In this document: positions 1 through 64,000 of the stretch, in pieces | Layout of the letters: every line of letters starts with the position of its first letter | How positions within the stretch are numbered: the stretch's first letter is position 1 | From: Bryum argenteum | Lineage: Eukaryota; Streptophyta; Bryopsida; Bryales; Bryaceae | Direction of reading: 5' to 3' | DNA: 64,000 bases | Assembly: GCA_037043015.1 (NCBI GenBank) | Contig: CM073323.1 | Location: 15,021,258-15,085,257, forward strand | Translations under genes and position numbers: made by a program | Notes under the pieces: generated by a model | Database searches by the model: none | The model's input: only the letters and a program-made list of their open reading frames with translations | Told to the model about the DNA's origin: nothing

Positions 1-2224
1 TAGGGAGAAGAGATATGGTTCTAGAGTTTTGTAACATTGTAGGTTTAACTTTTTTAGTGAATTTTACAAGGGCACGGAGTGATATCACGTTGTGGGTTCT
101 AAGTTTGTAATAAATTTACATGTTTTTCTTGTCAAATTTGAGATTTAGGAATCCTCTGAACAAAAAATTTGAACATAAATATGCACCTTATCACCATCCA
201 TTTATTCTCCAAACCAATTATGTTTGAGAAAGTGCATATTTTACCTTATCTTTACATGATTTGAATTTTCGTATCTTTTCCTTTAAACAATTTGCATGAA
301 GTGTACTAAATCCTTTATTCTTGCCTGCTTGCGTATTAATAGTCATTGAAATAATGTACTAGGGAAATGTTTCGGTTAACAAGATTCCCTCTTTTAAACT
401 ATGTTTCCAAGCAAGTGCCAAAAAATAGTTTAGCATCAACTTTGAATGTAACGATCTCATGAATGGTGCACATCCAACATCATATTTGTCATTATAATTA
501 TTGTAGTACTTACCTTGAAGATCCTACGATTGAAAGTACCCAAATGATGCATATTTTTTATCTCGACCTCCATGTGTGCAAAAGTATAGAAAATTGCATT
601 CTTGGGTTTTTGAGCTTCATAAAACACAAGGATGTGTAGGGGGGGAGGTTCTAAAAGCTTGTTTATGGGTATTGCTAACTTGTGCTATCTCTAAGACTTG
701 AAACATTATGAGTTGTAATTCTCAAATTTACATTATGCACCCTTTTACAAATATCATGAAAATTAAAATTGAAATTGCATATGACCTTGCCCATGATTGC
801 TAGGTAATTGTTGTAATGCATAATCTCATTCCATCACTTGGATTGATACCAATCATTTGTACATACACATAACTCTTAAAGTTTTGCATTGATTTTGGAC
901 TTGGAAAGTCTAAAGTAGGCCTTAAGACTGATTGAGTCATGTGTATTAATATAAAACATATTTGTATTTCAACTGAAGGTTCTTGTATTTGACCACTATC
1001 AAGGGTAGTGTACCAAGTCTTAAGTGACTCCGACACTTTATTTTCAAGATCACAACATTCATTATAAAGACAAAAAAAATTGAATTGAAGTAACTTGGCT
1101 TTGATTTTTTATCACAAAATTGTCAGCGTGATAAAATGGGGGTCAATAATCAAATGTTAGTGTTCATTCTCTTTTATGTGCTTGTAAATGTATGTGAAAT
1201 TGGAACAAAAATAGTTGTTGAAATTTGCTAGTTTTGGCACATTGATTGACATGTGCAAATTTTAACAATTCTTTGACTTAAGAATTAGGACCAACATGAC
1301 TTTTGAAATAATAACTAAACTAGTTCTCGACTTATCTTGGTGCCCAATTCTAAGGCGTCCTTGCCAACATGGTAAACAGCTCACCACTCACATCCTCATG
1401 ATTAACAGATGTTTCAATCATTTAAGTTGTGATCTTTCTCCCAACCACCTTCTTCTCTACAAGCAACACTCTTCACGCGTCGTGTCACTTGTTGAGTTAC
1501 AACCATTGCATGTGTCCCTTGCTTAAAATGCATTTAGGAACTTGGCTTTTGGAATATAGAGAATTTCAAAATAAAGAATGCGTGACAAAGCCATTGTTGA
1601 AGTGTTCAACACCAATATCTAAGCGTATGGTCCACCACTCTAAGTTGGTGGATCCCCGTCATTACATTAAAGTAGAGAGGTTGCGTCTTGGCAATAAATT
1701 CCCGATCACGTGGAAAATCATCTACACAATTTCACATATTGCCATATCTACCACGCCCAAAAGCTTGTCTCTTGAAGCCGTTTCTGTTTCCTCTATTTAG
1801 TCCCCGAATACACCGATCTTTAGTGTCCCAAAAGCTTCGAGGATTTCTCCGTGTTGATTTCACGAATCACACGCCCAATGCAATAAATTGTCACACCGCT
1901 GACCATTGTCATTACTAGCGACTTCGCCTACCATATTCGCATTTCGTGAATGCTTACAAGCACAATCGAGAGTAGATCATGGTTGGCGGGTTGCGTGCAT
2001 ACCCAATTGTAGTTGTAGCTTTTGATTGCGCTTCAGTTGTTTTGTACTGTAGGGTTTTGGGATGGACATGACAAGATTTGAGCGAGGAGACCACGCTTCT
2101 TCAGATTTGAATTGCGCAAGTTTGCGGCTTGCACCCGCGAAAGGTAAATCTACTCAGCTCTCCGTGCGCTCACTTATTCCTCAAGTTTTCTAGCAAGCGC
2201 ACGCATGATTGAATTTTCTTTCTC
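1..2224. other. AT-rich intergenic DNA
   Basis: I see no gene, RNA or element with recognisable ends here. Open frames are short and have no family resemblance. Base composition becomes more balanced after about 1,900, approaching the F-box-like pseudogene. Confidence 0.5.
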
Positions 2225-3785
2225 ATGGACGGCGTCGATACCGGTGATAGGATTTTGATAAAGTGGTTGTTTCAATTGTGGCCATGTCCAAAAGCCTCCA
2301 TCGAGGACGTAATTACAATCCTGTCGATTCTTGTGTACCTCGCTCGCAACCGCATGAGCCGCGAGCTTGTGCAACTAACATTGGTCTCCAAAGGTTTCAC
2401 AAACCTCGCGGCCAACAGCAACCTTGGGGCCGCACAAGCTTGTTGCGAATCCGACTCCATGGACTGCTATTTTCCGCTCCGGCTGCGCCCAAAGGTCGTG
2501 GGATTGGGACTGGGTGGATCGAATGACCCAGCGAGGTACTCATGGACCTAGTCGGGCTGTCATCTTGGCAACGACGACCTCCATACCCTGCCACCCCTAG
2601 ATCATCTCCCGGCGAATGAGATCGAGTTCGAAGACAATGGCTTCCATCCTCTACTTGCCACTGCAGGAGGATTACTATTGTTCCTTCAGAAGCTCAACCA
2701 GTCCATGTCCCTTGGAACTGCAAGAGCAAGAAACTCGCCTGGAGACGGCTCCTTGTGAGCAACCCCCTCACCAAACAATGGAGAGAGCTTCCTGCACCTG
2801 CCGTCGGCCAGGACGTTTGGGACTACCACGGCGCGCGAGCCCACCTCGTAGTGGATGCGAATGCGAGCTCTTACAAAGTCTTCATGCTCTTCAGGAATCG
2901 GCTTTGGTTATACACATCCATGGTCAATTTCTGGAGGTGTTCGAATTTCGAGGATGCAGTCCCATGGGGCATCCGATGTGAAGAGCTCAGAATCCGTGGT
3001 CAGGGATCGATCGAGTATGTGGATGTTCCGGCGTTCGCAGTCGCGGAAGGGAAGTTGTTTTATGCGGAGTTGGAAGTGGAGGGGAACGCCATGCCCATCA
3101 GAAGACTGGAATGGAGAGGTTTTGCGCGAGGGGGCAGTGCGGCTGTTCGAGGTGGATGAGCAAGCGGGGTCCTGGAAGCCGACCGTCCGATATCTGCTTC
3201 GGGATGTCATTACCACCATGTGCGGGACGACGATTCAGATCTGGGATTTCGCATCGGCAGCCATGCAATCGGAATGGTGGAGTGCATGGGTGGTCTCTAC
3301 GTCCTCATTCCTGCCGCTCTCGACATATCCGTGGTTGTTTCTGAGGAGACTTTACGGTTGTTTGACGTAGACGAGGAAGTCAAGACATATAACCTCAATA
3401 CGTATCAAGATATGGGAGTGTTGCCTCTTTGATTCTACGTCTTACAGCTGCACGGTGGAGGATTGGCTTTCGGTCAAATATTTCTGCACGTTCGAGACAA
3501 CAACCCTGCATACTACAGACTTTGCGTAGAGCTGATGTTGAATGGTGACGACGATCTCTACACTGTTAATCTGTATGAAAACCCCCACTATTGGTTTTAT
3601 ACGTCCAAGTGCTTGAGTTGGTTTCTTTGCAAGGGACTCAAGAACGTGATCAACATTTCCTTTGGAGATTTTTTCTTGGGGTACAACATTCTGTCGGGGA
3701 AGTCGACAACCATGCTTCTCCTGAATAGTCCTTTTTCCAACCAACCAAACTTATCTTACACCCCTAGTTTTCGTATCGAACCTTA
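2225..3785 (+). pseudogene. decayed F-box/kelch-like gene
   Basis: Coding-like sequence runs across this span on the plus strand but changes frame several times, so no single frame covers it. The first part (from an ATG at 2225) has an F-box-like stretch ending LVSKGFTNLA. Around 2,600-2,760 comes GGLLLFLQKLNQ and then LLVSNPLTKQWRELP, the 'NP-x-T-x-x-W-x-x-LP' signature of plant F-box/kelch proteins. Later pieces contain LFEVDEQAGSW and LRLFDVDEE, typical of kelch-like repeats. The last open part ends in a stop at about 3,785. Plant F-box/kelch genes are often intronless, which fits a single uninterrupted coding block. I count at least three frame changes. Known role of the family: substrate adaptors of SCF ubiquitin ligases. 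It could instead be a living gene with unrecognised introns, but no clean splice pairs restore the frame by eye. Confidence 0.5.
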
Positions 3786-4625
3786 GTTAATGTGACTTGG
3801 TTGTTGACGTTCATTTACTTTAGTGACAAACCCCCTGAGCTTCCTTCTGTCCAAAGCCAATTCCCTTTTGGTTAGGCGCTCGTAGTTCTCTTCCTTCTCT
3901 TGATCCCATATAGGGATTTTACGTGATGAAACCTTAATAAGTATATAATAATAGCTTTTGCTATGATTGACATATGACGTTATTTATAGATGTACAATTA
4001 TGAGACTCCTTGTGATTACCTTTTTATTTCACATATGTACAATCATTTGTAGAGTGTCAACTCATGTACATGATGCAATTATCATGTTATAACCTTTCAA
4101 AAACAAAGACAAGTCTTCATATAAGTGCCTTTCACACTTCGTGAAGTAAATTTTCAATGACTTGAGACTTTTGGGAGGATAAGAGACATTCTTAGAACAA
4201 GAGTATGTAGAAGTATTTTAAAACACAAATTATGAAAAATCTTAACTCAACAAATTTGAACATTGAGGTCATAAGCTTCCAGCATTTGACAAGGGTAATC
4301 AGACTTAAACATTTTGAACAATGTTTAGTTCTTTCAGTTCTATAAGGTGTCGCCACCGGTAGCCACTCTTTCAAGGTGACAAAGAAGATTTTGCGTATGA
4401 TCCTCGCAATGACAATACGCATGCACAAAGTTGGCGTGCTTGTACCCGTCTTTGGGAGGCATATCGGCCCACTCCCACCCTACTCAACCCACGTATCGTA
4501 CTTCCGGTGACTTTCAACTCAATAATGCATTGATATATAACCGCTTCCTTCAAACAGTCAATGTGGTGTCAGCAAGTCGGAATCATATCCTACCTTGCCT
4601 CATGTATTTTTAAAAGATTGCGCAT
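3786..4625. other. intergenic, nothing recognised
   Basis: AT-rich sequence with no gene, repeat array or element ends that I can support. Confidence 0.4.
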
Positions 4626-4879
4626 TTGCGTTGTAACAACATCGCGAGCCCTAAGCTTGCATGGTATTGGAACCACATGCAATCTCGGGCCGGGCTAAAA
4701 TCGAGTAGGAAAATGAGGGTGCAGATGGGGATACGATCGACGGACCTCACATGTGGGGTCATCGTGGTCGTCATTATTAAGGCTGGATTGGATTGGCATG
4801 CAGCAGGAGTGGTGCTCAAGGTGTTGGAGGAGACGGAGGCATGTTGTCGCCGCGATGTCTTCGGTTTTGACGTACTCAC

Positions 4880-5630
4880 CCCTGAACTGTGCTGGTCGTC
4901 GTCTTGGTTGTCATGTTGTTGGCATTCAGCCTGCTTTCTGAAGGCTACAGAACTGTATGTACAGAACTGCCAGATTTCGCAAGGAGATCTTCCTCTACAT
5001 TGCGGCCAATTTTAACGGTGAGCGCGCGGAGATTTCTACTCTACAACTCCAGGTTGTTCCTCAACCAGTGAGTGACTGAGGTTAGGAGTTTCAAATGTCT
5101 TGTAATCAGTTTCTGACCAAAACTTCTGATAGTGTAGCGAAACAGAAGCCAAGGAACCATTGTTGTGTACGAGATCAAGAAGAAGGGTGAACTGAACCAG
5201 CCTCAATACAAAGACATCGAGAAGCGTTATAGTACTCAGCTAATTCAGCTCAAGGTAAAATTTTAACTACCCTGATACCATCAAGTTGATATTGCAATAG
5301 AATGAGTTCTTCTACCAAGAATCTACACATCAGGATTCAAAACAGCCCTCACTGGTGAAATTTCAAGCTTCTGAACTGCTGTGTCTAAGACCTACCATGT
5401 CTTTGATTTGATAGTTTCACGTCTTTATGCTTCATAGATTCTTTTTGAGCATCAATTTTCTTCTGAAGCAGTTGGGGGTTTGAATACATCCATTATGATC
5501 TAGCGAATGATTTGAATTCACTCTTGGTCACTTACTATGGTTCAACGAATGAGACAACGGAGATGGCCAACAAGGATCTTGACAAATACTACCATGCTCT
5601 TGACAAGTGAGCAGCCTGTCGCTTTTTCCA
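4880..5630 (+). CDS. unidentified exon-like fragments
   Basis: Short coding-like segments appear on the plus strand but I cannot place them in a family. One reads VVYEIKKKGELNQPQYKDIE followed by KRYSTQLIQLK and ends at a good splice donor (AAG/GTAAAA near 5,254). Another, near 5,500-5,610, reads LNSLLVTYYGSTNETTEMAN and then KDLDKYYHALDK before a TGA. The charged, non-repetitive composition differs from the flanking AT-rich DNA, so I infer gene remains or a small multi-exon gene. The start and the full exon set are not resolved. Confidence 0.25.
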
Positions 5631-6046
5631 CTCGTCCATTGCATGGGTGACCAACTAGAGCAATTGCCGTTTTTAATATCTGATGTCGAGTTGAGTCTCA
5701 ACTTTCCTGTCTGTAGATTATTTCAGCTCCTTAATGAAACACTTCTCGAAGTATAGTCGCCACTTTTGTCTTTTTGATCACTTGGGAAGTGAGTCTTGAT
5801 TTTTTGTTTGTCTATTTCTGAATATGTGATAGGGCATTGTTGTGGTTTCATTTAATGAAGATGGAAGAAACAAATCTTAATCATTTATACACAGAGATTA
5901 TTGGTTGTTGTAAACATATACTCTTAGGATATTAGTAAATTCTTCAAGATGTGAATAGTTTTAAATTGTGTACTCGAATGTTTGATTGGTATGGTGTAAA
6001 AGAAAGATTGTCCTCAGATAAAAGAAAAAAGAAAGAAAGATAAAGG

Positions 6047-6235
6047 AACAATAAGATGAAAGCAAAATAATATCGTATTGAAGAATGATAAGAGGAAAGC
6101 AAAAAATGGATCGTACTGGAAGGACAATAAGATAAAAGCAAAAAATGGATTGTACCGAAGAACAATAAGATCAGAGCCATAAATGGATCATAATGAAGGG
6201 CGATAAAATGAAGGGAAAAAATATATAATAAAATA
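6047..6235. repeat. degenerate 38-bp tandem repeat, about five copies
   Basis: A unit of about 38 bp containing AACAATAAGATGAAAGCAAA and then AATGGATCGTA recurs in register with scattered substitutions. The purine bias of this strand creates a long minus-strand frame that is not a gene. Confidence 0.75.
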
Positions 6236-6779
6236 TAAAATATCAGAGCGAAGAAACAACAAGATGAAAGTGGTGTTGAAAAACATGGATCGGGGTAGGT
6301 AGAATGCAAGGGAGGTCTTGCCTTGACCACGTTGATGATGATGAAGATATGGCTACGGAGATAGAAGACGCATTTAGAAACTTTCTAGATTACAGGAAGA
6401 TACTTTGCGGTGTCATTGAAAGTTGAATTTCATGTATCGTAATGTATTGCAGAGCAATGAATGTCCCTATGTCCACTAAGTTATGTTGCTTGTGGCAACT
6501 TGACTCACTGTCCAGAACTTGTCATTTGGAAAATGAGAGGTGTAAGCATCAACATTGAGAACCATTTCATGCCATAACAAAGTTTTAAAATAAATCTCAT
6601 GATAAAGGCATTGTTATTAAGAAAAACATCATTGTGACTATTTGAGAGTTAGAAATCATATTGAAGTGGTTGTTCCTAAATCTTTTATACACCGCTAGTG
6701 TATACACGTATCCTTCGAACACGCAAAAAAAGAAGACTATTTAAATAATTTGTAAGTAATTTTCCCTTTGTCGTGATGG

Positions 6780-7206
6780 GTGAACTCATTATTTTGTGCT
6801 TGTCACAAATTACCCCTATCCTTGGTTCCCTCGTTGATGGTACCCATGCTTTTTAAGATTTACAGCATGTCCTCCGTTCCCTCCTTCCCTTGTTCCAAGT
6901 TCCCCCTCCTATATTATGATTTCCTATTCTCTATTATTTTGATAATAGTTGCCTATCTCCAAACTCATGTTCTCGGTTCCCATCCTTTGTTCCTAGTTCC
7001 CATCCTTTGTTCCTAGTTCCCATCCTTTGTTCCTAGTTCCCATCCTTTGTTCCTAGTTCTCGTCCATTGTTCCCGGTTCCCTTCCTTCAACTTCCCTTCT
7101 TGATTTCTATCATTTGTTCCCGATTCCCTCCTTGATGGTCTGGACACTTGTTTTTTAACATTCATAGCATGCCCTCCATACCCTTGTGCTCGATTCCCCG
7201 TGCTTT
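6780..7206. repeat. TTCCC-rich degenerate repeat block
   Basis: The block repeats phrases such as GGTTCCC, CATCCTTTGTTCC and 'GCTTTTTAAGATTTACAG...GTCCTCCGTTCCC'. It resumes after the inserted element at 8,537, so the element at 7,211-8,532 interrupted it. A second copy of the interrupted phrase survives whole at about 6,846-6,884. Confidence 0.7.
6975..7078. repeat. 20-bp tandem repeat, five copies
   Basis: The unit AGTTCCCATCCTTTGTTCCT repeats head to tail; the middle copies are identical and the last two diverge. It lies inside the TTCCC-rich block. Confidence 0.9.
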
Positions 7207-7210
7207 TTAA

Positions 7211-8532
7211 CCCTTAAACGCCCACGATGTCGAAAAACGACATTTTGGATGTACATCAGAAACTTTGAAGAGCCATATCTTCTTCATCCGAGGTCCGTTT
7301 TGGATGAAATCACTTGGATTAGGTTTCATATCAAGTCTAGTTTGTGTTGTAAAATTTTCAAGCCCATACAGTAAGGTATGAATTAATGGAATGTACTTTA
7401 GTAAAGACAACTCTTGTTTTTGGGTTTCCAAGCATGGGGCATGTATTACCATTGCAAGCCAATTATGTGAAATTAAAAATAGTTTTCCATGATTTTGTTT
7501 TCATGGTCATGATCTTAAGGTGATTCTTAACAACTTTGTAGTGAGAAGTTTTTTGATCCAAACGATTTTTATATTGGATTTGCAATGATGTTTTGTCAAA
7601 GAAAAAGTGATCATGAGAAAATGGATGAAACTGATATTTAACTAATTATGGACTTATTTCCAACTTATAGACTTTTTGCAACTAATGAAGAACCTTGCTT
7701 TTATTGGCGGCCAGCCGATACATTCCCACACCAGCGACTTTCAAAAGGCCATAACTCACTCAAATTTTGTCCAATTCAAACATATGAGGTGTTTTTTTGA
7801 CATCAACATGTTTCGTAAATATCAAAAAACACCTCATATGTTTAATTTGGACAAAATTTGAATGAGTTATGACCTTTCAAAGATTACTGATGGAGTCTAA
7901 AGGTAATATCGGCGGACAACCGACATTATTTCTGGACTACGAATTTGTCCATAATTAGTTAAAAATCAGTTATGATATTTGAGGAGCAATATCTCCCTCA
8001 TCCACCATTGGATTTCAACTTAATTTTTTGGGATGGCCTCCAATTAGAGTCTAGTCTTAGTGGTAGAAACCTTAACAAGTTCGAAGATGTTTTGAAGATA
8101 AGGCATGAATTTGAATGCAAAGGGTCTAGTTTTGGACTATTTTTCTTTTGTAAAATGTTTGGTAGTTTTTACCATTGCATGGCTTTTATTTGAGCCAAGA
8201 AATCTTTTTGATGAATTTTTGTTGGGTAAAGGACTTATTAAGATTAAGGTGAACATCTTTCTAGTTGGTGATGTTTTCATTGCAATAGGTATATTGGTAG
8301 CATTTCCACCTCAAAGTGAAAATGATGAAATTTTGCAGTTTGTTTTGATATTAATATGTAATGATCTCCCGATCTATAAGGCCTCATGAAGCAAATTTTG
8401 GTCCACATGATCTTCGGTAAGTCTATTACAAGTTTGTACGGTTGAGATCTTAATAGCTTCTCTTGATTTTCATCTATGACGATTTCTATGGAAATGTGCT
8501 TTTCTGTTAAAATAGGCTTGGGCGTTTAGGGG
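7211..8532. mobile_element. piggyBac-like TTAA element, copy 1 (1.32 kb)
   Basis: Flanked on both sides by TTAA (7207-7210 and 8533-8536). The left end reads CCCTTAAACGCCC and the inverted right end CCCCTAAACGCCC, matching at 12 of 13 positions. Just inside the left end is a small hairpin, ATGTCG-AAAAA-CGACAT (7227-7243). A paralogous empty site with a single TTAA lies at about 6,846-6,884. TTAA duplication plus CCC-starting termini is the hallmark of the piggyBac superfamily; the class is my inference because no transposase is present. The interior resembles the elements at 27,573 and 34,497, and contains two diverged copies of a 'GAGC-x-ATA-x-CTTCATCCA' phrase. It looks non-autonomous. Confidence 0.8.
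7736..7884. repeat. long inverted repeat, arms of about 63 bp, 21-nt loop
   Basis: The arm at 7736-7800 pairs with 7822-7884 with only a few mismatches; the inner ends read GAGGTGTTTTTTGA and TCAAAAAACACCTC. Weaker complementarity (CCGATA, CGGC words) continues outward to about 7,697 and 7,925. It lies inside TTAA-element copy 1 and could be a nested foldback MITE or a small-RNA hairpin. Confidence 0.8.
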
Positions 8533-9102
8533 TTAAGATTTATAGTTTGTCCTCCGTTCCCTTGTTCCTTGGTTCCCATCCTCTGTTTTGGTTCCCATTC
8601 TCTATTTTTGTAAATGGTTCCCTTTCTCCAAACTCCATACATGCATGGTCATTGTCACGATCAATATATAAAAGAACACGATTTGTTTGCTTCCCTCTTT
8701 ATATCATGGGGACAATGTCACTTGAGCACAACCCAAAAAACTCCTGCACAAACTTTGCATGTTATGATCTCGCAAATTGCTCACATCAGTCAGTTCTTGT
8801 CAATAACTAAAAATAGGCTTAGGTACAAGATCTTATGGTTGGAAATGTAAACAATGCGAAATAAATCATTTCACACTGCCAAGAGTAAGGAATGGTACGA
8901 ATTTGAAATTTTGAGGTTTTAAGCTCCAAAAAGCACAAGGATCTCTAGGGGTTTAATTGATTGATTAAAGGTTTAACTCTAATTTACCTTTAAGATCTTA
9001 GCCCTAAGAATTGTTTCTTCAAACGAAAAGGACCACACGGTCACCATGGTTCATCTTCTCTTGTGTTAAAATATTTTATATAGTGTAACCACACCAAATT
9101 AA

Positions 9103-9362
9103 CCCCTACAGGTCCTTGATACAAAATTGTTTAAATTATCAATATGAACCTTCTTCTACTTCAGGTGCAAAGAAACTCAATCTAAGCATTGATTAGAAGA
9201 TCCAACCGTAGGATCTTGAAGTTAACTTGACCCTTTTCTCGAATGTCAAATTTGAACCGTTAATTTTTCTCCAATTTTGAGATTATAATGGTCAAAGTTG
9301 GCTGAATTTTCTCCCTCCGGAAATTCCAAAAAGCGATTTCCGCTTTCTTGGACCTTTAGTGG
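9103..9362. mobile_element. piggyBac-like TTAA element, short copy (260 bp)
   Basis: TTAA lies on both sides (9099-9102 and 9363-9366). The left end CCCCTACAGGTCC and the inverted right end CCACTAAAGGTCC match at 11 of 13 positions. The interior has no coding potential and differs from the long copies, so it belongs to another subfamily sharing terminal and target-site preferences. Confidence 0.65.
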
Positions 9363-9366
9363 TTAA

Positions 9367-10783
9367 ATGAGGAGAATGCTGGTCAGAGTTAGGTACTCTA
9401 AATTGGAGCTTTTGGCTTTGTCACTCAGAGGTACATAATAGCTCTGCAATATAACACTCCATGTACTCATAGCAAACATTATAGGGCCCATTTCAACACA
9501 TCATTTTAAATATACCTACAAGTCCACCTTCAAAAATATATGTTTAATTGTGGAAAAGATCAGAACTTATCATTACACTTTTTTGACTTCTCCCTTACTT
9601 TCCCATTAACAAGAACTTGCTTGAATTCCACTGGTGACTTCCCTACAAATTTTTTCTCGTGTTGAAAATTGAGCACCATTTTAGAGCACCTTAGTTGTGC
9701 TCCCAACTTTGTTAAGTTTACCTTGATAAGTGATAACTTTCTAAAAAAGGACTTTTTGTAAGAACCATCCTTTGGAGGGAGATAATTTTGAGGTTAAGTG
9801 ACGATTTCTTAACCTCAAAATTGTTCACAAAGTGACTCTAGAAGTCCATTTTAGAAACAAAGTGATTGGTACATGTATTTTGAGATTATAATTTATGAGC
9901 TTGAGATTGATTCGAATAACCCTTATGAGCCCTGATGAAGAAATTATTGAAATGCCTTCATCCCAACAACATGGTAGTGAGCACAAAGATATTGAAGTTC
10001 ATGATGAAGCTTATTCTTGCGATATAGTAGAAGAGGTTGTAGGCTTTCAAGATGTAAGTAGTTCTCTTGAATTGTAAAGAAGTTTGGAGCAAATACCTAC
10101 TGACACCATGTTATCCATTAGTAATTTTGAGGCATTAGAAAAGGAAGTAGAATCTTGGCGTGTAGCAAAATCTCACCAAACTACTATTGATTCATTTTTT
10201 CAACTGACTTATATAAATAATGAATCAATGTTTTGTAATTTCATCCATTTTTTAATAAAAATGTTATGTATTCACTTTTTCAACTACACACTAAGTGATA
10301 TTTTTTATAAGTATTACAAATCATCGGTATCAACCTAGATAAGTGTTAAGTCTTACTATTCCCTAAGTAGTAACAAAATGTATGCTCCCAACCGTTAACA
10401 CCGATTTGGCAGGACATTCCACAAGCTGGGATTTACCAGCGTACTTGCCTCCCTGCCCCCCAAACCCTGCCCGGCTATATAAAAATTTGGGAGTAAATTT
10501 TCCCCCTATTTTTTAATTGTTGATGTCACCCCGGATACCATGGTAGGATCTTTCAAGGGTGAAATGGGGTTTTAGAACCCATTTCAGAACTCACAATTTC
10601 AAAAAAAGTAGTTGAAGGCGTGAAAATATGAAAAAAATAGAACTGCCATTTTTTGGTTGGGTAGGGAGTATGGGCAGGCAGGCGCTGGGATAAGTCCCAG
10701 CTTGAAGGATGTGGGCGGGCAGAGTTTTGTGGGCGTAGGTCCTCCACTGTCCCGCCCTTATAGGCGAGGCCTGTCCACGCCCG
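9367..10783. other. intergenic with two short unassigned frames
   Basis: Plus-strand frames at 9,895-10,077 (60 codons, acidic) and 10,084-10,338 (84 codons) are adjacent and may be remains of one coding unit, but neither resembles a family I know. The rest is AT-rich with a short GC-rich stretch near 10,690-10,790. Confidence 0.3.
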
Positions 10784-10787
10784 TTAA

Positions 10788-11378
10788 CCCTTAGACGCCT
10801 GAGCGGCCCTAAGGGGGCCGTTTCCAACAGAATCACCTCTGTAGCTCTCAAACACAATAACTTTTCACTTATATTCTGATGTCAAATTGGTCACCTTCTT
10901 CTCATGCATTCAAAAAGTGAAATTTTAGAATTCAAATCACAATTTGTATGAGTGATTTTGTGCTTTGAAAGGATTGTGGTAGGTAGGTTGGGGTTGTACA
11001 TAACCTTGTAGGAGGTTACAAGCTCATCATTGATTTGTCTATTCATGATGCCCAAGTTCAAAAAGTGCACTATTCATGATGCCCAAGTGCAAAAGATGTT
11101 GTGATCCAATACTGGGCTGCCCAAATCCGTATAGCTAGGCGTTTAACCCTTAAAAGTCCCTTGGGGATAGTATGTACGCTGTTGTATAATTAGGATTTGC
11201 TACCAACAAGAAACTCTAATCTGGAATCGTAATAGCTCACTAGAACCGCATTAATTCAAATGTCAACTTCTTCTTTGAACTCAAACTCATTAAAGGTGTG
11301 CATTCACTCCAAATACAACCAAAATACACCGTATTCTACTGGTCGCCACGGCACGCTCAGACCTTTAGGGGTTAAGGG
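10788..11378. mobile_element. piggyBac-like TTAA element carrying a nested copy
   Basis: The left end is TTAA (10784-10787) then CCCTTAGACGCCT. The right end, read inverted from the outer TTAA at 11379-11382, is CCCTTAAACGCCT once the inner element is set aside, a 12 of 13 match. The right terminal repeat itself contains TTAA, and that site was used by the element at 11,147-11,371. A hairpin, CGGCCC-TAAGG-GGGCCG (10804-10820), sits just inside the left end, as in other copies. No transposase is visible. Confidence 0.75.
11147..11371. mobile_element. piggyBac-like TTAA element nested in another copy (225 bp)
   Basis: TTAA at 11143-11146 and 11372-11375. The left end CCCTTAAAAGTCCC and the inverted right end CCCCTAAAGGTCTG match at about 10 of 14 positions. 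The insertion point is the TTAA within the right terminal repeat of the surrounding element, giving the sequence TTAAGGGTTAA on the right side. It is non-coding. Confidence 0.7.
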
Positions 11379-11564
11379 TTAACACTTATCGAGGTGTGAC
11401 TGACCTTGGATGAACAGGCGGAAATTGTGGCCCTCCGTTTCTTTGTACTTTCCCCTACAAAGAGCCAACTCATCAAGATAGCCACGTGCTATTTCTTTTC
11501 CTTTTACATGACAAAAGAACATGCAGCCTCATCTCAGAAGTATGGGATTCAGGATACAGTACTG

Positions 11565-11665
11565 TGTGGAAGTGATTCCAGGATGTGGATTTGGGGACGT
11601 TATTTCAGGACGTGAACTGAATTTGGGGATGTGAATGAAATTTGGGGATGTGATTCCAGGCCAAG
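11565..11665. repeat. short degenerate GGGGATGTGA repeats
   Basis: Phrases of the type 'ATTTGGGGATGTGA' and 'ATTCCAGGATGTG' recur four or five times immediately upstream of the RPS23 promoter region. They have no obvious ends or coding content. Confidence 0.5.
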
Positions 11666-11687
11666 GGTTTTGCCCTAAAGTGTGCCA

Positions 11688-11696
11688 AAACCCTAA
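11688..11696 (+). promoter_or_regulatory. telo-box upstream of RPS23
   Basis: AAACCCTAA lies 123 bp before the start codon. This motif is characteristic of plant promoters of ribosomal-protein and other translation genes, so here it fits its neighbour and supports a plant origin. Confidence 0.65.
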
Positions 11697-11818
11697 ATCT
11701 AGCTCTTTTGGCTGTCGGAGCTCCCGCACGTCCTCCTTCTCGACGAGGCCCTTTGCTCGAACTCATCCCTTCCCTCCCACCGCACCGAAAGCAAGAAGGA
11801 GCTTATCAGTCTTTCACC

Positions 11819-12821
<1,003 letters not shown>

Positions 12822-13217
12822 AGCGTGTGCACGGAACGTGTTAGTCTTTATGTAGCGAGTGAACGATACGAGCTGCTATTGGATTGAGCAAGCATGTCAT
12901 TCTATTTGGGTAGCTTCTTACTTAACGAGTAATCACAGCGTGGAATTCCACCTACCATATTGGCTCGGATCCGACTCCCACCTTCTCTTCCATGTGCACG
13001 GTGCTCGTTAAGTGTCGCTGTCTTTGATGTTGATTGGCTTGAGGTTTGAGTCTGGACTGTCCTTCGTCTTGTGAACCCTACTTTCTCAGTACCTCGGTTA
13101 CTAAAGCGGAGAACTAGTTGCAACTTTTCAAAGAACAGGCCGGCCGTTTGTTAGGGTTGGGCATCTTGTACGATTTGGGAGCTATCTTCTGTTGGTCAGA
13201 TTGGCACTTACGGTTAA

Positions 13218-13800
13218 CCCTTAATTGTCACCGGTGACCAAACTGGTCACCAAGCTCATTGTTTTTGCTTTTGGGGTCCGACACAGTGGTAGGGTGCAAA
13301 TCTTGTCCAAAGGCACCCCTATTCTTTTGTTTTTCCGAATCCAATGCTCCTTCCCGATCGCCTTCTTGAGGTTTGTGTGATTCGCGCGCAATTGTAGGGG
13401 CCACGTGATCCCATGGTCAATGCTCTTTGACTTGGCCTTTCTTTTTATTTTTTTGACGATTTTTTTTCAAAATAATAAAAAATCTTGATCTTTATCCCTA
13501 TACCATGCTCTATGATGCCAATTTTCAGAAAAAATGACCCAAGGGGGAAAAACCAAAAAAGCAATATGATATTTCTCACTCATGATGAGCAACCAAAACA
13601 TTTTTTTCTCAACGGTGCCATTTTTTGAGATTATACCCGATGTGATCAATCTTTTTTGCATTGGTCACATCACCAAGTTACCTTGATAACCACCGTTTCC
13701 GATTCTCAAAATTGTTTTACCTTAGTGCAGGAATAAGGCCAGAAGACAATGAGGTTGCATTTCTCTCCAATTTGTGGAAAACAAGGATGTCAATTAAGGG
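13218..13800. mobile_element. piggyBac-like TTAA element (583 bp)
   Basis: TTAA at 13214-13217 and 13801-13804. The left end CCCTTAATTGTCACC and the inverted right end CCCTTAATTGACATC agree over the first ten bases and some beyond. A perfect hairpin, GGTGACCA-AAC-TGGTCACC (13233-13251), follows the left end. There is no coding capacity. It lies between the 3' ends of RPS23 and the CCCH gene. Confidence 0.75.
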
Positions 13801-14177
13801 TTAAAGCAATCTGATGACGGTCCTAAGTTACAGTACTGCTGTTATTTGTTGAGACTACCAGGCCCCTGCTGTGCTTCATGAAGTCAACAAGAGTGAATGT
13901 AACCAATGAATGTCCTTTCAGGTTTACCAATAACTCGAACCAGTTCTAGAAAAAGCAGGACTCCTGAAAACAATTTCACTCCCTACGAGCTAAGAAACAA
14001 ATGATTCTGTTTGTAATGACCACTGCCCTGAGGGTGATATCCTGTCCAGGGAACGTTATTTCTAATAGATTATTTGCAGGGAGAAAAAAGCCCCGTTTGT
14101 GGCGACTGTCGTCATACCTGAAGCTAAAGAAAGAATCATGATTCCAAAATCTAATGTTGTTCGGGTTGCCCGCTAGT

Positions 14178-17100
14178 TTACATCGCTGCTGCCGTGACGG
14201 GAGGTACGTCGGTACCTGGAGGTAGTGGGGTGGTTTCTTGGCTTTCAGCAACACTTGTTGGATGATTATTATTTTCATAAGAAGTCGAAATTCCTTCTCG
14301 AACAGCTTCAACAGCCCTCGCAATAATCTCTTGTGGAGGGGGATGATCATACTTACATGTCAGTCCGAACTTGCATGCACCTGTCTTCATGTAATAAGTG
14401 CAAGGTGCCTCACCCTAACAACATCAACAAACAACACAGCACACATAGAAGTAAATATGATTGACATAGTAAAAGCACGACTCGAGTTTCCGATTGAATA
14501 ACTGAATTCCGTTTCCTCCAAGGCAATTGCGAAACACAATAGAAAGGTTGCGATACACAAGTGAAAGCCTGAGAACAGAGTAATTATATCAATAACTCGA
14601 ATTTGAAATGCCAGACCTGCTTACCTCTCTTCTAGGAAGGCCTGCAAGACTCAACTTCACTGCTCCTGTTTGATTTTTGGTCGGTTTAGGAATGCCCGTT
14701 GGAATGCGGTCAGGTGGGTGATGGAATTTGCAAGTAGCTCCAAAACTGCATTCTCCAGTTTTGATATAAAACTGCATAACAACACAATCAGATCAGTTTG
14801 TCAAAAGAACAAATTCAATCAAGGGAGTAGATGTCCTTTTTTTATAAGCTCACGGAGAAATGTTAAAATCCTTCAACAACATGGAAAGTGGAGATTCAAA
14901 GTGGACACGATTATTAAACATTGCGCCCCTTCCAGCTTATTCGTATGCAGTCCATTTTCACGGTGTAAGCTACGTCAATCATTTTATCTCTGAAGAAAAA
15001 TGATGATGTTCTTGAATGTGTTGTCAAAAAGTTCATTGCGTGTAATAACGCCCGTCTACATACTAAATTGGATCAGCTTGAGAAGGAATGATTTCATCAT
15101 CTCTGATTTAGCATGTAGTTGTGCAATTTTGAATAATTCGAGACTCACAAATCATTCTCTGAGTTAGGTAGATAAAAAGGTTGGTGAGGAACATACAGTA
15201 CAGTCTGGTTCCCCAGGTCGTTGTGGATGAGGCAAGCCTGACAGAGGCGCAACATAAACTGCTCCTTGATGATAGGCTTGCGCTGCTGCATAGGCATACT
15301 CTTGAGAATTTTGAGCAGCGGTGTAAGAAGCGTATTCGGCAGTAGTAGGTTGTCCAGATGCATCGATGGCATAGGTAGTAGTGGCATATTGTTGTTCAGA
15401 CCTGGGCTGTTGTCCTGGCTGTTCAGTAGCGTAGACGTACTCAGTTCCATTCTGCGACGTTTGTTGCGTTGCATAAACGTACTCGGGTTGAGCTTGAGGT
15501 TGTTGACCGGCTGGATATCCATATTCAACAGTTGCAGGCGCAGCTTGACCGGGTGGAAAAGTTCCAGGTGGGTAGGTTTGGGCATTCGCTCCTTGGGACT
15601 GCGAGGGTGTACTGGGAGGATATGCTTGCGCGGTCATCGATTGGGATGGTGTACCTGGAGGATATGTTGTTGGCGTGGTGCCAGGAGGACATGTTTGTTG
15701 CGTCGTTCCTGGCGGATATGTTTGTATCGTTGTTCCTTGTTGTTGGAAGGTGGTTCCGATGGGGTAGGATTGCGCCTGAGGAAATACTTGGGCAGTTGTT
15801 CCCTGAGCGTATTGTTGCACGATAGTTCCTTGAGGATAGGCCTGAGTCGGCGTTCCTGGTGGATACACTTGCCCTTGAGAGTAAGCTTGCGTTGGAGTTC
15901 CAGGATGATATGTCTGCCCAGTAGCTCCTTGAATGTAACCTTGCGTGGTGGCTCCACTAGGATACACTTGCATCGTCGTTCCAGAAGGATACACATATTC
16001 CACCGTTTGCATCACTTGCTGACCTGAATATGAAGCTTTTGGTTGAGTGGCATATTGTGGAGCAGGTGTGGTGTAAGTTGCAGTTACAGGATACGCAGTC
16101 GCTGTACCTGGAAACGCCGACGCCGCTGCTGTATATGCAGGTGTGGAACTCTGATACGTTGTGGTTGTGGGATATGCATACTGTTGACCGTCCTGCCATT
16201 TTCAACAGTTTTCGATGATAAGAACTTGATACATGCCGAGAATATCTTCTGGTACAAGATTATTGTACAAGCTACGATTGTGGATACATCCCAAGCAGCT
16301 CGTGACATGAAGCTAAATGATGAGCGCAAATTAATATGTCAAGAAATTAGTTTGATGGTGATTAGAGTTAACCACCTGCTGCACCATTTGATACTGCACA
16401 TTAGGTTGTTGTTGAGATTGGACGTAAACTGCTTGTTGTGGCTGAAGAGTTGCTCCAGTTCTACCTCCAGCTGCATCAAAAGTATAGAAAATCTCCTTAA
16501 AAGCCTTCCTCTAAATTTGAATCGAACAGCAAAAAATCAATTTTTAAAGGGACTAACTTTAACCTCTAGAGCTGTAGAAATTTCAACTATTGCAAAATGA
16601 TTGTGAATCATAAGATACCATGCTAAAAATAGGTTATAAATGTCTCTACTTACAAAAGTCATAAACTTTCAGTACAGAACTCCCTGTCACGTATTGTGCA
16701 CATGTCATTGATGCACTAAACTAAATTGGTATATTTTTATATTTATATATAGTGCATTTAAATGGTAATTTGATACAGAAAAAGATAAGACAATTTTTTT
16801 CGTCAAATCGTAGTAACATCACCGAAAGATACATACACAACGATTCAAACATATTTTGGATGGAATTCAACTCTAATCTAAAATTGGTAGATTACTGAAG
16901 ATAAGTGTTGAGATACATAGAGGAAACTAAAATTAAAGGGAAATTTTCAGTGGTGAAGCAAATAGTAGGTGGGTAACATAAGAATACGAGTAGTTCCATC
17001 AGGCAATGAGACAAGACTTGTTGCATATTACTTTCACAAGAAACAAGAAACAAACAAGAAACACGAGTTCAATAGGTTGTAATGTGTTGGTTTAACGATT

Positions 17101-20100
17101 TGGGAATAATAACAGATCCTCAAGTAGAATTCTATGTAGTTACTGGAAAAATGTATTCTACAAAAAATTGAGATGCTTCATTAGAGCTTTTAGGAGAGCA
17201 ATTTTTACCGGCCAATAAAATTTCTGGATGATTATAACGGCATGCTGTACCATACTTACAACTGGTTCACCCCACATTTCATTTACGTTAGACTTCGTCT
17301 TATTCATACATACATGGACAAAAATGTTCAATAACAAAACAAAAGCACACACGCTAGAAAAAGACGCACCTTCCAGTTTTGCCATAAAATACACAATTGC
17401 CCTCACCCTGCACGTCACAAGCACAAGCACACACAGATTGTTGAGGTCCAAGAGCCTGAGCTCATCTTGGCCATTGAAGGTGCCAAAAGCTACAAAAAGA
17501 GAACAGGAAAGGGGCAATCATTAAGGCTAGGGCGCAAACAGGGAATTCCAGACCTTTGAGGTTTTATTTTTGTTGCCATCTACATCAGAGAAGAGTAAGT
17601 TTTCACAACTGCTAAAATAAAGCATGCTCATAGATCAAGCAAACAATCACTAAATTTCAGATCGTGTTATCTCATTTGTTGGTTTTTATTACTGTTTCGT
17701 GTCTCCATGCAAAACTGCTGGGTGCTGTCAGAAATGATGTGATGTCATGCACTTACAGGTCTCAAAGGCAGTCCTCTTGAATTGAATGCGCTTGCTGGCT
17801 GAACAGGCATTGCAGCAGCTTCAGAAGCTTGTTCCTCGGCATTTTTAGCCTCAAGCTTCTCAATTGGATGATTGAATCTGCACTTTGTTCCATACTTACA
17901 TTCTCCTGTTTTCATAAAATACTGCACATGTACATAGAACAAATATTACTAAAAGAGCTTTCTGATCACAGCTAACTCATAACTTACACAAGTGTTTGTG
18001 GAAGTGCTATGAATGCACGAACGAAAGTGTTAACTAGAGACTGCAGTTCTGCAAATAGCTACGCTAATTTTTTCACAGTACAAAGCAGATTGATAAATCC
18101 AAATAAGGCATAATGTATATTCCTACACAATTTCAATTAAACTTCAGAGAGAAGAACCAATCTCAAACAAATATCTCAGGTGCTGACTGCAACAACCAAG
18201 TAGCGGCTATAGCTTAGTGCATGTGGAACTTGGTGCATGCACTATATAGATATCTTCAACCATCAGATTGACGCAGATCCTCATTTACCAATTGCGGTTG
18301 GAACCACAATCATTCAAAAGAATTGCGAAGAGATTTCGGACCAGTAAAATGCTTTTCTCGTTGCAACGAATTGAAGAGCTAACCTCACCAGCATCAATCT
18401 ATAGCTAACTGAAAATTACAACTGCCTGTTGAATCCAGTGCGAGCACGAAGGTCTGTCAACTTCCAGCTTCTGTAGCTAAACACCACTAAAATTGGTTCT
18501 TGCGATGAGGACTTTTTTCTCATAGCTACACTGTTGATGAATTCCCAATTCCATATAGTTTCAAGTGAAAAATACTTCATATCCAATGTTTGAGTATTCA
18601 GAATATTCGAAACTTACAGCACAGTCTGGCTCTGTTGGTCTTTGAGGTAATGTAGCTGGATCTATAGCTGTTCCGACAACTGTTGCCTATTTGAATCCGA
18701 GATGAAATGAGAATTTGTTAGAATCCATTTTGAGTCTAAGTCTTGATGATCTAACTATTTGCAGTAAAAGCATTCTTGCTGTCTATAAACTGATATTTTG
18801 AAGATGCCATGGTCAAATTGATATGGGAAAAGAAGAAGCCACTCTGTTGCTAGGATTCATAACAAACTTGCGAACTGTGCAATATAGCCAGGCAGTTCAC
18901 TGACAGCCTCTCTAAGAGGTTCATCAACAAATCCGCATGGACTCACCTCCTTCCAATTCGGAATTCCACCAAGAGGAACCCATGCCGGATGATCAAACCG
19001 ACATGAACTGCCAAAACTGCATAAGCGCGTTGTCATGTAATAAGCACACATTTTCTCTCCAGGCCTTTGTGGATATTCTGTTGACTCCCCAACACTGTCC
19101 ACCCAAAGCTTCTCATCAGGTCCATAATACCACCACTAAGACTCCTTATACACAAACAAGGTATCTCAATTGTATACATGCTTGATGAAAATACTATATT
19201 GCAAAGGAATGAGGTATAGGTCAAATCATACAAATTGTAGTAGGTGGTGCGGAACATCAAGAGTAGCAAGACATAGCGTAGTTATACACGTAGGTGCCAT
19301 CCAACATAGTAACATTTGCATTCACAACAATGTCAAACGGTTAGATTGAGGTATAATAATGCGTTTCTAAACATAGAGAACTTTACTACTCAATGAAGCA
19401 TACCAACAAGCATCACATGTTTACAATTCATTCAAAAAAATTACTCAAATCCAAAAGAAATGTGAACAAGATCATAAGGAATTCACCAACTTACTTACTT
19501 TTGTTTCAAATAACAACATAAACACTATATAAAATATTCTACACAAATATCATAGTTCTCAAATGGTAACACATTTCACTCTAGAATCTAATGAGGGGTA
19601 AATCAAATGAATCCAAGGACATACACAATCTTTCTTTCAAGGAAAAAAAAGAAGTGAGCTCCTAGAGTATAGATCTAAGTTTTTCTCCTAAATTTTTATG
19701 TTGGATTCACCTTAAGCATCAAGATATGAATCACTCCCAAGAGACATAGGAAGTTAGATTCAAAATACTTAGAAAAAATACAAAATCTTGAGATTTTTAA
19801 ATTTTTTGAAATACAATGATAGTATTTTTGGAAAAATATATAGCCTTTGTAAACATATAATTTAACAAGTTTGTTCAAAGATTCAAGAGGGTATCTAATG
19901 CACTCTCCATTTCACTTTGTTCTTCACTGTGTAAAACTATAACATAGATGTATTGCTAAAAATACAGTAATCATATATAATTAATAAATTCTAATTACAC
20001 GATAAATAAAGACTTTGGTGAAATACTGATCATATTAGTTTTGTCAATGTGCACTAACAGTGCCTTGAGTAATGTATAATTACTCAAATCTAGGTGTGTA

Positions 20101-21520
20101 AACTTACTAGTCTTATCGAAGAGAGTAACATCTCATTTGCAAAGAAAATGCTCGATCTCGCAACGCCTCTATAGTCTCAATGAAGTGATGAATTAAACAT
20201 TGGAAGTTTTAAGTAGATATAATTAAATTATTTTAAATTTATTCCCCATACAGGATATAGATAGTATCTATATGTATTCCACTGTACTGAGAATATGAAC
20301 TAGATCAAGTCCTCTACACAAGAACTCTATTTTTGAATACAAATAAATTACTATTTGTAGTAGGTAATTGTATTGTAGTTGTATTGTAGACTCAGTAAGA
20401 TTTACGATCAAATAGAATTCTGAAAAAAACACTACTGGGAAATAAGTGAAGCCCGGATATCCTATGATATGAGTTTCAACAGCTATGAGTACAAGCACAT
20501 AATAAGTTATGCTGTAACTACAAGCTGGTACAAATTTGATGTACTTTGACCATGGAAGGAGCTAAGTAGACTGAAGAAACTACTGTCGTAAAGGAGAGAC
20601 GGAAACAAAAAAGAAAATTCTTAGAAGTAAAAGGAATCGCTCATTATGAAAAACTGCTTCAAAGCATGGAAGAAGTCGAGCAACAACAAGTTGTTAGTAT
20701 CTCTCGAATTGCGAAACAAAGAAAGGAATTCAAACGACAATGAGCATGTAGAGCCACACTCGTAGATGTGATCGTCCAAACGAAATGATTTCTTTACTTG
20801 AAAAAATCGGTTATGCTTTGGTCAGTAACAATTCCTCCTACAGCATCACACTTTTGTGTCATCCAGTTCTCAAGGACATGCGATGAAATACCGATAATCG
20901 ACATTAATGGACAGATATTGACTCCGTATGTGAAGGAAACCATCAAGGAATATGTAAAGTAAATTGTCCAAAATCAATGTATAAGCAACGCGCATTGTAC
21001 CTTTCTAACGCATCAGTAAGCAACCTTTAAAGGCGATACTTAACAGCAAACAGGCATTGACTACAGGAACAGAACTTTCTCAATTTTTTCCAACTCCCCG
21101 AGTAACTAACATAAATTTTGATTACTTAAAGTCTGCAATTGAACACACATCTTACCGAATCGTGCAATTGCTTACCACGAGCATGACTACAACGCATTGG
21201 CGATCCGATCGACAGGATCAAACATGAAGAATCAGGTGTTGCACGACATTGCCATCATCGAAGCAGAAATTGGCAGGGAGAGATTGTGTACCTTCTTCAG
21301 CAGCGCGTTTTGCAGCAGCATCACCATTTTGCTCTGCTGCTGCATTAGCCGCCGCACCAGGTGGGGGCGGCGGCACGGAACCGCCATATTGCACAGGAAC
21401 AGACGTAGCATAAGCGGTTGTGCTCTGCTGCGGCATCTGATGCGTATAATACTCATACTGCACAACACCATGTGGTGGAGTGGCCATGGCGTACACTACT
21501 TGCTGATTAGCGGTCGCCAT
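14178..21520 (-). CDS. five-finger CCCH zinc-finger protein, ZFN/HUA1 type
   Basis: Exons read on the minus strand: 21520-21292 (start [12 protein letters not shown]), 19135-18947, 18686-18618, 17921-17757, 17407-17370, 17261-17209, 16470-16376, 16192-15197, 14771-14625 and 14414-14178 (stop). All joins from exon 2 onward keep frame. The join of exon 1 to exon 2 across a 2.1-kb intron does not fit in phase, so a small exon is probably missing. Five C-x8-C-x5-C-x3-H fingers are seen: [40 protein letters not shown] and [10 protein letters not shown] (first half of each). Members of this plant family bind RNA or single-stranded nucleic acid and act in mRNA control. The unusual part is the 332-codon exon between fingers 3 and 4, rich in YPPGT-type repeats; related proteins have, as I recall, a much shorter linker. 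Exon 1 has a run of six prolines followed by alanine-rich sequence. Confidence 0.85.
15300..16010 (-). repeat. coding YPPGT-type degenerate repeat in the CCCH gene
   Basis: Exon 8 of the CCCH gene encodes at least a dozen imperfect copies of a Tyr-Pro-Pro-Gly-Thr unit with Q/T/A spacers, such as [15 protein letters not shown] and [11 protein letters not shown], followed by tyrosine-rich EYVYATQQ and EYVYATEQ copies. The DNA repeats at about 45 bp with drift. The protein region is predicted to be disordered, low in charge and rich in Gln, Tyr and Pro. Confidence 0.85.
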
Positions 21521-22104
21521 GGAAAACAATTTTGAAGCAGTAATAATTCGAAGAGGAAACGAGAAATCGAAAATAAAACGACAATTCGTGTTCGGAGTCG
21601 CCTTCTTGGTGGACATGCCTGGTCATGGTCATCGCGCCTCAGCCGCCGTTCTGCGGTCGCACATAATTCATCATGACATCGTGCCACGCACCGGTTCGAC
21701 CGCTGGTCGGCGTCTCTTTGTCCACCCTTTGCAACCAACCCCCTCTGTTCCTGTGTCATGCACAAAAGGTGACTTCGCATCACGCTTTTAAAACTCTATA
21801 CCACTAATTTCGTTTTACACTGTTCAGAATACAAGCGCATTGTTTCGATACTTCGGCGAGTGTGAAGAGGATGAAATTGCACGGCAAAAGTCTGCGTGTG
21901 CATTTTGCTTTTCGTCCTGCAGCACTGTATTATCCACGACTGTTAGACAATCTGTGTTAGAAAGGACAGTGTAAGTGCTCTTAGAGCATGTGGTGACAAT
22001 GCGGCCTTTTTGCCGCGGAGATTAAAAGCGTGCGGCAGAAATGCGCATGTTTCTGTGACCCCCGTGTATAAGTCTCTCAGACTGGAACCAATTTTCAGGA
22101 TAAA
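21521..22104. promoter_or_regulatory. divergent promoter region, CCCH gene and DUF819 gene
   Basis: The start codons of two head-to-head genes lie 584 bp apart. The spacer therefore holds both 5' leaders and promoters. I see no clear TATA box or telo-box that I would call. Confidence 0.6.
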
Positions 22105-25100
22105 ATGGCAAGCATTGGAGGTTGCAAGGCGCCGGTGGCAAATTCCTGTCACTCGCTGCGCACGCTGAGCGCAATGAGGACACATTTACAAAGCGCGCAA
22201 GGTTTGAGCAGTGCTTTTGTTCGTCCTTTGAGGCGCTTATCCAGTTCGGGCGTTGATACCAGAGGAAAAAGCTCTACGGCGTTGCGAGGGAGGATAACTA
22301 TGTCCCTGGTAGCACCGGAGTCCGGGCGTATGCTGTTTTGTACATTGGCGGCCTGTGCAGCTTCGGCGCAGGTAAATTTCCAGGGCGCTCTTCGTTTGAG
22401 GATTATCTTTTGGTCGGAGCTGCACGTTCTATTGATAACTCTCAAAGGCGTCATTGCAATCTACTAATTTGCGTAGCAGTAAGTGCGAGTACGTTCTGAA
22501 AATCGTTGTGCGGCAGGCTTCGTTCTTTTCTCAAGCTCAGTCAGTTGTGTTCGCAGGTATTGGAGTCGAGAACGAAGTTTGGATCTCAAATCTCTGCGCC
22601 TCTGTTAGCCATGGGCAGTGGTGTGCTCCTCTCTTCTTGCGGCATTATTCCTCCCTCAGCTCCTGCTTACGACTTGGTACTACCTAACTTTCTGGAGCAA
22701 ATCCAATTTGTGTGCCTCGGGCTTCGTAAGAGTCGATCTTCTCAAAAGGAATTGATGTTTGGTCCTCCACCTCGAAATTGGCTTGTTTGTGTACTGATTG
22801 CTGTTGTCCTTCTTCAGTGCTCACATAAGTAGTGAATCTTGCAATGCCGACTTTGATGCGACCTTTAAGAGTCTCACAATTTGATAGCAATTTCTCCACG
22901 CGTCTAGGTTTATTAGAGAAGAAGAATTTGATGACTGACCGGGCAGTACACAGGCAGGTGCTAGCACTGGGGATGCCAATGGCAGTTGCAATGTGCTTAC
23001 TTGAGACCGACATTACGCGAGCATTTACAGATGCAGGTACGCTGTACAATGTTGCCACATTTCTCTAGAAATGTGCTTAAGGACGTGCTCACAGATCACT
23101 TGTTTCGAGTAGTCATGCTCTTAATGCTCAAAATCTCCTGTGCGAGTTGTTATATTCTCACAGGAAGCTCAGAAATGTGGTGAGTTATGGTTATCGTTAC
23201 TGAAGAATGGGCTGCTTGAATGTATATCAGGCGCAACTTTGAAAGCGTTCTGGTTCGGTGCTCTTGGAACAGTTCTCGGCACACTGGTTGCTTTTAAGGC
23301 TTTGGGAGGCTTGCTAGGCCCAGAGGGCTATAAGGTAGACGTTTTATTCTGAATATCTGCTAGAATCAATTTCGGCGATATGGTATGTGCTTGCAGGATA
23401 TACTATTTCCTAAGGTTGAATACGCTAAGCTTGCGAAGGCAAAGGTCTGCGTGATAGAATCACCCGTGTCGGCGTACTTTTTTCTAAACCAATTGAGCAA
23501 ATTTTTGATTGTCACCAGATTGCTTCATCTCTATGTGCTTCTTACATAGGTGGAAGTGTGAACTACGCCGCCACTTCTCAGGTACCATGAAGATAGATGG
23601 GTATTTTAAATTACAATGTCAGCTTTATTATACACAACTTTGCGCTGATGGCGCCCTTGTTGCAAAAACTGGTGGCTAACTGAGATTGTTTGCTGCGTGT
23701 TCTTAAATGCAGGTGTTTGGAATATCGCCTAGTCTATTGGCAGCAGGCATGGCAGCTGATAATCTTGCCATGGCTGTGTATTTTGGTGTCATATTTTCTA
23801 TACCGGCAGGAGGACAAGAGCTCATCACTGACATTTCCAATGGTAACTAAATTATTCCATATTCTTTGTTAATTAAGTTCCCATATCCATTTCACTAGCC
23901 TTGAAGGTTTTAGATTCTTATTTGCTGCTCAATGTCTTTAGGAAATCAATGTATTCTGCCATATCATGCTTTATTTTGCACAACAAAGCAGAACGTCAAC
24001 GAGAGTTAGTGATAGTTATCTCCATTTTATCTCATGCCTTGAGCTTCTGTTAGTCTAAGAAGTTGTATTTTCTAGCCGTTCAGTTCGTGGTGGAGTAACG
24101 CACTATCATCCGCATCTTTGGTGATTCCTAAATTGTCATGAAACAGAGGAAGTTCAAGCGGAACCAGCAGCAAGTCCATCAGTGGAATCGTTGGCTCTTA
24201 CTATGGCTGCTGCTGCAAGCTCATGTATGGTTGGAAATTGGATTGCTGCAGTGCTACCTCCTCAGTTTTCTGGTTAGCTCACATTTCTGACGACCTGTTA
24301 ACTAAAGTAGTCACTGTTTCTTTCAATGACCGTCTCATAGTTGCATGTACAGGAGGAACTTTACCATGATATGAACAGCTATCTAGGGCAGAGTAGTATT
24401 CTGTCATGTTGAGATCTAGGAGTCACCCTGCGTTGTAGTTACAATGCTCATTTATCCAATTGGGACTGCAGCCGCCTTGAAATAACATCCGTGCTGACGA
24501 GCTCATTGATGAAATCCCAGGATCAGGATTGGCTATGATGGCTGTTGTTGCCTCCATATTCTCCGCTCTGGGAGCATTGGCCTCCAACAAGCTGGGAGGG
24601 GAAAGCAATGACAGAAGCACGCCTGTGTTTGCAGGGGCGAATTCATTTGGCGGTGTGCTCATGCTTCTTTTCTTTTCAGTGGTAATTTTGATGACTCCCA
24701 TTCACTAGTTCGAACGTGTCTATCGGGTCCTGTCTAAGATACTGTTGGTAATAGGTTATGTCTGTTTTCTTATAAACTCATAGAAGAAAACTTCACATTG
24801 ACGTATTTGTAGAAACGAGACGCGCTATTCATATGAAACAGTTTAAAGCTCTCTCGGCAATCTTTTGTGTAGGTTGGCGCATCGACACAGGTGAATGAAG
24901 CTTTAGCAGGAGGCTGGCCTCTCTTTGCATTCATCCTCATTCTTCTGTCTGTAAGTGATCATCTCACGTCTTTCAGAGCTCAATAATTAGTATTGCAGAC
25001 ATTAATGGCTGGAATATGTGCCTTTAGAGACTGTAACAAAAACGCAGCGTAATTTGCAAGCAAATATTGATATGTGCCATCTATCAGGTCCATTTGGCAG

Positions 25101-25555
25101 TGACATTGGCTTTTGGCAAATGGCTTCGAATCCCCATGCGCACGGTAATTCTCTAATTCTGTTATACATCCTGTGGCTTCAGCTTTCTTCTCGTATTGCT
25201 ACCTTCTGTAGTTTCTGACAGTCTTTGTTTTATCTTGGCAGCTATTAATTGCGTCAAATGCAAACGTCGGAGGCCCTGCAACTGCTGCAGCCATGGCTAG
25301 TGCGAGGCGTTGGCAAAGTCTTGTAAGTCGGTTCTCTCCTGAACTATGTTCTTTGCTTCATCACACGATTAAGAGTCACTACGACATGAACTATTTTGAT
25401 CTTCTTAACCATGTCGTAATCGTTCAACTCTGTGTGTGTAGGTGAGGCCTGCTTTGCTGGTGGGAACTCTTGGGTACACAATTGGGACAGCAGTCGGTTG
25501 CTTGGTGGGCACACAAATCCTGCAACCCATGCTCCCGGCTTTGCTTCTCTCCTGA
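22105..25555 (+). CDS. DUF819 multi-pass membrane protein, probably plastid
   Basis: Thirteen exons join in frame: 22105-22371, 22557-22676, 22958-23036, 23231-23334, 23397-23444, 23519-23581, 23713-23842, 24147-24272, 24521-24681, 24873-24950, 25088-25144, 25242-25322 and 25442-25555, about 475 residues. The first ~75 residues are rich in Ser, Arg, Ala and Thr and poor in acids, as in a chloroplast transit peptide. The rest has many hydrophobic segments with DUF819 (PF05684) signatures: SAPLLAMGSGVLLSSCGIIP, ASYIGGSVNYAAT, SPSLLAAGMAADNLAMAVYF and ASNANVGGPATAAAMA. DUF819 proteins occur in bacteria and in plant plastids; an ion or solute transport role is suspected but unproven. The IGGSVN and NANVGGPATAA stretches look like the paired half-helix crossover elements of transporters (inference). 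All splice sites are GT-AG. It appears intact. Confidence 0.9.
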
Positions 25556-27568
25556 GCTTGTAAAGGTTACCAACCATTCTGCCATTGTTTCCTCATTTGA
25601 ACTGTAATTCTTTGTAAACGCTTTCTGAACATCGATGAAGTGACGGGAGCAGTTGGATTCTTCCATCAAGCCATTGAAAGTAGTAGAGATTTTTTTTATC
25701 TTCGCGGAGTGTACTATAGAGATGTATGATGTAGACGATTGATATAACAGCTTCAGTCTTTGATTGAAATCAATAAAACTTCGCTTATCCACTTGAAGCT
25801 ATGAAATCTGAGCCAAGTATGTTGCATCTGGTCATTCCAGTAAAGTGTGCGCCCACTAAAAGTCATGGTGGCTTGGGAGTCTTAGCCGAGCACATACGTT
25901 GGGTAGGAACACCTCGAGCGCCCTCCAAATGCATGCATTCACAATCAATTCCTCACCTATTACTATGCCATTGATTGATTCTATTTTCAAACAAATCCAA
26001 CAAAAGGTACTCATTGATTGGCATAAGTCATCAAAAGGTGAGTTGTACTTGTACATGCTTTTTAAAAGAGTCTATGCATATTTATGTGTTTAATCATACA
26101 AAACTTCAAAAGTTAATGACACATTCATAGAGAATGAGAAAAATATGATTTTACTTGGGTTCAGCTTTTCTTACATTACCTAATTAAATGCTCAAAAATA
26201 GGTGTTCCTACCCTACTAAGATGTGCACTTTATTATACAACGTCTAGCGTTTTTCATTGGTGATGTTTACGGTATTTTAGAACCACACTTCAGGTTTATT
26301 TCTTACTAAAAAAAAAATTGTGTGTCATTGAAGAAAAAAGCCCCACATCTCTTAGTTTATAAAGCATGGTAGACTGTGCAAGACCTACAATTTATTGTTG
26401 TAAGTTATACCTACAAAGATTGTACTAATGACAAGATCCTCAAACTTGTTGCAATAGTAGCAATGATTCCAAGAATTTGATTTTTCATGTTTGAAAATAT
26501 TAGAGTAATCTAAATAGACATATGAAAGGTTATTTAATGGATCCGAAGAGCTAAGAATAAGAGAAGTAATACCGACCCTATTTGAATCCAACATGAATAT
26601 TGTGTTCGTTGACCTATCCTTGGATGCATGCTCCGTGGTCATAACACCAATGATTGGACTACTACCTTCTCTTGGAGTCATCACTATTTAGTTCTTACCT
26701 AGCCCAGTGCTTTAGAGATATCCCACTTGGTATACTCCCAAAGGGTTGTGAGGTACCCATGAGGTTAAACCATAGTTGGGTGGACTACGGTAGTAAGCAC
26801 TACACCCGACATGAGGAATAGAACCTACAAGCTCCTTAGTGAGGCCATGAGCCATAACCGCCTAGCTAAGGAATGTGGTGCCTAGCCAAAATACGGCCTC
26901 TGCAGTGTTGAATTAATGTAATTTCTTTTGAAGAGCCTTGTCATATTTGACCACCCAAGTGATGAGATGCTTTAAGTATGTTCTGAACTAAATTTCATGA
27001 CAATTTGTAAGTTGTCTAACATTATTTTATGTCAAATTTGAGTTTTGGATACAAATATCATGTTGTCTACAATTAGAATTTCCAAAGTTCTTACATCATA
27101 TAAAAATAATATACCCTCCATAAACTAGCCATACATGTTCATAATACATTATTTATATATTGTTGTAGAAGATTCTTAATGTAATTTTATGTACATCTAA
27201 CGTGTTAGAATATACTTTTAAGATCCAAAACCCAAAATAAATGCCCAATTTTACTAAGAAGAGGAATTTAAGCACTATTGGATTACCTCTTCTATCATTT
27301 CAATTCCTGTAGCAACATGCGGATATGAAAGGTCAACAACAACAAATCCTCTTTAAGAACTTATACATGTTTCAAACAAACAGGGTATTTTTAATATGAT
27401 GAAACTCAACTATTGATTTGAGATCGAGTACCAATTTTATTAGTAAATGTTCACCTTTCAACTTAGGGACGCCAAGAGTACAACATAAGAGATATACAAG
27501 CCTATGTTCCTTCAAATATAGACATGCCCGTGGATTCTTTGTAAGGTCATATTTCATAGTCCATTGAC
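25556..27568. other. AT-rich intergenic DNA
   Basis: Begins with the 3' flank of the DUF819 gene, then AT-rich sequence. The only structure I can name is a possible SINE at about 26,690-26,890; no coding gene is recognised. Confidence 0.45.
26690..26890 (-). mobile_element. possible tRNA-derived SINE relic
   Basis: On the minus strand an A-box-like segment, TGGCTCATGGCC, is followed about 28 bp later by a B-box-like AGGTTCTATTCC, the internal RNA polymerase III promoter arrangement of tRNA-derived SINEs. The spacing is slightly short, and no poly-A tail or target-site duplication was identified. Tentative. Confidence 0.3.
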
Positions 27569-27572
27569 TTAA

Positions 27573-28661
27573 CCCTTAAATGCCCAGAATGTTGAAAAAT
27601 GACATTGTAGATGAAAGGGAGAAACTTTAAAGAGCTATAATTCTTCAATCAAACTCCGTCTTTGATGAATCCACTTGGGTGGAGTTCCAAATCGAGTCTA
27701 GTTTGTGTGATAAATTTTGAAAATCAATACAATAACGTATGAATTAATGGCATGTGTTCGAAAAATGACACCTTCTGCTTTCAAACATAGTATTTCATGA
27801 ATTTTTTATACATAATCTTGATCTTAGGAACAACTTTCTAGTCAATGGATTTTTTATCCAAATACTTTTGGTAATACATTTGCAATTAAGTTTCCACTAT
27901 GAAAAAGTGAATTAATGGATGATTTTTGAGGAGCTATACCTCCTTCATCCACCACCGCCGATTTTGACTTTGTTTTTGAGGTGAGTTCCAATTTGAGTCT
28001 AGTTCATGTGGTAAAAACCTTGACAAAATCAAAGATGTATCAAAGATAAGGTATACATTTCAGTGTGAAGGGTTGAGTTTTGGACTATTTTTCCTTTCTA
28101 AGATTTTTGACAATTTTCACTGCTCCAAGGGCATTATTTGCGCAAAGAAAATTTTCACATGATTTTTTTCTTTTTGTTCAGGGGTGTTATTGAGGTGGAT
28201 GTAGACATCTTTGTAGTTGGTGGTTTTTCATTGCAATAATTCTATTGGTAGCATTTTTACTTCAAAGTGAAAATGATGAAAATTTGTGATGTTTTTTGAA
28301 TACTGATATATTACGATCTCGCAAGCTATGACGCCTCGTGACTCAAATTTGAGCCGAATAATTTACAATATGTGTACCACAAGATTGTACGGTTGAGATT
28401 TCATTACCTGACCTTTGTTTCCATTCATGATATTTTTTTTAAGAATGTGTTCGTTTTTGTACAAATAAGTCAAATTATTTCGGGGCTTAAGTACCAATGT
28501 GTTACGATTTCACAATATGAAGCCTCATAATTCAAAATTTTATCCGCATGACCTAGAAAAAGTCTAATTCAAGCTTTCACGGTTGGAAACTTTATTTTCA
28601 TCTATGACAGTTTGAAAAGATTTGTGTTTCTAGGCTCTAGACACCCTTTAGGCATTAAGAG
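27573..28661. mobile_element. piggyBac-like TTAA element, copy 3 (degraded, 1.09 kb)
   Basis: TTAA at 27569-27572 is followed by CCCTTAAATGCCC. The right end is worn (GGCATTAAGAG then TTGA at 28662-28665). The left hairpin seen in copies 1 and 2 is present but mutated (TGTTG-AAAAA-TGACA). The interior shares with those copies the phrases 'GAAACTTTAAAGAGC' and 'GTTTTGGACTATTTTTCC'. This is the oldest looking of the three long copies. Confidence 0.65.
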
Positions 28662-28665
28662 TTGA

Positions 28666-29568
28666 ACTATGTACCATGTACTAGTCCTTTAGAGTTAAGT
28701 GTTAGAATTTCAATTTTTTCTAGATTTATCGGTTGCTATCTTTTTATTTGAATGATATTATATTAGATTCCAAAATGTTAAAAGAAGGTAATTTAAGTTC
28801 TATCAATTTGTTGTACGATAGTGTGAACCAAATATTTGGCAAATTTACGCAAACTTTTCCTACGATATTTGCTTCTATAGAGGTCATAGAATAATATACT
28901 TTTTATTATTATTATTTTATGCGTGTTTTCTATTTGTCTTGTCACCTCCAATGTAAGATGTTTATATACAAATACAAAACAAGCTATTAATAGTGATATA
29001 TACATTTCTCCCCAACAAATGATTCTACCTTATAATATCATTATTTGTGTTCTTTTAGAATAATTCACAACAATTATTACAGAGGGTATATTCCAATACC
29101 TTCTATCAGGTAGACTTCATCATTTTACCATACACTAGATGTTCTAATATTGCTCAATTAATTGCAAGAATTTGGAAATTGCAGAGCTATTGAGTATGGA
29201 GTAAAAGCTAAGCATACACATTCCAAATTTGTCACAAGTAGCAATTATCTTTGTCAAGTGCCTCATAATGCAACAATTTTAGATGGTCATATAGGAACAT
29301 GATATAAAATATTTTATATACATATAGCTCAAATTAATATACTTATTTATTAAATTTAAAAATATACATTATTATGAATCTTTTGAGTTCTTCAATCAAC
29401 ACTACATTACATTTTGTACATTTTGAGTTTTGTATATATAGTATTTTAATGAAAATTAAGATGTCATTTGTGAGGACTTATTTTCACCTAGATTTTTGGA
29501 GGTTTTGTGTAATCTAAAATATGTACTAAAAAGTTCAAAATATAGGTGTAGGGCAATTTCAAATAATA

Positions 29569-29628
<60 letters not shown>

Positions 29629-31219
29629 TTAGGCATGGCATAAGTGAATCTCTTTTGTTGATACATAAAATATTGAAATACTATCCTCAACAGAAGGTGA
29701 ATTCCAAATTAATATAATCTAAAGACATAGAGGAATTTTCAAGATTGATATAAAATAATAAAAAATTGAATAGTTTAGATATATATAATTCTTTATGCAT
29801 GATTTACTTTGGTAGGAGATTGTGTGTATATTTAAAGTCTTCCTTGTAAGGTCTTAAAACCTTTACCTACTTCATTATGCACAAAATTCACTGTATCTTA
29901 TATTACTTAGTGACATTGTATACCACAATTTGTATAAAAATTAAGAAATTCTTCTATTATATCATTTACAAAAAATGCCACAAGATTACATTACTTTTAT
30001 GAACAATTTTTCAAAGAAATTAGCATCAGGAAAGAGATGTCTTAATATAGTTGAAATTATATCAACCATTTTCAAGAACACATGTAGTGTGGGGGAAATA
30101 ACTCACATTCTTACTCATTTCATGTTTATCTATACATTCCCAATTTCAAATATCTATAATAACATACAAGCATTTGCATTTGTTCTGATGTTTGGATTTG
30201 TTGGGATGTTTCTAATTCTAAAAGTTTTACACTTTAATTTTTTAGTCAACAATGATTTTTCAACTTTTCACAAGGATAATTTCTTAGTTTTCTTGGAGAC
30301 TTAAAACTTTATTGCACAAAGTCATGATGTGCACATAAATATCTATTGAATTTGTGGATATTAAGAATAATTAAATTTGTTTCAAATGTTCTTGACCACA
30401 ATGAAGAATATGAAAGCGTATGAAGTACAATTGAAAAATTTAAATACAACATACGCATTTATTGTACTTACTAATCTTTAAAACTTAAGTAGTTATATGT
30501 ACATAGTATAATGTAACCAACTTTGTCAATGAACAACTTGAAGAATTATATACATTCCAAATACAATCTCCCATTAGACTTTCTACAAATTCTCCTTTTT
30601 ATTTTACAATCAGTGTAGGTAGATCATGTAATGTTTCATAAAATTTAAGCCAACACATTAAAAAGGTAAGAATACTTCAAATCTAAGAAAAATTGGTAAA
30701 TATTGATTGATTCAACTGGTAGTAACCTTGAATCTCTTATAGATTTTTGTAAAGATTAGAACAATACTAACATTCCTCCAAAAAATAGACATATTATTTG
30801 AATTTCTTTTAAAGTTTTTTCAAACATGTACTTTTAATTTGTACAAGAGTTTTCATTTATCTTTAAGTTAAATATGGAAGCATGTGCTATTCATTCTAAT
30901 GGTACCACTACATGCATGTGGTGACCATGTAGGTCTTAAAATAAACATTATTTTCCAGAAACACACTTATTCAATAGTTTTTAACAAATTTATTTCTTGT
31001 CTACATTTAAATGGATATTATCCTTCATCTCTTATAACTCTAAATATTCTAAAATAGGACAAAACAAAAATCTAGTCTAATAAAATTACTTATAATTACA
31101 AAAATAATTACTTGATGTAACCAATTGCAAATGTTTGCAAATGATGATATATGTTTAACAAAATTAAACAAAATCATTTTCAGATTAGTTTCAAAAAAGA
31201 AAGGAATTGATTCAACAAA
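28666..31219. other. very AT-rich desert
   Basis: Low-complexity AT-rich DNA with a TA microsatellite. A plus-strand frame of 109 codons at 29,975 is hydrophobic and AT-driven with no family resemblance, so I do not call it a gene. Confidence 0.5.
29573..29622. repeat. (AT)25 microsatellite
   Basis: An uninterrupted AT dinucleotide run of about 50 bp. Confidence 0.97.
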
Positions 31220-31594
31220 ATGGATTTTACAAATGGAAATATCCCACCAATTAAGAGAAAGAGAGGACGACCTCGCAAGACCATTTCATTAACAACAATG
31301 CTAAGAGTTGATGGAGTTGAAGATGGAGCACACAATTTACATGAAGCCCTTGATTTTACACATGCAAAGAGGCAAAGAACTGAAAACGAAGAAACATTGT
31401 TTTATCCTATTGTTGACAATACATTGATTGGACAACAAGTGATTGGTGTGCTAGAGGGCACATTTGATGCGGGCTATTTTTTAAGTTTAAAAGTTGAAGG
31501 TACAGGTACAATATTACGTGGAGTGGTTTTCAGCGATAGTATTCCAATTTCAAACAACAATGATGTTGGACCAAATATTAATCTTGTTGTATAA
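31220..31594 (+). CDS. small AT-hook protein
   Basis: A 124-codon frame beginning MDFTNGNIPPIKRKRGRPRK carries a textbook AT-hook (RGRPRK flanked by basic residues) at residues 12-20, for binding the minor groove of AT-rich DNA. Residues ~70-105 contain GVLEGTFDAGYFLSLKVEG and then LRGVVF, a pattern I recall from plant AT-hook proteins, where a Gly-Val-x-x-x-x-F-D-A-G-Y motif precedes a T-x-LRGVVF strand. Plant relatives as I remember them are longer after this motif, so this copy may be C-terminally shortened or a retrocopy: it has no introns and sits alone in an AT-rich desert. The frame is clean and codon use is unlike the surrounding noise. Nuclear location is inferred from the basic N-terminus. 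Confidence 0.55.
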   Translation: MDFTNGNIPPIKRKRGRPRKTISLTTMLRVDGVEDGAHNLHEALDFTHAKRQRTENEETLFYPIVDNTLIGQQVIGVLEGTFDAGYFLSLKVEGTGTILRGVVFSDSIPISNNNDVGPNINLVV

Positions 31595-34492
31595 AGATTA
31601 AAAACGAATCGGATGTACATAGGATTATGATGTAATTCATGTCAAACTTGCTCAGTTTTTGACATTTTGGATTCCAAGTGCAAGCCAAAGTCAAAAAAAT
31701 AAATTAATAAAATATAAACATTCAACACACATGTTCTTGGCATGTGGCACACTTCAAGAATCTCAAAGTTTTCAAAACAAATCATTTTCAATACAAAGGG
31801 TATAATATTGTGATTATGAAAATATCTAGATATACATCATAATAAGAACATGTACCTACATACATTCATTTAATCATATGTTATTATCTTACATGAAATG
31901 CACATGTTATCTTTTTTATTACAATATTATCATAAAATTCTACCAAACAATGAATAATATATAGTTGTTAAAACAATAAGCTAAGCTTTCATGAAATTGT
32001 ATGCACTCTCATTGAACCTCATCCAAGATAGTTATGAAGTCAAATGTACACAAATTATTAGCACAATTGATAGGTACTAATAGAGATTTTTTGACATAGT
32101 TGTCTCTCAATGAGCCATATCAAAATTATTTAGTTCCATACTAGTCTATTCACATAGATCTTAATACTTGTAACAATTTTAATATTACAAAATAAAGTTG
32201 TAACTTATTGAGTTGAGGTATATGTATGTATATATAATAAGGAGAGGTTTTAGTCAATCTATCAATAAAAGGACTTATGATTGTTATGGTTACCAAATTT
32301 CTTGAAGCTTTTATAAGAAATTTAACCACTACCATAGATTGGTTCCAAAATTATATTGTAGATATTCCGAATCCAAAATACTTGGTACTATAATCATAAG
32401 GACCTAGGAGGTAAAATATCTTGTTTTACATTCAAAATCTTCTCTTGTTACTTAACCCTTTATTATTGAAGAATTTAAACTTGAGTACTACAAGAAAATA
32501 ATTCGTAAATGTATGTAAATAAATGAACACACTTGTGCTTATAATAGTGATAATAATGATCATACTTGATAGTGATTTAGTTCAAATGCAATAATAGTAT
32601 AGAACTTACATGATACTTTTTGTTTAGATAATTTGGTACGAATTGGATGCATAACCTAATGGTTCAGCCCTCAAATAATGTTATGACATACTCGAAGTTT
32701 TTACTAACTTGTAGTTTTCTATTAAACACAATTATTTACATATGAACACCATAAAGTCATTCTTAATGCCACAAAACTTTACATTACCATACTCAATCCT
32801 TGTAATAGTACAATGCAACAAACAAGATGTCCACATAGTTTTATACATTTCAAAGATTATACCGTATATAACAATATTATTATACAAGCTTATGATTCCG
32901 TAATAAAACTTACATTTACTTACGTATATGATTAATTCAAGGACTTTCAAACCTTTGACATCACATCTTCCTCATATTCGTAAGTTGACGAGATTTAGCA
33001 TTTACTGTCTTATTGCCATGAGAGATATGTTGTGTACCACCATTGAATGCTTCATCTTGTTTGTTGTTTCTCTTAGATGTGATGTTACTAATGGAAGTAT
33101 CAATATTAACTAACACTAGAATTCTATTGATTTGGACAAATACTTGATGGGTTGTAAATGTACACCATACCTCCTCACATAATGCCACACTTTTGTACCA
33201 CCACTTCACAAGGAATTACAGCCGTGACTACTTCACCTTCTAATCAATTACTGTTTTTTACATGCAAAAAGAAGCGTGATTTTTTGGCATCCCCAATATT
33301 GATCAATTTTTAAGCGGTTTGCTTATAGAGGTGTAGAAATCTTAGTCTCCATTCCCAACCATCATGGTCATTTACTCATTGAACATGTATAGATTTGTTC
33401 CATGAATCTTTATACATTTCCGCCCTTAGAATTTCTTGGCATTTTTGATGAAAAAATGGTGAGGAAAAATTTCAAATGGTTTCTAGTTTAGTACACAAGA
33501 AAATGAAACTATAAGATCTTGGAGTTTCCTACATAAAACACTAGTATTTGTAGTAAATTAATTTATAAAGTGGCAGATTATTTGTATCTCAAAAAACTTA
33601 TGACACGAAAAGTTGTGCATTTGTTTATTCATTCTTTTCTCTGATTACCTTCCATTTTCATTTCCATTTTTTGGAAAATCCATAGATTCATAATTTTCTT
33701 CCAAAATATTTGTGAACTTCCTGAAGTAGGTATCCACATGTGCTTTGAATTATGAGGTACAATGACCTAATATATAGGAAAACTAATAAATCAAAATTGA
33801 GCCACAATCATGAAAATCTTCAACCCTACAAATTTCCATACTTTTCGTAAAGAATGCTATGCTTAGATATTAAGTCAAATGATTAAAATAAATTTTCCAT
33901 TATACGACTACATCACAATATCCATCAAGGTGAGATATTTAAGATTTTTGGCATAATAATCTCTTATGTTTTCTATCTACCATTCGCCTACAGGTGCATT
34001 CTGAAACTCCAATATAGCGGAGGACATCTTGTTATATGAGTACCACCCTTAAAGCTCTTTGGGAATAATACTTATGTTGAATCTTAAGCACTGAATTTAA
34101 GCTTAAGAGTGGCTAATAATCTTAAAGATCTTGTATTGTGTTCTATAAAACATGAACAACCAACGAGAAGAATAAAATCTTTTAATCTATCTAAGCTCAA
34201 AACAAGGCTTGAAGTTTTTGATCTTTTGCCACTCTTGATAAATTTCTAATGACAAAAACTCCATATTCAAAGCATGCACCCATCCAGTTACAATAACTAC
34301 CCATATAGAAGATACAAAATTCACAAGATATAATACCACACAATCCTTTGATATGATCATCAAATATTATTAGGATAAGAGTCGATTTCAAGTAGGTACG
34401 AGAAGCCTTGGTTTGGTAATTGGGGCTCATGGCCCTAGGGTTTTGTGGGCTCCATTCCTCATGTGAACATTGTGCTCATTGCCTTAGTCCAC
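31595..34492. other. AT-rich intergenic DNA
   Basis: No gene or bounded element recognised. A TTAACCCTTTATTATTG phrase at 32,452 resembles a left end of the TTAA family, but I found no matching right end. Confidence 0.45.
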
Positions 34493-34496
34493 TTAA

Positions 34497-35470
34497 CCCC
34501 TAAACGTCCCTAGTGTCGAAAAACGACATTTTGGATGAAGGGCAGAAACTTTGAAGAGCCATAACTTCTTCATCCAAACTCCGTTTTTGACAAAATCACT
34601 TGGGTTAGGTCACAAATCAAGTCTAGTTTATGTGGTGAACATTGCAGTTTGATAAAATAAAGTATGAATAAATGACATGGATTTTAGTGAAGGCAACTTT
34701 TGTTTTTGGGTTTTCAAACATTTGGCATGTTTTACCATTGCAAGCCAATTATGTGAAATCTAAAATAGTGTTTCATGATTTTTTTATTTTATAGGTGTGA
34801 TATTTAGATGCATCCCAACAAATTTGTAGTTGAAAGTTTTTTTATCTAGATAACTTTGGTATTGGCTTTGCAATGATGTTTCTTCGATGAAAAAAGTGAA
34901 AAAATGTATGATTTTTGAAGAGCTAGATCTCCTTCATCCACCGTTAGATTTTGACTTTATTTATTGGAATGGATTCCAATTATAGTCTATTTTTAGTGGT
35001 AGAAACCTTGACCCAATCAAGGATATATTGAAGAAAAGGCATGGATTTGAGTGCGAGGGGTCTAGTTTTGGACTATTTTTCCCTTGTAAAATTTTTGGCA
35101 GTTTTCACGGCTACAAGGCTACTATTTGAGTCAAGATTTTTTTTTGATGAATTTTTTTGGTACAAGAGTGTCTTTGAGATGAAGATGAACAAATTTCTAG
35201 TTGCTGATTTTTTGATTGCAAATTTCATGTTGGTAGTATTTTCACTTCAAAGTGGAAATGATGGTATTTTGTAGCCTGTTTTGCGCACTAATATGTTATG
35301 ATCTCGCAATCTATGAGGTCCCATGAGCCAAGTTTTGGTCCACGTGATTTAGTACAAGTCTATTACAAGTTTGTACGGTTGAGATCTGAATAGCTTATCT
35401 TTATTTTCATCTAGATCACTTTTTTTGAAAATGAGTTTTTGGCTAAAAATACCCCAAGAACGTCTAGGGG
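34497..35470. mobile_element. piggyBac-like TTAA element, copy 2 (974 bp)
   Basis: TTAA at 34493-34496 and 35471-35474. The left end CCCCTAAACGTCCC and the inverted right end CCCCTAGACGTTCT match at 11 of 14 positions. The hairpin TGTCG-AAAAA-CGACA (34514-34528) follows the left end exactly as in copy 1. The interior is collinear with copy 1, with a shared frame near 35,041-35,274 that resembles the frame at 8,105-8,389 in copy 1. No recognisable transposase domain. Confidence 0.8.
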
Positions 35471-35474
35471 TTAA

Positions 35475-36162
35475 CTATGGTGTGGATTTTTGAACCACAT
35501 TGTATGAGTACCTCAAAGCTTTTTGGAAAAGTGACGTGTCTGGTGGAGAACTAGAAAGAACTAGTGTAGTGTTCACCCCAAGAGGGGTTAATAGTTCTAC
35601 TGTAAGTATTATGACCTCTTGGCAGACCTACAAGGAGAGGTTGAACAAACACTCTATTCACGTTGGCCACAAAATAGGTTGAAAGTATTCCTTTATTCTA
35701 CTACAACTTTTAAATTAATTTCATGGTGAAAATGATGAATGAAGATAAGAGATGCAAAGTACATGTACTCAGGAAAAAATTGAAAATAAAAAATTAATTT
35801 TAATAAATGAGCGCGGGTTTAGGTGCGCCTACTATATTTTGAAATATTCTAAGGGATGAGTTATGAACGGGTCCTCAAGTGTCAAGTTGGCAGGCGATGG
35901 ATTCAGCGTCCACTGGACGCAGAGCAGGGACACAATCGACCATCGGACGGTGGAACGACTGTCTCAAACACATACGATGTCGTCGTTGAAGAAGCCGCAC
36001 AGCGGGTGGATGATCTACAACCATCTGCCGCCATCAGAAGCTCTAGATCTCCCATGCCGAACCGCCTTTCTTCCTTTTAGTCTGTGAGCGCTTTCCCTTG
36101 CTCGCATTCGCTCACACTCGCTTGAACAGTCTCTCCGAAAAACTTGCATTGTAGCTACAACC
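35475..36162. other. intergenic, upstream region of the SC35-like gene
   Basis: AT-rich until about 35,850, then more balanced sequence that should hold the promoter and 5' leader of the SR gene. No motif called with confidence. Confidence 0.4.
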
Positions 36163-38669
36163 ATGTCGCACTTCGGACGAGCAGGGCCACCTGACATCCG
36201 CGACACTTACTCGCTGCTCGTGCTCAACATCACGTTCCGTATGACCCCATTTTACCCTTTTTTTTCTGCTGGGTCGTCGTGACTGTACCGGATTCTAGGT
36301 TTTTGGGGTTTAGGGTTTGCCAGTCTAGTGGTGCGCATTTTTGTATGCAGTTTTAGAATCAAGAGACTTGGGAATAGTACTTTGCCTTTTCTGGTAGTGT
36401 TCCGTCAAAAGCCAGTAGAGAGTTTAATTCACGGAATAGGGGTAAGAGTGTAGGCAGTTAGAAATGTTTGTTCGTCCATCCGCAATTCCTTTAGACGATG
36501 TCGCTTTCATCACCTATTTTAATGTAGCAGTCTTGAGAGTCTATTCATGAGTTGTGTGTAGCTCACGCTTTTGTCGTGATTACTTCAATTGCTGTTAAAG
36601 TTTGCCTTCAGAATGTTATTCCCTTCAAGAGGTTTTAATTACAAGTTGGAAAGTGCAATTTTCAGCTCCATTACTATACACTCGTGGCCCTTGATTTCAC
36701 TTGTCTGTGCGTTTGCATTTTCGTACTTCCTTTTTGCATAGTGGTTGGACGCATGTGTATGGTCCTGACCTTGCTTTTCTTACTTGTGTTCAGGTACTAG
36801 CGCAGATGATCTATATCCGTTGTTCGACCGTTACGGGAAGGTGGTGGATATCTTCATTCCAAGAGATCGAAGGTAAGGCTTTCACGTCATTGTGTTTCGG
36901 ATATCATTCTGCACATGGATGCGTTTTTGCTGGTTTTGGGTCTGACTTGGTTCGGTTACTGGTTTTGTAGAACTCAGGAGTCTCGTGGCTTTGCCTTTGT
37001 GCGTTACAAATATGCTGATGAGGCACAGAAGGCGATCGAGCGTCTGGATGGTTCGGCATCTGTCCTTACGTCTCCATTAGTTTCCTCTTACGTTCCATGT
37101 GGTTTATTAGTCTGGTATACTTTAGCCATTCTACGTTTCCTTCTCGTGCCAGTGTGCAGGGAGACATAGTTTCGTGCAATACCTAGTCTGTGAAAATAAT
37201 GGGCCTACTGTTTTGTTTTGATACAGGTAGAGCCGTAGATGGAAGAAACATCGTGGTGCAGAGTGCGAAATATGGTCGCAATGATGAGCCTATGTGAGTC
37301 TCGATTGTCCTGTGTCTTGATATAATAGAAGAAGTATGAATTATGAATGTATCGAAATGGAAGGACCATATCAGTTGACTGTGTTGGAACTCCTCGTGTT
37401 AGGTATGTTCATACTTACTTAGGATTGTGGTTGTCATGTAGTCATCGTGGAAGGATCACTGACACCACTGTTAAGAAGTCGAGCAGATCCAGAAGCCAAA
37501 GCCCAAGACGCCCAAGGTATAGAATTATATTATCTTGCTCGTGCTGAAGCTTCTAGTTTTTGAAAGTGAGAATGTCAGGAATTATGCTTGGTCGTACCAC
37601 CATGCGATTTACTGAAACGTTTTGCATTGTCTTGTTGCTCCGTGTAGGTTGATTTTCTAGAGAGACCTCTCGTGGAGCTTATTTATGTCTACTCAATATG
37701 TATGTATGATTCACCGGGGTTGTGGGAATATTGGCAGCCGCGATCGGAGGTACAGGGATGAGGAGCGGCAGCCCAGCAGAGACACGCGCCGTCGAAGTCG
37801 CAGCCGAGATCGTAACGAGAGAGAACCGAGGTACCGAGGTGGAGAACGCGAACGCGAGTCAAAGGGCTACAACCGGGGTCCAGAGCGGGAGAGAGAAAGG
37901 GGTGGGGGTCATGACTCTAGGCGCCGTGGTGGTTCTCGCAGTGTGAGCCCTAGCAGGAGTCGTAGTCGGGATCGTGCTGGAGGTGACGAGAAGCGGTTAG
38001 CTCGCGGCGGATCCGATAGACCAAAGGGTTCTCCACGCGCCAGGTGCTCATCTCTTATGCTAAGCTTGTATGCCTGTCTTGGATTTCGTTGTTAGTTCAC
38101 CCGCAGTTTCCCTTCCCAAACACGATCATCAATATGAAATGGTCCCTAATACGGGTATTCTATTGCAGCCCAAGCAAAGGACGTAGCCCAAGAATTAAGA
38201 GCCCCGGAGGAAAGAGGAGTATGAGTCGCAGTCTCAGCCGCAGCATGAGTCGCAGCCCGCCAAAGCGAGCAATGTCCGACGAGCCCATGAAGGAGGTCGA
38301 AAATAGGTCTCCTGTGAAAACAGCGCGGTAATGTTTGTGGCATTTTTATTGTATCTAAATGAATTTCTTCTTAAAGAGATCTTACTCTTTTTTCCAATTT
38401 GCTGCCTGTTTTGCCTCGACCTTAAGGGTGGCTTTGTTATCATTGACAGTGGCAGTGAATCTCCGGATCGTAAAGCTTCTCCTCCTCGACGCCGAGTGTC
38501 GGTATCACCAAGACCCCGAAGCCGCTCTCCTTCGCCACTTCAGGATAGACCACGAAGCCGCTCTCCTTCGCCACTTCAGGGTAGCCTTTCTCCTGGCCAG
38601 CCCCGTCGCAGTCGCTCGCCCGATGTCCCTCGGAGTTCTCCTTCCCCTGTCCATTCGGACGGGGCTTGA
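36163..38669 (+). CDS. SC35: SC35-like serine/arginine-rich splicing factor
   Basis: Eight exons join in frame: 36163-36238, 36794-36872, 36971-37050, 37227-37293, 37442-37516, 37738-38043, 38169-38327 and 38450-38669. The protein starts MSHFGRAGPPDIRDTYSLLV, matching plant SC35. Residues ~15-95 form one RRM, with RNP2 LLVLNITF and RNP1 RGFAFVRY. The C-terminal half is an RS domain, with many RSRSR, SRSPS and SPSPLQ stretches. SC35 binds pre-mRNA exonic enhancers and recruits U2AF and U1 components in nuclear speckles. Compared with the usual plant SC35, the linker after the RRM here has IHRGRITDT. The intron layout, with the first intron ending the exon at NITF, is typical of plant SC35/SCL genes. 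Intron 1 carries a telo-box-like sequence. SR genes are commonly auto-regulated by alternative splicing. It looks intact. Confidence 0.92.
36310..36318 (-). promoter_or_regulatory. telo-box-like motif in SC35 intron 1
   Basis: TTAGGGTTT, the reverse complement of AAACCCTAA, lies about 70 bp into the first intron of the SR gene. Such motifs close to the transcription start are common in plant housekeeping genes. Confidence 0.4.
38517..38581 (+). repeat. in-frame 36-bp tandem duplication in the SC35 RS domain
   Basis: The segment encoding R-SRSPSPLQ is present twice in direct succession at a 36-bp period and is nearly identical at DNA level, adding 12 residues to the RS domain. This suggests a recent duplication. 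Confidence 0.9.
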
Positions 38670-41058
38670 TTTCCAGGTATCAACACATCCGATTGCAATC
38701 CTTCGTGTTTATGACCTTAATGCGTATATATATTTGACATGTGATAACTACATTCATTTGCAGGTTGAGCATTACACTTTAAAGGAAGGTTGCTGTTCTG
38801 GAGTGTTGGAGTGGCTAGATTTGAAAATGGGTGACGAGCAGCTGTTTGGGGCTCCGTTGACAGGAAGTAGCAACTTTTAAGTGGATATGTTTGGCTGGTT
38901 AGTTTGTTGACCTGGTTCATCTGATTTTGGAGACATGTACTATTGCACATGGAAGTAAGTGGGGGGTTACACTCATAGCGCAGATACTTAGATACGTTAC
39001 TTACACAGCTTTTGTTTGTATTGTGAGGCTTTATTAGGATACATCTGCTTTGCTACTTTCGAGAAAGTGCAAGGGACTTGAGCTTTTCTAATCAAGTCTG
39101 ACATGATAAGTTTTGGTTTGTGAACACTCTGGGTATTGTGGTGCTAGTGCTGAGTGGGGTCGTGGGATACCACCACTTTTTCTGGTGTGGCACCCGAGCT
39201 GTAGCTGCCGACTCTTTGCTGCTGGTTTTGTGTTGGGGCGCTGTGTATGCTGTCCGGTTGATCCTTGGTGCATGATGCTGCTGCTGTTGGGCCAGAGTTA
39301 CTAGATACTAAAGCTCGTTCCCGGCTCTTCGTGCTGTTGTTGGGGCCCAGCTACATGTTCAATGGAATGCATATATTCATCTATTTGGCAGGGGTCTGCA
39401 GCTGATCGAAGTCGAGGTATTAATTATCATCCCAGATGCAGAATGCATAACCGTTATCACCTAATCGCCAACTTGTTCTCGTTGGAGAAAGACGGTAAGG
39501 GCGCTGTTTCCGCGAATCCGTGAGCGATCATGTGCTGTAAGTATTGCAATCTCATAGACACCAAGCTCTTGAGGTAACCACTGGGCTCCAATGTACTACA
39601 AATTTCTTTGGGTTTGTTACTACGTAGGTAAGTAGCTTACCTGTATATCCTGCTTGTATGCAACCGTTTTGTTCATATTCGTTGACCGTGTTATTGAATT
39701 TGCAAGAAAGGAGGAGTGCTGCTGTTAATTTGGAGAGAAGCACATCTGTCTTCAGCAGAATTTTTTGTTCAGGGAACAGCAGTGTGAAAACACGAGCAGG
39801 ATGGGTCCCTCTCAATAGTGGGCTTGCCTTTTGCTACAGCTGAAATGTAGCTGCCTACTTGCCTGCAGAAAAGGCTTATCACATTTTTGAAGATGATTCT
39901 AATGAGCTTGTCACCTGACCTCCATCACAAGTTCGAGAGAATCATCAATCAATCTGGCTTCTTTCTCCCACTACTCCTCAAGTGAATCGCATCATTTTCT
40001 TCGAGACTACGTTAGGAGTAAACGTGAGTTTATCTCGGCTCCCTTCTAAAACCTAAATCATCACAGCCTGTTTGCTGAGGTGCAGTTTACGTATTCTAAT
40101 AACTTCGAAGAGAACAGCTTACGTTGAGGTGGTATGGCCTGGGTCATCTGTGTATCTCTCCAGGTACTCTCGCAAAATGTGCAGGTCAACCTTCACCTTA
40201 GCTTTAGATGTCTTTCAGTAGAAGGATCTTGATCAGTTGATGCCCCACAGTGCAACCTGCACTATGGAGGTGAGGTATTCTTCGTCGAGGAAGATACTGT
40301 CTTCCAACTTATCCTGTCCAACAAGTCTCTTGTTGGTGACGACGAAGGCTTGATATTTTAGGGGCACCAAGAGCCAAAATGAAAGGAAAGCGAGAAGCGC
40401 CATCCCTTATGATGGTAATGGCGGCGCTGGACATTCTTCCTTGTATGGTTTCGCTCTCTTCTATGTGCAGGCTCTCAGCGTTGAGGAGCGTGTTTATGAG
40501 TTAGTCCTGTGATGGACCCTTTCAGAGCTGCTGTGCGTTTATCAGCAAGCGCAATTGTGTCTGCACAGCTGAAGCAATCTGCGCGAAGTAGAATGACAAA
40601 CTGAGGTTATTTCAGTAAGGGTTGGTTCAGGGATTTAATCTGCTCTTTTAATCTGGAGAGTCAGGTACAATTATGTAAGATCCAGGTCTGCTTTTGTGAA
40701 AGCGAATCTTATCTGCCTTGGTCCAGGATTTTAATAAAAGTTATCTAATTTTTGTGTCGAACATGATCTTCTCGTTTGATTCAAATCTCGATGCGAGGGA
40801 ATTATGTTCTACATCCCTGGTTGGTCCTTGTTGGTACTAGAGTGTACATTGATGCTGTCACGTAGAATCTTCATCAAGAGGTGATCCAAAACTTACACCG
40901 AGATAAAATCTTCAGATGATTAGGAGCTTTGAGGGTTATTGCTTTGAAAGTGACTTCAGATGACTTTGGAAGCACGCGGTTTACATGGAGCATACCACTT
41001 GCAAGGTCAAGACCGTTCATCTGAAGTCACATACCACTTAGACCGTGCATACCACTTA
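38670..41058. other. 3' flank of SC35 and unassigned DNA
   Basis: The first few hundred bases are probably 3' untranslated sequence. The rest has no recognised gene. From about 40,790 to 41,058 some words could belong to the left half of a Tc1/mariner transposase whose right half appears at 44,555, but the left half is too worn to be sure. Confidence 0.35.
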
Positions 41059-41497
41059 GGGCCGCTTTACACGAGGGGCCAAGCCGTTGATGGGGCCAAT
41101 GAACACCAAAATCCAGCAATATGATTGGTCAGTTTTCTGAAATTGGCCCGAGGGGCCTTACACGGGGAGTCAAGGCCAAATTTTTGAAACAATTTTTTAA
41201 TGGCTGGGGGACAAAATCTGACACGGCCCGCGCGCCAAAAATCGGGTGCTACAAGAATGGAAGGCCGTTTCTTGGCCTCGGGGCCGTTTCCACAAATCCT
41301 TATTTTTTAAATTTTTTTTTAAAAAACTATTTTTTCAGCAAATCAGCACCATCAAATAGTGCCAAAATCTGGACGGTGGAAATTGCTCTCCTTTTCTTTC
41401 ACCCTCTTCCTCTTCCACTTCTTCATTCTTTTTTCTCTTGCCTTGCTTGAGTGCTGTTTGTCATTGTCTTGTTTGTTGCTGAAATTTTTGAGATTTG

Positions 41498-42846
41498 ATG
41501 GAGGGTTCATCTTCCCAAATCCCCGGATGGAGTAGTGAGGAGTATGATGCATCGCATAGGGCATATAGCTTGGAGTCTCACGCATTTCAGCCCTTTAATG
41601 TCTTATCACAGCAAAACCCTAGAAATGTCGAAATTCCAGAGTTTTTTAGGAGGTCGATTGGTTCAATTACTCCTACTCCACCTCCACTAATTTCAGGGTT
41701 TATCACACCATCGAAGAGAAGCTTTGAGGAAATTGAAGAAGATGATGATGTGGAGATTATTGCACCAATTGCTCCCAAGAAGAAGGTCGTTTCGAAAAGG
41801 GCAACATCTTCAAAAAAGGCTCCAAAGAAAAACTCGTGAAGAAGGAAGAGGAGGAGGAGGAGGAGGATGACAAGAAGCATTGGAAGGACAATTACGTCCT
41901 TCAAATGATTGCATTGCGAGGGGAGATGGACCCGAATTTGTCAAGAATGCCAAAAACAAGGTAATTGCTCATACCTAAATTTTTTTGTCCATAAGTTTGC
42001 TTATGAAAAAAAAAAAAAAAAATTCAGATTGGGCCTTTTAAAGGCCTTGGCCTTAGCCGCTTTGCCCCCTTTATCCCCCATTGGGGACTTATGAGAAAGT
42101 TGAGGCCTTTGCCATGGAGGGAATCTGGGTGAGTGCATTGGGACTTGAACCACTGGTGAATGCCTTGCACATGCTTGCCAAGGTCTTCTTCTCCCCCTTG
42201 AGATGTCCTAATTTGTATTAGCCTTCTATTTGTACACTTTGCAAAGCTGTAATTTTTGGGAATTAGGGATTTCAGAGTCAAATGTGCTGATTTTTTTCAC
42301 TAATTCGATGTTTTAGGTTCAATCACAATATGTAATTGCTTATGTGTTAATTTTTTCACTCCAATGTTTTAGGTGTTGATACATGGTCAAGCTTCATACT
42401 CGGATGATTGCGGTGATTCCCGGATTAAATCGAACTTCCGAGGCATGCAAGAAGAAATTCAACATCTTGTTCAAGCAATACCGAATTGACAAGCTTGCAA
42501 ATGGTGTCTCCGGATCAGACCGTAAGGAGTGTAAGTTTTATGAAGCTTTTGATCAATGGTGGCACCAAACAGTACCATTTCCAAACATGTCACTTCAACG
42601 GCAAGTGACACCACACCGGTTCAAGCTAGTCAAGATAGTGATGAAGGTGGGAATAAAGAACAAAATTCAACAACTACTACAAGTTCTTCTCAAAAACAAG
42701 CCAAGAAGACTTTTCAAGATCAAACTCTAGGTATGTTCACTCAAATGGTAGAGAATAGTACCATCATGGTTAAAAACTTTGAGAAAACAAATGCTTTACT
42801 AGAGAAGGTAGAGCATCAAATGGACCGCCTCATAGATAAACTATAG
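41498..42846 (+). pseudogene. Harbinger Myb/SANT-like (trihelix-type) protein, broken
   Basis: It starts MEGSSSQIPGWSSEEYD. A later part reads KKHWKDNYVLQMIALRGEMD, a Trp-containing helix typical of the Myb/trihelix-like DNA-binding protein of PIF/Harbinger elements, and ends at a GT donor near 41,960. A second coding block from about 42,383 has RTSEACKKKFNILFKQY, the third helix region of the domain, then KKTFQDQTLGMFTQMVENST and a coiled-coil-like C-terminus ending MDRLIDKL. The frame changes near 41,837 and again near 42,560, so the gene is damaged. In active elements this partner brings the transposase to the nucleus and the ends. Confidence 0.75.
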
Positions 42847-42883
42847 ATGCTACTTATGTTTCTACTCTTCATCACTTTCCATG

Positions 42884-44315
42884 CTAGGAAAGAGAATTCT
42901 CCCCTCTTTGAGCAAATGAGCTTCCCAAAATGAATTCGCCAAAGAATTCATGGGCTTGTGTAGCTTGAATCAATAAATTTTTCACCCTTGCTTCCCTTTC
43001 AAGCCTTGTTTCATGTGCCTCGGTATTTTCAACTTCTTCAAATCCGCCATTGCTGTCCTTGTATGTAGCATCTTCATTTTCTTCCATGGACACATCATTG
43101 TCATTTATACGGAGAAACCGACGCATCTCTCTTGCACCTTCAATCTGCTTTGCATTGAAAATGTCCACATTTTCGAATTGCCCCATCAACCGGGAACTCT
43201 CTCTCCTCATAATTTGCTCACTTTCTTTTGCCCACTCATTGTCAAACACGTCTTTGTGTATAATACACAAATTATGCAAACATATGCAAGCGGTAACTAT
43301 AGACGGTATATGCCTTAAAGGCATGTCAATTCTTTTCAAAAGAATCCTCCAACGTCCCTTCAAAATACCAAAGGCTCTTTCAACGGCCATTCTAGTAGAG
43401 GATTGTATAAAGTTCCAATGAGCCTTAGCTCGTGGTAATCCCTCTTTTTCACCCTTAAACGGTGAATAAAACCACGGCCGCATTGGATAAGCGGCATCAC
43501 CTACAAGTTTATAGGGTGCTAATTTCCCACTCATTATTTTTTTTCCAATATGTGAATTTTGAAATAAAGTCCAATCATGACAACGGCCGCCCAACCAAAA
43601 TCATAATCCCAAAAACGACACCTACTATCTACCACACCTTGGAGAAGGGTCAATAATACCCCTTTCTACAATAATAAGAAGTTGGGTCTAGAGGAGGGGC
43701 TATGATAGGAATATGGCTACCATCTACCGCCCCTATTACATAAGGAATGCCCCTTAAATCCTCAAACTCTGCAGCAATTCTCCTCAATGTACTTGCCGTT
43801 TGTTTCTCAATTACTAATGGCTTCAAATGTTTTTCAATTGCCATACAAAATTCTCTAACAATTATAGATGCTGTACTTTCATGAACTCCATAAATTTCAA
43901 AGACATCCCCAAAAGAATTCCCACTACAAAGCCTATTGAGAGCAAGAGCAACTCGGGCTTTAAGTGGAATGGCACATCTCATGTTTGTATCTACTCGGTA
44001 CAATGAAGGAGCTAAAATACCACATAAATAATCAAAAGTCTCCGGGAGTAACCTTGTATGTTGCCGAAATAAATGTGTGGTATAGCTCCCAAACAATTGA
44101 TTCTCCAAAAAAAAAGTTGTACGATCCCGCATCCAAATGCTCCGTGCTTCCCTTGAAAAGCCATCTCCCTCCACCATGATAGCATACATTATAGTCATGG
44201 CACTATAATGTTGAGCCAATGCCAATTGTTGCAAAATTGCAACAACGGAAAAAACATGCCTTATGGCCATAAAGAAAACAAGTGCAACTAACACCTTATG
44301 CCTCCTCTCATCCAT
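42884..44315 (-). pseudogene. PIF/Harbinger DDE transposase, broken
   Basis: A start at MDERRHKVLVALVFF is likely. The N-terminal helical part is followed by the catalytic fold: first aspartate in IGAVDGSHIPI, second in the GVVDSRCRFWDYDFGW region with the downstream HDW, and the final glutamate in MAVERAFGILKGRW. The motif KLVGDAAYPMRPW is also diagnostic (DDE_Tnp_4, PF13359). Two frame changes lie near 43,650 and 43,590, between the first and second catalytic aspartates, so this copy cannot make a full enzyme. The tail after FGILKGRW is acidic and ends near GENSLS. The enzyme would cut at the terminal repeats and duplicate TTA. Confidence 0.88.
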
Positions 44316-44554
44316 CTTTATCAAATGATAAAGAAGAAAGATCAAGATGGGTTGAAATAGTCGAAAACTCCTCTTATGGCCTCTAGAAACGGCCCCAAGG
44401 GCTTTACACATGGGAGAATCGGCCCCCACTTTATTAATTTCTTAATGTGTTCACCAAGCGGCCCATTGAGCCATTTGGGCTCAAATTTTGAGTGAAACGG
44501 CTTGGAGATTTGTTGGCCTCGACTCCCCATGTAAAGCGTCCCTTAGACTGTTCT

Positions 44555-44720
44555 CGTCTTACTTTCCAACAAGATAATGTTCTTGTTCACACACCAAAGA
44601 TGCTTCACGCGTGGATCTCCTGACAACCTTTTGCTCTCCTCCCTTCCTAGTTTAAATCCCATTGAACATTTTAGGTAAATTCTCAAACGGAGACTAAATT
44701 AGGCTTCCACACTGCATTAT
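44555..44720 (+). pseudogene. Tc1/mariner-type transposase relic
   Basis: Coding remains read LTFQQDNVLVHTPKMLHAWI and, after a frame change, PSLNPIEHF then LKRRL. This is the 'QQDN-x-x-x-H' followed by 'LNPIE' pair of Tc1/mariner DD(E/D) transposases. The fragment begins right after the Harbinger element's target duplication, suggesting Harbinger jumped into an older Tc1/mariner copy whose other half would lie before 41,056. Confidence 0.65.
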
Positions 44721-46429
44721 AACACTGCTTCCAAGCTAGGACTAGATTTCTGGCGACAATATGTGTTCTTACAATGCACTATCAATGAAATAGGAAGTCC
44801 CAAGTCATTATGCAGTTAGGACGGCCATGGCACATGGTTGCCCAAGCCGCCCTAAATGCATGTAGAACTTGGCACTCCCCGTCCCTGTGATTACGCACCG
44901 TAAGAAACTCGTAAGAACTCGTAGTTTGTGGACTCCTCGGCGCTCCTCAGGAATGTTCCGTGAGAAAACCCGCCTCAAATCTTATCTTGACTCTACAATG
45001 CACGGACGGGGAATTATAAATCGGCCTCTATGAGTTCACCATGGCGAATGGCTTGGAGAGACTGAGCTTTGCCTGTAGGCATGAAGCGCCCTAGCTTCAT
45101 GAGTCCAGGTGACCGTCGCTGTCGGTCGACGAGGCCGGTAATGACCAGAGTTGGGGAATAACCGTCAGTCAGTTACAAGTTAACCGAATGAAAATGAAAA
45201 TTAATCGAACTTGATTAATAATCTGAGGCATAGAAACTGTCAATTTTTCATCGGCAATGGAAATGAGCTGAAAACCCGTATTCCGGGGAATTAAAAGAGG
45301 CTGAAAATGCCATGATACAATGCCTCACGACCAAAGCGCACTAAACGACTCGGTAATGCCAGAAACTGCAAAGTCCTAGGACAAAGAGAGGGCGAGGGAA
45401 GGACAACGGAGTAGACTGATCCAACCCGTAAAAAAATCCCATAAGGACAATGGAAATGAGCTTGTGGCACTGCTGAACATTCAGAACTTAAGCCGAGAAT
45501 ACTGGTAAATGGTCAGTGTTTGACCGGTTCTTCTGAGGGTATTGGCGCCCCAACCAGTTATCACTTGGTCCATAGGAGTGGGAACCAGCTTGCAAGTTAG
45601 GGTATTGTTCCCCTCACCCCGCCGCGGTGTCGCCCGAGTTCCACACTGCTCCGCTTCGCTCACAGTCCACTCACCCCCTCGACACTACTCCGCTTGATCG
45701 ACACTACTCAGTTCAACTCACACTCTGCTGCAACCGCTTTGACTCCCGAAGCCTATTCTGGTGCTCAATGAGCAAACTCTGACATTGCTCCCGCAGCTTC
45801 TTACCATGGACCATTTCTTTTTAGCGTCCTATTTGCTCTGCTGTGGCTGTTCACTTCGCCCCTTTTAGTTCTTCCCGAACTGCAACAACGAAGACAAGAC
45901 AGAGAATACTTGCAATTAGCTGGTAAGTTCCTATTCTGGCAAGATCAAAGTAAGAAGGGACATGTCTGTGCCCTTTGAAGATCTAATCTTGTGAGCTTTC
46001 GGTGTGAATGGTAAGATTTAGTATATCTTGAAAATGTGTTGAATAAATGCATATAGCTGATTTATAGAATGCCTCTTATTTATTGATTTGTCATTGTTTG
46101 TTTGTATATATGTAGGTTGAAACTGCATGTTGTAGTACCTTTATGCTTTGAAGATAAATAAGTGGCATTCAATAAATCACATGAATAAACATACAAATGA
46201 CATGAATAAGTACATTGATAAGTGCATTCATGTCATTTGTATGTTTGTAATTTGCTTTCAACATGACTTCAAGAGAATGACAAAGAACTCTTAGAGCTAC
46301 GTTGTTTAGAGCTGGTCAAGCGCAACCTTAGTTAGAAGTTGCTCATTTTGTGGTTGGAGCCACTTCTGCCCATTCAAATGAGCGCAAGAGTAGAATTACT
46401 ACTATTCAAGATGCAAACATGTTGTAGAA
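44721..46429. other. unassigned DNA between transposon relics
   Basis: No gene recognised. A foldback region lies at about 46,050-46,250. The stretch around 45,480-45,760 is more GC-rich and could be a worn repeat, but I cannot assign it. Confidence 0.4.
46187..46246. repeat. perfect 21-bp inverted repeat, 18-nt loop
   Basis: The arm at 46187-46207 and the arm at 46226-46246 are exact reverse complements (the first begins AAACATACAAATGACATG). A second, looser complementary pair lies outside it (GAATGCCTCTTATTTATT against AATAAGTGGCATTC), so the region about 46,050-46,250 is a foldback structure. Confidence 0.85.
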
Positions 46430-46875
46430 GGATAAGTGGCTCCAGGATTTTTACTAGCTAGAGTTCAATTCAGAACTCTATAAAACATTTTGTAAAGTTT
46501 GTAAGGCAGGAAGAGGTTGTGATGTCTTTGCAACAGATGGATCTGTCGAGATCAAATATTGTGCCTTTCATGACCTTTCATCAAAGTGTGAAGCATCGTA
46601 AATTGGCATGGGCATGCCAATCAGGTGGCGAAAGAATCGAAAAGGATATTGCTGAACAAGCAAAAACAACAAACAATGCTCTTCATTTCCTTTGCATGGC
46701 AACATACTATATAGGCATGAATTCCATTCATTTTAGTAAGTTTACTTCCTTATGTGATCTTCTAGTAGATATGAAGAATGAAATCACTCGTATGATGTAT
46801 TATGATGACAAAGCATGTGCTGACATGCTAATTTGTATTTCAAGCGTTATTCACTTATTCATAGTAAAATGTTAG
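46430..46875 (+). pseudogene. degraded hAT-like transposase fragment
   Basis: A first block reads KDKWLQDF, then FCKVCKAGRGCDVFATDGS, like the TTF-type zinc finger that opens hAT transposases of the ZNF862/DUF4371 kind. A second block in another frame, at 46,519-46,875, includes FHQSVKHRKLAWACQS and later LCDLLVDMKNEI. Stops and a frame change separate the pieces. No ends were identified. The assignment rests on pattern memory only. Confidence 0.35.
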
Positions 46876-46947
46876 AACACGTAATTCGTTATAATGAGAA
46901 TATTCAAACTCTCAGAAATCAATCGACCTAAATTCCAACATATGTAT

Positions 46948-47020
46948 CGAGCTAAACGCGCGTGTTTTAGAGCAAAACGCGCGTGATGTAGAGCTAAACG
47001 CGCGTGTTGTAAAGCTAAAC
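46948..47020. repeat. 21-bp tandem repeat, about 3.5 copies
   Basis: Each unit contains GAGCTAAACGCGCGTG (one copy has GAGCAAAA). The GAGCTAAA word is the half-site of the palindromes at 47,295, 49,001, 49,285 and 50,741. Confidence 0.9.
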
Positions 47021-47294
47021 TGAATACAAAAGATGATGAAAGTAGGAAACGCAAAATGTATACTGAGAGCAACTTGCAAAAAGAGCACAATAAAACGATA
47101 ATCTCAATTAAACTGGGAATCGACAATCAACTCCGAAAAAGTACAAACACTTAAATTGTTGACTTTAAGGCATAACAACTGTACCCATACGGAACTACGG
47201 ATAAGAAGTAGGACTTCTACGTGCATTTCTAAGATGAATCTATTGGCAAAAAGTCACGACACGATAAATTGATAGCTCAAATTGCACTGAGGTC

Positions 47295-47317
47295 ATTTAG
47301 CTCGACTAGAGCTAAAT
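47295..47317. repeat. palindrome copy A (ATTTAGCTC-5-GAGCTAAAT)
   Basis: Nine-base arms separated by GACTA, about 30 bp beyond the stop codon of the DUF7869-type gene. Confidence 0.85.
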
Positions 47318-47348
47318 TGACATGCCCAAATAAAGTAGGGATGTCAGG

Positions 47349-48910
47349 CTACTCCTCTCCACCGTCGAACCGCTCAATACTTTGTTTGATGATGTCGATT
47401 TGACGCTCCGATAATGAAATAATGGGACGCCGAGAGCCAAGTTTTGCACTTGATTTCCATGACGTAAAAATAGCATCAGCATGAAGCCATTCCGGGATGT
47501 GAGTGTCTTCAACTTTCCATTTGAATGTCTTCTTCGTATCCCAATCAGCATAGGTTTCCTGAACAACACTATTTTTTGATGCAGGTTGAAAATATTGCAT
47601 TTGAATACAGCATGGATAGTTGTGATCAACATCGAAATCAGTTAGAGACCTAGCAATCCAGAAAGGACGAGCATCCCCATCAGCTGGACGTAGAGCTACA
47701 AAATATCCAGCAAAAACATCTCGACCAACCCGAAACGACTCCCTTGGTCTATCACACAACCGTCCGATAAAGTGCGGATCACGCCCATATTCATCTCGCA
47801 ATTTGCCAGTATTTAAGAACTCTCGTGTCGCAGGTACTCGAGTTAAAGGCCAACACCCGTTCTTCAAAAATGAAGACACTTCTGTAGACTCAACCAACGC
47901 AAGCTTCACAGCTCGCCAATAGCGAATAACAAATTCATGACGCCGACCAAATTCTCCAGATATGTCCTCCGCACTTGAAGTCTCCCACATCTTAATAAAC
48001 ACTCCAATGCCTTTTACAATGTCATCACAGTTCTTCATGGGAATGGGCGCCAAAGGTTTCATCTCACCTGTAGGTAACAATGGTTTCCCGTACTTCGGTC
48101 CTCTTTCCACAATTTTATGACTCCATTAGTAGAAGCTAACCACTCATTGTCTGTGCATAACATCTTATACTGCATCATGGGCCATCCATTGTCATGCTTG
48201 TAAAACTTGAATTGCTGACCCTCCGAATGCCCAACTAGAATTTCATCTCTAGAACCAATGTAATCTTTGATATAACCCTTGAAGTCAGGTATTTCCTCTA
48301 TCAAATGAGGAATGACCGGCAAAGACTCCGCGTCCATAAATGACTCCATCAACTGAGGAAGTGTGAGAAACTCATTCTCTTTGAGATTCATGCTGCAACG
48401 TCCGAAGAGGGCGTCAATATCTTCGTAGGTATGTCCAACTAACAAGAAACTGACATATACTTCACGGAACACACCCATGTGTACCAGAAGAGACCAAAAG
48501 CAAAACATAAATCTATTCTTGTTGTCAGAAGCTGCGTTGTCCAGTTGCACTTGCAAGACAGGAGGTAGAGGCTCCGCCACCCCAGAAACTTCACTTTGAG
48601 GTAGAAGAGAGTTTAAACACCCTTCTTTTCCAAACAATACAGCTTCAAATAAAGGCAGCGACCCCGAATTTGCAAATAATGACTTCGAATACGAGATCGG
48701 AACACCTTCTAAATCTCGTAAAAGCTTTAATATTGATTCAACAGTGTGATTGCAATCAGTTGGATAAATATCAAGCCCATAATGAGCATACCAGACATCG
48801 CTATGCCCGTGCGCGATCATGCCAGTCACAGCAATTGGAAGCTTCATCAATGCATCATTTGCATTTGTTTTATGTGAAAATACAGGGCACGCAGTCTTTG
48901 CATGATCCAG
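47349..48910 (-). CDS. DUF7869-type protein (transposase-like, mobile-element gene)
   Basis: Coding starts in an exon whose high end fits an acceptor at 48911 (TTTAG/CTGG); the first exon(s) lie further upstream and are not resolved. Conserved features: LQVQLDNAASDNKNRFMF, LVHMGVFREVYVSFLLVGHT and YEDIDALFGR, the signature I know as DUF7869, found in many plant and animal repeat-associated proteins. The D-N-x-x-x-D-N-K-N and GHT-x-x-D-x-D blocks resemble an RNase H-like DDE core (inference). The C-terminal part has DVFAGYFVALRPAD followed by PFWIARSLTDF, like a BAH or chromo-type segment, and ends RFDGGEE. One base appears to be lost in the run of A near 48,105, shifting frame between the two parts, so the copy may be dead or have an unseen splice. 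It is divergent from the ParB-like gene. Confidence 0.6.
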
Positions 48911-49000
48911 CTAAATGGACTTACTATTAGGTTCAGGGTCATGCATATGATGCCTGACTCGAGTTACATGGTCTCGATCCTCGTTTTGAGGTCAGCCTAT

Positions 49001-49019
49001 TTAGCTCGAGTCGAGCTAA
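49001..49019. repeat. palindrome copy B (TTAGCTCGA-G-TCGAGCTAA)
   Basis: Nine-base perfect arms around one base, in the spacer between the divergent DUF7869-type and ParB-like genes. Confidence 0.9.
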
Positions 49020-49129
49020 TTGATCTCGCCACCTAATCAAGACATGTCGGATTTGATCGTCAAGATAATGACGATGTTTTACTGCCCTTGTGAATCTTAC
49101 ATGTGATTCTCGTTTGTTGAATGATAGTG

Positions 49130-51099
49130 ATGCCGAGAACCAAACAAACTGTTAGAATTGTTCAGATGGCTGCGAATGCACCTGCCGAGCCTGAAATCGA
49201 AGTCGACATGGATGCGGGGCAGCAAGAGTCTGTTCCTGAGGTATTAGACCACTTCATCTCTATGTTCCCATCTAATGTGTCCATTTAGCTCGAATCGAGC
49301 TAATTCGCCCTCTGTTAATTTGTTATCCACTGGTCACTTATAACATGCAAGCCCTGGAGGGATTCCTTGCACCAATACAACTCGAAGCAGCAGACGATCC
49401 GCTTGCAGCTATTGCTGTGGACGCGCAATGGGGGAGGTTGTGGACCCCCAAGACGAATTCCATCAAGTCTTGGTCTATTCGTCCGATGAACAAGACCCAT
49501 TTCTTCTTCTATCAACAATCGGGGTCTCACGGGGCATTTTTACCTTTGTGTCTTGATGCCTTCATCGAACTTGTTACTTATGAAGACGAATTCCTCCTCA
49601 TCAAGTTCGAAGCAGTGGAGGTCGAAGGTTTCGTCTTCACTATTGTATTTCCCCCCAATGAAGTCCGTTTCTCTCACGACTTCATCCGCAATTATATGGT
49701 CGGCAAGGTGGATGCCACTCAGCTTCATCATATTGACACGAGATTGCAGTCCAATGTGTTTTCGCCGAAAGCCTTTGCAGATCGTACATTCGATACACTG
49801 CGCAGATCTGGAAGGCTCTGTCTGATTTCGAGACTGCAAAGAAGAAAGGCAAGGCTCCGATGAAACGGTCCGGGAGTCTACTGTTGCAGGCTCCATCCGA
49901 GAATGCTCCGTCGGGTCTAGGCACTCCAGAGGGGAGTTTAGGCGTGCAGGGAACGAAGCGGCCAAACCCGATCTCATCGAGCTCTGGCTCCAAGAGGAGC
50001 AAATCCTCCGGAAGCGCACTTACGTTCATGAACCTTACAATGAACGTGGCTGTCTCGGAGAAGAAGATCAAGTATGAGGAAGCGACGAAGTTTCTGAAGG
50101 ACTATTGGGACAACTGTGTAGAGTGTTATGTCTTCGGTCGTGACAATCCGCTTGACGTGTCGATCGACCTGCTCGACCCTGCCGAACCAAGGTTTATCGT
50201 GCGATCTCTGGAACCGGCCGGAATAGCGCATTACAAGAACATCTTGATGAATTCCCTCGATGTTACTTCCAGGCAAACCATCATCATTATGCCGAAAATT
50301 AAAGATGAGCCTAAGATGTGGGATTGGGAAGATCTGGTCCAATCTTGTCGGTTCCGTATTATCGACGGGCAACACCACGTTGAGGCTGCGAAACAGTTGA
50401 TTCATGACAAGAAGATCGACGACTCGAAGATCCTTGCCCTTCAGACATGGAAAGCCCATGTTGTGTGGCATTCCGACATTAGCAAGATTCTGGACGTGTC
50501 GGCCATGGCGAACAAGACGAACAATGCTGGGACGTTCATACCTTTCTGGGCAACGAACATCATGGGTGCAAGAATGGTTTGGGAAGACTATGGCCGCCCT
50601 CAAAAACTGAAGAAGCCACATTGACGTGAAACACTGGTTGAAGTAGATAACCGGAAGCGTTATGAGGTATGAGATTACTTGTTCTTTTCTTTTTATGATT
50701 GGCGTTGTTTGCATTCTCTGTCGACGTTTTTGGGGACGTCGTTTTAGCTCGACTCGAGCTAAAACAACATAGGTTGTTTCTTAATCGTTTGGCTTTGGTG
50801 CAGACATTCGCGGCTGCTATGGTGAAGAGGTTCATCAGCATCAACAATAAGACAATTGACGTGAGTTATGTCTTAATCAGATTACTACACACTACTCGAC
50901 TTTTCCAGTACCCGAGTTGTCAATTGAGCGACTTCAAAAGATTGCTACATCTCATGTTGAGCCGGAATTCAAGGCAAAGTGGCTGTCTTGGTGGAATAGC
51001 ACGGATAATGAAAGACAGCTTGTGTGTTTTCCCTTGGATCGTCCAATGAAAGAGAAAACCTTTGACGCCTGGATTCAGAAGGCTTCTTTTTGGGCACAA
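49130..51099 (+). CDS. ParB-like (ParB/Srx fold) protein in a mobile-element context
   Basis: Proposed exons: 49130-49240 (MPRTKQTVRIVQMAANAP...), about 49300-49707, 49806-50666, 50804-50860 and a last one ending at 51099 with a GT donor. The join 49707/49806 keeps frame; the joins around 49,300 and 50,880 are uncertain. The middle exon contains FRIIDGQHHVEAAKQLI, the D-G-Q-H-x-x-x-A core of ParB/DndB/sulfiredoxin-type domains (compare ParBc, PF02195), preceded by VSIDLLDP and RSLEPAGIAHYKN, which match the usual upstream strands and helix. Before that lies a basic Ser-rich linker (GTKRPNPISSSSGSKRSKSS). An in-frame TGA at 50622-50624 is followed in the same frame by RETLVEVDNRKRYE, so either the copy has a nonsense change or splicing removes it. 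The 3' part is cut by the CACTA element. ParB-fold proteins are NTP-dependent DNA clamps or nucleases in bacteria; the function here is unknown. Confidence 0.6.
49285..49303. repeat. palindrome copy C (TTAGCTCGA-A-TCGAGCTAA)
   Basis: Nine-base perfect arms around one base, inside or at the end of the first intron of the ParB-like gene. The AG in its right half could serve as the 3' splice site. Confidence 0.9.
50741..50765. repeat. palindrome copy D (12-base arms GTTTTAGCTCGA)
   Basis: Perfect 12-base arms around a single C, 25 bp in all. It lies in the intron after the ParB motif exon, and is the longest and most perfect of the four copies. Confidence 0.95.
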
Positions 51100-51233
51100 G
51101 TATGCATGCTCTCTGATCAAACTTGTATTTTGGGTTGTTTGAATCTCTGAAACTATATCATGCTTTAATTCTCATTTACGTTATTCACAATCGTTCACTA
51201 GAGCAAACCAGTAAATTCTGGACTGTTTTTTGT

Positions 51234-52000
51234 GTCACAGATGACGTAAATCCAGACTATACGAAATTAGTGTGGAAATGTTAACCAAAGTGACATAGTT
51301 TACGTCATACGGTTTGACGTAAAAATGTCGCGAATGACGTTGCTTTGACGCGAGTGTCAAAAGTGACACAACCGAATTTTGAAAGAAGGATTTTGCGTCA
51401 AAGATGACAGAGGAGGAAGATCTTGACGTAGAGTGACACATGCTAAGGTAACTTTTTGAAGGGGTTTTTTACCTCACTATAGTTTTAAGATCGCCACGTG
51501 TAGTAATATTCAAAGTCAGCGCGTCACTTTTGACATAGAGGGCGTTTTGCATGACGTGCTCATGTCAAAACGTGTTATTGAAGACGTATAAAAAATCCTA
51601 CGTGAAATTGCCTTGCTGACTTGGAATTAAATTGAGGAGGGTAGGGATGACGTCGAATATATGGGTGTACATCCTAGGGGGTGTCACTAGTGACGCCCGT
51701 GTCAAAAGTGACAGAAAATGTGTTAAAGTGTGTCAAAAGTGACATTTTGACGCGGGTGACGTGTCACATGTTCATGGAGGCTATGGTGACGTGGCGGCTA
51801 GGGTTTGACCTGGTCAACATTATAGGGGTGTCAAAAGTGACGCGCGCGTCACAAGTGACGTAACTTGCGTCTAATTGTGTCATCTAGGACAACTGACACC
51901 GATGACGTGGAGTACATTCATAATTGCCTCGGTACCGACGTGGCGGATTAAGGTTGACCTGGTCAACATAGTGAGGGTGTCAATAGTGACGCGCGTTAGT
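51234..52000. repeat. subterminal TGACGT/GTGACA array of the CACTA element
   Basis: More than twenty copies of TGACGT, TGACGC or GTCAAAAGTGAC-type words in both orientations. Two longer phrases (GACGTGGCGG...TTGACCTGGTCAACAT...GGTGTCA) are directly repeated at about 51,788 and 51,940. In CACTA elements such arrays are binding sites for the element's DNA-binding protein. Confidence 0.8.
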
Positions 52001-52459
52001 ATTAACATGTTTAACGTTCAAAGAAGAGTTTGAAGCATGTTACTTGGAACAACCTCCGAGTAATTTAAGGTGTTGCTCCTCATTCGGATCATTCTTCACG
52101 CGTGCTTCCAAAGTTCGTTTGACACCTTAGTTACACACGTAAGCTCCAAAAGCAACTAGATGTACAACATGAAGATGAGCACAACATCAAGTGAAACGAT
52201 TCATCAAAGTTTCATACTACAACTCAAGGATATAGATCGTGGTAGAAGCAATGTAAAAGGGAAGTGAAGCATGAAAGTGTTTTACATTGTGGAGCAACAA
52301 TTTGTATGGGTGGTTGGGTCGCAAAGGACGTGTCGCACACCACCTACAGTCTACTTCACAACGCTCTATGGAAAAAAACAGAAAAATGGTACTCGTTATT
52401 TACATAACGTTCTTAAGCCGTCCACAACCTATCGACTGTTCATGACCTGAAACCTATCT

Positions 52460-53027
52460 TCACCATCTGAGAGGGGACCCATGTCCAGTTTCCACAACGG
52501 TGCGCATGTGTCCAAGAGGGGTTTTCACCGTCGACCGCATGGCGCGGGGAGGGTTGCGTCTCACCAAAGTTCGCTCTTGACGAATGATGTGAACCACTAG
52601 GCAGCACTCATCAACAGGCTCAAAAATAAGGAGATCTCCAGGGTGAAGATCGTGATCCGAGAGGAATTGGAACCAGCCATTGCAGACGCAGCTGTAAACT
52701 GCCGTCGTGGTCCCAACAGAAGTATTGGCCATGGTGACCGGCCACTCCGGACTCTTTGCCGACGTCACGAGAACACACACGCCCCCCTACGCCCGAGTCG
52801 CCCCCGTCCGCTTGATGAACGGCACGGGGATGTTCTGAAAGTAAGTACCCAAAATTGTGAGGTATCAGGCATTGACAAGATACCGTGGGGAGAGTAGAAG
52901 ATGCTGAGAAGGTCGAGAGACATACCAGTTGGAAGCTGCGTGTGGTAGCATCCACAATGAGACTGAAGTATGGAACGCCGACGTCCTCCATCTCTTGCAG
53001 GTATTGAAGCTGGAAGTCGTTCGCCAT
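52460..53027 (-). pseudogene. B3-like DNA-binding protein of the CACTA element
   Basis: Exon 1 (53027-52926) reads MANDFQLQYLQEMEDVGVPY and on to TTRSFQL, ending at GT. Exon 2 (from 52834) begins IPVPFIKRTGATR and continues, after an in-frame TAG at 52789-52787, with VCVLVTSAKSPEWPVTM, then NGWFQFLSDHDLHPGDLLIF and VVHIIR. This follows the plant B3 fold order: 'IP-x-x-F', a strand with W-P-V, then 'GW-x-x-F-x-x-x-H-x-L-x-x-GD-x-x-x-F' and a last strand (compare PF02362). The whole is about 190 codons and ends at 52460. The TAG suggests a dead copy, although an acceptor using that TAG would give a shorter protein lacking the first strand. By position it could be the element's counterpart of TnpA, binding the subterminal arrays (inference). 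Confidence 0.55.
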
Positions 53028-54540
53028 CCTCGCAATCGTGAAAACGTGAGAGACGAATAGAAACGGTGGAAGAGAGGAGTTCAAACGACTAAGCAAGCAT
53101 GTAAATGCAATGGGAAGAGGAGTCCAAACAACGGAGCAAGCGGCTAAGTGTAGTGGGAAGAGCCGAGAGTAGTCGGACATATAAGCATGCAGAAGGTACA
53201 CGTTCGAATAGGAGTTTTTATTGCATGACGGCAAAAGTCGGCGCTCATCATGATTGTTGATTCATGTGAGATTTGCAATGATTGACGGCAGATTGTAATG
53301 ATTCGTCCCACAAAAATGGAGATGATATTAGCACGATGTGACACACTGCCATTAGTGAAGAGAATCGAGATTCAAACAGCAAGCGTTTACCCCTTCCTTC
53401 TCACACCTGTAGTCTGTAGACTTCATTGATGCAACATGTTAGGCAAAGACACTTGCATGGAGAAAAGGGACCGGACATGGGAGAGCATAGTTGCAACCAA
53501 AACCTGTTATTGTTGACATTGAAGACGTCACTACTGACGTATCTGAAACAAGATTTGCGTCTTCCTTGACATAATTTGATGTCATCTGAGACGAGGCTCC
53601 CCAATTCAGAACTCACTGTCTGAAGAATCGCCGAGTAGGTGGTCCGATTCTTCATCATCATGGTTTGCTCCTACAAGCTCGTCTACGTGCTTGTCTATGA
53701 AAGTGCCGTGTGATGTAAACTCCTCCTCTTCTGAGGGATCTTGTCCATGTCTCTCTAGGTTATTGGAGTGAGATGAAATCAGGATGCTGATCTGTGTGTC
53801 GGCATCGTCGTGTTCCTCAGCAAATACACGTGCTCCACGACTGCCTCGAACTTCAACTTTGCACACCACTTTCCACGGCCCATCGTCAGGCACAAAAAAC
53901 ACTTGCTGCACGTGAATGGGGAATGCAAAGGACTGGGGACCCAAAGGTGCTTTGTAGTGATCTGAAAAATTCACAGACATAAATCCGTGTTCATCTCGCT
54001 TCATTGTTGGTGCAGTGCCTCCCATTCTTCCTTTAACCCATGAACATAGAAGAACTACGACGCACGTGTGCCTGTAGTCCAATTCAAGTATTTCTTCAAC
54101 ATGGCCCACGTACTCCTCCGTCTGTGCCCCTCCATCATCAGTGAAGGTAGCGTGCCCTCCACTGTCCATGGTGGTGCTTGAAGCTTCAACTGAGCGGCAA
54201 CGGAAGTGCATGCCATAAGCCTTCATTGAACGATAAGCTGTTGCGTTCAGCGAGGGTGGTCTAGACAAATCATATGTTGTTTGATCGATACACCTCCACA
54301 CCGAGCGGCATGGGTCGGTGTCGACCGGCTGTTTTTTCACCAATCCGCAAATGGTGGCAGTGCCCTTAGCTCTGAAGACATGTCACATGGCTGCCGTCTC
54401 CTTCGCCCACGTTGTCCCCGATGGCTCTGGCGGCGGAGTGACATCCTCAACTGCTGCTCCACCTCGTACGTCCTAGAATGTGCACAACGCATCAGTGGTT
54501 CGTGCCACAATGGACAAATTTCAAAGGAAGAAAACGCATG

Positions 54541-54800
54541 TTAACCCATCTTAGCTCATGTTTCCAGTGACGTGAAGTTATGTTTCTGATGACGTTAATC
54601 CATGATAACTCATGTTTCCGATGACATGAACTTCTATTTCTAATGACGTTAACCCATGATAACTCATGTTTCCGATGACATGAACTTCTGTTTCTAATGA
54701 CGTTAACCCATGATAACTCATGTTTTCGATGACGTTAACCTATGTTAACTCATGTTTCCAGTGGCGTGGGAAAAAAACTCATGTTTCAAATTACGTAAAG
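54541..54800. repeat. intron array of TGACGTTAACCCATG-type repeats
   Basis: A repeating pattern of 'AACTCATGTTTCCGATGACRTGAA' type (about 30-60 bp periods) fills the intron between the DUF4218 and DUF4216 exons. Two adjacent copies near 54,600-54,720 are almost identical. Confidence 0.85.
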
Positions 54801-55889
54801 TTGACACCTTCTCGTAGTCTTTGCGGTGCAAAAGCGTTTGTGATGACGAAGTTGTGAATCCATTCACGAAGAGTGGGGACATCACTCGTCTTATTCCCTT
54901 GCCCTCCACCATTTCATCGTGCATTGCCTGGTCTTCATTTGCATCCCACACTCTTCGCGATGTAGCACCGTAACGTTCCATGTACTCTGAACAGAATCCC
55001 AGTGTTTCTTCCATAGAGTATGCCTCGGCCATGCAACCCTCTGGCCTAGCATACGAACGCACATAATCCTTAAGGGTCTTCATATATCGCTCCATTGGAT
55101 ACATCCAGCGGGTTTGAACTGGACCGCATAGGAAGAGTTCCTCCATGAGATGCACCATAAGGTGCGTCATGATCACCATTGATCCTAGAGGGAAATCGCG
55201 CTCAATCATACAAAGCGTCGTTGCAGCATCTTCAACATACTCTTGTTTTTTAGACGCGTTGACCTTGCGACTGCACAAGCGTCTAAATACCCTGCTCACC
55301 TTCATGATACAAGTCCTGACATCTGTATTCATATCGATATTCCGCAACGCTGAGGGTAGTATCTGTAGAAGCACCTAGTCCACTTTAGAGTATTGTGCTA
55401 CAATATGGAGTTTTCACGTATCACATGACATGATAGCATACACACATTTGGGCGATCCTGAACTCAGTATTGCGCACCGTGAAGTGATTTTAGCCTACCT
55501 GTTGCATGAGGACGTGAAAGTCGTGGAATTTAAGAAATCGGAGTCTTTCTTCAGAAACTCTTTTGTAAATTGCTCCAGCATAATTCTGTGGCACCTTAGT
55601 AGATCCTATGACGCCGAGCATGTCCGTCTTAGCTTGCGGAAGGAGGACATAAGGTGCGTGTGGCATGAATAGCCGGCCGTCAGCACCCTGTGTTTGTCTC
55701 AACCATAGGTCAGACCTCACTCCCATATCTTTGAAGTCCAAGCGTCCTCGTGGATAATCAGTCTCCCCAAACAAAGTCTTTATTATAGTTTCACAAAGGT
55801 TTTTCTCGCAGTGCATGACGTCCAGTGTATGTCTGATGAGCAAGTCCTGCAGCACTTTCAGGAGCATGGTCAAATCTCGTTATTTGTAT

Positions 55890-56235
55890 ATTTTGGGTGT
55901 ACTTTCTAAAGTAAATATACGTTAATATGATTTACCGTTCAGTGGGCTTTCGCTGATGTTTACTGGGACGCCGGTTGAGACTGTTTTACGTTCCACTGCG
56001 TTTGAAATGACAGTGGTTGACGCAGTTTAATGTTAAGCTATGTCTACAATGACGGTAGTGAACATAAATTTACGTTACACTGCGTATAAAATGACAGTAG
56101 TTAACACTGGTACACGTTATGGTACGTTTAAAATGACAGTAGTGAACAGAAAATTACGTCACGGTGTGTTTTTAATGACAGAAGTTAACAGACTTTTACG
56201 TCATAGTGCGTTCAAAGTGACATCCTGGTAGTGAC
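55890..56235. repeat. intron array of AATGACAGTAGTTAACA-type repeats
   Basis: About six copies of a ~40-bp unit with the core 'TTTAAAATGACAGTAGTGAACA' pattern and a following TTACGTC word. It fills the intron just upstream of the exon with RHTLDVMH. Confidence 0.85.
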
Positions 56236-57855
56236 CATTTCCACACATGTAGTTGTATTACCTGTACGCTCCCTATAATACCGATTAATAGTTCAAACAC
56301 GTAAAGCAAGTTAACTATGCGTTATTGAAGTCACAGACCTTCCAATACGGGAGGGAGAAAAGAATTGAAAGTCTCTTCACACCGTGCGTCCTCACTGGAT
56401 CACGTGGACCCTCTGCCCTGCCTCCCGAGGCAAGGTATGAGTCCCTTTCTTGTGCGTACCGTAGAACGTCTTCGCCAATCATCCTTGAATTCGATATCAC
56501 TTTCTCTTCAAACCCGTTGAATCACAGATCTGTACGGAACGCATGGTCCTCCGGAAGACGTTGGCGTGCACCTACATAGACTACCTTATCTTTCTTGGGC
56601 CCCCTCGCACTTCTGGAAACGATGTTGGGACCGCATACTGGACAAGCTTTGTAGCCCTTAGTTTGTTGTCCAGAAATCAGTCCATAAGCAGGGAAATCCG
56701 AAATTGTCCACAGAAGCATGCCACGAAGAGTAAATGTCCTGTGTGTTGCATCTGCTGAAGCGTCTGTCGTAACGTGCTTTTCCGATTCGTGCCCGGATAA
56801 CCCTTTTTCACGGTAAAAGAGGTTTCCTAAACAAGAACCCGAGTATTCGTTCCACGGAGATCCTGTGAAGTGCAAACGCAAGCATTTCACTGATTAGCTA
56901 ACCCGGATTTGTGCTATCCGGGTTCTATCCTATCCCCTCTCATGCCTATATCCTGTCCCGGAAGAGCTGCCGGACGGAGAGAGGAGAGGGTGTTTAGTCT
57001 TTGTGGTTTAATTTAGCCTCGTATTCACCTCGGAGGGATTTTCCCGGACTTAGATAAGTGGGGGATTAGGCCACTTCTCCCGTTGATTAACGTAACCGGA
57101 AAGGTCACCGAGACTCTCTCTCTCCTTACCCCGTAGGAACTTCCCTTATACCTCCCTCTACGCCTGGACTCTAAATCCACACGCATGTCACAAAGGTTGG
57201 TATCCGGTTCTCCTATGGTCCGGTTATCACAACTTACTACCCGGGTTAGTAGATCCCGGGTTCTTGGATCGGGGATGGTGCGATCGCCCGGAGTTCACCG
57301 CTATCACCTACTGCAAAACCCGCTACCCGGACTTGGCGATCTAGGGGACTCAACCGATGGTGTTCTCGGGAGTCGGTTGAGCGGCCGGAATCCCTTCCCG
57401 GCCGCCGTAATCCCGACGCACGCTACACGGACGACCGGACCAACCCTAAGTGGCAAGTGCCGTTCGCTAGCCGCACTCCTCCCCGTCGCCTTCTCTACCT
57501 CCCGTACTACTCTCCGTTCAAGGACGGAACCGCTCTCTCTTGCCCGGATAGCAAGGGTCCTCCGGACTCGCAAACACCCCGACCAAAAGACAAGACAGAA
57601 AAGGAGAAGGACACACAATCGTCACACACGCACACACACGAGGGAGATGAGAAAGAGGCGTGCTTGCACCGGGATTAGGTATTGCGAGAATCACAAAAGA
57701 CCCCGAGGAGTATCCTCCCCTCGGCTAAATGTGATCCTCCTCCCTGGCATCCTAGAGAAGACAAAATCCTGTGCCAGGGAATCTTTCTAAATCTAGCCTC
57801 TGACACTCTAGCGCCGTCATCCTCCTACTCGCCATAAAGGCACTAAAATCTAACC

Positions 57856-59775
57856 CTATCCTCGGCCAGGCCGGAGAGCTACCGATATCCCGCGCAGGGC
57901 CTTATGCATTTGCAGATGCTCTTGCGTGCATACGTGCAAAGCGTGGGCGATCGGTTGCAAGGGGTGTTCCTCCGTTATCCGGAATGGGGGTACCGGGAGG
58001 CGTAGGTCGATCTCCTGCCTCCGCGGGGTGAAATCCTCCCACCCGGGTAACCGATCGGTGTTGGCTGGTGCCGTCTCTCCTTGTGCCCGGGTAGTGGGGA
58101 CAGGAGAGTGCTGTCCAGTCGCCCCCTCCTCCTCCGAGTCTGAGGACTCCTCCATCACCCTTTTCCCTTTCCTCCGGGCGTCTCCTTCCCCGGGCGAGGT
58201 GGGTCGCTGTATGGCCGGAATAGTCCTGACGACTGGTTCGAGGGGTTCGGCCCGGACAGCAGGGGAAGTAGCAGGGGTCGCGGTAGTGTCCTCCCTGGGC
58301 CTGGTAAGCTTCCTCCGAATCCGGGGTCGAGGACTCTCGGAGGGGAGGTCCGCCCTCCTCTTCTTGGCGTACGTTGGGTCTCCCCACTCGATTTCTCCTG
58401 CAGCTGGCGGGGGCACGGGGTCACCTACCGGACTGTCTGCTAGGAGAAGAAGTCCGGCAGGTATGCTCTCAGCCTGTACTTCCCGGGTCGGAGTAGGTGC
58501 TTCCGGGGTAGGATCTCCTCGCGGGAGTGCTCCTTCCGCCTCAGCCTCTCCTGGTTGCGCTATAATTGCTACCTCCTGCCTTCCCGGGGGAGAGGAAGCC
58601 TCAGCCTCCACGAACCTTAGCACCCGTCCGGATTTTCTCCGGTGTAGGACGGGGAGTTCCTCTCCGTCACTGTCGTTTCCCTGCACCGGTCTGAGAGGTG
58701 GTGGAGAGGCGATTGCAGAGGTCGGAGGCGTTGCCATGGCTACTGGGGAGCTCTCCTCCCGTCCGGGTAGGATCGGGCTCTGGTGGCTCGATCCGGTTGC
58801 AGCTCCACTCCGGGTTGCCATCCGGTGGCTGGTGGTTGGCCGGGGTGTGGTGGCTCTCTCCGGGCGGGGTAGCGGGGCGACCTCCCCTCGGGGAGGATGG
58901 TCGCTCCTCCCGCACCAGTCCCGCGCGCCCTCATCTCCTGGCCGGGGTGCTTCTGCTCCTGACCTCCACGGTCTCTGCTCTCCTGGGCCCGGCGGTCCTG
59001 GTGGTGCAGGAGGTGGAGGTGGTGGGAGTGCCCCTGCTCCGGGGGCGGGCACCCTGGGGAGTAGCTTGGTCGCAGCAGGAACTCCCACCTCGGGAACTCC
59101 GCTCCCGGGAAACATGTCCCGTCCGCCTCCATGAGCAACCTGAGGAGGGTGATCTCACCCGGATTGAGGCACTCGTAATGCGCGTACAGGTGGTACACGT
59201 ATGGTGCCAGGGGACAGCCCTTCACACTGACGGCCTTTTTCGAGGCCCGGACGATGACCTCCTCAAGGATGTGCCCCCACCCTACGCGCTTCCGGCCCAG
59301 GTAGGACTCCATGATCGCCTTCAGGATCCGGTTTGACACAAATTGTGGCTTCTCCGGGTTGAGGATCGGTGCCAGAACCTGGCGGACGCGCTCTCCGAGC
59401 ATTCGCGCAATCCTCCACTCGGTAGCCGTCGTGCTCGTGCGCGGGGTTGTGGAACATCCCACCGAGGGAGGGATCGTTCCTCACCTGAATGTATCCGGTG
59501 GAGGAGTCCGGAAAGCCGTATGTCGCCCTCCAGCACGCCTCCTGCCAAAAGTGCGGCTTGGCCCGGACAGGGTTGTCGGCGAAAGTCGGTGGATCCTGTC
59601 CGGACACGGCCTCCTCGATAATCCCTGCATCCTCCACATTCCAGGGCACCCAGTACAATCCTACGCACCCCATCCGCGTCAAGTCCTGCACCAACTGCGC
59701 CCGGGCATCCACCGCCATTGGAATGCCAGCCTGGATAATCTTGCTCCTAATCCGCGAAGCTCTCTCCCCGGCCAT
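57856..59775 (-). pseudogene. gag-like plant mobile protein, fossil
   Basis: Coding-quality sequence covers most of this span on the minus strand but in more than one frame, so the copy looks broken (about two breaks). The N-terminal part includes MGCVGLYWVPWNVED and FWQEACWRATYGFPDSSTG; the middle includes YLGRKRVGWGHILEEVI and CPLAPYVYHLYAHYECLNP. The alternation of 'G-x-x-V-x-W-G-x-I' and 'P-L-x-P-Y-x-x-x-L-Y' reminds me of the gag-related 'putative plant transposon protein' domain (PF20167), but this is a resemblance only. The C-terminal 400 or so codons are rich in Pro, Arg, Gly and Ser with little order. No protease, reverse transcriptase or integrase is visible within the element, so it could only have moved with help. 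Confidence 0.45.
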
Positions 59776-59994
59776 GTCTCCGTACTCCTCCTCTCCGGGC
59801 TATGGTGTGCAGGACGGCCGCGTGTACAGGCTCGTGCGAGATTTGGGGGAGCAACTCAGTCGGCAATGGCGCACGAAAAACGAGGAAGAAAGGAAAGGGG
59901 GGGGGAGAAAATCAAAAGGAAGGACAACGGCCTTCCCCGTGCCATTAACGACAAAAGAGAGTGGGGGAGGTGGCAGTACCCTTTTGGCGGCGCA

Positions 59995-60250
59995 GCCTTA
60001 ATCACGGGCTTGTCGGCCGGGATCGTCAGCGCCACGGTGGTTATACCGCCGGACCGTCCTTCCACCCGGCGGCCTCTCCGGCCATTGATAACCGGCCGGG
60101 TTATAACCGGTCGGTCTATGTTCGGTCGGGCCATAGCCGGGCCGGGCAATGACTGTCCGGGTCGTGCCCGGACAGATCGTACCCGGGCCTCTCATGCCCG
60201 GTCGGCACATGCCCGATCGGTGCATCCCGGGTCAGTATATGCCTTCCTGG
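59995..60250. repeat. GC-rich CCGGGTYATA-type short-period repeat
   Basis: Words such as CCGGTCGG, CCCGGTCGGCAC and CCGGGTTATAACCGG recur every 15 bases or so in both orientations near the right end of the nested element. Frames through it give collagen-like RPGY repeats that I regard as by-products. Confidence 0.7.
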
Positions 60251-61290
60251 TTTGAGGCAGACCCGAGACTGGTCGGCTAAGCCCTACCCGGGCGCTCAGT
60301 GCTCGGGCTAGGCACGGTGAGTCCGTGCACGAGTTTTAAAAGCAAAGGTTACGAAGCAAAAGGCGGGTTAGAAATTCCGCTATCCTATCCCGCCCACTAA
60401 GCTTTAGGATGCTCCCGGACAAAGGCGGGTCCCTGGCTAAGCTAACCCTACCCGGTTATTACCCGGATAGCCGGTTACCAGGGCGTTATTTATCCTATTT
60501 AACTACTACTAAGCACTATCTGGACCAAATTGGGGCAAAAACGAAAAAATGAGGTTTGACAGCGTCTATGGCTGGTACGCCTTTCCAAAGCTCCTGCAAT
60601 TCTTCCACCAAAGGCGATATGAACACATCTATATTCTTGTCTGTTGGTGATTCCTTACCCGAAATTAAAATACTCATCATGATGAAAAAGCGTTTTGTGA
60701 GCAACCATGGTGGGAGATTGTAGATAACCAAGAGCACAGCCACGTTGAATGTGAGTCACTCCAACCGAAAATGGATTTAAGCCATCAAGTGACAGTGCCA
60801 TGCGCAGGTTGCGCTTTTCCGCCTCAAATGTGGGGTCTATGACACCGATGTGTTTCCAGGCCGGACTTTCGATGACGGTCTCCATTCGGATTTCCCCGTC
60901 CTCTTCTGGGCCCCCCTCTCGCTCTGAATGCCATTTCAGAAGCTTCGCAATTGTAGGAGAGGAGTACATGCGCCTCAGCCTCGGAATGAGAGGGAAGTGT
61001 CGGACAACCTTCATTGGCGTCGACTTCGTGCCTTCTCTATATCTCGCCTTTCCAGCAATGGGACATGATTCGCATCCTCGTGCTCACCCCGAAATAGAAC
61101 ACAGCCTGAAGGGCACGCATGTATAACATTGTATTCTAGTCCAAGTGCCTGCAGCATCCTCTTCGCTGTGTAATGCTTCGCAGGCAAATTATTACCTTTC
61201 GGTAGCAACTCCCCTGATAGATAGCGAAGTAGCTCAGTTACGAATGAGTTGCTCACCCCATGCGTCGTACACAATGTCATGATGACAACC

Positions 61291-61451
61291 ACTGCTGAAA
61301 TTAGGCTCACAGAACTACCTGGATACAATGGGGGAAAATTGCGTTACATGTGACAAAACATTGCGTTACCGATGACATACATTGCGCTAGAGATGACATA
61401 AATTGCCAAAATGCTGAAGTTAGGCTTAGAGGACTACCTGGATACACTGGA
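61291..61451. repeat. 42-bp direct repeat bracketing a transposase intron
   Basis: Copies at 61291-61332 and 61410-61451 are about 83% alike. On the coding (minus) strand the upstream copy supplies the 5' splice site (CCAG/GTAG) and the downstream copy the 3' splice site (TTTCAG/CAG). Between them are three copies of an 'ATTGCGTTAC-x-x-ATGACATA' unit. Confidence 0.8.
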
Positions 61452-62035
61452 GTTGAGGCCTCTGAGTATAGTAACGCCAAAGCCTCGACTGTGCTGTCTA
61501 CAAACTCTGGGACTTCGGTGTCCTCGTGATGCATATGCTCGGAATCTTGCGTCATCTCATGTAACTCTTCCGCGGTCCGGAGAGCGTCCTCAAATTGTTT
61601 GTGGACATCGTGATGGCCACTTGGATCACCGTCTGGACCTTCAGGTACGAGATTCTCAAAATTCTCTTCGAGGCAGCCTTCCTTCTCTACCGTCCATTCC
61701 TCGTCGCTGTAGTACCATGCTCCATCCTCCGGGTACCCCCCTGGAGGATCTCCTCCAATCATGGAGCGGTGTAGAAACGGGTCGCGTCGATATGATTTTA
61801 AATGCCTTGTTATTGCGCGAATAGGGAAACGATGACCTCCATGACAGAACTTGCATGGGCATGACCACTTTGTAATAGGGACATCCCTACTTGCTGCGAA
61901 TTGCAGTTCATGACGGTGAATGATTTCAGCAGTCGATCTCCATTTCCGTTTTCTATTTGAGATCACATTTTCTGCACGCAAGCCCTTGAGAGATGTTAGT
62001 ATTTTGGCGTCCTTCGTTTACTGTTGTTCATACGT

Positions 62036-62310
62036 GTGTGTAAATGACGTTACACATCCTCAAAATTGACAGTAGAAAGCATTTCAAAAACGTTACAAAA
62101 AGACGTCATGTTGTATTTCAAGTGACGCAAAGTAACGTTTCGTAAGACATGACATTGTGTTAGATCGCGTTTATCGTGACGTAAAATGACATCTCAGAAG
62201 ACATTAGAACACATTACTCTGCGTTTCTGATGACAGAAATAAATGTCTTCAGAGACGTGAAATAATGTTGCAGGTTGTTTGACATGACGCAACATAACTT
62301 GAAAGCTTTT
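62036..62310. repeat. TGACGTAAAATGACA-type array, upstream of the transposase
   Basis: About nine copies of TGACGT, TGACGC or ATGACA words at 20-35 bp spacing, of the same general type as the other arrays of the CACTA element. Confidence 0.8.
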
Positions 62311-62315
62311 ACATG

Positions 62316-62709
62316 TTAATTTAAATATGCACAAGCAATGCGTCCACAAAAGTGGTCGCGTTCACCCAACACAATGCATTTGTAAGTGATCTCGGAATCA
62401 ACGCACTCCATGTTCTCCTGGATGATCGGCGAGCGTTCTAAAACTCGGGAGCTAAGAACACTTGATCGTCCTTGCGGTTTGCGTGATAGGCGCAAAGATT
62501 TCCTCCGATCGTCGTAGCATTACTAAAAGAAGTTCCTTCATCTCCATCTTCTTACTATGCGAATGTCTCACCCCGCTACGAGCCGCTTGGGTGTCCTTCC
62601 TAGGGTATGTTTTACGTATTATATGGTCAAGGTACTGCAATGTACTCTTCCCTTCCCATATGGGAGCACTCTCATTTGCCTCCATTGACGAAACAGGCTC
62701 GTTGCTCAC
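62316..62709 (-). CDS. unidentified C-terminal coding fragment in the CACTA element
   Basis: Coding-like sequence on the minus strand reads MEANESAPIWEGKSTLQYLD, then HSHSKKMEMKELLLVMLRRS, and after a one-base frame change SRVLERSPIIQENMECVDSE and RDHFCGRIACAYLN before a stop. Balanced composition and a reasonable C-terminus suggest a real protein of the element, possibly a second accessory gene. I recognise no family. A splice site at the TCTTAG near 62,459 could also explain the frame change. Confidence 0.3.
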
Positions 62710-62840
62710 ACAATGGCCGGAGCCCTACCGCTAATGTGGAGTCCCGTTGCCGTCCATGTTCACAAGTGCTTGGTTTGTGTACCGTCCCCGTTCCCAACAA
62801 TCCCGCCCGCATGTCCACTCCCAAATTAGTGTGTAAGTAA

Positions 62841-63295
62841 TAATAGAAAAGCTAAAGTTTGGCATGTCTCAATTTATAAGGCAGAATGACTGCCATGAGG
62901 TTGCAACCACATGGGACCCTCCTACGAAAGCGACATGTGATAATGGATGCCCTGCCACCAATTTAGTGGTGCATGATGTTATCATGGATAGGACATACAC
63001 ACTACATTCATTCCCCTCAGATTCACGACATCTATGAGTCTCTTGGTACTCCTCACTCTTTCAAACGCAAGTGATGGACCCGGTTTGCACCATGCAAACA
63101 GCCCAAAACAATTATCAAGACTGAAAACAGCTCTTCCTCATCCCTCTAAGAACATAATCACTCGGTAAGATACAAACATTTAGATTGCGTCCATCAAAGG
63201 AGTAGTACAATTTCTCAAACACATATACTGCTGTTGTTAAGAATGAACGTGAACGTGTAGTTGAAACGAACATGATAGCGTCATATTAACATGAT
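62841..63295. other. CACTA interior, nothing recognised
   Basis: No coding or repeat structure that I can support between the fragment ending at 62,709 and the next TGACG array. Confidence 0.4.
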
Positions 63296-63480
63296 ATCAT
63301 GTTAAACATGACGAGAGAGCGCATCACAGATGACAGAAATTGCGTAACACATGACGTTTCATCACGTTTGTCGTGACGCAGGCTTTATGTTCAATTATGT
63401 CTACCATGACGCTACACCAATTCAAACATGACATGACTTTGCGTCTGAAGTGACGCTGTACTTTGTTACTCATGGCATTC
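63296..63480. repeat. TGACG-type array near the window's right edge
   Basis: Eight or so copies of ATGACG, ATGACA or GTGACGC words at about 20-bp spacing, the same type as the subterminal array at 51,234. This shows that the CACTA element still continues here. Confidence 0.8.
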
Positions 63481-63657
63481 AATAACACTATGTAGTATAA
63501 TTTCAAATTAAACTTCTATTCTATTTATTTCCGCGGTTACAGAGTTGACGTACCTGATCACCACCGAGTGATTTAACTGGCCACGGTTATAGGCTCACGT
63601 ACTCAACATCACTTAGGGAATGGAGATTATGCATTCATTTGGAATATCTGTGGAGAT

Positions 63658-63980
63658 ATGGACCCGACTGCTGTCAGTTCCGCTTACGAGGTGATGAGAG
63701 ATGAAATTGTAGAGGCAAACCAGAAAGAGGTAGCGAACCGATTGAAGGAGGCAGGATTTGATCCACAATTCGCGAGCGGATTGTTTCCTTTGCGTGCTGG
63801 TTCTTCAGTCAAATCTTCCGCTGCTCCAAGTGTCGATTTTAGAAGAAGAAGAAGAAGGCGCTCCGATTCCGTGGAGTCGGACTTCAAACCGAGGCGAAGC
63901 TTGCGCGCAAAAAAAAAGGTGGCACGTACTCTAAAGGAGCAGAGCAATCGCAGGCGCGAGCTTGCGACCGCTTTTCAGCT
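63658..63980 (+). CDS. first exon of an unidentified basic protein, runs off the window
   Basis: The frame opens with ATG in MDPTAVSSAYEVMRDEIVEA and continues through NRLKEAGFDPQFASGLFPLR. It then has a strongly basic segment, VDFRRRRRRRSDSVES, and RSLRAKKKVARTLKEQ, likely nuclear localisation signals. It ends at a good donor, CAGCT/GTAAGT, at 63981. The length, clean frame and donor support a real gene whose remaining exons lie outside. It probably belongs to the CACTA element, because TGACG arrays flank it on the left. Family unknown. Confidence 0.45.
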
Positions 63981-64000
63981 GTAAGTCCCTGCCGTGACAA

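Follow-up and report, generated by a model that had tools for sequence, protein, structure and literature searches.

A ParB-like gene and its palindromic site arrays change together in a large, probably Sola-type, transposon of the moss Bryum argenteum

VANDALs are MULEs. The accessible text of PMC5735166 describes for VANDAL21 and its VANC21 protein in Arabidopsis a layout that is the same as that of the Bryum element analyzed here: a fast-evolving protein encoded by the element, together with lineage-specific motif arrays in noncoding regions, within introns and ahead of the transposase gene. The Bryum element likewise has noncoding motif arrays that co-diversify with a fast-evolving element protein. 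The components differ. VANC carries DUF1985/DUF287, and the VANDAL site is a 9-bp motif whose arrayed copies all point the same way (same portion of PMC5735166), whereas the Bryum gene is ParB-like, its partner is DUF7869, the target site duplication (TSD) is 4 bp and the site is a 21-bp dyad; Pfam scans found neither DUF1985 nor DUF287.

As presented in the available part of PMC12477816, Sola1-1_Ec32 of Ectocarpus resembles the Bryum element in its length (about 20 kb) and in an accessory gene that has a ParB-like domain and runs on the opposite strand to the transposase. For ParB-like accessory genes of algal transposons, binding and marking of the element that carries them has been suggested. 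The accessory genes of Sola1-1_Ec32 and of other algal transposons are of a ParB-like/methyltransferase type, whereas no methyltransferase was detectable in the Bryum element. That part of the paper does not describe binding-site arrays or co-diversification; the Bryum element has arrays of candidate sites and shows co-diversification. ParB-methylase accessory genes in algal transposons are already published; literature searches returned no report of site arrays or co-diversification with ParB-like transposon genes and none combining ParB-like genes, transposable elements and moss. The motif or TIR strings turn up in 99 papers, with no plant transposon among the 15 titles listed. The bacterial ParB-parS system is similar in that palindromic sites adjoin a gene with a ParB-like core motif, and differs in that the Bryum protein falls below the ParB_N threshold and the arrays lie at promoters and in introns of a chromosomal transposon.

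An internally deleted copy of a large transposon

The window, a 64,000-nt stretch of B. argenteum DNA, contains one copy of the element with the following features; comparisons are with el1, a copy for which both ends were located.

46872-46875: TTAG, presumed target-site copy, directly before the left terminal inverted repeat (TIR)
46876..46902, + strand: left TIR AACACGTAATTCGTTATAATG..., matching both el1 ends
46949..47020, + strand: 21-bp direct repeats GAGCTAAACGCGCGTGTTGTA with half-sites, near the left end (TRF)
47296..47316: 21-bp dyad TTTAGCTCGACTAGAGCTAAA, one mismatch, 3' of the DUF7869 gene
47349..48910, - strand: DUF7869 gene, probable transposase (Pfam PF25273, E 5.3e-45)
48910..48999: internal deletion junction (blastn, window versus el1)
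49000..49020: dyad between the DUF7869 and ParB-like genes, last remnant of the upstream array (exact palindrome 49001-49019)
49121..49240, + strand: ParB-like exon 1, inferred from sequence, splice-like borders and comparison with el1
49284..49304: dyad in ParB-like intron 1 (exact palindrome 49285-49303)
49331..50666, + strand: second ParB-like exon, borders approximate, reading frame interrupted in the window copy
about 50130-50560: ParB/DGQHR-like core within ParB-like exon 2
50741..50765: dyad in ParB-like intron 2, perfect 12-base arms (exact palindrome 50744-50762)
50804..50855, + strand: start of ParB-like exon 3, by comparison with exon 3 of other copies; remainder lost

In the window the transposon survives as a damaged remnant with an internal deletion. 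Both genes are divided between reading frames, the DUF7869 gene over 47349-48125 and 48059-48910; in el1 it is one 755-aa frame. At the junction the equivalent of el1 10341-18653 is absent, including both main site arrays and the interior. Similarity to el1 stops at 50850 (blastn), and the window holds a single TIR core, that of the right end being absent. The initial annotation had described a divergent gene pair. The orientation stands, but the genes lie far apart in other C1 copies (starts about 8 to 14 kb apart in 35 of 42 pairs of ParB-like and DUF7869 matches within 16 kb), and the close spacing in the window is therefore a product of deletion.

Other copies bear out the earlier claim that the locus is mobile. 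Fuller copies are about 18 to 29 kb long, with TIRs beginning AACACGTAATTC. An exact 4-bp TSD, and none longer, flanked 12 of 13 testable left/right TIR pairs (shuffled mean, 1.17), and the 20-bp TIR core with its flank occurred at 221 + 203 (424) places in the genome (control, 0). The available part of PMC10741241 gives the Sola superfamily 4-bp TSDs, TIRs and sizes that may exceed 15 kb, and reports it in the moss Physcomitrella. The TIRs and 4-bp TSDs of the Bryum element fit Sola-type transposons and its large size is compatible; its putative transposase matches DUF7869. We read the window element as what remains of a large DNA transposon that moved by cut and paste, carried two divergent genes and was probably of the Sola kind.

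The DUF7869 assignment made initially was correct, as ORF 48062-48910(-) matches this family at the E value given above. Of 1,699 candidates in the genome, 137 were scored and gave 138 matches; a literature search on DUF7869 found no papers. We consider the protein a probable transposase. An AlphaFold2 model of the window protein was unusable (mean pLDDT, 33.6).

Palindromic sites and the ParB-like gene

Four palindromes had been noted at the window locus. Three are exact copies of TTAGCTCGA-N-TCGAGCTAA, against a mean of 0.00 in 100 dinucleotide shuffles; the fourth, at 47296-47316, carries the mismatch listed above. The perfect 12-base arms claimed for the longest are present. None of the palindromes falls in a coding exon of the window under our inferred models, as had been stated, but this does not extend to el1, where site 22615 lies within predicted exon 4. 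The annotation had also named equal frequency of the palindrome elsewhere as evidence against its reading. In number the palindrome is indeed common, with exact arms at 6,381 places genome-wide (reversed control, 1), but these are concentrated in copies of one mobile element.

The predicted enrichment near other copies of the gene was strongly positive. At 30 ParB-like loci, the window copy included, the upstream side held 226 palindromes and the downstream side 30, and none fell in a 1.2-kb stretch covering most of the main exon; 26 of the 30 loci had at least 3 within about 1.25 kb upstream. Copy el1 has another array ahead of its DUF7869 gene. In fuller copies, site arrays are found upstream of both genes and in introns. 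Spacings within arrays at 29 loci were 50 to 55 bp in 101 of 224 cases and 100 to 110 bp in 45. We considered helical phasing of a 52.5-bp period (5 turns) but do not claim it, since periods of 30, 35, 80 or 104 bp occur in other arrays.

The ParB/Srx-type assignment survives in part: the protein is weakly ParB-like and tied to palindromic sites, but PF02195 (ParB_N) gave no genome match over the cut-off, with one sub-threshold place on C4 and none by hmmscan. FRIIDGQHHVEAAKQ is located in ORF 49737-50621(+). Exon 2 gave 133 scored matches of 964 candidates in this genome, at 52 to 100% identity. All 11 relatives searched matched PHROG phrog_1033, "ParB-like partition protein," weakly (best E, 0.0062), and 1 of 11 matched DndB, also weakly (E 0.045). 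By hhalign, F SopB ranked the ORF second of 93 but with 1.2% probability and outside the core, and P1 ParB reached 0.09%; neither is significant. A PDB profile search with the protein gave 0 matches, and single-sequence AlphaFold2 without an alignment gave an unusable model (mean pLDDT, 30.7). Searches for relatives outside this genome confirmed none in viral contigs or genome contigs, found none in phages and returned one insignificant plasmid match (E 1). With E values of about 0.01 and no Pfam ParB_N match, the gene appears weakly related to ParB.

Sites and protein change lineage by lineage

Diverged subfamilies keep a TTTAG-N11-CTAAA frame and a recognizable TIR pattern, while the inner bases of the site are altered. 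In B-type elements, TTTAGGTAG- or TTTAGGTCG-type dyads lie upstream of the ParB-like gene (L073) and, in a different copy, upstream of DUF7869 (L077); a third copy (L078) has altered dyads in intron 2. The A half-site was found in none of these three copies. A B2 copy, L079 (79% to L073), has TTTAGGTGGCTGCC-type sites. In L072, which belongs to lineage C (71% to L073), the dyads are mixed and retain one A half-site; lineage C has a half-site in common with A, yet its protein is closer to B. When gaps of 5 to 19 were examined in L073, L078, L077, L072 and L027 (which overlaps L070/L071), only gap 11 was found. In L079, 10 of 12 dyads had gap 11 and 2 had gap 18.

Among 100 B motifs, 47 were within 2 kb of a listed B gene and 0 within 2 kb of a listed A gene, although motif clustering widens the null, with one random shift placing 36 of 100 near B genes. 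Among 76 A motifs, 17 were near listed A genes and 1 near a listed B gene. The 53 B and 59 A motifs farther than 2 kb from any listed gene would be explained in some cases by arrays upstream of DUF7869, by degraded copies and by genes beyond those listed.

The ParB-like protein diverges faster than DUF7869: mean identity to the window proteins was 54.8% versus 80.9% in the 12 of 26 B rows that have a partner. TSD-bounded elements (6 with A genes, 4 with B genes) were recovered with one common TIR search pattern. Since A and B elements have this pattern in common, the array-binding factor is probably distinct from the transposase that would bind the TIRs. Since each element carries its genes and sites together, shared ancestry could account for part of the matched divergence seen in the four lineages.

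What the arrays may do

Our main reading, to which we give a probability of roughly 0.5, is that an element-encoded ParB-like factor recognizes its own promoters, most likely for anti-silencing, and that lineages ignore one another. The DUF7869 protein would act on the TIRs. The ParB-like protein would bind the 21-bp two-fold symmetric sites, each composed of two 10-bp half-sites around one base, which are candidate binding sites arrayed ahead of each element gene and within introns of the ParB-like gene. Such binding would let the protein recognize its own element and, most likely, keep the promoters open against host silencing in the manner of VANC proteins on VANDAL transposons, and joint divergence of protein and sites would split the element into lineages blind to one another. 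We infer from sequence the protein as the binder, the mutual disregard of lineages and the outcome, activation or anti-silencing. More tentatively, a ParB-type protein may load on cognate dyads in the element's promoters and introns, possibly spreading from there, and keep the element active, and joint reprogramming of protein and dyads may have divided the element into four or more lineages that are blind to one another within a single plant genome. Anti-silencing of the VANC type would then have evolved a second time, independently. The dyads are concrete candidate binding sites with different sequences in four lineages, and the self-marking idea is therefore directly testable with few proteins and four short probes. 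If it is true, unrelated proteins gave rise to sequence-specific self-recognition in plant transposons on two or more occasions, and the pairs of protein and dyad could be used as new DNA binders of chosen specificity.

TnpA brings the ends of En/Spm together. By a comparable route, the ParB-like protein on its arrays might join the distant ends of the 20-kb element for the transposase, and the arrays do flank the interior on both sides, with half-site repeats near the left end (GAGCTAAACGCGCGTGTTGTA also occurs at el1 8394-8465). The main el1 arrays, however, are about 3.3 to 4 kb from the left end and about 7.6 to 8.6 kb from the right, by promoters and in introns, and two MITE-like copies, with total lengths of 151 and 161 bp and little room for arrays, both have exact 4-bp TSDs. 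We regard this accessory role as rather unlikely.

Somewhat more doubtful is that a host factor binds the arrays, or that they are mere expanding satellite or hairpin repeats whose link to the genes is hitchhiking on the element. Genes and sites are physically linked, and long inverted repeats (arms of up to 27 bp) are frequent in array units. Such an origin fits poorly with the fixed intron positions of sites that recur in most of the 30 loci, with the near-constant 11-base gap and with the altered sites that B-lineage copies carry in an intron as well as upstream of each gene.

Self-marking by methylation (N6mA or N4mC), with the ParB-like protein bound to its sites and modifying the element in the way proposed for the algal Sola1 gene, is improbable. 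The layout is similar to that of Ectocarpus Sola1-1 in the available part of PMC12477816, and by eye the motif order of the C-terminal exons resembles a beta-class methylase. These exons nevertheless matched no methyltransferase model in profile tests, and a PDB search and an hhalign run gave nothing. Instead of a DPPY-type catalytic motif, both A and B show IDLRxVPG at the expected place. PF01555 gave 32 short matches in the genome. The two over the cut-off, on C4 and C7, have no listed ParB-like gene nearby, and two very weak matches (E 3.0 and 7.9) lie roughly 1.5 and 6.5 kb away from A genes.

A parS-like clamp, as initially suggested, that would partition or condense element DNA is very unlikely and its partition role unsupported: palindromic sites do adjoin a weakly ParB-like gene, but the TIRs and TSDs are those of an integrated element, the sites are at promoters and in introns, and no ParB_N match exceeds the cut-off. 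The description of the host as a plant was sound. The LOB family is known only from plants, and the genome contains 22 matches to it.

The element and its copy in the window

The window carries a damaged copy of a large transposon, a fuller copy of which (el1) lies elsewhere in the same genome at C9:7626001-7656000. Both ends of el1 carry AACACGTAATTC[A/G]TTATAATGGGAATAT, inverted relative to each other. The 20-base core of this terminal inverted repeat (TIR), searched with flank, was found at 221 + 203 places in the genome (control, 0). Among the 100 listed of these 424 places, 13 adjacent left/right pairs were ≤30 kb apart; an exact 4-bp target site duplication (TSD) was present in 12 of the 13, and a longer match in none (shuffled mean, 1.17). 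Eleven pairs spanned 18 to 29 kb, and two were MITE-like. A listed ParB-like gene was found inside 10 of the 11 long pairs (type A, the window type, in 6 and type B in 4); the remaining long pair was the one without a TSD. A published description gives Sola transposons 4-bp TSDs, TIRs, sizes of >15 kb, and occurrence in a moss (PMC10741241). Our element fits Sola in these four respects and is a putative member of that superfamily.

MITE-like copies
C1:19068913-19069083, 151 bp in all, exact 4-bp TSD
C1:20776990-20777170, 161 bp in all, exact 4-bp TSD

The candidate binding site is a dyad of ~21 bp with the frame TTTAG-N11-CTAAA, one arm of which is a half-site. Exons of el1 were predicted from reading frames and splice-like borders, not RNA; exon 3 of its ParB-like gene has an in-frame stop where several other copies have a residue.

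Features of el1 (el1 coordinates)
8800 to ~11287, - strand, DUF7869 gene (probable transposase)
11613-12292, array of 10 exact palindromes
to ~17.6 kb, interior
17687-18677, array of half-sites and palindromes
from ~18.8 kb, + strand, ParB-like gene
18952, half-site in ParB-like intron 1
20402, site in ParB-like intron 2
21843-21985, array with 35-bp period, in the intron after intron 2 of the ParB-like gene
22615, palindrome within the coding frame, predicted exon 4 of the ParB-like gene

The palindromes that the initial annotation had placed around the ParB-like open reading frame (ORF) of the window are present there, three exact and one with a single mismatch, and the divergent orientation of this ORF and the DUF7869 ORF was borne out. 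Their tight spacing, which suggested a compact gene-plus-site unit, is instead a deletion product, since sequence matching el1 10341-18653 is absent from the window copy and since ParB-like and DUF7869 starts are ~8 to 14 kb apart in 35 of 42 match pairs (pairs found ≤16 kb apart on contig C1). Each of the two genes is split into two frames in the window, where only the left TIR core was found and similarity to el1 ends at 50850. Beyond that point lies a second element. Two further ORFs of the window had no Pfam match; we take one, in the second element, to be CACTA-like Tnp2 by its motif, and the other presumably resembles a PIF/Harbinger-type protein.

Other features of the window
43650-44441, - strand, 263-amino-acid ORF, presumed PIF/Harbinger-type
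51240-56222, second element carrying repeats of its own (GTGTCAAAAGTGACA; tandem units of 42 and 54 bp)
53606-54382, - strand, sub-threshold Pfam match to DUF4216, inside the second element
55490-55879, - strand, ORF in the second element, presumed CACTA-like Tnp2

Palindromes relative to the genes

Across 258.8 Mb, the exact-arm palindrome was found 6,381 times, versus 1 for the reversed control, and the first 100 places listed form 9 clusters, 62 kb in all, within the first 1.22 Mb of C1. The ParB-like protein had at least 133 scored matches (964 candidates), and DUF7869 had at least 138 matches (137 scored of 1,699 candidates). In 30 A-type ParB-like loci, the window copy included, 226 palindromes lie in the ~1.25 kb upstream and 30 downstream, with none in a 1.2-kb stretch covering most of the main ParB-like exon; 26 loci have ≥3 upstream palindromes, and 28 have at least one. 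The 29 loci other than the window hold 253 sites, and spacings between them were 50 to 55 bp in 101 of 224 cases and 100 to 110 bp in 45. Of 29 DUF7869 loci (window locus left out), 26 had no exact palindrome and the others had 3, 1, and 1; upstream of the matched exon, the el1 array starts only at a distance of 1.27 kb, close to the limit of the sequence that these loci cover. Because several units of the L015, L013, L026, L030, and L070 arrays extend into long perfect inverted repeats with arms of ≤27 bp, such arrays might fold into hairpins or give rise to hairpin RNA.

T-centre palindromes are frequent on C1 (76 of 132), a 44.1-Mb contig with 17% of bases, and none of 22 LOB family matches fell there. 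C1 is rich in transposons and perhaps poor in genes, and may be a sex or accessory chromosome.

Lineages of genes and sites

ParB-like copies comprise type A and a group with 52 to 58% identity to the window protein, which subdivides into B1 (L073-like), copies ~66 to 79% identical to L073, and C (L072, 71%). The B1 copy L073 has an upstream array in which the sites are TTTAGGTAGCTGCC(A/T)CCTAAA-like and A half-sites are absent; intron 2 of its gene (locus L078) holds more dyads, among them the perfect palindrome TTTAGCTGGA-G-TCCAGCTAAA. On C10, TTTAGGTCG-type repeats lie upstream of the DUF7869 gene in another element of type B (locus L077). The B2 copy L079 (79% identical to L073) has 10 dyads, mostly TTTAGGTGGCTGCC-like, and no A half-site. 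The sites of the C copy L072 are TTTAGCTCGGTTCGAGCTAAA, TTAGCTCGAACCGAGCTAA, and a set of four TTTAGCTCGAACCAAGCTAAG units at a 104-bp period, so that one A half-site is retained. The B pattern occurs 572 times in the genome and the pattern TTTAGCTNGGTTCGAGCTAAA 15 times (control, 0 for each). Among the 100 B-pattern places listed, all nine with TTTAGGTGG were within 2 kb of copies with 71 to 76% identity. When TTTAG-to-CTAAA gaps of 5 to 19 were tried, only gap 11 was found in L073 (11), L078 (3), L077 (3), L072 (1), and L027 (13), the last of which overlaps part of el1; in L079, gap 11 accounted for 10 dyads and gap 18 for 2.

Association was examined on C1 alone, using the 84 A and 67 B-or-C gene matches listed there. 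B motifs (100 of the 572 places, all on C1) were within 2 kb of B genes in 47 of 100 cases and of A genes in 0 of 100; within 12 kb, the counts were 68 and 1. A motifs (the T-centre variant, with 132 places in the genome, of which the 76 on C1 were all used) were within 2 kb of A genes in 17 of 76 cases and of B genes in 1 of 76 (44 and 1 within 12 kb). The single A-type site close to a listed B gene, at C1:21821432, adjoins a copy 76% identical to L073. Random shifts gave means of 0.5 to 0.8 at 2 kb and 2.9 to 4.6 at 12 kb, with single shifts as high as 36 (B motifs/B genes, 2 kb) and 29 (B motifs/A genes, 12 kb) because sites are clustered. Protein and site have diversified together, with the caveat that a gene and its sites share one element and that four lineages are few.

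The candidate array-binding protein

TSD-bounded A and B elements were found with the same TIR search pattern (fixing 19 of 20 bases and blind to differences elsewhere), yet their arrays differ, which argues that the array binder would be a protein other than the TIR-binding transposase. Mean identity of the B group to the window proteins was 80.9% (78 to 83) for DUF7869 partners and 54.8% for ParB-like proteins (12 of 26 matches, those with a partner listed ≤16 kb away); type A means were 89.7 and 84.3% (30 of 84 matches, likewise). VANC is described as a fast-diverging element protein whose lineage-specific arrays lie upstream and within introns (PMC5735166); the ParB-like partner here is likewise fast-diverging, with lineage-specific upstream and intronic arrays.

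PMC12477816 describes a 21.5-kb Sola1 element of Ectocarpus in which a gene with ParB-like and methyltransferase parts lies opposite the transposase; its authors, citing green and red algal cases, suggest that proteins of this kind may bind the element that encodes them and modify it. To the published algal cases, the present analysis adds, for a plant-type genome, a candidate binding site, arrays of that site, and the co-diversification of site and gene; in searches of open-licence PMC papers, through listings and selected passages, we found no prior report of these.

The relationship of the protein to ParB is weak and a ParB fold putative: the PHROG "ParB-like partition protein" profile matched 11 of 11 relatives weakly (best E, 0.0062), DndB matched 1 of 11, and no Pfam ParB_N match exceeded the cutoff in the genome profile search. 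The best-scoring Pfam match was N-glycanase_N (8 of 11 relatives; best E, 0.0013), over a 43-residue stretch adjoining the ParB-like core; it was below its cutoff and was regarded as chance. Methyltransferase profiles were negative against the C-terminal exons. By eye, exons 3 and 4 (L071, within el1, and L078) look like the decayed form of a beta-class DNA methyltransferase, with IDLRxVPG followed by SPGGKFLSIMGGTKPMLAG. The C-terminal part (L071:1973-3031, equal to el1 21973-23031) contains Arg/Gly/Ala/Pro repeats (TARAPPRGRG), and its tail is acidic.
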